Shown here in pieces: positions 1 through 47,521 of a DNA stretch of 47,521 nt (the first letter of the stretch is position 1; each line of letters starts with the position of its first letter). The translations under genes and the position numbers were made by a program. This stretch comes from Halorubrum coriense DSM 10284. GTDB lineage: Archaea; Halobacteriota; Halobacteria; Halobacteriales; Haloferacaceae. The notes beneath the pieces are model-generated. The model did no database searches and was not told the origin of the DNA. It worked only from the letters and a program-made list of their open reading frames with translations. Where the stretch lies: the NCBI RefSeq assembly GCF_000337035.1, contig NZ_AOJL01000060.1, positions 238,415 to 285,935 on the forward strand. The letters are read 5' to 3'.

Positions 1-835
1 TCGCCTCGACCCCGCCCGCCGCGTCGAGCAGGTCGCCGACGCGGATCCCGCCCCACTCTTGGACCGTGTACCAGCCGCTCGTACAGTCGAGTAGGGCCGC
101 CGTCTCGTGGCCCGCCGCCAGTTCGTCGGCGGTCAGTTCGACGGGCTCGCTCACGAGGCCGTCGACCGTCAGCCGGTACGCGTCGCGGTCGATCGGGTCG
201 GGGTCGTCGGCGACCCACGAGGTGATCGGGAACGCGCCGTTGCCGTCCCCCTCGCGGGGTTGCGAGCCGGTGAACCGCCGGTCCGCGCCCGCGGTGTCGA
301 GCGCGTCGTTGACCCCCTGCTGGAGCCGGTAGGTCGCGCCGCCGGCCGCGAGCAGCGCGAAGTAGGTGACGGCGGTCCGGCGGCGCTCGAAGTCGACGCG
401 GCGGGGGAGCCGGAACCGGGTGGAGGCGTGCGCGGCCACGAGCGGGACCAGCGCGAGGCCGAACCCGACGTGGACCGACAGCAGAGTCCAGTACGAGAGC
501 CGCACGTCGAGCCCGAACACCCACGCGACGCCGGTCGCGAGCGCGCCGACCGCGGCGACGAGCGTCAGGACCGACAGCGCGGTCGACCGCCGCCAGAGCC
601 GGGGGTCGGTGAGCCGGCGGCGGACCCGCGCGAGCTTCCACCCGAGCAGCGCGACGATGCCGACGCCGAGCGAACGGTGGAGCCAGAACAGCGGCCACCC
701 CTCTGGGACGCCGACGGTGAAGGAGACGAGACCGGTCACCGTCTCGGCGAGGACGAACGCGAACAGTGACCAGTCGACCGCGCGCGGCGGCGGCTCCAGG
801 CGGTCGATCGCGGTCCGGAGGCGGTTCGCGGCCAT
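1..835 (-). CDS. Membrane-anchored molybdopterin-dependent oxidoreductase, partial
   Basis: Reading from the ATG at 835 gives an open frame that runs off the left edge, so about 278 N-terminal residues are seen and the C-terminus is missing. The first 185 residues hold about four hydrophobic segments, like a small membrane cytochrome-type anchor. After this comes a sulfite-oxidase-type molybdopterin domain: residues starting YRLTVDGLVSEPVELTADEL, then LLDCTSGWYTVQEWGG, whose Cys is at the expected position of the Mo-ligating cysteine of that family, followed by IRVGDLLDAAG. The family transfers oxygen atoms or electrons at a Mo-pterin centre. The substrate cannot be told. The ATG is chosen because it opens directly into the first hydrophobic domain. 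Confidence 0.8.
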   Translation of the reverse strand, partial: MAANRLRTAIDRLEPPPRAVDWSLFAFVLAETVTGLVSFTVGVPEGWPLFWLHRSLGVGIVALLGWKLARVRRRLTDPRLWRRSTALSVLTLVAAVGALATGVAWVFGLDVRLSYWTLLSVHVGFGLALVPLVAAHASTRFRLPRRVDFERRRTAVTYFALLAAGGATYRLQQGVNDALDTAGADRRFTGSQPREGDGNGAFPITSWVADDPDPIDRDAYRLTVDGLVSEPVELTADELAAGHETAALLDCTSGWYTVQEWGGIRVGDLLDAAGGVEA

Positions 836-867
836 CTACGCGTGGTACGTGCTAGCGGGACAAAAGG

Positions 868-1695
868 CTACAGCTCGTACACTTCGCCGTCGACCGCCAG
901 CGGCTCCTCGAACGCCTCGTCGGCGGGGTAGTAGTGCGCGAGGTGGACGAGCCGCGTCCGGTCGGGGTCGAGCTCGTCGGCCAGCGCGAGCGCTCCCTCC
1001 CGGGTCATGTGCTTCGTGCCGAACGTCCGCGGGACGCCGTCGGGCCCCTCGTGGCGGCCGCCGATCGGGTGGTGTTCGCAGAGCGCGGCGGGGACGATGG
1101 CGTCGGCGAGGAGCAGGTCCGCGCCGGCGAGCGCCTCGCGGGAGCGCTCGGGGACGTCGTAGCTGGTGTCGCCGGTGAGCGAGAGTTTCGCGCCCGTCTC
1201 GGGGTCCTCGACGACGACCCCGTAACAGACGAGCGGCGGGTGGTCGACGGGGACGAACCGCACCTCGAAGCCGCAGGTCTCGAACGGCTCGAAGGGGTCG
1301 CGGGCGTGGACGCCGATCCGGTCTTCGAGGTAGTCGTACTTGCGCCGGATAGTCTCCGCGACGCTCTCGTCGGTCGCGGGGTCCGTCTCCGCGGGCGCGT
1401 GGACGGGGAGGCCGTCGACGAGCCGGTAGACGTTCCCCAACCCGTCGAGGTGGTCGAAGTGGATGTGCGTCACGAGGCCGGCGTCCGGCAGCGGGACGTC
1501 GGCCGCGAGGAACTGCTGTCTGAAGTCGGGGCTGAAGTCGACGAGCAGCGACTCGCCGGTGCGCTCGTTGGCGACGTGGACGGAGAAGCGCGACCGCGAC
1601 ACCCCGCGCTCGCGGGCCGTGACGCAGGTGTCGCAGCCGCAGCCGACCGTCGGCGTCCCCGTCGTGTCGCCCGTCCCGAGCAGGGTGACCCGCAT
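868..1695 (-). CDS. PhnP-like MBL-fold metallo-hydrolase
   Basis: The protein has 275 residues and starts MRVTLLGTGDTTGTPTVGCG. The metallo-beta-lactamase motif THIHFDHLDG supplies H77, H79, D81 and H82. The N-terminal cysteines C19, C21 and C24 (GCGCDTC) match the structural zinc site of PhnP-type phosphodiesterases. Later metal-ligand regions are LTGDTSYD and LVHLAHYY. The family hydrolyses cyclic phosphodiesters such as 5-phosphoribosyl 1,2-cyclic phosphate in PhnP, but the substrate here is unknown. The frame extends 25 codons upstream of this ATG. The internal ATG is preferred because the conserved fold begins there. The gene ends 33 bases before the start of the gene at 835. Confidence 0.82.
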   Translation of the reverse strand: MRVTLLGTGDTTGTPTVGCGCDTCVTARERGVSRSRFSVHVANERTGESLLVDFSPDFRQQFLAADVPLPDAGLVTHIHFDHLDGLGNVYRLVDGLPVHAPAETDPATDESVAETIRRKYDYLEDRIGVHARDPFEPFETCGFEVRFVPVDHPPLVCYGVVVEDPETGAKLSLTGDTSYDVPERSREALAGADLLLADAIVPAALCEHHPIGGRHEGPDGVPRTFGTKHMTREGALALADELDPDRTRLVHLAHYYPADEAFEEPLAVDGEVYEL

Positions 1696-1808
1696 GGAAC
1701 GTCGTGCGCGGGCCACGGCCTTAGCGTCCGCGGTCGGGGCGGGGGAGTCCGCGGAACGCCGGGGCCACACCCCCGAGGTATAACCCCGAGCCGGCCCGAG
1801 CCGCAGGC

Positions 1809-2858
1809 ATGCACACCAGTCGCAGCCTCACCCTCGCGCGGCTCCCCTCGGGCGTGCCGATCCGGACGACCGTCCACGCGTACGGCGAGGGCGATATCGT
1901 CGACGGCGACGACGGCCCCGAGCTCTACGCCCCCGACGACGCACCCGTGATCTACGCGCAGGCGGCCCAGCACGGCCGAGAAGTGAACGGGACCGCGGTC
2001 CTCCGGCGGCTCCACGACCGACTCGTCGGCGAGGCGGGCGACGCGGGGGACGGGTCCGGAGCCGACCCGACGGCCGCCGACCTCGCCGGGACGCTCGTGA
2101 CGGTCCCGGTCGCCGACCCGCTCACCTTCGACCGCGTCTCGTACACGACGCCGGAGTCGCTCGACTCGCGCCAGCCGAACATGAACCGCTGCTGGCCCGG
2201 CGACCCGGAGGGGTCGCTCCACGACCGGATGGCGGCCCGGCTCTGGGCGTTCGCGAGCGGGGCTGACGCGGTCGTCGACCTCCACACCGGGTCGCCGTCG
2301 ATGGCGACGCACACGGTGTACATGCGCGGCGACGAGGGGTGTCGCGGGCTCGCGGAGGCGTTCGGCACCGACCTCCTGCTCGCGGAGGCCGCGGGGGACG
2401 ACGCCGACACCGAGTGGGACGAGCGCGGGTTCGCCGGGAAGTTCCGGGTCGCCGCCACGCGCGAGGGGATCCCGACGATCACGCCCGAACTCGCCCACAG
2501 CCGGGAGGTCGTCCCGGCGGCGGTCGAGACCGGCGTGGCGGGGATGATCGGCGCGCTGCGGCACGAGGGGCTGCTCGACGGCGAGCCCGAGCCGTGGGAC
2601 GGCGTCGTCGCGCGCAACCACCTCGGGCGCGTGACCGCGGCCGACTCGGGGCTGTTCGTCCCCGACCCCGACCTCGCCGTCGGCGATTCGGTCGCGGACG
2701 GCGAGCGGGTCGGCGAGGTGTTCGACCCGACGACGTTCGAGACGCTCCAGGTCGCGCGCGCCGACCGCGACGGGATCGCGTACTCGGTCGCCCGAGAGGC
2801 GACCGTCACCGCGGGCGCGACGCTCGTCGGCGTCGCGGAGCGGATCGACGGGGAGTGA
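1809..2858 (+). CDS. Succinylglutamate desuccinylase/aspartoacylase family protein
   Basis: The protein has 349 residues and belongs to the zinc carboxypeptidase-like AstE/ASPA family, which removes an acyl group from an N-acyl amino acid. Zinc ligands are seen as H55 and E58 in AQAAQHGREVNG and H159 in AVVDLHTGSP. The substrate-binding NMNRCWPGDPEGS motif lies between them. The C-terminal 100 residues form the usual beta-rich lipoyl-like domain (GLFVPDPDLAVGDSVADGER). It diverges from the metallo-hydrolase gene, and the shared 113-bp gap contains GTATAACCC before this ATG. Haloarchaea often carry several paralogues, so the exact substrate is not assigned. Confidence 0.85.
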   Translation: MHTSRSLTLARLPSGVPIRTTVHAYGEGDIVDGDDGPELYAPDDAPVIYAQAAQHGREVNGTAVLRRLHDRLVGEAGDAGDGSGADPTAADLAGTLVTVPVADPLTFDRVSYTTPESLDSRQPNMNRCWPGDPEGSLHDRMAARLWAFASGADAVVDLHTGSPSMATHTVYMRGDEGCRGLAEAFGTDLLLAEAAGDDADTEWDERGFAGKFRVAATREGIPTITPELAHSREVVPAAVETGVAGMIGALRHEGLLDGEPEPWDGVVARNHLGRVTAADSGLFVPDPDLAVGDSVADGERVGEVFDPTTFETLQVARADRDGIAYSVAREATVTAGATLVGVAERIDGE

Positions 2859-2888
2859 GGAGGGCGGGAGCCGGCGTGCGGTGCGGGA

Positions 2889-3374
2889 CTACGGCCGCCG
2901 GACGCGTATCTGTCCGTCGGCGGCGACCGTGACGAACAGCCGGCTGCGGACCTCGCGGCCGTGGACCGCGTCGCCCGCGCGGTCGCCGATCGCCTTCATC
3001 AGCTCGGGCGCGGTCTGGTTCACCTTGACGCCGGCGTCGTCGCAGGCGTCGTACACCCGCTTCGGCGCGTCGTAGAGGTCGGTGCCCGACTCGATCTCGA
3101 CGCGGACCGGCGCGGACAGCGCCTCCGCGAACGCGACCGTCTCGCGGGCGCGCTCGACGTTGTCGCGGGCGCTCGCCTCGACGCTGGAGACGTTCGCGCG
3201 CGAGGTTCCGAGCCGGTCGGCGATGTCCGACTGCCGGAGCCCGCGCTCGCGGAGCGCCAACACCTCCGCCTGCCGGCGCGTGAGCACGCTCTCGTCGGCG
3301 TCGAACCCGGCCCCTTCGAGGATCGAGTCGGCGTCGACGTCGGCCGGCTCCGGCTGCTCGTCGTCTGCCACCAT
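2889..3374 (-). CDS. Tfx family DNA-binding transcriptional regulator
   Basis: The protein has 161 residues. Residues 31-80 (beginning LTRRQAEVLALRERGLRQSD) form a helix-turn-helix in which DIADRLGTSRANVSSVEASA is the recognition part. The remaining residues match the C-terminal domain of the archaeal Tfx family, first described as a regulator of the molybdenum formylmethanofuran dehydrogenase genes in Methanothermobacter. The ATG at 3374 is chosen because the TATA-like GTTTTTTGACC lies about 28 bases upstream, giving a leaderless start. The longer frame upstream is basic and lacks haloarchaeal composition. A molybdoenzyme fragment lies about 2 kb away, but a regulatory link is speculation. 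Confidence 0.82.
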   Translation of the reverse strand: MVADDEQPEPADVDADSILEGAGFDADESVLTRRQAEVLALRERGLRQSDIADRLGTSRANVSSVEASARDNVERARETVAFAEALSAPVRVEIESGTDLYDAPKRVYDACDDAGVKVNQTAPELMKAIGDRAGDAVHGREVRSRLFVTVAADGQIRVRRP

Positions 3375-3511
3375 GTGGGCACCGAGGGACCGGTCGGTCA
3401 AAAAACGGCGGTTTCGGGCGACGGGCGTCGGGTGAGTCGGTCGGCGGGGAATCGCGCGACGGATCGACGGCGTCCGGACTGTCCGTGGGGCGGGGCTCCC
3501 CCGAGACGCCG

Positions 3512-3985
3512 TCACTTGCCCCAGAAGTTCTCGCGGCTGCCGAGCCGTTCGCGGTCCGGGCGGTCGCGCCGACTGCGTCCCTCGTCCTCCTCGTCGTCCT
3601 CACCCTCGGCGCCCGCGTCCTCGCCGTCGGACTCCTCGGCGTCCGGGTCGTCGGGGAGGCGCTCGATCACGTCCTGTGCCGTCGCGTGGCTGGACTTCAC
3701 GCGGTGGATCTTGACCTCGGCGCGCGCCGGGGGGAGGAGCCCGTCGACGAGGACGATGAACCCGTCGTCGGTGCGGCCGACGCCGGCGCCGCTCTCGTGG
3801 ATGTCGTCGACCTCGACGACGACCGCCTCGCCGGGCTGGACCGGCTGCTGTTTCAGCTCGTAGATCGGCATGTCGTAGTGGTTACACCACTCCGCGCCGC
3901 CTTTGTTGCCGTAGTGTTGACACCCCATCCCCTGGATCCGTTCGTCGAAGCTGGGGCAGTCGTCGGCGAGTGGACAGTCCGCCAT
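3512..3985 (-). CDS. TRAM domain protein with N-terminal cysteine cluster
   Basis: The protein has 157 residues. The N-terminus has four cysteines (C4, C10, C22, C34) with nearby H24 and H36, which look like a zinc site. Residues of about 48-105 form a TRAM domain: QPGEAVVVEVDDIHESGAGV, then GFIVLVDGLLPPARAEVKIHRVKSSHATA. TRAM is a small OB-type RNA-binding fold also found in tRNA and rRNA methylthiotransferases and methyltransferases, so an RNA-chaperone-like role is likely. The last 50 residues are a highly charged acidic then basic tail. The 3' end lies 137 bases past the Tfx start. A TATA-like CGTTTACAAC is about 26 bases before the ATG. Confidence 0.8.
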   Translation of the reverse strand: MADCPLADDCPSFDERIQGMGCQHYGNKGGAEWCNHYDMPIYELKQQPVQPGEAVVVEVDDIHESGAGVGRTDDGFIVLVDGLLPPARAEVKIHRVKSSHATAQDVIERLPDDPDAEESDGEDAGAEGEDDEEDEGRSRRDRPDRERLGSRENFWGK

Positions 3986-4115
3986 ACCCTAGGGGAGACC
4001 GGCCGCTGTTGTAAACGTTTTCGACTCTCAGGCCGAAGTTCGCGAAAACGGTCGCGTCACGCGGGCGAACGGCGGCTGCTTCGACGGGCGGTCGGGCGGC
4101 GACGGAGCGGCGGCC

Positions 4116-4463
4116 TCAAAGGAACTCGCGGACCTCGGAGTACCACATGTCGTGGTGGTCGACGGCGTCGAGCCCGTCCGCGACGTCGACCGCGATGGCG
4201 TGCCAGCAGCGCTCGTCGGGGTCGTCGGCGTCGAGGTTGTACGTCGCGTCCGCGCAGGTACACTCCCCGTCCTCGACGACGTACTCGTCCTCGTGGCCCA
4301 CGACGACGGTGAAGTCGCGGTAGCGCTTCACGCGCCCCTCGCCGACCGCCTCGATCGCGCGTTGGCCGCGGTCGCCGTGGGCCTCGACGATGGCCGCGGC
4401 GATCGGGCCGGTCAGCTCGCCGGCCTCGGCGATCGCCGACCGCCAGTCGTCGACCGGTTCCAT
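4116..4463 (-). CDS. Small SWIM zinc-finger protein
   Basis: The protein has 115 acidic residues. It carries the SWIM pattern CxCx(n)CxH as C68-T-C70 and C86-W-H88, embedded in YVVEDGECTCADATYNLDAD and DERCWHAIAVDVADGL. SWIM fingers bind nucleic acid or protein partners. Small stand-alone versions are common in haloarchaea and have no proven function. TGTTTAACGG lies about 27 bases before the ATG and is a plausible TATA box for a leaderless message. Another SWIM protein is at 24782-25426, but the two share only the finger. Confidence 0.75.
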   Translation of the reverse strand: MEPVDDWRSAIAEAGELTGPIAAAIVEAHGDRGQRAIEAVGEGRVKRYRDFTVVVGHEDEYVVEDGECTCADATYNLDADDPDERCWHAIAVDVADGLDAVDHHDMWYSEVREFL

Positions 4464-4686
4464 ACCCCCTCGTTCTCGGGCGCCCCGTTAAACAGCGTCG
4501 GTCAGATCTGACCGACCGGCGCGCGTTTCGGCCCGCTCCTCCGCGTCCGCCCGTCCCGGACGAGACGTACCGGCGCTGCGCACCGCGAGTGGGCGGCCGG
4601 GAGCGTTCGGGGGCGGCAGACGAGCGCCGGCGACCATCGCGGCGGAACGCCGGCGACCGTCACGGCGGGGCTCGCGTCGAGCGCGG

Positions 4687-5829
4687 TCACGCCGGTCTCG
4701 GGGCCGTCGTCGCCGTTCCGACCCCGGAAAACACGAACTCGGTCTCGTCCGGCCCCGTCTCGACCGCGCCGTCCCACCCGTGGCCGGAGACGACCCGTTC
4801 GACGATCAGCAGTCCGAGACCGCCCCGGTCGGCGCCGAACGCGTCGTCGAACAGCGAGTCGGCTATCTCGGCGGGCATCTCGGGGCCGTCGTTCGCGATC
4901 GCGAACCCCGAGTCCGTCCCGCGCACGGTGACCGTCACCCCGGTTCCGCAGTGCTCGTCGACGTTCCGGAAGACGTTCTCGAACAGCTGCCGCAGCCGCG
5001 ATTCGTCCGCGGTTAGCGCGCGGCTTTCGGCCACCTCGAGCGCGGCGTTCGACGGCGCGACCAAGTCCCACGCCTCGCGGGCGACGCGGCCCAGGTCGAC
5101 GCGATCGCGTTCCCCCACGTCGACGCCCTCGCGGGCCAGCGCGAGCGTGCTCGCGATCAGCTCCTCGATCCGGTCCAGAGAGTCCATCACCGTCCGGAGG
5201 CGCGTCGTGACCGTGTCGGGTGCCGTCTCGATCGCGTACTCGGTGTAGCCGACGGCGGCCGTGAGGGGGTTCCGAATGTCGTGGGCCAGAACGCCGGCGA
5301 ACTCGTCGAGGCGCTCGTTCTGTGCTTCGACGGTCTGGTAGTGTTTCTCGCGTTCTATCTCGTAGCTGATCCATTGGGTCATCAGCTGGACGAACCGTCG
5401 TTCCGTCTCCCGGAACTCGCGGTCCCGAGGCGTCTCGTCCGAGTAGCAGAGGGTTCCGTACGTCTCTCCGTCGACCACGATCGGCCCGCCGATGTAACAC
5501 TCCCACCCCGAAGCCTTCCGAGCGACGTCGTCGGCGTACGTGGACGCCCCCGCGTCGGCCACCACGAGGAGCTCCCGTTCGTCGACGACGTGTCGACACC
5601 ACGTCTCCTCCAGGTCGGAGACGGTCCCGGCGGCGAACTCGCCCGCCCGAACCGTCGACCCGGTGATCTCGTGTTCGCCGTCGGCCGTGTACGAGAGGAC
5701 ACCGTACGCGAGGTCCAGACGTTCTCGACCCAGCGTCACCGCCTTCGCGATCTTCTCGGACAGGGGCATCGACTTGTCCGCACCCAGCTCGTATAGGTCT
5801 CTGAAGTAGTCCTCCGATGTCTGTGGCAT
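4687..5829 (-). CDS. GAF-domain sensor histidine kinase
   Basis: The protein has 380 residues and no membrane segment, so it is probably a cytoplasmic sensor. Residues of about 20-160 are a GAF domain (YGVLSYTADGEHEITG ... WECYIGGPIVVDGETYGTLCY) of the kind common in haloarchaeal kinases. Residues of about 170-240 are the HisKA dimerisation helices, with the phospho-acceptor H183 in LAHDIRNPLTA. Residues of about 285-370 are the ATPase lid domain, with an N-box FENVFRNVDEHCG, a G1-like AIANDGPEMP and a G2-like GGLGLLIVERVV. In the N-box the usual FRNAVEH reads FRNVDEH, a mild departure. No cognate regulator is adjacent. The same GAF-HisKA module recurs in the next kinase gene. Confidence 0.88.
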   Translation of the reverse strand: MPQTSEDYFRDLYELGADKSMPLSEKIAKAVTLGRERLDLAYGVLSYTADGEHEITGSTVRAGEFAAGTVSDLEETWCRHVVDERELLVVADAGASTYADDVARKASGWECYIGGPIVVDGETYGTLCYSDETPRDREFRETERRFVQLMTQWISYEIEREKHYQTVEAQNERLDEFAGVLAHDIRNPLTAAVGYTEYAIETAPDTVTTRLRTVMDSLDRIEELIASTLALAREGVDVGERDRVDLGRVAREAWDLVAPSNAALEVAESRALTADESRLRQLFENVFRNVDEHCGTGVTVTVRGTDSGFAIANDGPEMPAEIADSLFDDAFGADRGGLGLLIVERVVSGHGWDGAVETGPDETEFVFSGVGTATTAPRPA

Positions 5830-6066
5830 GGACGTACCACCGGTAAGCGATCGCCGGTGATGGCGCTTTTACCCACGCACATCGGTACACCGCCTCACGC
5901 ACCGATTCACACGGGGCGCCGGACGACGGCCCGCGAACGAACCGCCCGAAGGCCGTGCGCCGCAGGCGGCGTGGACGAGCGGGGCGGGCAGCGTGCGAAC
6001 CGCCTCGCGTGTTCTCCTCGGGGTCGAGCGGTACGTCCCGAGTTTCCGTCTCCGGGTCGGGGGGTC

Positions 6067-9000
6067 CTACGCGGCTTCGTCGAACTCGAACCGCGCGCCG
6101 CCGTCGCTTCCGTCCGTCACGGACACCGTCCAGCCGTGCGCCTCCGCGATGTCGGCCACGATCGAGAGCCCGAAGCCGGTCCCCCCGTCGCTGGACGTGA
6201 CGCCGTGCCGAAGCACGTCGTCGCGTCGATCCGGCGGGATCCCGCTCCCGTCGTCTTCCACGTAGAAGCCGCCGTCACCGGCCGACTGCCCCACCGTAAC
6301 CGTGACCGTCGGTCCGCCGTGCTCGACCGCGTTCCTGAAGAGGTTCTCGAAGAGCTGCGTCAGGCGGCCCGGATCGCCGGTGACCGTCGGCACCGCGTCC
6401 GCGACCGCGAGCGCCGCCTCGTCCGTGTCGACGTACCCCCACGCCTCCGTCGTCACGGTGCCGAGGTCCACGGCTTCCGCGTCCTCGACGGCGGTCTCGC
6501 CGCGCGCCAGCGCGAGCAGGTCGTCGATGAGCCGCTCGGTCCGGTCGTGAGCCGACTGCACCCGCGCGAAGTGGTCCGGGTCGCCCGTCTCCGTCGCGAG
6601 TTCGAGGAACCCCTGCGCGACGGTGAGGGGGTTTCTGAGGTCGTGGGCGACGACGCTCGCGAACTCGTCGAGCCGCTCGTTTTGCCGCTGTAGCTCCGCT
6701 TCCCGGCTCGCCCGCGCGAAGGCCGCCTCGACGGTCGCACCGAGGATCCGGAACAGGTCGACGTCGGTCTCGCAGAACTCGCGGGGCGACGTCGACCCGG
6801 TGATCATGACGCCGTACTCGCCCAGCGGAACGACGACCTCGCTCTGGATCGCCGTGTCGGAGTTGTATCTGCGGTCCGCGTCGTGAACGTCGTCGTACAC
6901 CCGCGTCTCCCCCGACTCGAACGCGTCCCACGCGAGCCCCTCGCCGCTGTCGAACCGGGGGGCCTCTCCGAGCAGGTCCGTCGCCGCGTCCGTTTCGCTG
7001 ACCGGGACGAGCGCGTCCGCCCGCCGGTCGAACTCCCACGCCGCGGTGACGTCGAGGCCGAGCACGTCGGCCGCGGCGTCGACGGCGACGGAGCCGATTG
7101 CCTCTGCCGACTCGGCGCTGCTGAGCCGCTGTGCGGTCTCTTGGAGCGCCCGCAGTCGGGCCTCCAACCGCTTCTGATCGGTGATGTCCTCGACGACGGC
7201 GAGCGTGCCCGTGACCTCGCCGTCCGGGGCCGTGATCGGGGCGATGGACAGGAGCAGGTCCAGCGTGTCCCCGGCTTTCGTCTCCAGTCGCACCTCCTCG
7301 GCTCTGACCCGCTCGCCGCGTAGCGCGCGTCGCCGGTGTGCGGCGAACTCCTCCCACCGCTCGGTCGAGGCGAGCGGGTTCCGCGCGCCGCGGACCTCCT
7401 CGTGCGACCAGCCGAACATGGTCTCGGCCTCCTCGTTCCAGCGCACGACGCCCCCGTCGGCGTCGACTTCCATCACGGTGAGCGGGGTCGCTTCGATGAG
7501 CGACTCCAGCCGCTGGTTCGTCGTCTCGAGCTCCCGCTCCCGTTCGACCCGTTCGGTCACGTTCCGGGCGATGCCCACGATCCGAACCGTCTCGCCGTCG
7601 ACGGTCACCGGTGCGAGGCTAGTCTCCCAGAACCGGCCGTCCGCGACCGTTTCGAGCTCCTCGTGGTACGAGATCGGCGCGCCCTCCTCGACGCAGCGAG
7701 CGTAGTTGGCCGCGAGCTCGGCCCCCTGTTCGTCGCCGAACACCGCCCGCGGCGTCTCGCCCCGAACGTCCGCGGTCGTGAGCCCCGTCTGCGACTCGTA
7801 CCCGGGGCTGAGGCGGGCGAACTCGAACGACGGCTCGTCGCCGGCGGCGTCGACGTCGAGCAGGAATATCGCGTCGCCGGAGGTCTCGAGCAGCGCCGCG
7901 TACTCCTCCGCGAGCGCCTGATGCTCGCGCCGCTTCGCCTCCCGCTCCGTCACGTCCTGGAACACGCCGCGGAGCGCCGCGTCCCCGCGGCGCGCGTCCT
8001 CGACGAACTCCCCCCACGCCCGGACGTCGCGCACCCCGCCGTCGGCGCGCTCGATCCGGAGGTCGAGGTCGTACAGCTTCCCGTCCTCGATCGCGGTGTC
8101 GACCGCGTCGGTGATCGTCTCGCGGTCGTCCGGGTGGTAGAACTCGATCGCGTCGTCGATCGACGGCTCGTACCCCTCGTCGACGCCGTGGATCCGGCGC
8201 GTCCCGTCGGACCACGTGAGCTCCTCTCGCGCGGGGAAGTACTCCCAGACGCCGATGTCCGCGATGTCTTGGACCCGGTCGAAGAGGAACTCCCGTCGCT
8301 CCAGGTCGGCGCGGTCTCGCGCCCGGGAGAGCTCGGCGCTCACGAGCTCGGCCAACAGCTCGACGAACGTCCGTTCGAGCGCCCCGAACGGGGCCACTCG
8401 CGTCGTCGGGCTCGAGAAGTTGACCGTCCCGTAGCGAGCGCCGTCGACGACGAGCGGCACGCCGATGTACGACTCGAGTTCGAGCTCGCGGTAGGCGGGA
8501 TGAGTCGCTTTCCCCTCGCTGACCGCGTCCGCGAACGAGCAGACGGAGTCGGTCCCGACCACTTCCGCGCAGTACGTCGACGCGAGGTCGAACCGGTCGC
8601 CGGCCTCGACGTCGGCGTCCGGTGCGTGAACCGCTTCGACCGTGTAGTCGCCGCCCTGCGCCCGCGAGACGATCCCGATCTCGAGCCCGAGCGTCCGGCA
8701 GCCGACTCGCAGCAGGTTCCGAAGGCGAGACGCGCTCGAGGTGTCGCTCTCCGCCATGACGGTCTGGAGCTCCCGGAGCGCGTCCCGCTCCCGTTCCAGC
8801 TGGTGCTTCGCCGCACTCCGCTCGGTCACGTCGCGGGCGACGACGAGCACCTGATTGGTCGCTCGGCGCTGGAACGGCGTCAGCCGAATGTCGAACGTCC
8901 GCTCGCCGTCCCCGACGGCGACGTCTATCCGTAGGTCCGCGTCGTAGAACCCGGACAGCCCGCCGTCGCTCTCCATCTCGTCGAGCGTCAGTTCGACCGC

Positions 9001-9972
9001 CTCGGAGAACGCGCGGGCGTCCGCCTCGTCGACGCGGTCACCGGCGAGCTCGGACAGCCGCTTCCCGGTGAGGTCCGCCGACTGACGACCGGACAGCAGG
9101 CGGTTCGCGGCCGCGTTCGCGAACGCGACGGACCCGTCCTCGTCGACGACTGTCACCGCGTCGTGGACGTTCTCCAGGACCGCTTCGCTGCGTTCCAGCT
9201 CTCGCTCGCGTTCCCGTTCGTCGGTGATCTCGCGCGAGAAGACGGTCAGCCCGTCCTCGTCCGGGAACGCCCGCACCTCGACCCAGTAGTCGAACGGGTC
9301 GCCGAGCCGCTGTTCGAACGACGCCGGTTCGCCGGTGGCCATCGCCGTTCGATACCGCTCTTCGAGCTCCGTCCCCACGATCGACGGGAACGCCTCCCAG
9401 ATCGTGTTCCCGACGATCCGCTCCGGGTCGCGCTCGATCCGCTCGGCCATCGTGTCGTTCATGTACTCCACGCGCCAGTCGCCGTCGACCGCGTAGATCG
9501 CGTCGGTGGCGCGTTCGAGCGTCCGCTGGAAGCGGTCCGACAGCCGCTCGGCGGTCGCCTGTTTGCGCGCCGCGTCCACCAGCGTTCGGACCCGACCGGC
9601 GAGCAGCTCGAAGCTGTCTTGGGTCCCGTGGATCGGGATGTAGTCCGACACGCCGGCTTGGGTCGCCTCGCTGGCGATCCGCTCGCTGCCCCGCCCGGTG
9701 AAGAGGACCGTCGGCAGGTCGGGACGTTCGGTCTCGGCCCGCGCGACGAGGTCGATCCCGGTCCCCTCCGGCAGCGAGTACGAGGTGACGAGACAGTCGA
9801 CGGAGCCCTCGGCGACCCGGCTGAGAGCGACCCGCGTGTCGCCGACGGTCGTCACCGTCACGCCCGGTGCGATCCGTTCGAGCTTCGCCCGAGCCAGTTC
9901 GGCGAAGTCGGCGTCGCCGTTCACGTACAACACGTGAATCCGCTCCGGGCGTCCGTCGCTCGCGTGTTCCAT
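6067..9972 (-). CDS. Hybrid multi-PAS/GAF sensor histidine kinase with pseudo-receiver
   Basis: The protein has 1301 residues and no membrane span. The visible order is: receiver-like domain (about 10-135), PAS (about 145-255), PAS (about 260-385), GAF (about 400-560), PAS (about 565-685), PAS (about 690-810), PAS (about 815-930), GAF (about 940-1090), HisKA with the phospho-acceptor near H1110 (VVAHDLRNPLT), and the ATPase with N-box FENLFRNAVEHGG and GTGFGLSIV. The receiver has lost its acceptor: VDCLVTSYSLP has Ser where relatives have Asp, and DYIPIHG lacks the conserved Lys. It probably no longer accepts phosphate. The kinase core looks complete. The gene points away from the pilus cluster. 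Its 237-bp downstream gap holds a CGCCG/CGGCG hairpin near 5960. Confidence 0.88.
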   Translation of the reverse strand: MEHASDGRPERIHVLYVNGDADFAELARAKLERIAPGVTVTTVGDTRVALSRVAEGSVDCLVTSYSLPEGTGIDLVARAETERPDLPTVLFTGRGSERIASEATQAGVSDYIPIHGTQDSFELLAGRVRTLVDAARKQATAERLSDRFQRTLERATDAIYAVDGDWRVEYMNDTMAERIERDPERIVGNTIWEAFPSIVGTELEERYRTAMATGEPASFEQRLGDPFDYWVEVRAFPDEDGLTVFSREITDERERERELERSEAVLENVHDAVTVVDEDGSVAFANAAANRLLSGRQSADLTGKRLSELAGDRVDEADARAFSEAVELTLDEMESDGGLSGFYDADLRIDVAVGDGERTFDIRLTPFQRRATNQVLVVARDVTERSAAKHQLERERDALRELQTVMAESDTSSASRLRNLLRVGCRTLGLEIGIVSRAQGGDYTVEAVHAPDADVEAGDRFDLASTYCAEVVGTDSVCSFADAVSEGKATHPAYRELELESYIGVPLVVDGARYGTVNFSSPTTRVAPFGALERTFVELLAELVSAELSRARDRADLERREFLFDRVQDIADIGVWEYFPAREELTWSDGTRRIHGVDEGYEPSIDDAIEFYHPDDRETITDAVDTAIEDGKLYDLDLRIERADGGVRDVRAWGEFVEDARRGDAALRGVFQDVTEREAKRREHQALAEEYAALLETSGDAIFLLDVDAAGDEPSFEFARLSPGYESQTGLTTADVRGETPRAVFGDEQGAELAANYARCVEEGAPISYHEELETVADGRFWETSLAPVTVDGETVRIVGIARNVTERVERERELETTNQRLESLIEATPLTVMEVDADGGVVRWNEEAETMFGWSHEEVRGARNPLASTERWEEFAAHRRRALRGERVRAEEVRLETKAGDTLDLLLSIAPITAPDGEVTGTLAVVEDITDQKRLEARLRALQETAQRLSSAESAEAIGSVAVDAAADVLGLDVTAAWEFDRRADALVPVSETDAATDLLGEAPRFDSGEGLAWDAFESGETRVYDDVHDADRRYNSDTAIQSEVVVPLGEYGVMITGSTSPREFCETDVDLFRILGATVEAAFARASREAELQRQNERLDEFASVVAHDLRNPLTVAQGFLELATETGDPDHFARVQSAHDRTERLIDDLLALARGETAVEDAEAVDLGTVTTEAWGYVDTDEAALAVADAVPTVTGDPGRLTQLFENLFRNAVEHGGPTVTVTVGQSAGDGGFYVEDDGSGIPPDRRDDVLRHGVTSSDGGTGFGLSIVADIAEAHGWTVSVTDGSDGGARFEFDEAA

Positions 9973-10265
9973 TGGCGGCTATCGGCGGTGCGGCTGTATC
10001 AATCATTCCCGCCGATTATGTCCAGTGATAGAGCCGCTGAACGAGCCGGCGACGAGACCGGCGCGACTGCGTCGCGAGCGGGACGGCGATCGGCGTCTCG
10101 GCGGAACCAAGGGCTACGAAGGCGGCTACCCGGACGTCTTACTCCCTCTATCGGCCGTATTTGAGCTACACCGATGAGCATCGGTATCAGGAAAACGGGA
10201 CCGATGAATCTCGGAAGCCGCCTTTTCACCGGTGATAACGGACGGCCAAGCGAGGTCGTACGCTC
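9973..10265. other. Divergent control region between kinase and winged-helix gene
   Basis: This 293-bp gap separates the large kinase (leftward) from the winged-helix regulator (rightward). I see no coding sequence with haloarchaeal character. The notable content is a set of ACCGRTG motifs (annotated separately). A weak A/T-rich stretch CAATCATTCCCGCCGATTAT near 10000 may serve the kinase promoter. Confidence 0.5.
10170..10234. promoter_or_regulatory. Candidate operator: perfect dyad plus two ACCGRTG repeats
   Basis: ACCGATG-AG-CATCGGT at 10170-10185 is a perfect 7-bp dyad. A second ACCGATG begins at 10200, followed by an imperfect ATCTCGG arm, and ACCGGTG begins at 10228. The starts lie 30 and 28 bases apart, close to three helical turns, so a regulator could bind them on one face. 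They lie 32-96 bases before the winged-helix gene. Autoregulation by that protein is an inference. Confidence 0.35.
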
Positions 10266-10685
10266 ATGAAACCCATTCGCGCGCTCGGTCGGGAGTACAG
10301 CATGGAGATCCTCGGCGCAACCGAAGAACCCACGTCGGTGACTCGTCTCAGCGACTCGTTGGACGTCCCGATCGCGACTTGCTACCGCCGCGTCGGCGAA
10401 CTCGTCGCGGTCGGCCTGCTAGAGGCGACGCCGGCCGCGGAGGCCGACGCGTCGAGGGCGAGCCTGTACCAGCGAACGACGGACGCCGTGGGTATCAGGT
10501 TCGCTCCGGTCCCGTCGCTGTTCGCGTGGACGTGCGTCCGTGAAGCCGTGGGCACCGACGCGTCGGCGCTCGAATCGGCCGCGGAGGCGGAGTCGGAGGG
10601 GCGGGTTCGAATCGCGCCGATGAGCGGCTCCGCTCCGGACACCGCGGCGGTCACGGAACGGCCCCCCGCGTGGAGTGACGAGTAG
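10266..10685 (+). CDS. Winged-helix (ArsR-like) transcriptional regulator
   Basis: The protein has 139 residues. Residues 1-80 form a winged helix: MKPIRALGREYSMEILGATE, then EPTSVTRLSDSLDVPIATCYRRVGELVAVGLLEA, where CYRRVGEL is the recognition helix. This resembles the small ArsR-like regulators placed next to archaeal pilus and secretion genes. The C-terminus is low in complexity and has no metal-binding cysteine pair, so metal sensing is unlikely. It is followed after 37 bases by the sensor/ATPase chimaera, whose own TATA box lies in the gap. Control of the pilus genes is inferred from position only. Confidence 0.72.
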   Translation: MKPIRALGREYSMEILGATEEPTSVTRLSDSLDVPIATCYRRVGELVAVGLLEATPAAEADASRASLYQRTTDAVGIRFAPVPSLFAWTCVREAVGTDASALESAAEAESEGRVRIAPMSGSAPDTAAVTERPPAWSDE

Positions 10686-10693
10686 GCCGACGA

Positions 10694-10699
10694 TTTATT
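10694..10699 (+). promoter_or_regulatory. TATA box of the chimaeric sensor/ATPase gene
   Basis: TTTATT is centred about 26 bases before the ATG at 10723, which predicts a leaderless transcript and supports that start over the in-frame ATG at 10675, which would overlap the regulator gene. Confidence 0.55.
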
Positions 10700-10722
10700 G
10701 CCATGAGACACGTCAACAATAC

Positions 10723-12789
10723 ATGACTGGCCCGCGATCGCCGCTCGCGTCTCCGGAGCGCCTTCTCAGCCTCTCGGCGGAACTCAACGGGGCCGAGACC
10801 GTTTCGACCGCGATCGGTCGCACGACCGAGTTTCTGGAGACGGTGTTCGACCGGCCGGCGGTGAGCGTCTGTGCGTACGACGCGACGACCGAGACGGTCA
10901 CCGCTCTCAGGCCCGACGCCTCGTCTTCGTCCGGCGTTGACGGCGCTCCGGACCGGATTCCGGAATCGATCGGCAAGCGGGTGGACGAACGGGGAGACGA
11001 GTCGTTGAGCGACGGCGCTCCCGAAGCGGCGGTCGACGACAGCCCGCCGGAGCCGCTTCAGTCCGAGATACTCGTTCCCGTCGGGGGCGACCGCGTACTC
11101 CGCGTCGGTCTCACCGAGGTCGAGGGGCCCGACGACGCCGACGTCGCCGTCGTCGAGGGGATCGCGGCGAACCTCGAGAGGACGCTGTCTCGGGTCGACC
11201 CCCGACGGTCGCCGGCGGCGGGTTGTGACGTCGCCCGCGCGCTGTTCGATCGGTCGGACGACCCCACGTTCGTCAGCGACGCCGACGGGACGCTGGTGGC
11301 CGTCAACCGGGCCGCCGTCGAGTTGACGGGGCGAGACCGGCGTTCGCTTCTGGGCAGTCGGTTCGCCGCGGTTCTGGGGGACTCGTCGGCGGCGGTTCGC
11401 GAGCACCTCGACGACGCCGCCGCCGGTGCGTCGGAACCGGTCGCGACGACGTTCGAGCGCGCCCGCGGGGGCGACCTGCGGGTCGAACTCGCCAGCCACC
11501 GGGTCGACGTCGACGGGACCGCGCACGTCCGCACGGTGGCACGCGGGCCGTCGCGGGGCGCGGAGCTTCACCGAGGGCGACGCGGGGGGCCGGTGGGCGA
11601 CGACGCGGCCGCGCTCCGTCGGCTGAGCGAGCTCGCGGTCGACTTCGAGGAGTTCGACGAGGCCATCGAGCGACTGCTGTCGCTCGGGTGCGACCACTTC
11701 GGCCTCGACGCGGGCGTACTCGCGCGCGTCGACGGCGACGACTACGAGGTCGATACCGCGGTCGACGCGACCGGGACACACGAGGCGGGCGCGGTGTACG
11801 ACCTCGCGGACACGATGTGCGACGCGACGCTCGCCGGCGACGCGGCCGAGCCGCTCGCGTTCGCCGACGTCGCGGAGACCGACCACCGGGACCACCCGGC
11901 GGCCGACAGCGTCGTCGCGTATATCGGCGCTCCCGTCGTCGTCGGTGACGGGGTCTACGGCACGGTGAACTTCTCGATGCGGAGACCGCGCGTCGTGCCG
12001 TTCCGCGCGGAGGAGAGGGAGTTCGTGAAGCTCATCGCGAAGTGGCTCGGCACCGAGATTCGACGGCGCGAGCGGTTCGAGGAGCTGGAGCGGTACGAGA
12101 CGATCCTCGAGGCCGTCGACGATCCGGTGTACGCGCTGGACACCGAGGGGCGCTTCACCTACGTCAACGACGCCGCGAAGCGAGAGTTCGGGTACGGAAC
12201 GGAGATCGTCGGCGAGCGTCCGTCGGTCGGCATGAAGGGACCGGACGTCGCCCTGGCGTTCTTCCAAGCGATGGCCACGGGCCACACCGCCTGTACGACG
12301 CTCCACGCGGACAGCATCGGGACGGTCCTCTCCCGGCTACAGAACCCGCCGCTACAGGTGCCCGAGCAGATGATCCAAGAGCTCGACATCGTCTGCGTTC
12401 AGCGTCAGGTCCAGCGGGGCGAAACGCGGATCCGACGGAACACGAACATCACCGAGATCGGCGAGGGCGACGGCGTACAGCGTAACCAGCTGTATCGGTG
12501 GGACCCGACGACCGACGAGTTCGACGTCCGAGGAGAGTCGCGGAAGCTCGAATCGCTCCGTCGCGCGAAGGGCTGGTCGGCGACCCGACTTCAGGCGGAG
12601 CTGCGCCGGCGGGCTCGGTTCCTCGCGGCGCTGGTGGAGGCGGACGTTCGCACCTACGAACGGGTCTCGGCCGTCATCGAGCAGTTCCAACGGCGTCCCG
12701 AGGAGACGCTCGCCCGGGTACGGAGCGGAGCGATCGGCGGAGACGCCGCCCGCAAGCCGGGAGATCCGGGTGGCGGGACACGGCGATGA
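10723..12789 (+). CDS. Chimaeric GAF/PAS sensor fused to C-terminal end of type II/IV secretion ATPase
   Basis: The 688-residue frame has two unrelated halves. Residues 1-504 are signalling modules: GAF (1-152), PAS (about 170-279, FVSDADGTLVAVNRAAVELT), GAF (about 297-446, SVVAYIGAPVVVGDGVYGTV) and the first half of a PAS (456-504, YETILEAVDDPVYALDTEGR). From about 508 on the sequence is that of FlaI/PilB-type ATPases: ALAFFQAMATGHTACTTLHA (the His box), NPPLQVPEQMIQELDIVCVQ, LYRWDPTTDEFDV and the usual helical C-terminus. The Walker A P-loop, Asp box and Walker B of a real secretion ATPase are absent, as are the rest of the PAS and any kinase domain. It overlaps the pilus platform gene by 4 bases (ATGA). 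It may be a deletion product, a true fusion or an assembly error. Confidence 0.78.
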   Translation: MTGPRSPLASPERLLSLSAELNGAETVSTAIGRTTEFLETVFDRPAVSVCAYDATTETVTALRPDASSSSGVDGAPDRIPESIGKRVDERGDESLSDGAPEAAVDDSPPEPLQSEILVPVGGDRVLRVGLTEVEGPDDADVAVVEGIAANLERTLSRVDPRRSPAAGCDVARALFDRSDDPTFVSDADGTLVAVNRAAVELTGRDRRSLLGSRFAAVLGDSSAAVREHLDDAAAGASEPVATTFERARGGDLRVELASHRVDVDGTAHVRTVARGPSRGAELHRGRRGGPVGDDAAALRRLSELAVDFEEFDEAIERLLSLGCDHFGLDAGVLARVDGDDYEVDTAVDATGTHEAGAVYDLADTMCDATLAGDAAEPLAFADVAETDHRDHPAADSVVAYIGAPVVVGDGVYGTVNFSMRRPRVVPFRAEEREFVKLIAKWLGTEIRRRERFEELERYETILEAVDDPVYALDTEGRFTYVNDAAKREFGYGTEIVGERPSVGMKGPDVALAFFQAMATGHTACTTLHADSIGTVLSRLQNPPLQVPEQMIQELDIVCVQRQVQRGETRIRRNTNITEIGEGDGVQRNQLYRWDPTTDEFDVRGESRKLESLRRAKGWSATRLQAELRRRARFLAALVEADVRTYERVSAVIEQFQRRPEETLARVRSGAIGGDAARKPGDPGGGTRR

Positions 12790-14744
12790 ACGCGGCGGAC
12801 GTGGTGGACGGCTTCGGGCTCTCCCGCGTCTACGAGTTCTTCTGGTCGCGCTACCGGCGCGGCGGCGAGGAGTACGCCGAGCTACAGGGCGCGTTGAACG
12901 CGGCACAGCTACCGGTCACCGCCGAGACGTATCTCGCGCGGTCGGCGACGCTGTCGGTCGGATTCGGCGTCGTCGGCGCGGTGGCCGGCGTCTTCGTCGG
13001 CGCGATGCTCTCGCTGGGCGGGGTCGTCGCGGCGCTGGACGCGCCGCCCGCGCTCCATCCGATCGCGGTCCCGCTAGCGGGGGCCGAACCGATCGGGTCG
13101 ATCCTCGTCACCGCGACCGTGCTGGGCGGTGGCCTGGGGTTCGCCTACCGACGGTACTCGCTGTCGCGGCCGCAGGCGATAGCCGACAGGCGGGGCCGGG
13201 CGATCGACCTCAACCTCCCGAACGGGATCCTGTTCATGTACGCCCTCTCGCAGGGCGGGATGGACACGCTGAGCGTCTTCCGGACCCTGGCCGAGTCGGA
13301 CGACGCCTACGGCGAACTCGGGTCCGAGTTTCGGGTACTCATACGCGACGTCGACGTGTTCAACAAGAACCTGCTGGACGCGCTGCGGGCCGCGCGCACC
13401 CGAACGCCGAGTCGCAGGTTCGCTCGGTTCGTCGACGACGCGGTGAGCATCATCGACTCGGGCGGCGACTTCACGTCGCTCGTGGAGACGGAGGCGAACA
13501 CGTACCTACAGGAGGCGCGCGCGGAACAGCGCGGCCTCATCGAGACGTTGGCCCTCGTCGCCGAGGGGTACATCTCGCTGCTCGTCGCCGGGCCGCTGTT
13601 TCTCCTCGTTCTGCTGTTGGTCATGGCGTTGCTCGGGGCCGAGACGCTGTTGTACGTCGCGGCCGTCGTGTACGTGGGAATTCCCCTCGGGTCGGTCGCG
13701 TGTGTGCTGCTCATCGACCGGATCGCCGGCCCGTTCGAGGCGACCTCGGCGTCGATTTCGGTCGACGAGGCGGCCGGCGTCCGACCGCCGGCGGGCGACG
13801 CCCGCATCGCCCGCTACGCCCGACGGAAGCGCGTCGGGACGGTCCGGGGATGGCTTCGAAACCCGGTCCAGACGCTCATCGACGAGCCGAGGTTGACGCT
13901 GCCGATCACGGTGCCGGTCGCCGTCGGTCTCGTGGGCGCCGTCGCGCTCTCCGGGCCGGCGCTGTTCTCCGCTTCCGGGCTGACCGCCAGGCCGATCGCG
14001 GGTTCGATCGCCGTCTTCGTCCTCCCCGTTCTGGTCGTCGCCGCACCGGTGTCCCTCTTTCACGAGCTCCGCCGGCGACAGCGGTCGGAACTGATGAACC
14101 GGTTCCCCGAGACGCTGTCGGCGATCGCGAACATCAACGGTATCGGGCTGTCGCTGCCCGAATCGATCGACATCACGAGCGACCGACGGAGCGATCGGCT
14201 CGGAGAGCAGTTGGGTCGACTCACGAACGACATCGCGTGGAACCGCGACACGTCGGGGGCGCTGGCGCGGTTCGCGAACCGGATCGGTATCGGCGAGATC
14301 ACCCAGTCGACGAAGCTCCTCAGCGAGGCCAACCGTGCCGGCGGGGGGATGCGGCGCGCGCTCTCGATCGCGGCGGACGACGCGCGGGCGAGCAGACAGC
14401 TGCGGCGAGAGCGCACCCAAGAGCTTCAGTCGTACCTCGCCATCGTCGTGGTCGGCTTCGTCGTCTTCGTCGGCGTCGTGGCGATGATCGACCTGTTCTA
14501 CCTCCAAGGCATCGCGCAGACCGCCAGCGACAGCGTTCCGGACCGACGCGCCACCGGACTGGCCGTGTCGCTGCGGGAGTTCGAGGTCAACACGTTTCGG
14601 CTCCTCGTGTTCCACGCCGCCCTGATACAGGCGGGATTCAGCGGTCTCGTCGGAGGAAAGATCGCGAACAACGACGTGCTGAGCGGTCTGAAGATCAGCC
14701 TCGCGCTCGTCGTCGCCACGGTCCTGCTGTTCCTCGGTGTCTGA
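12786..14744 (+). CDS. Type II secretion system F family membrane platform (TadC/PilC-like)
   Basis: The protein has 652 residues and is the polytopic inner-membrane platform of an archaeal type IV pilus-like machine. It has an early hydrophobic pair (about 50-115), a first T2SSF cytoplasmic domain (about 140-260: PNGILFMYALSQGGMDTLSV ... FVDDAVSIIDSGGDFTSLVE), a membrane pair, a second hydrophobic set around 370-430, a second T2SSF domain (about 430-560: PETLSAIANINGIGLSLPES ... LLSEANRAGGGMRRALSIAA) and C-terminal membrane helices. Two T2SSF domains in one chain are normal for the archaeal group. The start overlaps the chimaera stop, so translation is coupled. The gene looks intact although its partner ATPase gene does not. 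Confidence 0.87.
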   Translation: MNAADVVDGFGLSRVYEFFWSRYRRGGEEYAELQGALNAAQLPVTAETYLARSATLSVGFGVVGAVAGVFVGAMLSLGGVVAALDAPPALHPIAVPLAGAEPIGSILVTATVLGGGLGFAYRRYSLSRPQAIADRRGRAIDLNLPNGILFMYALSQGGMDTLSVFRTLAESDDAYGELGSEFRVLIRDVDVFNKNLLDALRAARTRTPSRRFARFVDDAVSIIDSGGDFTSLVETEANTYLQEARAEQRGLIETLALVAEGYISLLVAGPLFLLVLLLVMALLGAETLLYVAAVVYVGIPLGSVACVLLIDRIAGPFEATSASISVDEAAGVRPPAGDARIARYARRKRVGTVRGWLRNPVQTLIDEPRLTLPITVPVAVGLVGAVALSGPALFSASGLTARPIAGSIAVFVLPVLVVAAPVSLFHELRRRQRSELMNRFPETLSAIANINGIGLSLPESIDITSDRRSDRLGEQLGRLTNDIAWNRDTSGALARFANRIGIGEITQSTKLLSEANRAGGGMRRALSIAADDARASRQLRRERTQELQSYLAIVVVGFVVFVGVVAMIDLFYLQGIAQTASDSVPDRRATGLAVSLREFEVNTFRLLVFHAALIQAGFSGLVGGKIANNDVLSGLKISLALVVATVLLFLGV

Positions 14745-14746
14745 CG

Positions 14747-16498
14747 ATGAGACGCGCACTCCCAGCCCTCGGGTTCGCCCGTGTCTCCCGGCGTCGGGCG
14801 GCCGGCCGGGCCGTGTCCACCGTCTTGGGCACGCTGCTGATGTTCGGACTCGTCATGTTGCTGCTCGCCTCGCTTCAGGCGACAGCCGTTCCGATCTGGA
14901 ACGAAGACATCGAGTTCCGACACGACGGGGAGGTACGGAGCAGTGTCGGCGACGTTCACGACGACATCGTCGAGCTGTCGACGCGGCGGGCCGACCGTTC
15001 GAACACGGTCGAGCTCGGGGTCCGCTACCCGACGAGACCGTTCCTGCTCAACCCGCCCGACGCCAACGGTCGGCTTCGGACGCTCCCGAACGGGACCGTG
15101 ACGTTGTCCAACGCGACGGCGGCCGGGGAGGCGGGCGACTACTTCGACGGGACCGACCGCTCGTTCGTCACCCGGACCGTCGCTTACGAGGCCGACTACA
15201 GCGAGTACCGGAGCGCACCGCGGTACCTCATCGACAACGGCGGACTCATCGAACAGCACGAGGGCGCGGACCTCGCCCGCAGCGACCCGATGCTCGTCGA
15301 CGGGACCCGGATCAATCTCGTCCTCGTACACGGGTCGCTCTCGCGGTCCGGCGTCCGCGACGCGAGCGTGATGACCCGCGCCGGGAGCCCGTCCGCGGAC
15401 GCGACCGCCGTCAGCAACGAGAGTTCGCCGGTCGGAATCACCGTCCCGACGGCCGCGGGGCAGTCGTACTGGGAAAGCGCCCTCGGGGACGAGCTGGCTT
15501 CTGCGGGCGGTTACGTCACCTCGATACGCGTGACCGCGGGCGAGCCGTACAACACGTTGCGGCTCGAGTTACGGCCGAACGTGACGTACCGGCTCCGAAC
15601 GGCTCAGGTCAGCGTCGGCGGTGACCGCGCGGACGGCGCTCCGGAGTACCTCACGCGGGGTGAGACGACCGGTACGACCGCGGTCGGTGAGCATCGAGAG
15701 GTCGAGTACGTGGTCCGCGACCGCTTCTCCAATCCCGTCGCCGACGTCGACGTCGAGGCGGCGGTCGTCGACGGCCCGGGAGAGCTCGTCGCAGCCAACG
15801 ACACGTCCGACGACGACGGAACCGTGCGGTACCGCTACGTCAGCGATCGGGCCGGGACGGCCACGGTCAGGGCGACGTTCGGTTCCGCGCCCGGAGCGTT
15901 GGAGACCGCGGAGCAGTCGATCGCGGTCCACTCCGGCTCGGAGTCCACCGACGGGTGCCGCTTTCCACGGTGGACGGCCGCCGATCCGACCGTTCGGCTC
16001 ACGAACGCGCAAGAGGGCTGTGCGTGGTCCGGCGTCGAATCCGTCGACGGCGTCTCGCTCTCGGATCCGAACCTGACGTCGCTCACCGGAGCCAACGAGG
16101 AGTTCGACCCGAAACGCCAGTACTTCAGGCTCGGGTTCACCGTGGAGAGCGGGGATACGGCGTACTACGTCGCCGTCACTCGGACGACCGACCTCGCGAG
16201 CGACGTGGTCGACCTCGACGGGCTGACGCGGTCGTACGGGGGGAGCTGGTCGAACACGAACGTTCAAGTGTACCGGCGGGTCGGCGATCAGGCGTTCGAA
16301 CTCCGCGGTGAGGGGGCGCTGAGTTCGTCCGCTCTCGAGGAGTGGTACCAGCGGACGAGGTCGGTCGACCTGCTCGATCAGGCCGCGTACGGGTCCGGGA
16401 ACCCCGGCGTCGACGAGTTACGGAGCTTCACGAGCGGTCGAACGGTGACGATCCGCTTCTTGGAGTTCCACGGCGCGACGACGGTCACGGCCGCGTGA
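14747..16498 (+). CDS. Large pilin-like secreted protein with Ig-like domain (DUF7289-like)
   Basis: The protein has 583 residues and follows the platform gene after 2 bases. The N-terminus RRAAGRAVSTVLGTLLMFGL, then VMLLLASLQ, is a class III (pilin-type) signal: a basic stretch, a likely prepilin-peptidase site near GRA/VST, then one hydrophobic helix. The rest is extracellular in style, rich in Asp, Thr and Ser. Residues of about 315-385 (EYVVRDRFSNPVADVDVEAA ... AGTATVRATFG) resemble a Big-1/invasin-type Ig-like domain. The length far exceeds ordinary pilins, so an adhesive tip or minor pilin is a reasonable inference. A long overlapping frame upstream of the ATG is a shadow of the platform gene. 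Confidence 0.75.
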   Translation: MRRALPALGFARVSRRRAAGRAVSTVLGTLLMFGLVMLLLASLQATAVPIWNEDIEFRHDGEVRSSVGDVHDDIVELSTRRADRSNTVELGVRYPTRPFLLNPPDANGRLRTLPNGTVTLSNATAAGEAGDYFDGTDRSFVTRTVAYEADYSEYRSAPRYLIDNGGLIEQHEGADLARSDPMLVDGTRINLVLVHGSLSRSGVRDASVMTRAGSPSADATAVSNESSPVGITVPTAAGQSYWESALGDELASAGGYVTSIRVTAGEPYNTLRLELRPNVTYRLRTAQVSVGGDRADGAPEYLTRGETTGTTAVGEHREVEYVVRDRFSNPVADVDVEAAVVDGPGELVAANDTSDDDGTVRYRYVSDRAGTATVRATFGSAPGALETAEQSIAVHSGSESTDGCRFPRWTAADPTVRLTNAQEGCAWSGVESVDGVSLSDPNLTSLTGANEEFDPKRQYFRLGFTVESGDTAYYVAVTRTTDLASDVVDLDGLTRSYGGSWSNTNVQVYRRVGDQAFELRGEGALSSSALEEWYQRTRSVDLLDQAAYGSGNPGVDELRSFTSGRTVTIRFLEFHGATTVTAA

Positions 16499-16642
16499 AC
16501 GGCTCGCGACGAACGACAGCCGGACGGCCGGGTTCACCGGCTTCGAGCGGGGACTCGTCTGCCTATCTGAATCGGTGCGACAGACCGCACACCGATGAGG
16601 GCAGGCGGAGGGCACGTGTCGATGTGGGCACGATCCGAGTGT

Positions 16643-17002
16643 ATGTCGCATCAGTCCGACGCAGACGCCGCGTCACACGCGGACGCCCAACGAGGAACCG
16701 ACCCGCGTGTCGTGGCGGGATGGTCGACGGACACGGAGCTAGTGCGGGAGTTCGGTCAGGCGGCGGACATCGGCGACGCGGTCTGCCTGACGGTCGACGA
16801 AGCCGTGGCGACGTGGTCGGAGCTCTCCGAGACGCCCTCGCTGCTCCGGTTCGTCGACGTCGACAGCCTCGACGGGCTGTTCAAGGCGAAGGCGACGGAC
16901 AACAACGGGTGGCTTCCGTCGACGAACTTCCAGTTTCAGAGCTGTCGGGTGACGCTCCTGTACGGCGCCTCGATCCGCGTGATCGTCGACCGCGAACCAT
17001 GA
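16643..17002 (+). CDS. HalOD1 output-domain protein
   Basis: The protein has 119 residues. The last 80 (VREFGQAADIGDAVCLTVDE ... LLRFVDVDSLDGLF ... CRVTLLYGASIRVIVDRE) match the HalOD1 domain, a haloarchaea-specific module proposed to act as an output partner in signalling. The usual aromatic-Asp-Pro-Asp-Ala-Leu core is seen here as FVDVDSLDGLF. Upstream in-frame ATGs exist at 16595 and 16622. The start at 16643 (MSHQSDADAA) fits the family length. It lies between the pilin-like gene and the HalX regulator, suggesting a role in the same signal circuit. Confidence 0.7.
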   Translation: MSHQSDADAASHADAQRGTDPRVVAGWSTDTELVREFGQAADIGDAVCLTVDEAVATWSELSETPSLLRFVDVDSLDGLFKAKATDNNGWLPSTNFQFQSCRVTLLYGASIRVIVDREP

Positions 17003-17101
17003 GGCGCGCTCGACCCGTACCGGCACCGCCCGGGACGCGCCGCGCGGGACACGGCGAGCCGACGAGAACGCACCGGCGGGGGCGGCGGCCGGGAGGACGC
17101 G

Positions 17102-17707
17102 ATGCCCGCTGACGCGGACCGGACGCGCGTCCTCGTCGTCGAGGATCGCCGCGACCTGGCCGCCCTCTACGAGACGTGGCTCGAAGACGAGTACGACGTT
17201 CGAAGCGTCTACTCCGGTCGGGCGGCGCTGGAGAGCGTGGCGGAGCACGGGGCCGACGTCGTGCTTCTCGACCGGCAGCTGCCGGGGCTTTCCGGTGACG
17301 AGGTCGCGGACAGCCTGGACGGGAACGGGTGCGACGCGCAGGTGGTCATGGTCACGGCCCACTCGCCGTCGCCGGCGGTCGCCGACCTCCCGGTCGACGA
17401 CTACGTCGTCAAGCCGCTGCGGGTGACACAGCTACACTCGATAGTGGAGACGGCGGCGCTGATCAGAACGTACGACGACGACATCTCCGAACTGCTCGGA
17501 CTGCTGGCGCGAAAGCAGGCGTTGGAGGCGGATTTCCTCGCGAGCGAACTGGCGGCGAGCGAAGCGTTCGACCGATTGACGGCGGAGATCACGGAACGCG
17601 AGGAAGCCGCGGCGGATGCGGTGGAGCGGCTGTGGTCGCAGTCGGAGACCGACCTGTTCGCGCGGCTTCCGGTCGCGTCGACCGGGGGCCCGACGACGCG
17701 GCTCTGA
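17102..17707 (+). CDS. HalX-type response regulator
   Basis: The protein has 201 residues. Residues 8-120 form a complete receiver: acidic pair E14-D15, phospho-acceptor D57 in VVLLDRQLPG, T85 and K104 in DYVVKPL. Residues of about 130-185 match HalX (ELLGLLARKQALEADFLASE), a helical domain found in haloarchaeal regulators. There is no DNA-binding domain, so output is likely through protein contact. With its intact acceptor it could serve the kinase at 4687 or 6067, neither of which has its own working receiver. This pairing is inferred. Confidence 0.85.
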   Translation: MPADADRTRVLVVEDRRDLAALYETWLEDEYDVRSVYSGRAALESVAEHGADVVLLDRQLPGLSGDEVADSLDGNGCDAQVVMVTAHSPSPAVADLPVDDYVVKPLRVTQLHSIVETAALIRTYDDDISELLGLLARKQALEADFLASELAASEAFDRLTAEITEREEAAADAVERLWSQSETDLFARLPVASTGGPTTRL

Positions 17708-17870
17708 CGAGGCGCGCTTCCGACGCCGTCCGCCCCGAGGCGCGCGAGGCGCACGCGGCGCCCGTCGGTGCCGAAGGGCGTCTCGCGACAGATCCCGGTT
17801 CCCCGCTGACGCTTATGCGCACGGCGGTCCTCTCGTCCGGACTCCAGCGGTTTCGGGACCGGAGACCCGA

Positions 17871-19730
17871 CTACTCCAGCACGATCAGCACGTCGCCCAT
17901 GTCGACGCTGTCGCCCTCGCCGACGTGGACCCCCGCGACGGTGCCGCCGCGCTCGGCGACCACGTCGTTCTCCATCTTCATCGCCTCGAGGACGCAGACC
18001 ACGTCGCCGGCGGCGACCTCGTCGCCCTCCGCGACGTCGACGGAGAGGATCGTCCCCTGCATCTCCGCGTCGATGGACTCGCCGCCCTCGGCGACGTCGA
18101 CCGAGTCGTCGCCGCCGTCGTCGGCGGTCGCCTGCGGCGGGCGCTGCTGGCCGCCGCTCCCGCCGCTCTCGGGGACCGGAACGGCGGGCGCGCCGCGCTC
18201 CTCTAACTCCACGTCGAAGCGCTTGCCGTTCACCTCGACGGTGAACTCGCGTTCGGTCACCTCCTCGTCGTCGTCCGCGACGCCCGCGGTCTCGGAGCCC
18301 CACCGCTCCTGCGCGTCGGCGACGAGCTCCCGGTCGAGCTCCTCGTCGAGGTACTTCGTCGTGTGCGTGCCGTCGACGAAGCGCTCGTCGTCGAGCATGA
18401 GCCGGTGGAACGGGACGATGGTGACGACGCCGTCGATGTCGTACTCCGCGAGCGCGCGCTTCGAGCGCGCGAGACAGGTCTCGCGGTCGCCGGCCCGCAC
18501 GATCAGCTTGGCGATCATCGAGTCGTAGTCGGTGACCAGCTCGTCGCCCTGCCGGAGCGCGTCGTCGACGCGGACGCCGATCCCGCCCGGCGGGTCGTAC
18601 GTCTCCAGCGACCCCTCGTTGGCGGGCTGGAAGTCGTTCGCGGCGTTCTCGGCGTTGATCCGGAACTCGACGGCGTGGCCCTCCAGCTCGACGTCGTCCT
18701 GCGAGACCGAGAGGCCATCGCCGCTGGCGACCCGGAGCTGCTCGCCGACGATGTCGATCCCCGTCAGCTCCTCGGTGACGGTGTGTTCGACCTGGATCCG
18801 CGTGTTCACTTCGAGGAAGTAGAACGGCGTGTCGGGGCCGAGCGGCTCCGCCGGGTCCCGGTCGGGGTCCTCCTCGACGAGGAACTCGACGGTTCCGGCG
18901 TTGGTGTAGTCGGCGGCGGCGACGCCGCGGCGGGCGGCCTCGCCGATCTGTTCGCGCAGTTCGTCGGAGAGCGCGGGCGAGGGGCCCTCCTCGATCACCT
19001 TCTGGTGGCGGCGCTGGAGCGAGCAGTCGCGCTCGCCGAGGTGGACCACGTCGCTCTCGGTCACCGACCCGTCCGGGTCGTCCGCGACGACTTGGACCTC
19101 CACGTGGCGGGGGGTCTGGAGGTAGCGCTCGAGGTACACCGAGTCGTTCGAGAAGTACGCCTCGCCCTCGCGCTTCGCCGATTCGAGGGCCTCCGCGGCC
19201 TCGTCGGCGCTCTCGACGACTTTCATCCCGCGGCCGCCGCCGCCGCCCTCGGCCTTGATCGCGACGGGGTAGCCGTACTCGTCGCCGAACTCGGTGACGG
19301 CCTCGGCGTCGGTCACCGGTTCCGTCGTGCCGGGGACGATGGGCACGTCGGCGTCGTCCATCACGCGGCGCGCGTGGGTCTTCTCGCCGAGTCGCTCCAT
19401 CGCGTCGCTCTCGGGACCGACCCACGTGATCCCGTCGGCCGCCTCGACGCGGGCCGCGAAGTCGGCGTTCTCGGCGAGGAACCCGTAGCCGGGGTGGATC
19501 GCGTCGGCACCGGCCGAGCGCGCCGCCTCGACGACCGCCTCGCCGTCGAGGTACGAGTCCGCCGCGCGGGCGGGCCCGACGTTGTACGCCTCGTCCGCGT
19601 ACCGGACGTGGCCGCCGTGTTTGTCGGCGTCGCTGTAGACGGCGACGGTGTCGACGCCGAACTCCTCACAGGCGCGCATCACGCGAACCGCGATCTCGCC
19701 GCGGTTCGCCACGAGAACCTTGTCGAACAT
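17871..19730 (-). CDS. pccA: Acyl-CoA carboxylase biotin carboxylase/biotin carrier subunit
   Basis: The protein has 619 residues and combines biotin carboxylase (1-450) with a C-terminal biotinyl carrier domain (about 550-619). It carboxylates enzyme-bound biotin with ATP and bicarbonate. Visible motifs are [20 protein letters not shown], the ATP-grasp glycine loop [33 protein letters not shown], and the biotin site [11 protein letters not shown] with K585. A Ser/Gly/Gln-rich linker joins the two parts. An alternative ATG lies 21 bases upstream at 19751; the chosen start fits the family. With the carboxyltransferase and PccX it would form an acetyl/propionyl-CoA carboxylase. Which acyl-CoA is preferred cannot be read from sequence. 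Confidence 0.9.
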
Positions 19731-19816
19731 TCCTGTCGGTTCTTCCACCAACTGCTACCAAACTCTGTCGGTCCGTGCCGGGACGGTTAAGGGGGCCGCG
19801 GGTCCCACCTTGAGGC

Positions 19817-20068
19817 ATGCTCGACGCGGGAAACCCGTACGTGCTGCCGTCGGTCCTCGTCGGTGCCGCCGTCTATCTCGGGCTGACGGTCGCCACCGAC
19901 GCATCGCTGCCGATCCGGGTCGGCGCGCTCCTCGTGTTCGTGGCCGTCGTCCCGGTCGTCCTCAACCGCCTGTTCGGCGACCGCGGCGGGTCGGCGGGCC
20001 TCGGCGGCGCCGACGAGCCGACCGGCGCGACCCCGGGAGAGGAGACCGGCGACGAGGAGACGCGCTGA
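19817..20068 (+). CDS. Small two-helix membrane protein
   Basis: The protein has 83 residues. Two hydrophobic segments (about 8-25, VLPSVLVGAAVYLGLTVAT, and 33-51, VGALLVFVAVVPVVLNRLF) are followed by an acidic Gly/Glu-rich tail. I do not recognise a function. It sits on the opposite strand between the biotin carboxylase gene and pccX. GACGGTTAAGG about 28 bases before the ATG is a possible TATA element. Confidence 0.6.
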   Translation: MLDAGNPYVLPSVLVGAAVYLGLTVATDASLPIRVGALLVFVAVVPVVLNRLFGDRGGSAGLGGADEPTGATPGEETGDEETR

Positions 20069-20091
20069 GCGACCGCGAGAGGGGTTACCAC

Positions 20092-20242
20092 AGCTATATA
20101 TGTCAGCGGACCTATCATCCGACGCGCCCTGCGGTGGGGCTGAGGCGACGGCGCGACGGTTCGACGCCGCGCCGTCGGGGGAATGTACGCGACCGGACGC
20201 TCCCGCGTCCGGCGATTCGGTTCGACGTGTCGATCGATCGAC
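20092..20242 (+). ncRNA. Candidate structured RNA between carboxylase genes
   Basis: A TATA-like CTATATATG (from about 20093) is followed by two perfect inverted repeats: 20146-20155 with 20168-20177 (10 bp, loop 12) and 20193-20200 with 20205-20212 (8 bp, loop TCCC). A 14-bp palindrome follows at 20229-20242. The 223-bp gap has no recognisable protein. The array of dyads behind a promoter-like box suggests a small RNA or a terminator/processing region. This is a guess from structure alone. Confidence 0.3.
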
Positions 20243-20291
20243 GAGTAGTGACGCGGTCGAGAAGCGATAGCCGGCGTGCGCGCGCCCCGGG

Positions 20292-20615
20292 TCAGAACCG
20301 GTCGCTGCGACCGGCCGCGGTCCACGGATCCGCGGGCGCGTCGGCGTGGACGCGCACTCGACGGCGGTGGAGTCGGTCGATCCGGCCGGCGAGCGCCCAG
20401 CGGTCCTCGTCGCGGCCGTCCCCGCCGTCGCCCGCCGCGGCCGCGGCGGCGAGCTCGCCGTCCCGGAGGTGCGCCGCGACCGCGGCGGCGATGGCGGCCG
20501 CCTCGTCGTCGCGGGCGTCGTCGGGGATCGACAGGCCGGCGAGCGCGGCCGCCGGCCCGGCGGTCGCCGCCTCGTCGACCGACCCTCCGCGGCCCGCTTC
20601 GTCGTCGGTCGCCAT
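20292..20615 (-). CDS. pccX: Acyl-CoA carboxylase small subunit (PccX-like)
   Basis: The protein has 107 residues, Ala/Asp-rich, and its core is [22 protein letters not shown] followed by [15 protein letters not shown]. Short proteins with this arrangement lie beside haloarchaeal biotin-dependent carboxylase genes; in Haloferax mediterranei the third propionyl-CoA carboxylase subunit was named PccX. It resembles bacterial Acc-epsilon subunits in size and in its tryptophan-centred core. It overlaps the carboxyltransferase stop by one base (TGATG), so the two are translated together. Confidence 0.78.
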
Positions 20616-22159
20616 CAGATCGGGATGTTGCCGTGCTTCTTCGCGGGCTGGTCCGAGCGCTTCCCCTTCAGCATCTTCAGGTCCTCGACGAGGCGCGCGC
20701 GCGTCTCGGTCGGCTCGATGACGTCGTCGACGAAGCCGCGGTCCGCGGCGGTGTAGGGGTTCGCGAACTCCTCGCGGTACTCGTCGATGAGCTCCTGTCT
20801 GCGCGCGTCCGGGTCGTCCGCCTCGGCCAGCTCCTCACGGTAGAGGACGTTGACCGCGCCCTTCGGCCCCATCACCGCGATCTCGGCGGTGGGCCACGCG
20901 TAGTTGACGTCGCCGCCGATGTGTTTCGACGACATCACGCAGTAGGCCCCGCCGTACGCCTTCCGGGTGATGACGGTGAGCAGCGGGACGGTCGCCTCCG
21001 AGAAGGCGTACAGCAGCTTCGCGCCGTGGCGGATGATCCCGTTGTGCTCCTGATCGGTGCCGGGCATGAAGCCGGGCACGTCCTCGAACGTGACGATGGG
21101 GACGTTGAACGCGTCACAGAAGCGGACGAAGCGCGCGCCCTTCTGGCTCGCCTCGATGTCGAGGGTGCCGGCGTTCACGCGGGGGTTGTTCGCGACGACG
21201 CCGACGGAGTGACCGTCGAGTCGGGCGAAGCCGACCACGATGTTCTTCGCGAAGTTCTCCTGGACCTCGAAGAAGGAGCCCTCGTCGGTGACGCTCGCGA
21301 TCACGTCTTTCATGTCGTACGGCTTCCGGGGCGCGTCGGGGACGATCTCGGCCAGCTCGTCGTCGGCGCGCTCGGGGTCGTCCCACGGCTCGACGCGCGG
21401 CGGGTCCTCGACGTTGTTCGCGGGGAGGTACGACAGCAGCCGCGCGATGTCGTCTAACGCCTCCTCCTCGCTCTCCTCGGCGAAGTGCGCGACGCCCGAG
21501 GTCGACGAGTGGGTGACCGCGCCGCCGAGCTCCTCGAAGCTCACCTCCTCGCCGGTGACCGTCTCGATGACGTCCGGCCCGGTGATGAACATGTGCGAGG
21601 TGTCTTTCACCATGAACGTGAAGTCCGTGATGGCGGGCGAGTACACCGCGCCGCCGGCGCACGGCCCCATGATCGCCGAGATCTGGGGGATCACGCCCGA
21701 CGCCTCCGTGTTGCGCCGGAAGATCTCCGCGAAGCCGCCGAGCGAGGCGACCCCCTCTTGGATCCGCGCGCCGGCGGAGTCGTTGAGGCCGACGACGGGC
21801 GCGCCGACGTCCATCGCCTTGTCCATCACCTTACACACCTTCTCGGCGAACACCTCGCCGAGCGACCCGCCGAAGACGGTGAAGTCGTGCGCGAAGACGA
21901 ACGTCTTCCGGCCGTTCACCTCGCCGTAGCCGGTCACCACGCCGTCGCCCGGGATCTGTTTCTCCTCCATCCCGAACGTGTGGTTGCGGTGGGTGCGGAA
22001 CCGGTCGAACTCGTGGAAGGTCCCGTCGTCGAGGAAATAGTCGATCCGCTCGCGGGCGGTCATCTTCCCCTTGTCGTGTTGCGACTGGATCCGGTCTTCA
22101 CCGCCGCCCTTCGCCGCCCGCTCGCGGCGCTCGCGGAGGTCTTCGATGCGGTCGTCCAT
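20615..22159 (-). CDS. pccB: Acyl-CoA carboxylase carboxyltransferase subunit
   Basis: The protein has 514 residues and two crotonase-like halves. It moves the carboxyl group from biotin to acetyl- or propionyl-CoA. Visible are [35 protein letters not shown], the GIP-type acyl-CoA pocket around [57 protein letters not shown] and [20 protein letters not shown]. The start at [13 protein letters not shown] is chosen over a 57-codon longer frame because conserved sequence begins there. It is the first gene of the leftward pair pccB-pccX, with pccA further on in the same direction. Confidence 0.92.
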
Positions 22160-22352
22160 CGTCACGGCGGACCACCCTGCGTCATTACCTCGTGGGTCGG
22201 AGAGCGCCGTCAAAAGGGTTCCCCTATGCGACGTTTCGCCGTTCGACGACCGTCGAATCCGAGCGCGGAGGCGGAGACGAGGAGGGCTCGATCGCGTGAG
22301 CGCCGGCGAGCGGCCCTGCCTCGGGTTCACACGGCGGCGGGCGCTTCGACGC

Positions 22353-22359
22353 TTTTAAA
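22353..22359 (+). promoter_or_regulatory. TATA box of ribosomal stalk operon
   Basis: TTTTAAA is preceded by a purine/GC-rich BRE-like stretch. A start point about 25 bases downstream would give a leader of roughly 62 bases before the uL1 ATG. Confidence 0.65.
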
Positions 22360-22380
22360 CCTCCGATGAACCACTCTCCG

Positions 22381-22441
22381 ATGAGACAGGCTTCGCCTGT
22401 TTCACTGACCCGTAGGAGCGACCTGCGTACTACGGAGGTGA
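22381..22441 (+). promoter_or_regulatory. Structured leader of uL1 mRNA, likely autoregulatory site
   Basis: The leader can fold into ACAGG/CCTGT with a CTTCG loop (22386-22400) and CCGTAG/CTACGG (22410-22415 with 22430-22435). The second stem runs into a strong ribosome-binding sequence, GGAGGTGA (22434-22441). In Halobacterium, Shimmin and Dennis described an uL1 leader resembling the uL1 site on 23S rRNA. By analogy uL1 protein may bind here and block ribosome loading. Confidence 0.6.
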
Positions 22442-22443
22442 AA

Positions 22444-23082
22444 ATGGCAGACACAATACAAGAGGCCGTAACCCTCGCACTCGACGATGCGCCCGAGCGG
22501 AACTTCCGCGAGACCGTGGACATCGCGATCAACCTGCGAGACCTCGACCTCAACGATCCGTCGAACCGTATCGACGAGTCCGTCGTGCTGCCGGCTGGAA
22601 CGGGGCAGGAGACACAGATCGTCGTCTTCGCGGAGGGCGAAACCGCCGTCCGCGCAGAGGAGGTCGCTGACGAAGTGCTGGACAGCGACGCCCTCGAAGA
22701 CCTAGGAGACGACGACGACCGCGCAAAGGACCTCGCCGACGAGACCGACTTCTTCGTCGCGGAGGCCAACCTGATGCAGGACATCGGTCGGTACCTCGGT
22801 ACCGTCCTCGGTCCGCGCGGGAAGATGCCTACCCCACTACAGCCGGACGACGACGTCGTCGACACAGTCAATCGGATGAAGAACACGGTGCAGCTCCGGT
22901 CGCGCGACCGGCGCACGTTCCACACCCGCGTCGGCGCCGAGGACATGGGCGCCGACGCGATCACGGACAACATCGACGTCATCATCCGGCGACTCGAAGC
23001 GAACCTCGAGAAGGGCCCGCTCAACATCGACGGGATCTACGTGAAGACCACGATGGGTCCCGCGCGGGAGGTGCCCGTATGA
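22444..23082 (+). CDS. rpl1: Large ribosomal subunit protein uL1
   Basis: The protein has 212 residues, normal for archaeal uL1. It binds the L1 stalk of 23S rRNA and helps release deacylated tRNA from the E site. Conserved sequence includes [20 protein letters not shown], the [20 protein letters not shown] core and the C-terminal [13 protein letters not shown]. The ATG at 22444 is fixed by the adjacent ribosome-binding sequence and by homology; upstream in-frame ATGs fall inside the leader. It overlaps uL10 by 4 bases. The gene for uL11, often nearby in other organisms, is not in the window. Confidence 0.96.
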
Positions 23083-24122
23083 GCTCGGTCCGCAAGACCG
23101 AGACGATCCCCGAGTGGAAACGCGAGGAGGTCGACGAGCTCGTCGAGTTCATCGACTCGTACGCGTCCGTCGGGATCGTCGGCGTCGCCGGCATCCCGAG
23201 CCGACAGCTCCAGGCCATGCGCCGGGAGCTCCACGGCTCGGCCGGCGTCCGCATGAGCCGCAACACGCTCACGACCCGAGCGCTCGAGGAGGTCGACGAC
23301 GGCGTCGAGGCGCTGACGGAGTACGTCAGCGGCCAGGTGGCGCTCGTCGGCACCAACGACAACCCGTTCGGCCTCTTCAAACAGCTCGAAGCCTCGAAGA
23401 CCCCCGCCCCGATCAACGAGGGCGAGGTGGCCCCCAACGACATCGTGATCCCCGAGGGCGACACCGGCGTCGACCCGGGACCGTTCGTCGGCGAGCTCCA
23501 GACGGTCGGCGCGTCCGCCCGCATCATGGACGGCTCGATCAAGGTGACCGAGGACTCGACCGTGCTGGAGGAGGGCGAGGTCGTCGACAACGACCTCGCG
23601 AACGTCCTCGTCGAGCTCGGCATCGAGCCCAAGGAGGTCGGCCTGGACCTGCGGGCCGTCTACTCCGAGGGCGTCCTGTTCGAGCCGGAAGAGCTCGAAC
23701 TCGACGTCGACGAGTACGAGGCGGACATCCGGTCCGCCGCGGCCGCCGCGCGGAACCTCTCCGTCAACGCCGCGTACCCGACGGCCGCCACCGCCGGCAC
23801 CCTTCTCGCGAAGGCGTCCGGCGAGGCGAAGTCCGTCGGGCTGTTCGCGGAGATCGAGAGCCCGGACGTCGTGCCCGACCTGATCGGGAAGGCCGACGCC
23901 CAGCTGCGCGCGCTCGCGGCACAGATCGACGACGACGAGGCGCTCCCCGAGGAGCTCCAAGGCGTCGAGGCCGCGCCGGCGGCGAAGCCGGCGACCGACG
24001 ACGCCGACGAGGAGGAACAGGCTGACGAAGAGACGGAAGACGCCGAGGAGGCCGACGCCGACGACGCCGACGACGACGACGGCGACGACGGCGGCGAAGG
24101 TCTCGGCGCGATGTTCGGATAA
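23079..24122 (+). CDS. rpl10: Large ribosomal subunit protein uL10 (P0)
   Basis: The protein has 347 residues and forms the base of the ribosomal stalk that recruits translation factors. The N-terminal rRNA-binding domain ([20 protein letters not shown] ... [20 protein letters not shown]) is followed by the archaeal insertion and by helical spines that hold P1 dimers (about 220-300). The tail is very acidic and ends [10 protein letters not shown], the factor-binding motif shared with P1. Translation is coupled to uL1 through the ATGAG overlap. Confidence 0.96.
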
Positions 24123-24138
24123 CACGAGGTACACACCA

Positions 24139-24483
24139 ATGGAATACGTTTACGCTGCGCTCATCCTGAACGAGACTGGCGAAGAGATCAACGAAGACAA
24201 CGTCACCGGCGTGCTGGAAGCCGCCGGCGTCGACGTCGAGGAGTCCCGCGTCAAGGCGCTCGTCGCCGCGCTGGAGGATGTCGACATCGAGGAGGCCATC
24301 GAGACGGCCGCCGCGGCCCCCGCCGCCGGCGCGTCCGCCGGTGGCGCCGCCGAGGCCGACGCGTCCGCCGACGAGGCGGACGACGACGACGAGGACGAGG
24401 CCGAGGCCGAGGCCGCCGACGAGGCGGACGACGACGACGAGGACGACGACGGCGGCGAGGGCCTCGGCGAGCTCTTCGGCTAA
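24139..24483 (+). CDS. rpl12: Ribosomal stalk protein P1 (archaeal L12)
   Basis: The protein has 114 residues. The N-terminal helical domain [20 protein letters not shown] forms dimers on uL10. An Ala/Gly hinge ([19 protein letters not shown]) leads to an acidic tail ending [10 protein letters not shown], the motif that binds elongation factors. It starts 16 bases after uL10 and is the last gene of the operon. The acidic repeat of the tail is nearly the same as that of uL10, which is normal for this pair. Confidence 0.96.
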
Positions 24484-24533
24484 CGCCGGACCGCCCGAAC
24501 CTCCGACCGCGTCGATCGACGCCCGAACGCGAA

Positions 24534-24539
24534 TTTTTT
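24534..24539 (+). terminator. Oligo-T terminator of ribosomal operon
   Basis: A run of six T residues, preceded by GC-rich sequence, lies 51 bases after the P1 stop. T-runs are the usual archaeal termination signal. Confidence 0.6.
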
Positions 24540-24609
24540 CCGAGACCCGCTATCCGAAGTGATAACGCCGTCCGCGAGTTTATGTGTCAATCGCGGAAAC
24601 GGTGGACCG

Positions 24610-24801
24610 ATGAAGATCGTCGACGGCGACAAGGCGGAGTGCGATCGCTGCGAGTCGGTGTTCCCGCTCGAAGACGTCTCGCTGCTCGAAAAGGAGACCA
24701 ACCGCGACTACGAGCGGGCGCTGTGCGAGGAGTGCCTCGGGGTCGTGGGCGTCCCGCAGGGGTACACGCTCCGCCGGGACATCAGTTTCCTCGCGCGGTG
24801 A
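24610..24801 (+). CDS. Small zinc-ribbon protein
   Basis: The protein has 63 residues and two CxxC knuckles, CDRC (residues 13-16) and CEEC (about 42-45), separated by a charged helix. This is the pattern of the many haloarchaeal micro-zinc-finger proteins, whose roles are mostly unknown. The first codons MKIVDGDKAECDRC support this ATG over an in-frame one at 24559, as GTTTATGTG lies about 27 bases upstream as a TATA-like box. Its 3' end overlaps the convergent SWIM gene by 20 bases. Confidence 0.7.
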   Translation: MKIVDGDKAECDRCESVFPLEDVSLLEKETNRDYERALCEECLGVVGVPQGYTLRRDISFLAR

Positions 24802-25426
24802 GCCGCGAGGCGGGGAAGGCGTACGAGTCGACGTCGGAGGGGAGCCGATCCGGGCGGAGCGACTCGGCGTAGACGGCCTCGACGACCGGCTCGTGCGCGC
24901 CGTACGCCTCGTTGGCGTCGTACGCGGCGACGAGGCGGCCCTCGTCGGTCCGGTACGCGTCGGCCCGGTCGGTCGTGACCGCCGTCACGACCAGTCGCTT
25001 CCCGGTCTCGCGGTCGGCGACGGCGTCGCCCGGTTCGAACGCGTGCCGGTCACAGAGGTACGAGCCCGCGGCGTCGACCGGGACGAACGTCTCGCGCCCG
25101 CAGACCGCGCAGGCACCGACGCGCTCGCCGGGGGCCGGAACCGTCCCCGCGGTCACCGCCATCGCGACGCGGCGGAGGTGCTTACACCGAGCCCCGCGGA
25201 TCGCGTGGTCGGGGCAGGTACAGTCGCCGGCGTCGAGGGCGACGACGTACGTGCCGCCGTCGGTCTCGACGACGTACCGGCGGTCCGGGAGCCGACGGAC
25301 GGTCATCGCCTCCGTCAGGGCGCGCTCGGAGCGCGCGTCGAGGGCGGCGAGATCCGTCGGTGACGGGGAGTCGCGGCGGGGCGATTCGGCGGCGGGTGAC
25401 GCGGCCGTGTTTCGGGTGTGCGTCAT
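24782..25426 (-). CDS. SWIM zinc-finger protein with second Cys cluster
   Basis: The protein has 214 residues. Residues of about 50-95 carry a SWIM finger (DCTCPDHAIRGARCKHLRRV). A second cluster follows: CAVCGRETF ... YLCDRH, a likely zinc ribbon. The C-terminal 80 residues are unrecognised (RLVAAYDANEAYGAHEPVVE). SWIM proteins bind nucleic acids or partner proteins. The partner is unknown here. Confidence 0.75.
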   Translation of the reverse strand: MTHTRNTAASPAAESPRRDSPSPTDLAALDARSERALTEAMTVRRLPDRRYVVETDGGTYVVALDAGDCTCPDHAIRGARCKHLRRVAMAVTAGTVPAPGERVGACAVCGRETFVPVDAAGSYLCDRHAFEPGDAVADRETGKRLVVTAVTTDRADAYRTDEGRLVAAYDANEAYGAHEPVVEAVYAESLRPDRLPSDVDSYAFPASRLTARGN

Positions 25427-25599
25427 GAGACGACCGCGAGGCCGGGGCCTCGCTTCGACCGAGCGTAGGCGGCCAAGACGGGTAAACGCACCGCCGACCC
25501 GCCCGAAACCGGCGTTTCGGGTCGCGCGGACGTCCGAATCCGGGAGCGACCGCCGCCTTCATCGAAGTCCTTTTTTAGTGGCGACGGAAAATCGCAGTC

Positions 25600-25815
25600 A
25601 TGGAAATCGACGCGGAACTCCGTCGGCAGATCACCGTCTCGCTGGCGGCGGCCGCGGTGTTCATCGTCGGGTTGGTCGCGATCGGCGTCACCTTCGGCGG
25701 GTCGACGGTCCTCCCGGAGGCCGGAGCGATCGCCCTCGTTGGGCTGCTCGCCGGGTTCGTCCTGCTGATGGCCGGCGTCGGGACGTACCTGATGCGCGCG
25801 GACGACGAGTCGTAG
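25600..25815 (+). CDS. Small two-helix membrane protein
   Basis: The protein has 71 residues: a short charged N-terminus (MEIDAELRRQITVS), two hydrophobic helices (about 14-33 and 40-63) and an acidic end. CCTTTTTTAGTG, about 25 bases before the ATG, is a good TATA candidate for a leaderless message. Function is unknown; similar small proteins are widespread in haloarchaea. It converges with priL. Confidence 0.65.
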   Translation: MEIDAELRRQITVSLAAAAVFIVGLVAIGVTFGGSTVLPEAGAIALVGLLAGFVLLMAGVGTYLMRADDES

Positions 25816-25858
25816 TCGGGCGCGCCGCCGCGGTGTCGCTTCGCTCGCCCCGTCGCGT

Positions 25859-27016
25859 TCACGCTTCTTCCGTCTCCTCCGCGTCTCGCTCGTCCCGCCA
25901 GTCCGTCACCTCGTCGGCGGCCGCCACCCGCGTCTCGTAGTACGAGAGCGGGTCGGCCGCGACCTGCATGTGGTCGTCCTCGTTGTGGCAGATCCCGTAG
26001 TTCGCGAGCGTCTCGCAGGTCGGCGGCGGGTACTGTGTGCCCCGGTCGTCGGTCAGGAACTCGGTCTGGTAGCGGATCCCCTCGGCGTCGAGGCTCGTGT
26101 CCGCGCAGAACGCGACCACCTCGTCGGGCGTCATCCCGATGCCGACGAGGAACGCCATCAGCGCGAACGACTCGGCCGCGGAGAGCGTCACGTCGCGCTC
26201 GGCCTTCTCGATCAGGTTGGTCATACACGGCGGGAACAGCGCGGGCGCGACGACGTCCGGCGGCTCGGTGTACGTCCGCTCGGAGAGCAGCCGCCGGAGG
26301 TCGGCCACGCGCGGTTCGAGCGCCTCGGCGAGCGGCTCCCCGAGGTCCTCGAAGGGGAGCCCCTCGGCGACCCGCTCCTCGACGGCGGCCTCCAGCGCCG
26401 CGAGCAGTTCGTCGCGGGAGACGCGCACCGCGCCGTCGGCGAGCGCGCGGTTGACGAGCCGCCACGAGTCCCCCCACTCGGGGGAGGTGAGCCGGAGGTA
26501 CGGCCCGACGTCGATCCGGTAGCCGTCGGGGTCGCGACCGGTCCCGCCCGCGCCGCCGGCGACGCCGCCGCGAGCGCCCGCCGGCGCGGTCGCGTCCGGA
26601 CGCACGGCGTCGGCGAGGTCGAACTCGGCGAGCAGGTCGTCGAGCGCGACCGTCGCCGACGACACCGACCGCAGGTCGTCGTCGGCCTCCAGATCGCGGC
26701 GGACCCGCTCCATGGCGGTCGCCGCCTCCGCCGCGGCGTACTTCTCGATGGCGGGGCCGGAGTCGAGCAGCGAGACGAGGATCCGCGCGATGGGGTACGA
26801 GAGCAGCTCCGCCTGCGCGTCGGACGACGACTCGCCGGGGAACGCGCCGCTCTCGGAGGCGACCGTGCCTTCGAGTAGCGCGCGCTCGACGCGCTCGCGG
26901 GCGCGCTCGACGGCGGGGGCGTCGGCCGCGACGAGGTCGGGCAGCGACACCCCGGCCGACGCGACCGCCTCGCGGGCGCTCGCGAAGAACGGGTACTTAG
27001 CGTCGAGCGCGTCCAT
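25859..27016 (-). CDS. priL: DNA primase large subunit PriL
   Basis: The protein has 385 residues. It is the iron-sulfur subunit that pairs with PriS to make replication primers. Four cysteines at 264 (FPPCM), 304 (FCAD), 334 (PTCETL) and 343 (GICHN) match the 4Fe-4S ligands of the family. The helical N-terminal domain contains KYPFFASAREAV and the central part WGDSWRLVNRALADG. A Gly/Ala-rich insert lies near 140-165. priS is not in the window. Confidence 0.93.
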   Translation of the reverse strand: MDALDAKYPFFASAREAVASAGVSLPDLVAADAPAVERARERVERALLEGTVASESGAFPGESSSDAQAELLSYPIARILVSLLDSGPAIEKYAAAEAATAMERVRRDLEADDDLRSVSSATVALDDLLAEFDLADAVRPDATAPAGARGGVAGGAGGTGRDPDGYRIDVGPYLRLTSPEWGDSWRLVNRALADGAVRVSRDELLAALEAAVEERVAEGLPFEDLGEPLAEALEPRVADLRRLLSERTYTEPPDVVAPALFPPCMTNLIEKAERDVTLSAAESFALMAFLVGIGMTPDEVVAFCADTSLDAEGIRYQTEFLTDDRGTQYPPPTCETLANYGICHNEDDHMQVAADPLSYYETRVAAADEVTDWRDERDAEETEEA

Positions 27017-27128
27017 GTCGGCCCGAGGTAGTGAGGGCCGGCGAATAAGCGGTGCGGTCCGCGGTCGGTCCGGTCGGGATCGGACGAGGCGGGTCGGAGC
27101 CGCGGCGGAGACGAGGCGAGGCCGCGAG

Positions 27129-27779
27129 CTACTCCTCGGGCTCCTCGACGGCCGCGCCCGGCGCGTTCGACTTGACGCTGCGGAGCCCCTGTTTCGCCTT
27201 CTGTTTGGAGGCGTACCCCTGCCCGCCGTCCGCGATGACGTTTCCGTTGTCGTGGCGGAGCCGCCAGCGGTACTCGTCCGCCTTGTCGCGGAACAGTTCG
27301 AACGTCGCGTCGCTACCCCCCTCGTCGGGCGCTTCCTCGTCGCGCGAGACGTCGATCACGTGCGCGCCCGGCGCGTTCCGCTGGACGCTCTCGATCCCCG
27401 AGCGGGCGTCGCGCTTGTCGGCGTACCCCTCGCCGCCGTCGGCGATGACGTTTCCGTTGTCGTGGCGGAGCCGCCAGCGGTACTGGTCGGCGCTGTCGGC
27501 GTACAGCTCGAACGTCCCCTTGCTCGCGGCCGCCTCGACGTCGATCTCGGCCTCCTCGTCGGGCCACTCCATCTCGACTTCGAGGTGGACCGTCCCGTCT
27601 ACGCGTTCGAGTTCGACCTCGACGTCGCCGGTCCCGGCCGCGTCGACGGTCACCGTTCCCTCGTCGTCGACCGGGACCGGTTCGCCGCGTCCCAGCGCCC
27701 GAGCGATCCGCCGGAGGTAGGTCGCCAGTCCCTGTCGGCTCCGCGACCGCGTCGACTCGTGGATGGTCTTCTCTGACAT
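27129..27779 (-). CDS. Amphi-Trp domain protein with two DUF1508 repeats
   Basis: The protein has 216 residues. The first 80 resemble the amphi-Trp domain (RQGLATYLRRIARALGRGEP ... LEVEMEWPDEE). Two DUF1508/YegP repeats follow at about 100-150 and 163-213, each of the form TFELY.D......RWRLRHDNGNVIADGGEGYA and each ending NAPGA. Small relatives include the haloarchaeal HVO_2922 type. The fold forms dimers through swapped strands; the ligand is unknown. A five-repeat relative lies at 42228. GCTTTTGTTT about 28 bases upstream may be the TATA box. Confidence 0.8.
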   Translation of the reverse strand: MSEKTIHESTRSRSRQGLATYLRRIARALGRGEPVPVDDEGTVTVDAAGTGDVEVELERVDGTVHLEVEMEWPDEEAEIDVEAAASKGTFELYADSADQYRWRLRHDNGNVIADGGEGYADKRDARSGIESVQRNAPGAHVIDVSRDEEAPDEGGSDATFELFRDKADEYRWRLRHDNGNVIADGGQGYASKQKAKQGLRSVKSNAPGAAVEEPEE

Positions 27780-27847
27780 ACAGGGATCCGTCACCACCGC
27801 GAAACAAAAGCGTGTGCCCGAACCGCGAGCGCGACGGGGGGCTGTCG

Positions 27848-28528
27848 CTAGGTCTCGGCGTCCGGCGTTTCCGAGGCCGACGACGACGCCGAGACGGCCG
27901 ACCGCTCCGCGACGATCGTCTCGCCCGCGCGGACGCTGTCGCCCTCGGTGACGAGCAGTTCCTCGCGGGTCACGTCCGCGGGCAACACCACGTCCGCGCG
28001 CGAGCCGAACGAGACGTGGCCGACGCGGTCGCCGCGCTCGACCCGGTCGCCCGCCTCGACCGACGGGTGGATCCGGCGGGCGAACCAGCCGGCGATGACG
28101 AGCAGTTCGTAGTCGCCGAAGTCGATCGCGACCTGCTCGTTGCGGTCCGACTCCTTGTCGAACGCGGGGCGGTTCGCGCCGGGGCGGTGGCGGACCTCGC
28201 GGACCTCGCCCGCGAGCGGCGCGCGGTTGACGTGGACGTCGGTGACGTTCATGAACACGCCGACGCGCAGCCGCGACCCCTCCTCGCGCACGACGGAGAC
28301 GGTACCGTCGGCCGGGGCGACGACCGTCTCCGCGACGTCGGGCGGCTCGCGCTCCGGGTCGCGGTGGAACCAGAGGGTGCCGACGGCGAGCGCGACGAGG
28401 GCGACGCCGACCGGGGGGAGGAACGGCAGCGCGACGGCCCCCGCGAGCGCCGGGACGAGCGCCAGGTCCCACGCGGCGTCGACCACCGGGAACGGGAGGA
28501 GCCGCGAGAGCGGCGGCGCTCGGCTCAC
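27848..28528 (-). CDS. pssD: Protein-sorting-linked archaetidylserine decarboxylase
   Basis: The protein has 226 residues. It would convert archaetidylserine to archaetidylethanolamine; in Haloferax the PssA/PssD pair is needed for archaeosortase-linked lipid anchoring. Two hydrophobic segments lie at about 15-53. Family motifs are VVAPADGTVSVV, the FMNVTDVHVNRAPLAGEV stretch and the self-cleavage site FGSR at G175-S176, which would create the pyruvoyl group. The start is GTG at 28528, overlapping the stop of the RFC gene by 4 bases (GTGA). A longer frame through the neighbours is a shadow. Confidence 0.85.
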   Translation of the reverse strand: MSRAPPLSRLLPFPVVDAAWDLALVPALAGAVALPFLPPVGVALVALAVGTLWFHRDPEREPPDVAETVVAPADGTVSVVREEGSRLRVGVFMNVTDVHVNRAPLAGEVREVRHRPGANRPAFDKESDRNEQVAIDFGDYELLVIAGWFARRIHPSVEAGDRVERGDRVGHVSFGSRADVVLPADVTREELLVTEGDSVRAGETIVAERSAVSASSSASETPDAET

Positions 28529-29574
28529 GGGGCCACCTCGGCGTCCCGAAGCTCGGGCGAGAGTCCGGTCCGCCCGGCCGCCCACGCCGCGAGCAGGTGG
28601 ACGAGGTGGGTCGCGTCGTCGAGCCCGTCCGAGAGGTCGAGGTCGGCCTCGCCCGCGAGCGCGTGGAGCCGCGCGAGGTCGTCGCCGCCGTACTCGGAGC
28701 CGGCGCGGGCGACGCGGAGCGTCTCGCGGAGCAGCTCCTGCCCGTCGTACCCCTCGTCGAGGAGGTCGTCGAGCGTCGAGCGCGCGTCCTTCAGGTCGCC
28801 GCCGCGGGCGGCGGCGAGCGCCTCGCGGAGCGCGTCGTCGTCGCCGACGTCGCCGAGCGTCTCGTAGGCGGTCGACATGGTGACTTCCTCGCCCTCCACG
28901 GCGGTCGCCTGCGCCGAGAGGATCGCCTCGCGGAGGTCGCCGCCGGCCGCGCTGGCGACGAACTCCAGCCCGTCGCCGTCGTACTCGACGCCCTCGCGGT
29001 CGCAGATCGTCTCGAGGACGTCGATCGTCTCGTCGGTCGTGGGGGAGCGCACGCGGACGGGGAAACAGCGCGACCGGATCGGAGCGATGAGCTTCGAGGG
29101 CTGGCGGGTCGCGATCACGAACTGCGTGGTCCGGTGGTGCTTCTCCATCACGCGGCGCAGCGCCTGCTGGAAGTCCTCGCGGATCGCCTCCGCGTTGTCC
29201 AACAGGACCGTCTTGTACTCGCCGGACATCGGCGCGTACGACGCGGACTCCTTCAGCACGCGGTTTATCATGTCCCGTTTCGCCATCCGGCTCCGCCCTT
29301 CGAGGAACCCCTCGAAGCGCGGGTCGGTGCGGATCTCCTTTTTCGTCCGGCCGAAGAAGTCGGCGACGTTGATCTCGATCAGGTCGGCGTCCGGGTCGGC
29401 GTGCGACGCGTCGGCGAGCGCCCGCGCCGCCGCCGTCTTCCCGACCCCCGGCGGCCCCTGAACGACGAGGTTCATCGGCTCGTCGACGGCCCGGCGCAGG
29501 CGATCGCGGGCCTCGTCCTGCCGGATCTCGTCGAGATCGGGCGCGTGCGTGTCTATCCAGAGCGGCCCCTGCAT
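28525..29574 (-). CDS. rfcC: Replication factor C small subunit (RfcC-type)
   Basis: The protein has 349 residues and is an AAA+ clamp-loader subunit. Walker A is GPPGVGKTA (40-48); sensor 1 is FVIATRQPSKL; the SRC motif with the arginine finger is IRSRCFPV. The Walker B segment reads VLLDNAEAIREDFQQALRRV, that is, DNAE where most RFC small subunits have DEAD. This points to the second small-subunit type of haloarchaea rather than the main RfcA. The C-terminal helical collar (about 240-340) is present. It is coupled to pssD by a 4-base overlap. Confidence 0.85.
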   Translation of the reverse strand: MQGPLWIDTHAPDLDEIRQDEARDRLRRAVDEPMNLVVQGPPGVGKTAAARALADASHADPDADLIEINVADFFGRTKKEIRTDPRFEGFLEGRSRMAKRDMINRVLKESASYAPMSGEYKTVLLDNAEAIREDFQQALRRVMEKHHRTTQFVIATRQPSKLIAPIRSRCFPVRVRSPTTDETIDVLETICDREGVEYDGDGLEFVASAAGGDLREAILSAQATAVEGEEVTMSTAYETLGDVGDDDALREALAAARGGDLKDARSTLDDLLDEGYDGQELLRETLRVARAGSEYGGDDLARLHALAGEADLDLSDGLDDATHLVHLLAAWAAGRTGLSPELRDAEVAP

Positions 29575-29634
29575 TACCGACGACTCGGGGCCGCGCGCTC
29601 AAGAATCGGTCGGTCGCGGCGGCGGTCCGAACCC

Positions 29635-30303
29635 CTATCGTCGCCTCGCGCGCTCGACGGCGCGGCCCCAGAGGTACGCGGCCACGAGGAGGCCGTAGGC
29701 GAGGACGAACGTCCCGAACAGCGGCCCGGCGCGCGAGACGGTGAACAGCGCGCCGGCGAGGCCGACGGTGACGACGAGGGCGGTGAAGCCGAGCGTCCAC
29801 CCGAAGAAGTAGGCCGCGTGCCCGGCGACCGGGCGGAGGGCGTCCGGGGAGAACGCCCGGCGGAGCGACCCCTCGCGCCCGTACACGGTCAACGCGATCG
29901 GGGCGAGGTACGTCCCGAGGATCCCGAGGAAGAGGACGGCCGTCGAGCCAGCGAGGATGCGACCGACCGGCGCGTTCGCGCCGGGCTCCAGCGAGACGAC
30001 CCCGTAGAGCGTCACGAGGAGGGCGGCGAACGGGACGCCGAGGAACGCCAGAGAGACGACCGCTCCCCCGACCGAGCGGCGGACGAGCGTCCGCGGCGCG
30101 GAGAGGAACGGCGGGATCGACTCGCCGCGCTCGCTGGCGGCCAGCACGCGGACGAGGTACCCGACGACCGGCACCGCCGGGAGCACGGGGACGACGACCG
30201 ACAGCGCGAACAGCAGCCAGACGGCGAGCAGCGGCCGCTCCGCGGCGTCGCCGGCGATCGGGTACGTGACGGCGGCGGTCGAGGGACGCATGGGTACGCT
30301 CAT
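29635..30303 (-). CDS. DUF4013 membrane protein
   Basis: The protein has 222 residues and about six hydrophobic segments. The pattern of an N-terminal Tyr-Pro (VTYPIAGDAAERPLLAVWLL), a GYLVRVLAASERGESIPPFL loop and repeated membrane pairs matches the DUF4013 family, whose function is unknown. ATGs at 30303 and 30291 both fit. The first is preferred because CATACTACGG lies upstream, but this is uncertain. The gene diverges from the sugar importer. Confidence 0.68.
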   Translation of the reverse strand: MSVPMRPSTAAVTYPIAGDAAERPLLAVWLLFALSVVVPVLPAVPVVGYLVRVLAASERGESIPPFLSAPRTLVRRSVGGAVVSLAFLGVPFAALLVTLYGVVSLEPGANAPVGRILAGSTAVLFLGILGTYLAPIALTVYGREGSLRRAFSPDALRPVAGHAAYFFGWTLGFTALVVTVGLAGALFTVSRAGPLFGTFVLAYGLLVAAYLWGRAVERARRR

Positions 30304-30398
30304 CTCCCGAACCGTAGTATGCTCGTCGGTCCGTCGTCGGACGGATGAAAAACGGGACACGGCGATACGACCGCTGACACTCGTTAAAAGTGTACTTC

Positions 30399-30431
30399 AG
30401 AAATTGTTCTAAAAGAATGAGTAAGTATATA
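30399..30431 (+). promoter_or_regulatory. Sugar importer promoter with inverted-repeat operator candidate
   Basis: TATATA at 30426-30431 lies about 35 bases before the ATG, so the leader is only about 10 bases. Just upstream, AGAA-N4-TTCT-N3-AGAA (30399-30417) offers two overlapping inverted repeats. The position directly upstream of TATA is one used by archaeal activators. The binding protein is not known. Confidence 0.5.
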
Positions 30432-30463
30432 TGCCAAAGATCCATTGTACATCGTGAAGTACC

Positions 30464-31768
30464 ATGACAGATCAAGACAAGCGGTTGTCGCGGCGACACT
30501 TCGTCGGAGCGACGGGGGCAGCGACGCTCGCAGGGCTCGCTGGCTGTTCCGGCGGCGGCGACGGCAGCGACGGGAGTGACGGCGGCGACGGCGGCGGAAA
30601 CACGCTGGAGGTCCTCCACGCGTGGACCGGCGGCGACGGCGCTCGCGCGGCGGAGGCGCTCGTCTCCGCCTTCGACGAGGAGTATCCGGACGTCGACCAC
30701 GAGTTCAACCCGATCGGCGGCGGCGGGAACCAGAACCTCGACGCGGTCGTCGCGAACCGGCTTCAGAACAGCGACCCGCCGAGCTCCTTCGCCAACTGGC
30801 CCGGCCCGAACCTCCAGCGGTACGAGGGCGTGCTGGGCGAGGTCGGCGACGTCTGGGAGTCCGAGGGCTTCGAGGACGTGATGGTGGAGGAGGCGGTCGA
30901 CCTCCACCAGTACGACGGCGCGTACCGGGGCGTTCCGCTCGGTTCGCACCGGCTGAACTGCCTGTTCTACAACACGTCGGTCGTCGAGGAGGCGGGGGTC
31001 GACCCCGACTCGCTGACGAGCGTCTCGGCGCTGATCGACGCGCTGGAGACGGTCCAGAGCGAGACCGACGCGATTCCGATGACCCACGGCGCGAGCGGCA
31101 CCTGGACGACGACCCAGCTGTTCGCCTCGACGATGCTCGGTCAAGAGGGGTACGACGCGTACATGAGCTTCATCGACGGGAGCCCGGACGAGGCCGCCGT
31201 CCGCGCGACCTTCGAGTCGCTCGCCGAGATCCTCGGGAACTACATCAACGACGACGCGTCCTCGATCGGACTCACCGAGTCCAACCAGAACATCATCGAG
31301 GGGAACGCGGCGTTCATCCATCAGGGGAACTGGGCGGCCGGTGCCTACCGGAACGCCGAGGACTTCGCCTACGACGAGGACTGGGGCTTCAAGACGTACC
31401 CCGGCTCGGAGGGCATGTACATGCTCCACTTCGACTCGTTCCTCTACCCGTCGGACAACCCGAGTCCGGACGCGACGGAGCAGTTCATGGCCTTCGTCGG
31501 GAGCGAGGCGGCGCAGGTCGCGTTCAACCAGTATAAGGGCTCGATCCCGACGCGCACCGACGTGGACATGAGCCAGTTCGGCCCGTACCTCCAAGAGACG
31601 CAGGAGGACTTCGCCAGCGCCGACGAGCGGCCGCCGAACCTCCAGCACGGGCTGGGCGTCCCCTCGGAGACCATGACGACACTGAACGACGTGATCTCCA
31701 GCGAATTCTCCGGACCGTACAACGTCGACGCCGCCACGGAAGGCTTCGTCGACGCGGTCTCTAACTGA
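30464..31768 (+). CDS. Sugar ABC transporter substrate-binding lipoprotein
   Basis: The protein has 434 residues. The signal is Tat-type and lipid-anchored: RLSRRHFVG with R10-R11, then LAGLAGC with the modified C28, followed by a Gly/Asp linker. The mature part is a CUT1-like binding protein (TLEVLHAWTGGDGARAAEAL ... FNPIGGGGNQNLDAVVANRL ... GNAAFIHQGNWAAGAYRN). The layout resembles haloarchaeal glucose-binding proteins of the Tsg type, but the sugar is not proven. It is the first gene of a four-gene importer. Confidence 0.87.
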   Translation: MTDQDKRLSRRHFVGATGAATLAGLAGCSGGGDGSDGSDGGDGGGNTLEVLHAWTGGDGARAAEALVSAFDEEYPDVDHEFNPIGGGGNQNLDAVVANRLQNSDPPSSFANWPGPNLQRYEGVLGEVGDVWESEGFEDVMVEEAVDLHQYDGAYRGVPLGSHRLNCLFYNTSVVEEAGVDPDSLTSVSALIDALETVQSETDAIPMTHGASGTWTTTQLFASTMLGQEGYDAYMSFIDGSPDEAAVRATFESLAEILGNYINDDASSIGLTESNQNIIEGNAAFIHQGNWAAGAYRNAEDFAYDEDWGFKTYPGSEGMYMLHFDSFLYPSDNPSPDATEQFMAFVGSEAAQVAFNQYKGSIPTRTDVDMSQFGPYLQETQEDFASADERPPNLQHGLGVPSETMTTLNDVISSEFSGPYNVDAATEGFVDAVSN

Positions 31769-31821
31769 CTCCGGTCCACGATGCGACCGGATTTTAGCGG
31801 TTTCGGCGCACGAAGAACCAT

Positions 31822-32808
31822 ATGACACGAAACACAGACACCGGCGACGACAGTGGCGACGCGGTCGCGGACGGCGGCGTCGCCGAGGGCGGGCAGCGCT
31901 CCGGGTTCAGTCCGATAGCCGCGCTGAACGAGCGGTTCGGCAGCGACTTCGTTGAGTCGTCGCAGTTCTGGCTGCCGCCGTTCCTCCTGGTCGGGCTGTT
32001 CGTCTACGGAGCGATCATCTGGAACCTCCTGATATCGCTGACGGACTTCCGCGGATTCGGCACGCCGGACTACGGCGACCTCGACCTCCAGATGTACAGC
32101 CGCGCGTTGGCGGACAGCGGGTTCATCGACGCCGCGATCAACACCTTCATCCTGCTCGTCGGGTTCACCCTCGTGACGCTGGCGCTCGGTCTCGGGTTGG
32201 CGATCCTGATCGACCGCAACATCCGGTTCGAGAACACGTTCCGGACGATCTACCTGCTGCCGATGAGCCTCTCGTTCGTCGTCACCGCCCAGTTCTGGGC
32301 GTGGATGTTCAACTTCAACAACGGGGTCATCAACATCGTGATCACGTCGCTCGGCCTCGGCCGAGTCGACTGGATCGGGAACCCGGACATCGTCCTCTGG
32401 GCGGTCATGTTCGCGCTGATGTGGCAGTTCGCCGGGTACGCGATGGTCGTGTTCCTCGCGGGCCTGCGAGCGATCCCGAACGAGCACTACGAGGCGGCGA
32501 AGGTGGACGGGGCCTCGACGGTCAGGATGTACTGGCGCGTGATCATCCCCCAGCTGAAGGGGTCGACGATCAGCGCCTCGGTCGTCCTGATGGTGTTCGC
32601 GCTGAAGGCGTTCGACTTCCTGTACTCGCTCGTCGGCGGCTACCGACCGCCGAACGGGGCAGACATCCTCGCGACGAAGATGGTCCGCGAGGCGTACGCG
32701 AACCTGAACTGGGCGTACGCGTCGGCGGTCGCCATCACTCTGTTCCTCATGACGCTCGGGATCGTCGGTCCGTACCTCTACTACCAGTACAATCGAGGGA
32801 ACCTATGA
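31822..32808 (+). CDS. Sugar ABC transporter permease (MalF-like)
   Basis: The protein has 328 residues and six membrane segments after a charged N-terminal extension of about 45 residues. The EAA loop that docks on the ATPase is at about 220-245 (EHYEAAKVDGASTVRMYWRV followed by IIPQL). It starts 53 bases after the binding-protein gene and overlaps the next permease by 4 bases. Together with that protein it forms the membrane channel. Confidence 0.9.
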   Translation: MTRNTDTGDDSGDAVADGGVAEGGQRSGFSPIAALNERFGSDFVESSQFWLPPFLLVGLFVYGAIIWNLLISLTDFRGFGTPDYGDLDLQMYSRALADSGFIDAAINTFILLVGFTLVTLALGLGLAILIDRNIRFENTFRTIYLLPMSLSFVVTAQFWAWMFNFNNGVINIVITSLGLGRVDWIGNPDIVLWAVMFALMWQFAGYAMVVFLAGLRAIPNEHYEAAKVDGASTVRMYWRVIIPQLKGSTISASVVLMVFALKAFDFLYSLVGGYRPPNGADILATKMVREAYANLNWAYASAVAITLFLMTLGIVGPYLYYQYNRGNL

Positions 32809-33749
32809 GCAACGACGCACGAACCGACGGCGGTACGGTAACGGAAGCGGACCCCGGAGCGTCCGCGGGACTGCTCGCGGGCATCGACGGGTACCGGGTG
32901 CTCCTGTACCTCGGGCTGCTCGGGATGTTGACGTTCTTCCTGATTCCGATCGAGTCGGGGCTCGTCACCTCGTTCAAGAACCCAAGCGGGGTCTCCGGGT
33001 CGCTCCCCTTCGCGCCGCCCACGGGCGGCACGTTCACCTTCGAGAAGTGGCGGGCCGCGTTCGACGCGCTCGGGCGGGGACTCATCAACAGCGCGCTGTA
33101 CGCGATCCCCGCGACCGTCATCTCGGCGCTCCTCGGGAGCTTCGCCGCCTACGGGATCACGCAGTCGGACTGGAAACAGAAGTACAAGGCGCCGGTCCTC
33201 GCGCTGTTCGTCGCCGGGATATTCATCCCGTATCAGGCCGTGCTCGTGCCGCTCTCGCAGTTCTGGTCGATGGTCCCGCTCCAGGAGTGGTTAGGGTTCC
33301 TGTGGGCGCTCGGGATCAACAACGACTACGCCGGCGTCGTCGAACTGGTCGTCACCCACGTGGCGTACGGCCTGCCGATCTGTACCGTCCTGTTCAGGTC
33401 GTACTACAAGAACATGAGCGAGGAGATGATCGAGGCGGCGCGGCTGGACGGCGCGTCCATCCGCCGGATCTACCGCCGCATCGTGCTCCCGCTCTCGGGA
33501 CCGATGTTCGCGGTGGTCCTGATCTATCAGTTCACGCAGATCTGGAACGACCTCCTGTTCACCCTCGTGTTGGTCCAGACGGAGTCCAGCGCGGCCGCGC
33601 CGATCGTGTTGATCCTCGCGGGACTGGGAACGTCGCTCGAAGGTCAAGACTTCGCGCTTCGCATGGCGGGCGCGTTCATCGCCGCCCTCCCGACGCTCGC
33701 GGTGTACATCGCGTTCGGCGAGGAGTTCGCCGAGGGGGTGGCGACGTGA
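32805..33749 (+). CDS. Sugar ABC transporter permease (MalG-like)
   Basis: The protein has 314 residues. Six membrane segments start at about 35, and the EAA loop reads EEMIEAARLDGASIRRIYRR. Its ATG overlaps the MalF-like stop (ATGAG), which indicates coupled translation of the two channel subunits. The 102 bases after its stop hold no clear signal before the ATPase gene. Confidence 0.9.
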   Translation: MSNDARTDGGTVTEADPGASAGLLAGIDGYRVLLYLGLLGMLTFFLIPIESGLVTSFKNPSGVSGSLPFAPPTGGTFTFEKWRAAFDALGRGLINSALYAIPATVISALLGSFAAYGITQSDWKQKYKAPVLALFVAGIFIPYQAVLVPLSQFWSMVPLQEWLGFLWALGINNDYAGVVELVVTHVAYGLPICTVLFRSYYKNMSEEMIEAARLDGASIRRIYRRIVLPLSGPMFAVVLIYQFTQIWNDLLFTLVLVQTESSAAAPIVLILAGLGTSLEGQDFALRMAGAFIAALPTLAVYIAFGEEFAEGVAT

Positions 33750-33851
33750 CCGCCATCGCTCGCCAGCAGCAATCTATGACTCGACAGCACTCACGCAGCC
33801 GACCGGACGTATCGCTCTCAAACCGCCGCACCGCATCGCGGGGGCGATAGG

Positions 33852-34970
33852 ATGGGGACGCTCGAACTCGACGGCGTGACGAAGGTGTTCCCCGACGGCG
33901 ACGGCGAGATCGTCGCCGTCGACGGCGTCGACATCGAGATGCGCGACGGCGAGTTCCTCGTCGTCGTCGGCCCCTCGGGCTGTGGCAAGTCGACGACGCT
34001 CCGGATGGTCGCGGGGCTGGAGACGATCTCCAGCGGGGAGATCCGACTGGCGGGCCAGCGGATCAACGACGTGAAACCGCAACACCGGGACATCGCGATG
34101 GTGTTCCAGTCGTACGCGCTGTACCCCCACATGACCGTGGAGGGGAACATGGCGTTCGGCTTGGAGGAGTCGACGGACCTCTCCGACGGGGAGATCGAGA
34201 CGCGCGTCGCCGACGCCGCGGAGACGATGGGCATCGCGGAGCTGTTAGACCGGAAGCCCGCCGACCTCTCCGGCGGCCAGCGACAGCGCGTGGCGCTCGG
34301 GCGGGCGATCGTCCGCGACCCCGAGGTGTTCCTCATGGACGAGCCGCTCAGCAACCTCGACGCCAAGCTCCGGTCGGAGATGCGGACGGAGCTCCAGCGC
34401 CTCCAGGACGAACTCGACGTGACGACGATGTACGTCACGCACGACCAGACCGAGGCGATGACGATGGGCGACCGGATCGCGATCCTCAACGCCGGCGAAC
34501 TCCAGCAGGTCGCGACGCCGCTGGAGTGTTACCACGAGCCGGCGAACCGGTTCGTCGCCGGGTTCATCGGCGACCCGTCGATGAACTTCTTCCCCGTCGA
34601 GCGGGACGGCGAGACCCTCGTCGGCGACGTGTTCGACTACTCGCTCTCGGCGTCGACGCTCGACGACGTGGGCGACGTGACGGACCTCACCCTCGGGATC
34701 CGTCCGGAGGACATCGCGCTGGCCGGCGACTCGACCGGCGACCACACCTTCTCGACGGTCGTCGAGGTCGTCGAGCCGATGGGCGACGAGAACACCGTCT
34801 ACCTCCGGTTCGCGGACGCGCCAGAGGGCGAGACGTTCATCGCCACCGTCGGCGGTCTCCAGCAGGTCTCGGCCGGCGACGAGATCACCGTCGAGATCCC
34901 CGAAGAGACGGTCCACCTCTTCGACGGGACCTCCGGAGAAGCGGTACACAACCGCGAGATCGACGAGTAG
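33852..34970 (+). CDS. Sugar ABC transporter ATP-binding protein (UgpC/MsmX-like)
   Basis: The protein has 372 residues. Walker A is GPSGCGKST (40-48), the signature LSGGQ is at 139-143 and Walker B ends D163-E164 (VFLMDEPLSNLDAKL). The C-terminal 130 residues are the TOBE/MalK-like regulatory domain (MNFFPVERDGETLVGDVF ... LTLGIRPEDIALAGD). It would power the importer encoded just upstream. Confidence 0.92.
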   Translation: MGTLELDGVTKVFPDGDGEIVAVDGVDIEMRDGEFLVVVGPSGCGKSTTLRMVAGLETISSGEIRLAGQRINDVKPQHRDIAMVFQSYALYPHMTVEGNMAFGLEESTDLSDGEIETRVADAAETMGIAELLDRKPADLSGGQRQRVALGRAIVRDPEVFLMDEPLSNLDAKLRSEMRTELQRLQDELDVTTMYVTHDQTEAMTMGDRIAILNAGELQQVATPLECYHEPANRFVAGFIGDPSMNFFPVERDGETLVGDVFDYSLSASTLDDVGDVTDLTLGIRPEDIALAGDSTGDHTFSTVVEVVEPMGDENTVYLRFADAPEGETFIATVGGLQQVSAGDEITVEIPEETVHLFDGTSGEAVHNREIDE

Positions 34971-35021
34971 CGCGCCGGGACCGCGCTTCGATCGAACGGG
35001 CGGGAGGCGGCGGCCTCGTTT

Positions 35022-35435
35022 TCACTCCCGCAGCCGCTCGACCTCGCGTCGGACGCCCTCGCGGACCCTGCCCGCGACGTCTTCGGCGGGGTCGTCCACC
35101 GTCTCGGCGTCTTCGGTCTCCAACAGGCGGTCCAGCTTGCGCTCGAACTCCCGCTCGTCGATGTCGTCGTTCGCGTACCGCTCGCGGAGGGCGTCGAGCG
35201 CGGGGTCGCCGGTCGCGTGCGCGTCCTCGTCGGCGTCGTCGTCGGGGACGGGCTTCGTGAGGACGTGGAGGACGGGGAGCGCGATGAAGAGGCCGAAGAA
35301 CCACACGAGCGGGAGCCACCACCAGACGCCGGTGAGGAGGGGTGCGGCGACGCCGGCGCCGACGACGCAGAGGACGAACACCCGCCGCCAGCGGTGGCGG
35401 AGGTTCCACGCGACCCGGCGAGCGAGTCCGGTCAT
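35022..35435 (-). CDS. Two-helix membrane protein with SHOCT domain
   Basis: The protein has 137 residues. Two hydrophobic stretches (about 19-60) follow a basic N-terminus. Residues of about 75-107 (DPALDALRERYANDDIDERE, then FERKLDRLLE) form the SHOCT module, a short C-terminal helix pair seen in membrane and signalling proteins. An acidic helical tail follows. Function is unknown. Confidence 0.75.
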   Translation of the reverse strand: MTGLARRVAWNLRHRWRRVFVLCVVGAGVAAPLLTGVWWWLPLVWFFGLFIALPVLHVLTKPVPDDDADEDAHATGDPALDALRERYANDDIDEREFERKLDRLLETEDAETVDDPAEDVAGRVREGVRREVERLRE

Positions 35436-35501
35436 GGTCGGAGCGACGCCGGCGACGCTGAAAGCGGTTTCGTCGCCGGGCGCGACGACCGCGCGGCGGC
35501 G

Positions 35502-35975
35502 TCACTCGCGGTCGATCAGGATCCGGTCCCCGGGGTCGACGCCGTGGCGCTCGCTCCACCCGCGGGGCACTTCGAGGACGTACCGGCCGGTCCCCTCGTA
35601 GCGGGTGAGCGGTCCCGACTCCGGTTCCGCCTCGTGGACCGTCGTGACGGTGCCGTCGGCGTCGACGAAGACGATGTCGATGGGGAACGCCATGTCGCGC
35701 ATCACGTAGGCGCGCTCCGCGACGTCGCCGTGGACGAACAGCATCCCCTCGCCCGCGTCGAGGTCGTCGGTCGCGGAGAGCCCGACGTACTGTTTCAGGA
35801 GCCCGTCTGCGACCCGGGCCTCGACGGTCGCGAGCGACTCGCCGGTGTCGCCGTCGACGGCCTCGACCGTGGCGGTGTCGTAGCCGGTGACGAGGAGCGC
35901 CGGGTTCGTCGCGGCGACGGCGACGCCGGCGAGGAGGACGAGCGCGGCCGCGGCCCCGACGAGACGGCGGTTCAC
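35502..35975 (-). CDS. DUF192 domain protein
   Basis: The protein has 157 residues. A signal-like hydrophobic segment (4-22) is followed by the DUF192 fold: VEARVADGLLKQYVGLSATD, GEGMLFVHGDVAERAYVMRD, AFPIDIVFVDADGTV and YVLEVPRGWSERHGVDPGD. The family is widespread, probably secreted or membrane-anchored here, and has no settled function. Confidence 0.83.
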   Translation of the reverse strand: MNRRLVGAAAALVLLAGVAVAATNPALLVTGYDTATVEAVDGDTGESLATVEARVADGLLKQYVGLSATDDLDAGEGMLFVHGDVAERAYVMRDMAFPIDIVFVDADGTVTTVHEAEPESGPLTRYEGTGRYVLEVPRGWSERHGVDPGDRILIDRE

Positions 35976-36036
35976 GGGCGGGGTTCGCGGCGCGGAAGGA
36001 AATCGTTTTCCGCTCCCGGCGGGTTCGAACGGGTGA

Positions 36037-36110
36037 GGGCTCGTGGTCTAGCTGGTTATGACGCGGCCTTTACAAGGCTGAGATCGGCGGTTCGAACCCG
36101 CCCGAGCCCA
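36037..36110 (+). tRNA. tRNA-Val (UAC anticodon)
   Basis: The 74 bases fold as a full cloverleaf: acceptor GGGCTCG/CGAGCCC, a GTC...GAC D stem, anticodon stem CGGCC/GGCTG around loop TTTACAA, and T arm GGCGG-TTCGAAC-CCGCC. The discriminator is A. The anticodon TAC reads GUA valine codons. CCA is not encoded. The 3' end is duplicated 122 bases downstream. Confidence 0.95.
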
Positions 36111-36114
36111 CTTC
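36089..36114 (+). repeat. Direct repeat copy 1: 3' end of tRNA-Val (attachment-site-like)
   Basis: A 26-base stretch covering the T arm, acceptor 3' strand and four bases beyond the tRNA is repeated exactly at 36211-36236. Such a duplication of a tRNA 3' end is the mark left by integrases that recombine in tRNA genes. Confidence 0.8.
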
Positions 36115-36210
36115 GCTGTCGCGAACACACCGTGAGCGACAGCGGTGTGCGTGTCTGAGGGGCGGGTTCGAAGCAGGGAACGGAGCGAGCGCAGCGAGCG
36201 GAGTGAGTGA

Positions 36211-36236
36211 GGTTCGAACCCGCCCGAGCCCACTTC
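36211..36236 (+). repeat. Direct repeat copy 2 of tRNA-Val 3' end
   Basis: This is the second exact 26-base copy. The 96 bases between copies hold competing hairpins (36114-36122 with 36136-36144; or 36126-36132 with 36143-36149), an inverted T-arm fragment GGCGGGTTCGAA at 36160-36171, and a GAGCGAGCGCAGCGAGCGG tract. A further inverted fragment is at 36019-36030. No integrase gene is in the window. Confidence 0.75.
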
Positions 36237-36278
36237 CTGCGGCGAGCAACTCCGCGAGCCGCAGGTACGGAGGGACGC

Positions 36279-37094
36279 TCAGAGGTCGTCGGCGTCGAAC
36301 TTCAGCAGGCCGGCGAGCGGCGGCGCGAGCGTCCAGAAGACCAACATCGCGGCCGCGGAGAGCTGCTGGTTCGCGGTGTCGCCGCTGAACAGCTGTTCGC
36401 CGAGGAACGCGTTCGACAGCGCCTCGACGGCGGTCGTGGGATTCGAGGCGCGGAGGAACACCCGGATCTGCGCCGCCGACACCGGAAGGGCGTCGACGAC
36501 GGGACCGGCGGCTCCGACGAGGCGGCCGGTGATCGCGCCCCACAGCAGGACGAAGAGGACGTATATCGCGACGCCGGCGATGAGCGCGCGGCGCTGGGTC
36601 GCGGACGCCGCCGAGCAGCCGACGGCGATGGCGACGAAGACGACGCCGAGCGCGGCCGCGAAGACGGTGTAGCCGAGGAACGCGCCGGCGTTGAAGACGA
36701 CGGGCGCGGCGATCAACACGAGCGCGGGCAGGAGGAAGCCGGCGAACACCGCGAGCGCGAGCGCCGCGGCGCGGCCGGCCACTTTTCCGAACACCACGTC
36801 GGCCCGCGAGTGCGGCAGCGATAAGAGCAGCTTCAGCGAGCCGGACTCGCGCTCGCCGCTCACGGCGTTGTAGCCGACGACGACGCCGACGAGCGGGACG
36901 AGCGTCGTCACGAGGAAGGGCCCGATGAAGACGCTCAACAGCACCTCCGTGGCGAACTGCTCGCTCTGGCCGGTGGGCCGGACGGCGTACGCGAACGCGG
37001 CGACGAGCAGCGAGAACAGCACCACCAAGGCGATCATGCCGCGGGACTGAACGGTCTCTTGGAAGTCCTTCCGGGCGATCGCGGCGAGGCTCAT
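36279..37094 (-). CDS. ABC-2 type transporter permease (NosY-like)
   Basis: The protein has 271 residues and about six membrane segments. The pattern ARKDFQETVQSRGMIALVVL, then GYNAVSGERESGSLKLLLSL, is typical of ABC-2 permeases that export or process small molecules or membrane components. It overlaps the ATPase stop by 4 bases, so the two form one unit. Substrate is unknown. Confidence 0.87.
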   Translation of the reverse strand: MSLAAIARKDFQETVQSRGMIALVVLFSLLVAAFAYAVRPTGQSEQFATEVLLSVFIGPFLVTTLVPLVGVVVGYNAVSGERESGSLKLLLSLPHSRADVVFGKVAGRAAALALAVFAGFLLPALVLIAAPVVFNAGAFLGYTVFAAALGVVFVAIAVGCSAASATQRRALIAGVAIYVLFVLLWGAITGRLVGAAGPVVDALPVSAAQIRVFLRASNPTTAVEALSNAFLGEQLFSGDTANQQLSAAAMLVFWTLAPPLAGLLKFDADDL

Positions 37095-38113
37095 CGGTCA
37101 ACCTCCTCGGCCGCCGGTTCGTCGTCCGTTCCGTCGTCAGTCGGTTCGTCGTCGGCCGGTTCGTCGTCGGCCGGCGTGGACGCGGCGGAATCGGCGTCGC
37201 GCGTCGCCGCGTCGCCCTCCGTGTACGCCAAGAAGAGGTCCTCCAGCGAGGCCTCGCGGGTGTGGAAGTCGGCGACCGCGACGCCGGCCTCCTCCAGCGC
37301 CCCGATGACCGCCGTCTTCGCGTCGCTGTCGCAGTTCACCACCAGTTCGTCGCCGTCGCGGGTGACGCCCGAGACGCCGTCGAGCGCGCGGACCGTCGCC
37401 ACCGCCTCGTCGTCGGCACCGGCGGCCGCGACTTCGAGCGTCTCCTCGCCGCCGACGGTCTCGCGGAGTCCCTCGACTGAGTCTTCCGCCACCAGTTCGC
37501 CGTCGCGGAGGATGCCGACGCGGTCGCAGACGGCGTCGACCTGTTCGAGGATGTGCGAGGAGAAGAAGACGGTCGCGCCGCGCTCGGCCTCGGCGCGGAC
37601 GATCTCGCGCATCTCCTTCGCGCCGGCCGGGTCGAGCCCGGCGGACGGCTCGTCGAGGACCAGCAGGTCGGGGTCGTCGACGAGCGCCATCGCGAGGGCG
37701 AGCCGCTGGCGCATCCCCTTCGAGTACGCGCCGGCGTCCCGATCCGCGGCGTCGGCGAGGCCCACGCGCGCCAACAGCGCGTCGGGGTCGTCGGCGGCGT
37801 CCTTCGACTCGACGGCGAACTCGACGTGTTTCCGCCCGGAGAGGCGGTCGTACACCGAGAAGCCGTCGGGGAGCACGCCGGTCCGGCGGCGGATCGCGAC
37901 CCCGTCGGTCGCCACGTCGGCTCCGAGCACGCGGACCGTCCCGGCGGTCGGGCGGACGAGGTCTAAGAGCATGTCGATCGTCGTCGACTTGCCCGCGCCG
38001 TTCGGGCCGAGGAACCCGTACACCTCGCCGTCTTCGACGGTGAGATCGAGGTCGCGAACGGCCGTGACGCCGGCGAACTCCTTGGTCACGCCCCGCAGTT
38101 CGATCGCGGTCAT
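37091..38113 (-). CDS. ABC transporter ATP-binding protein (ABC-2 partner)
   Basis: The protein has 340 residues. Walker A is GPNGAGKST (36-44); the switch region reads YSKGMRQRLALAMALVDDPD, so the signature is YSKGM rather than LSGGQ, as usual in this CcmA/NosF-like group; Walker B is LLVLDEPSAGLDP. The C-terminal 60 residues (repeated Asp/Pro/Ala) are a low-complexity acidic tail. CCTTTATC about 26 bases before the ATG is a likely TATA box. Confidence 0.9.
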   Translation of the reverse strand: MTAIELRGVTKEFAGVTAVRDLDLTVEDGEVYGFLGPNGAGKSTTIDMLLDLVRPTAGTVRVLGADVATDGVAIRRRTGVLPDGFSVYDRLSGRKHVEFAVESKDAADDPDALLARVGLADAADRDAGAYSKGMRQRLALAMALVDDPDLLVLDEPSAGLDPAGAKEMREIVRAEAERGATVFFSSHILEQVDAVCDRVGILRDGELVAEDSVEGLRETVGGEETLEVAAAGADDEAVATVRALDGVSGVTRDGDELVVNCDSDAKTAVIGALEEAGVAVADFHTREASLEDLFLAYTEGDAATRDADSAASTPADDEPADDEPTDDGTDDEPAAEEVDR

Positions 38114-38194
38114 GTCTTCCGGTTCCGGCGTGAGTTGATAAAGGGTTGTGGGTCGTCGCGGAGCGCGGTCGGCGGCGACCGCGCCCTCGTCGCC

Positions 38195-40924
<2,730 letters not shown>

Positions 40925-42109
40925 TCAGTTCACGCGCTCGCCGCGCGCGAACACCGCGTCCGGGTCCTGCCACGCTTCGACGTCTTCTGTCGGGTCGGCG
41001 TCGAGGACGACGAGGTCGGCTCGGTACCCCGCGGCGACGCGCCCCACGTCGTCGAGTCCGAGCAGGTCCGCGGCGTTGACGGTGGCGGCTTCGAGGGCCG
41101 CCTCCGGCGAGAGGCCGTAGTCGACCATGTGCGCCATCTCCCGCGGGATCTCCTCGAAGAAGTTGAACGGCGTGCCGGCGTCCGTCCCCATCGCGATCGG
41201 GACGCCGGCGTCGAGCGCGTGGTCCCACGCGTCGTCGAAGCGCTCGGCGGCGTCCTCGGCCTTCGCGACGGCGTCCTCGGGGATGCCGGCCTCGACGCCG
41301 TTGTCGACGATGCCGCGGAGCGCGCTCGCGGTCGGCACCCAGTAGGTGCCGCGCTCGGCCATCATCTCGGCGGCCTCGCGGTCCATGAACGTCCCGTGTT
41401 CGACGCTGGAGATGCCGGCCTCCACCGCGTTCTTGATTCCGACCTCGCCGTGGGCGTGGGCCGCGGTCGGCGTGTCGGTCGGGGCGGCCGCGTCGGTGAA
41501 CGCGGCCAGCTCCTCCGGCGTCAGCTCCGGCGCGCCCGTCACCGCGCCCTCGGTGAGGACGCCGCCGGTCGCCATACACTTGAGCACGTCTGCGCCCGCC
41601 TTCAGCTGTTCGCGGGCCGCCTTCCGCACCTCCGCGGGGCCGTCGGCCTCGCGCCCGAACCAGTTGCCGTGGCCGCCGGTCATGATCACGTTGCGGCCGC
41701 AGGCGAGCACCCGCGGGCCGTCGATGTCGCCCGCGGCGACGGCCTCCCCGGCGTCGAGCGCGAGCGTCCCGCGGCTGCCGAGGTCGCGCACGGTCGTGAC
41801 GCCCGCCTGGACCGCGGCTTCGAGGTTGCTCGCGGCCCGGTAGCTCGCCGCGTAGTCGCTCTCGGAGACCGCCGTCGAGACATCGGGCCGCCCGTCCATC
41901 ATCGCGTGGACGTGCGCGTCGATCAGCCCGGGCGCGACGACCCGCCCGCCGACGTCGACCTCGGTGGCCGCGCCCGCGTCGCGCTCCGCGACCGCGTCGT
42001 CGACCGTCGCCGAGTCGCCGACCGCGACGACCTCGCCGTCCGCGACCGCCACGTCGGCCTCGCGGGTGCCCGCGACGTCCGCCACGCGACCGCCTCGCAG
42101 TACGTACAT
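40925..42109 (-). CDS. Amidohydrolase family protein (imidazolonepropionase-like)
   Basis: The protein has 394 residues. Metal ligands of the family are seen: H66 and H68 in DAHVHAM, a lysine in VLKCMATGG, a histidine in AHAHGEVG, one in SVEHGTFMD, and an Asp in MGTDAGTPF. The small beta-sandwich ends (MYVLRGGRVADVAG and ADLVVLDADP) are complete. Relatives hydrolyse cyclic amides or dipeptides with C-terminal proline; the substrate here is not known. The chosen ATG (42109) begins the sandwich domain; upstream codons look non-coding. Confidence 0.88.
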   Translation of the reverse strand: MYVLRGGRVADVAGTREADVAVADGEVVAVGDSATVDDAVAERDAGAATEVDVGGRVVAPGLIDAHVHAMMDGRPDVSTAVSESDYAASYRAASNLEAAVQAGVTTVRDLGSRGTLALDAGEAVAAGDIDGPRVLACGRNVIMTGGHGNWFGREADGPAEVRKAAREQLKAGADVLKCMATGGVLTEGAVTGAPELTPEELAAFTDAAAPTDTPTAAHAHGEVGIKNAVEAGISSVEHGTFMDREAAEMMAERGTYWVPTASALRGIVDNGVEAGIPEDAVAKAEDAAERFDDAWDHALDAGVPIAMGTDAGTPFNFFEEIPREMAHMVDYGLSPEAALEAATVNAADLLGLDDVGRVAAGYRADLVVLDADPTEDVEAWQDPDAVFARGERVN

Positions 42110-42196
42110 GCCACCATGAGGGAGCGTCAGGGTCGTAAACGCTCGGGTCGCGGTAGCCCGGCGGGGCCGGCGCGCAGTCGTGTCATCTGCCATCAC

Positions 42197-42202
42197 ATAT
42201 AA
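42197..42202 (+). promoter_or_regulatory. TATA box of five-repeat DUF1508 gene
   Basis: ATATAA is centred about 28 bases before the ATG at 42228 and predicts a leaderless transcript. Confidence 0.6.
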
Positions 42203-42227
42203 CCGGCTGGCCGGAGTCGCACGCCAC

Positions 42228-43922
42228 ATGCCAACAGATGACGATCCCGGCGGCGGGGGGCTGTACCGGCGGCGGATCGGCACACCCACGACCGACGACG
42301 AGGTGAACGGCTACTGGCTGTTCGGCTTCGGCGTGCTGCTCGGCCTCGCCGGCGTCGCGGTGTTCCTCCTCACCGAGTCGGGGACCGTCGCCCGCGGCCT
42401 CGGGTACGCGCTCGCGGCGCTGGCTCCGCCGTTCGTGATGCTCGGGGCCGTGATCCGGTTCCCGCTCCGACGGACCGGGACGTACCTCGGCTACCTCGGC
42501 ACGGCGGTGAGCGTCCTCGGCGTCGTGTGGTTCGTCAACATCTTCCCGGACGGCTGGTTCACCGCGTCGGGCGACCCGACCGTGATCACCGTCTACGGCG
42601 TCGGGCTCCTCCTCGTCGGGCTCGCGGGGACGGTCGTGCCGCTACTCTCGGACCCCGTCTACGAGGACTACGACCGGATGCGCAACGAGGCCGCCGCGGC
42701 GACGGCGACGGCCGAGGAGGCCGGCGAAGAGCTGGCGGCGACCCGCGACGAGCTGGCGTCGACGGAGGCCGACCTAGACGCCGCTCGCGAAGAGTTGGCG
42801 GCGACCGAGTCCGAACTCGAGACGGCGCGCGAGGACCGAGCGGCCGCCGAGGCCGCGGCCGCGGCGCTGCGCGAGAGCAAGGCGCGGTTCGAGCTGTTCG
42901 AGGACGCGAGCGGGAAGCCGCGCTGGCGGCTCCGCCACCGCAACGGCAACGTCATCGCGACCTCCGGACAGGGGTACAGCAGCCGCGGGAAGGCCCAGCA
43001 GGGGCTCCACAGCGTGCGCCGAAACGCCCTCGGCGCGGGGCTCCTCCGGATCGAGACGGCGGTCGAGGAGGCAGAGGCGGTCGCCGACGACGACGGTCCG
43101 GAGCCGACCGACGCGACGGATCCGGACGTGGCCATCCCGGACGTGACCGCCCCGGACGAGGACGCGGCGGAGAGCGACGCGACGTTCGAGCTGTACGCCG
43201 ACGCCGCCGACGAGTGGCGCTTCCGGCTCCGCCACGACAACGGCAACGTCGTCGGCGACTCGGGCGAGGGGTACGCCTCCAAGTCGAACGCGAAGCGCGC
43301 GCTCTCGAGGCTCCGCGACCACGTCGCGGCCGCGGACTACCTCCGGATCGACCCCGCGGCGTTCGAGGTGTTCCGCGACGCGGCCGGCGAGTACCGCTGG
43401 CGGCTCGTCCACGAGAACGGCAACGTCCTCGCGGACTCCGGCGAGGGGTACGCCTCCCGGTCGAAGGCCCGGCAGGGGCTCGACAGCGTCAGGTCGAACG
43501 CGGGCGGCGCGGGGCTCGAATACCCCGACGACGAGGAGGCGAATGGCCGGTCGGGCGACGGCGAGAGCAAGGCGACGTTCGAGGTCTACGAGGACAGGGG
43601 CGGCGAGTGGCGCTGGCGGCTCGTCCACGACAACGGGAACATCATCGCCGACTCCGGCGAGGGGTACGCCTCCGAGTCGAACGCGACGGACGCGGTCGAG
43701 CGCGTCGCCGAGTACGCCCCCGATGCGGGCGCGCTGGCGGCGGGAAGCGCGGCGTTCGAGATCTACGAGGACGCCGCCGAGGAGTGGCGCTGGCGGCTCC
43801 GCCACCGCAACGGCAACGTCCTCGCGGACTCCGGCGAGGGGTACGCCTCCCGGTCGAACGCCGTCGAGGCGGTGACGAAGGTGAAGGCCGGCGCGCCCGG
43901 CGCGGAGACGGTCGAACAGTAG
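42228..43922 (+). CDS. Membrane protein with coiled coil and five DUF1508 repeats
   Basis: The protein has 564 residues. Residues of about 30-145 form four membrane helices. About 150-215 is an Ala/Glu-rich coiled coil (EELAATRDELASTEADLDAA). Five DUF1508/YegP repeats begin at about 219, 318, 378, 449 and 508; each follows FE.(Y/F).D......RWRL.H.NGNV.ADSGEGYAS. Repeats 3-5 are closest to each other. Tethering of such repeats to a membrane stalk is unusual. The repeats probably face the cytoplasm, as they lack cysteines and signals, but topology is an inference. It diverges from the amidohydrolase gene. Confidence 0.83.
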   Translation: MPTDDDPGGGGLYRRRIGTPTTDDEVNGYWLFGFGVLLGLAGVAVFLLTESGTVARGLGYALAALAPPFVMLGAVIRFPLRRTGTYLGYLGTAVSVLGVVWFVNIFPDGWFTASGDPTVITVYGVGLLLVGLAGTVVPLLSDPVYEDYDRMRNEAAAATATAEEAGEELAATRDELASTEADLDAAREELAATESELETAREDRAAAEAAAAALRESKARFELFEDASGKPRWRLRHRNGNVIATSGQGYSSRGKAQQGLHSVRRNALGAGLLRIETAVEEAEAVADDDGPEPTDATDPDVAIPDVTAPDEDAAESDATFELYADAADEWRFRLRHDNGNVVGDSGEGYASKSNAKRALSRLRDHVAAADYLRIDPAAFEVFRDAAGEYRWRLVHENGNVLADSGEGYASRSKARQGLDSVRSNAGGAGLEYPDDEEANGRSGDGESKATFEVYEDRGGEWRWRLVHDNGNIIADSGEGYASESNATDAVERVAEYAPDAGALAAGSAAFEIYEDAAEEWRWRLRHRNGNVLADSGEGYASRSNAVEAVTKVKAGAPGAETVEQ

Positions 43923-43952
43923 AGTCGCGGCGGGTGAGCGGGTTTCTCCGGC

Positions 43953-44261
43953 TCAGGTCGCCGCGAGCAGCTTCAGCCGCAGGTCGCGCTCGTCGACCTC
44001 GTACTTGAACGCCGGGTGGCCGTCGACCAGCACGTACGGGACGCGCTCGCCGTACTCGTCGGCCAGTTCGGGGTCGGTGTCCACGTCGACCTCGTCGATC
44101 TCGACCGTCACGGGGTCGAGGTCGGCGGCGACCGACTCGATCGTCTCGCGGGCGACAACGCACAGCGAGCAGTCCGCGCGGGTGTAGAGGGTGACCGGGA
44201 CGGTCGTCGGGCCGCCGTCGGTCGCGGGCCCGTCGTCCGTCGGTTCCGCGTCCCCGGTCAC
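43953..44261 (-). CDS. Glutaredoxin-like thiol protein
   Basis: The protein has 102 residues. The active site is C31-S-L-C34 (LYTRADCSLCVVARET), the cis-proline is in ERVPYVLVDG, and the last residues include the usual aromatic-Gly replaced by AFKYEVDE. It matches the short glutaredoxin-family (DUF836-like) group. A disulfide role in the cytoplasm is likely, though the partner is unknown. It overlaps the preceding gene by 4 bases and ends the pyrG operon. Confidence 0.8.
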   Translation of the reverse strand: MTGDAEPTDDGPATDGGPTTVPVTLYTRADCSLCVVARETIESVAADLDPVTVEIDEVDVDTDPELADEYGERVPYVLVDGHPAFKYEVDERDLRLKLLAAT

Positions 44262-44638
44262 GACTCGCGGTCGGTCGCGTCCGGCGACTCCTCGTCGGCC
44301 GGTTCGCCGTCGACCAGTTCCGCGGCGACCGTCGCGGCGTCCAGCAGGTCGGGGTCGACCGCGAGGTCGGCGACGGTCGCGACGAACTCCGGCAGCGACC
44401 GGCTCGCGTACGTCACGACCCGAACGTCCGGGTTCCGCTCCTTCGCGACCGGGATGCCGGTCGCCTCCTCGACGTCGGTGAGGACGAAGTACGCGGCGTC
44501 GGCGATGCCGGCCTCGGCGAGCGCGTCGGCGGTGACGAGCCCATCGATGCGGTTGATCGCGACGCCGAGCGCGGCGAGCTCCTCGCCGAGCCCGTGCTCG
44601 TCGGGGCCGGCGACGACGGCGAGTGGCTGGTCCGTCAT
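44258..44638 (-). CDS. Small conserved protein of the pyrG-guaAB operon (DUF7126-like)
   Basis: The protein has 126 residues. It starts [20 protein letters not shown] and has a Rossmann-like alternation of strands and helices (AVVAGPDEHGLGEELAALGV ... AAYFVLTDVEEATGIPVAKE). The C-terminus is acidic. No catalytic motif is seen and no function is known. One-base overlap with the guaAB stop and a 4-base overlap with the glutaredoxin indicate tight coupling. Confidence 0.68.
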   Translation of the reverse strand: MTDQPLAVVAGPDEHGLGEELAALGVAINRIDGLVTADALAEAGIADAAYFVLTDVEEATGIPVAKERNPDVRVVTYASRSLPEFVATVADLAVDPDLLDAATVAAELVDGEPADEESPDATDRES

Positions 44639-45555
44639 CACTCGTACTCGATCGTCGCGGGCGGCTTGTGGGTCACGTCGTAGACGACCCGCGCCACGTT
44701 CTCGTTCTCGCCGGTGATCCGGCTCTGGATCCGCTGGAGCGTGCTCCAGTCGAGCTCCTGCGCGCGGGCGGTCATCCCGTCGCGGCTCTCGACGGAGCGC
44801 ACGGCGACCACCCAGCCGTGGACGCGGTTGTCGCCCTTGACGCCGGTCGCCTTGCCGAGGACCGCGGCGAACGCCTGCCACGGGTCGTACTCCTCCAGCT
44901 CCTCCTCGACGACGTGGGTCGCCTCGCGGGCGACCGCGGCCTTCTCCGGGGTCACCTCGCCGACGATCCGGACGGCGAGCCCGGGGCCGGGGAACGGCAT
45001 CCGCTCGGAGATGATCTCTTCGAGCCCGAGCTCGCGGGCCACCTCGCGCACCTCGTCCTTGTACAGGTCGCGCACGGGCTCGACGATCCCCTCGAAGTCG
45101 ACGACCTCGGGGAGCCCGCCGACGTTGTGGTGCGACTTGATGTTCCCCTCCGACTCGATGCGGTCGGGGTAGATCGTCCCCTGAACGAGGTAGTCGGCGT
45201 CGACGTCGCGCGCGACCGCCTCGAACTCGTCGATGAACCCCTCGCCGATGACGTGGCGCTTCTCCTCGGGATCGGTGACGCCCGCGAGCCGGTCGAAGAA
45301 TCGGTCCTGCGCCTCGATCACGCGCAGCGACTCCATGAAGTCGAACGTGTCGCGGATCTCCGCCGTCTCCCCCTTCCGCATCAGGCCCGTGTCGACGTAG
45401 ACGGGGGTGAGCTGGTCGCCGACCGCCTCGTACGCGAGCGTCGCCGCGACCGAGGAGTCGACCCCGCCGGAGAGGGCGATCACGGCGTTCGCGTCGCCGA
45501 TCGCCTCCCGGATCTCCGCTTTCGCCTCCGCGATGAATTCGTCCGTCTCGACCAT
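44638..45555 (-). CDS. guaAB: GMP synthase ATP-pyrophosphatase subunit
   Basis: The protein has 305 residues. It adenylates XMP and uses ammonia from a separate glutaminase subunit to form GMP. The PP-loop SGGVDSS is at 29-35; further motifs are [50 protein letters not shown] and the C-terminal dimer part ending [11 protein letters not shown]. Archaea split the enzyme, and the glutaminase subunit is not here. The ATG abuts the pyrG stop. Confidence 0.94.
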
Positions 45556-47211
45556 CTATAGCCTCACGTCCGCGTTCCGCTCGGTTGTGTCCGTCGATCC
45601 CAGCGCCGCCTCGACGAGCGAGACGAACGGCGGGCTCGCGCGGTCGGGCCGCGACCGGAACTCGGGGTGCGCCTGCGTCCCGAAGAAGAACGGGTGGTCC
45701 GGACGTTCGAGGATCTCCATCCGGTTGTCGGCGCGCCCGGAGAACGTCAGCCCGTCGGCCTCCAGGTCGTCGATGTACTCGGGGTTCACCTCGTAGCGGT
45801 GGCGGTGGCGCTCGGTACAGGAGTCGGCGTCGTACACCCGGGCCGCGAGCGTGTCGGGTTCGATGTCGGTCTCGTGCGCACCGAGCCGCATCGTCCCGCC
45901 CATGTCCTCCGTCTCGTACTGCTCGGGGAGCAGGTCGATGACGGGGTGAGGGGTGTCGGGGTCGATCTCCGCGGAGTGGGCCGCGTCGAGGCCGAGGACG
46001 TTGCGCGCGTGCTCGACGACCGCCATCTGGAAGCCCAGACAGAGTCCGAGGAACGGCACGCCGTTCTCGCGGGCGTAGCGGATCGCCTCGATCTTCCCGT
46101 CGGTCCCGCGGGAACCGAAGCCGCCGGGGACGACGACGGCGTCCGCCTCGGCGAGGCGCTGCTCGTGTTCCTCGCGCGTCTCGTCGGCGTCGACCCACAG
46201 CACGTTCACCTCGGTGCCGGTCTGGATGCCGGCGTGCTTCAGCGCCTCGTGGATCGACATGTAGGCGTCTTCGAGGGCGTACTTGCCGACCAGGGCCACG
46301 TCGATCTCCTCGTCGCGGTCGCGGGTGACCAGCTCGCGCCACTCCGTCGAGCGCTCGGCCTTCGGCAGCGCCTCCGCGGCGAGGCCGAGCCGCTCCATCA
46401 CGTACTCGTCTAACCCCTCGTCTTCGACCATCAGCGGGACGTGGTAGATGTCCTCGACGTCCGGGTTCGAGAAGACGGCGTCCGTGGGCACGTCACAGAA
46501 GAGGGCGATCTTCTCTTTCGTCTCCGGGTCCAGCCGGTCCTCGGAGCGCCCGACGAGGATGTCGGGCTGGAGCCCGATCGAGCGCAGTTCCTTCACAGAG
46601 TGCTGGGTGGGCTTCGTCTTCTGCTCGCCGTTCTTCGAGTACGGGACGAGCGTGACGTGCGTGAAGAGGATGTCCTCGTCGTCCTCCTCGTGGGCGAACT
46701 GGCGGAGGGCCTCGAGGAACGGCATCGACTCGATGTCGCCGACCGTCCCGCCGATCTCGACGAGGCAGACGTCGGACCCCTCGGCGGCCTCGCGGATGCG
46801 GCGCTTGATGTCGTCGGTGACGTGCGGGATGATCTGGACGGTCTTGCCGAGGTAGTCGCCGGCGCGCTCGCGCTCGATGACGTGCTCGTACGTCTTCCCC
46901 GTGGTGACGTTGTGGTCGAACGTCATGTCGGTGCCGAGGAAGCGCTCGTAGTTGCCCAGGTCGAGGTCGACCTCGCCGCCGTCCTTGAGGACGTACACCT
47001 CGCCGTGCTCGTACGGGTTCATCGTCCCGGCGTCGACGTTGAGGTAGGGGTCCACCTTGACGGCGGTGACGTCGAAGCCCGCGTTGGCGAGAAGACGCCC
47101 GGTGCTGGCGGCGGTGATGCCCTTGCCCAGCCCGGACATCACTCCGCCCGTGACGAACACGAACTTCCGACCCATCGAGGGGTCGTACCCCGTGTCGGGA
47201 TCTGCTGGCAT
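45556..47211 (-). CDS. pyrG: CTP synthase
   Basis: The protein has 551 residues. It aminates UTP to CTP with glutamine. The N-terminal synthase domain has [20 protein letters not shown] and [20 protein letters not shown]; the C-terminal class I glutaminase has [18 protein letters not shown] with the nucleophilic Cys and [11 protein letters not shown]. The start at 47211 ([17 protein letters not shown]) is like other haloarchaeal PyrG proteins; the ATG at 47175 is an alternative. It is the first gene of a leftward operon with guaAB and two small genes. Confidence 0.94.
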
Positions 47212-47521
47212 ATCGACCGTCCGGCAGGCCAGGGCAAAACCGTTTCGGACCCTCCGTTTCGGGTGGACGTTCGTGTCGTTTCGAGATGAATCGCGTGATG
47301 ACGGTGAGAGGAGCGACACCGTCTGCTCGACCGCTTGTACGTAACTCGTTGACCGCAGATCGACTGCGAACACCGTCAAATCCCCAGTCGCGAGGGCGCG
47401 GTACGCTCGTTGCGCTCCTCGCTCGTTTCGCTCGCTGCGGTGCTTACGTCGCCTACCGCGCCCTCGCGACTGCCCCTTTGAGTCCCGCCCCGTACGGCTC
47501 CGCACAGCACCTCACGCCTCC
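47212..47521. other. Non-coding end region with repeat element copy 2
   Basis: No credible gene is seen in these 310 bases. They hold the pyrG upstream region (a weak TTTTGCCC box near 47235) and the reverse-oriented palindromic element, which runs towards the right edge. The long open frame through here is a shadow. Confidence 0.55.
47376..47481 (-). repeat. Palindromic intergenic element, copy 2
   Basis: This 106-bp unit is the reverse-oriented relative of 40638-40752. Read on the minus strand it has the same left end (30 identical bases, 47459-47488), GACGTAAGCAC (47440-47450) and a right end CCTCGCGACTGGGGATTTGA. The flanking GGAGGCGTGAGGTGC is also shared, at 47507-47521. The middle differs by short insertions in a GCGAGCG tract, so the arms are better kept than the loop. 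Confidence 0.75.

Follow-up and report, generated by a model that had tools for sequence, protein, structure and literature searches.

Haloarchaeal type IV pilus operons of the PilB3/PilC3 type comprise three conserved genes, encoding an assembly ATPase (PilB3_N, T2SSE and PilB3_C domains), a platform protein (T2SSF) and a pilin-like protein. PilB-type motors require Walker A, Walker B and a catalytic glutamate (PMC11656802), and PilB paralogues in Sulfolobus and Haloferax have been reported to be unable to replace each other (PMC4371748). A second group of haloarchaeal proteins relevant here are the large PAS/GAF histidine kinases, exemplified by those of the genomes G031, G043 and G051.

A single gene of Halorubrum coriense DSM 10284 resembles both systems in part. 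The first ~520 residues of its product are like such a kinase, and its end, together with the platform and pilin-like genes that follow, matches the conserved three-gene operon. It differs from the kinases in being cut inside the second PAS domain, without HisKA or HATPase_c, and from the pilus operons in that a sensor replaces the front of the ATPase (PilB3_N, Walker A, Asp box and Walker B).

Architecture of the fused gene

The window, the whole stretch of 47,521 nucleotides that was analyzed, belongs to a draft genome in 69 contigs, one of which, C60 (424 kb), contains it; both its close relatives and its operon homologues come from haloarchaea. The fused gene is one open frame on the + strand (10675-12789, 704 amino acids) without stops, and alignment to the related kinase of G019 indicates that ATG 10723 (residue 17), rather than GTG 10675, is the likely start. 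Pfam searches identified a PAS domain at residues 188-272, a GAF domain at about 327-462 and, at 472-514, the start only of a second PAS domain, which is thus halved. These are followed by a T2SSE match at residues 520-585, covering only profile positions 220-284 of 370, and by PilB3_C at residues 613-684, while HisKA and HATPase_c gave no match in the fused protein. The codon-position GC is similar on either side of the joint and its pattern is maintained across it. Together with the parent alignments described below, the Pfam matches bear out the first-pass annotation, which had described an in-frame chimaera of a GAF/PAS sensor and a pilus ATPase tail; the chimaera is present in the assembled sequence. 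Structure models were of low confidence both for the ATPase fragment (mean pLDDT 54.5) and for an intact ATPase (41.7). The features of the locus are collected in Table 1.

Table 1 Coordinates of the fused gene and its neighbors in the window.
Feature	Position	Strand	Basis
N-terminal part of large PAS/GAF histidine kinase	10675..12231	+	Residues 1-519; identity to G031, G043, G051, G019
Junction: kinase ...VGM, (K G P), DVA... ATPase	12232..12252	+	Codon alignment with intact parents
C-terminal ~183 residues of PilB3-type pilus ATPase: His box, distal RecA-like domain, PilB3_C	12241..12789	+	T2SSE profile, PilB3_C, identity
Pilus platform protein PilC/T2SSF, 652 aa, intact	12786..14744	+	T2SSF, two stretches
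Pilin-like protein, third operon gene	14747..16498	+	N-terminal hydrophobic segment, sub-threshold Big_1 match
Small HTH regulator	10266..10685	+	Pfam HTH_20; overlaps kinase ORF, directly upstream
Genomic island, ~13.4 kb	4510..17868	.	Two kinases, HTH, chimaera, pilus genes, HalOD1 and HalX regulators

Parents of the two parts and the joint between them

Within the genus, the relatives of the sensor part are kinases of 1556-1827 amino acids with 55-68% identity. They include the kinases of G031 (1827 amino acids, 61-63% identical), G043 (1556 amino acids, 60%), G051 (1711 amino acids, 68% over the GAF-PAS part) and G019 (64%), the last of which is interrupted by the end of its contig; related kinases whose ends are complete have numerous PAS domains as well as HATPase_c. 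The likeness to G031 extends upstream, where the gene directly preceding the full kinase is 59% identical to the small HTH gene of the window. The match to the G051 kinase runs past the junction to residue 541, which we regard as a chance extension (QAMAT in the ATPase against RLMAT in the kinase). In G031 the kinase gene is followed by one for a HalX response regulator, and the presence of a HalX regulator in the window (17102-17707) raised the possibility that the pilus genes had split a kinase-HalX pair. This was rejected because the two regulators are not mutual best relatives: in a genus-wide search the window HalX regulator was 39% identical to the G031 copy and up to 45% identical to others.

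The ATPase part corresponds to the last 183 amino acids of a PilB3-type ATPase. Its closest intact counterparts, from Salinibaculum, Halorientalis persicus and Halapricum sp., are 48-53% identical, and those of the same-family genomes G095 and G167 are 48-49% identical. The ATPases of intact relatives measure 583-682 amino acids and adjoin a platform gene and, in most genomes, a pilin-like gene, in the gene order seen in the window. When aligned with five intact ATPases, the chimaera proved to lack the nucleotide-binding motifs noted as missing in the first-pass annotation: Walker A (GGTASGKTT, with the P-loop GxxxxGKT in 5/5 relatives), the Asp box (SIEDTRE) and Walker B (LLVGEIR), including the catalytic Glu of VGEIR, all lie upstream of the joint in the intact proteins. 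The His box (TGHTACTTLHADS) is retained in the stump.

The platform protein is 36-40% identical to platforms encoded beside intact ATPases, and the pilin-like protein is 35-43% identical to the third operon gene product in Salinibaculum, Halorientalis, Halapricum, G025 and G167. The chimaera and the platform gene overlap by ATGA at 12786-12789. This coupling to an intact platform gene, previously singled out as remarkable, is real but not notable: since intact relatives show the same conserved ATPase-platform-pilin order, it is the normal, ancestral coupling of ATPase and platform. Immediately after the same pilus operon in Halorientalis persicus (L045 10432-14789) come two genes that share 79-83% identity with those at 45556-47505 and 44638-45555 of the window and putatively encode CTP synthase and a GMP synthase subunit; in the window, these genes (44638-47505) stand 28 kb from the pilus genes.

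At the joint, four related kinases align to ...RPSVGM..DV and five intact ATPases align from (P)DVALAFFQAMATGHT, which agrees with the earlier placement of the sensor PAS break near VGERPSVGMK and of the junction near 12230-12245. Kinase homology extends to GM(N/R/D)(E/D)(S/A)DV and ATPase homology starts from (E)(P/A/Q/T)(D/E/Q)VAL, the chimaera reading GMKGPDVAL; the span predicted across the joint is ...RPSVGMKGPDVALAFFQ.... Both parents share the Asp-Val, encoded by a common GACGTC, with GACGT(C/T)GC or close variants at the DNA level. For example, the G051 kinase reads GAG GCG GAC GTC GCG at the breakpoint and the Salinibaculum ATPase GAG GCG GAC GTT GCG. At this point the parents have only about 6-12 identical bases in common, and repeat and tRNA searches found no long repeat, tRNA or mobile-element signature at the joint.

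Distribution, missing halves and genomic setting

A search of relatives for the same junction, as the first-pass annotation had proposed, did not recover it, neither with the full fusion in 52 genus genomes, nor with the ATPase part in 170 family genomes, nor with a junction-spanning piece in 392 genomes drawn from the order. All strong ATPase-side matches started at or beside the joint. Both parents are intact and unlinked in relatives, and in no relative were the kinase and the pilus operon seen side by side.

The missing half of the kinase was absent from the assembly when the C-terminal part of the G031 kinase was used as the query; only paralogous PAS/kinase pieces matched, the best with 54% identity over 151 amino acids in one PAS stretch only. 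The ATPase front was likewise absent from the assembly, where the only matches were complete paralogues on contigs C32, C44 and C60, and no significant remnant of either half was detected in 12200-17800. These paralogues, of which those on C32 and C44 have canonical P-loops, answer the earlier question of whether the genome holds a second ATPase gene with a P-loop, and each adjoins its own platform gene. Elsewhere in the same genome, T2SSE profile positions 120-257 match part of a 658-amino-acid frame, at L004 (G000 C30:21549-21944).

The fused gene is located in a genomic island whose flanking genes (4116-4463 and 17871-19751) are only 78 bp to 2.9 kb apart in seven same-genus genomes, with flank homology ending at ~4505-4509 and ~17868. 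Relatives carry differing small inserts at this site, which is likely an insertion hotspot beside a biotin-carboxylase-like gene, and both the HTH-kinase pair and the pilus operon are found at other places in other genomes. Rearrangement is expected within such a variable island. The minus strand of the island encodes two further kinases at 4687-9972, with GAF-HisKA-HATPase (380 amino acids) and receiver-PAS-GAF-HisKA-HATPase (1301 amino acids) organization, and 16595-17707 encodes a weak HalOD1-domain protein followed by the HalX response regulator, with nearest genus relatives only 45% identical.

Compared with the four nearest named relatives, the stump is 48-53% identical, the platform 38-40% and the pilin-like protein 38-43%. 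Intact operon pairs with a platform identity of ~39% show 47-49% for the ATPase C-terminal part and 39-41% for the pilin (Halorientalis versus G025, G095 and G167; for the Halorientalis-G095 pair, ATPase C-terminal part 48% and platform 39%). The stump has diverged no faster than its operon partners, which suggests that either the fusion is recent or the ATPase stump is still under constraint.

Origin and meaning of the fusion

The first-pass annotation had offered three readings, a deletion, a working fusion and an assembly error. The deletion, with loss of the core of the kinase and the front half of the ATPase, is best supported, given the intact and unlinked parents, the absent halves, the microhomology at the joint and the variable island; the working fusion gained no positive support and the assembly error is less likely. 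We therefore consider it probable that a kinase and an extra pilus motor in the variable island were both destroyed in a recent event, either a deletion at microhomology or a mosaic join. Illegitimate recombination would have joined the two unrelated genes in frame, with its breakpoint at the few shared bases encoding Asp-Val. The simplest route would be one deletion that removed some 4-5 kb between the histidine-kinase gene and a downstream pilus operon, the other a mosaic join during formation of the island. On the kinase side, the loss would comprise half a PAS domain together with further PAS/GAF domains, HisKA and HATPase; on the ATPase side, it would comprise the N-terminal domains along with Walker A, the Asp box and Walker B. 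The resulting product would be neither kinase nor ATPase. We infer the former adjacency of the two genes, the deletion mechanism and the loss of function from this pattern. The frame that is open throughout and the unexceptional divergence of the stump count against an accidental break and would also fit a maintained product. A further point against a deletion is that no relative has the two loci adjacent in a pre-deletion state.

An erroneous joining of two loci would be conceivable in a draft with about 3% estimated contamination, and none of the other genomes searched has the joined form. However, the bases shared at the joint are too few for an ordinary k-mer misjoin, the long contig contains no N run, and the absence of both missing halves elsewhere in the assembly points to a real loss rather than to a misjoin of two complete loci; we regard an assembly error as unlikely. 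Two broken genes would likewise result if the pilus operon had been truncated before its arrival and had inserted into the kinase gene. The variability of the island and the occurrence of the HTH-kinase pair and the pilus operon elsewhere in other genomes are compatible with such an insertion, but the stretch that follows the pilus genes, as far as 17800, yielded no C-terminal kinase remnant, and neither a tRNA nor long repeats were found at the joint; we consider this origin very improbable.

In a working fusion, the PAS-GAF part would sense a signal and the ATPase C-terminal domain would bind the platform or join or poison other PilB hexamers, such that sensing gates pilus assembly. The stop-free frame with its continuous codon-position GC pattern, the retained His box and PilB3_C, the translational coupling to the platform and the unaccelerated divergence of the stump speak for this model. 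Yet the fragment has neither the ATP site nor the front of the RecA-like domain, its structure model is of low confidence, the PAS domain is halved, the coupling to the platform came with the ATPase operon, one join in three would be expected to keep the frame, and none of the other haloarchaea searched has the junction. Overall, a working fusion appears quite improbable. The specific picture of a stably produced fused protein that attaches through its ATPase C-terminal domain to the platform, or to a hexamer of another PilB, and lets pilus assembly follow a PAS/GAF signal is highly improbable. If the protein did work, it would constitute a direct link from sensor to pilus motor; no precedent for a PAS/GAF-PilB fusion was found in the literature.

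Rather than a new motor driven by a sensor, the chimaera is thus probably a damaged gene of an ordinary kind. Following accidental breakage, the pilus system of intact platform and pilin-like genes would be left unpowered or decaying. Judging from its motifs, the operon most likely lacks a dedicated motor, because the Walker motifs and the catalytic glutamate are gone and PilB paralogues are reported to be non-interchangeable. As a broken gene, the chimaera would be an example of a variable haloarchaeal island destroying signalling and pilus genes via microhomology joining, and it cautions that such a product could be labelled a sensor or an ATPase by automatic annotation.
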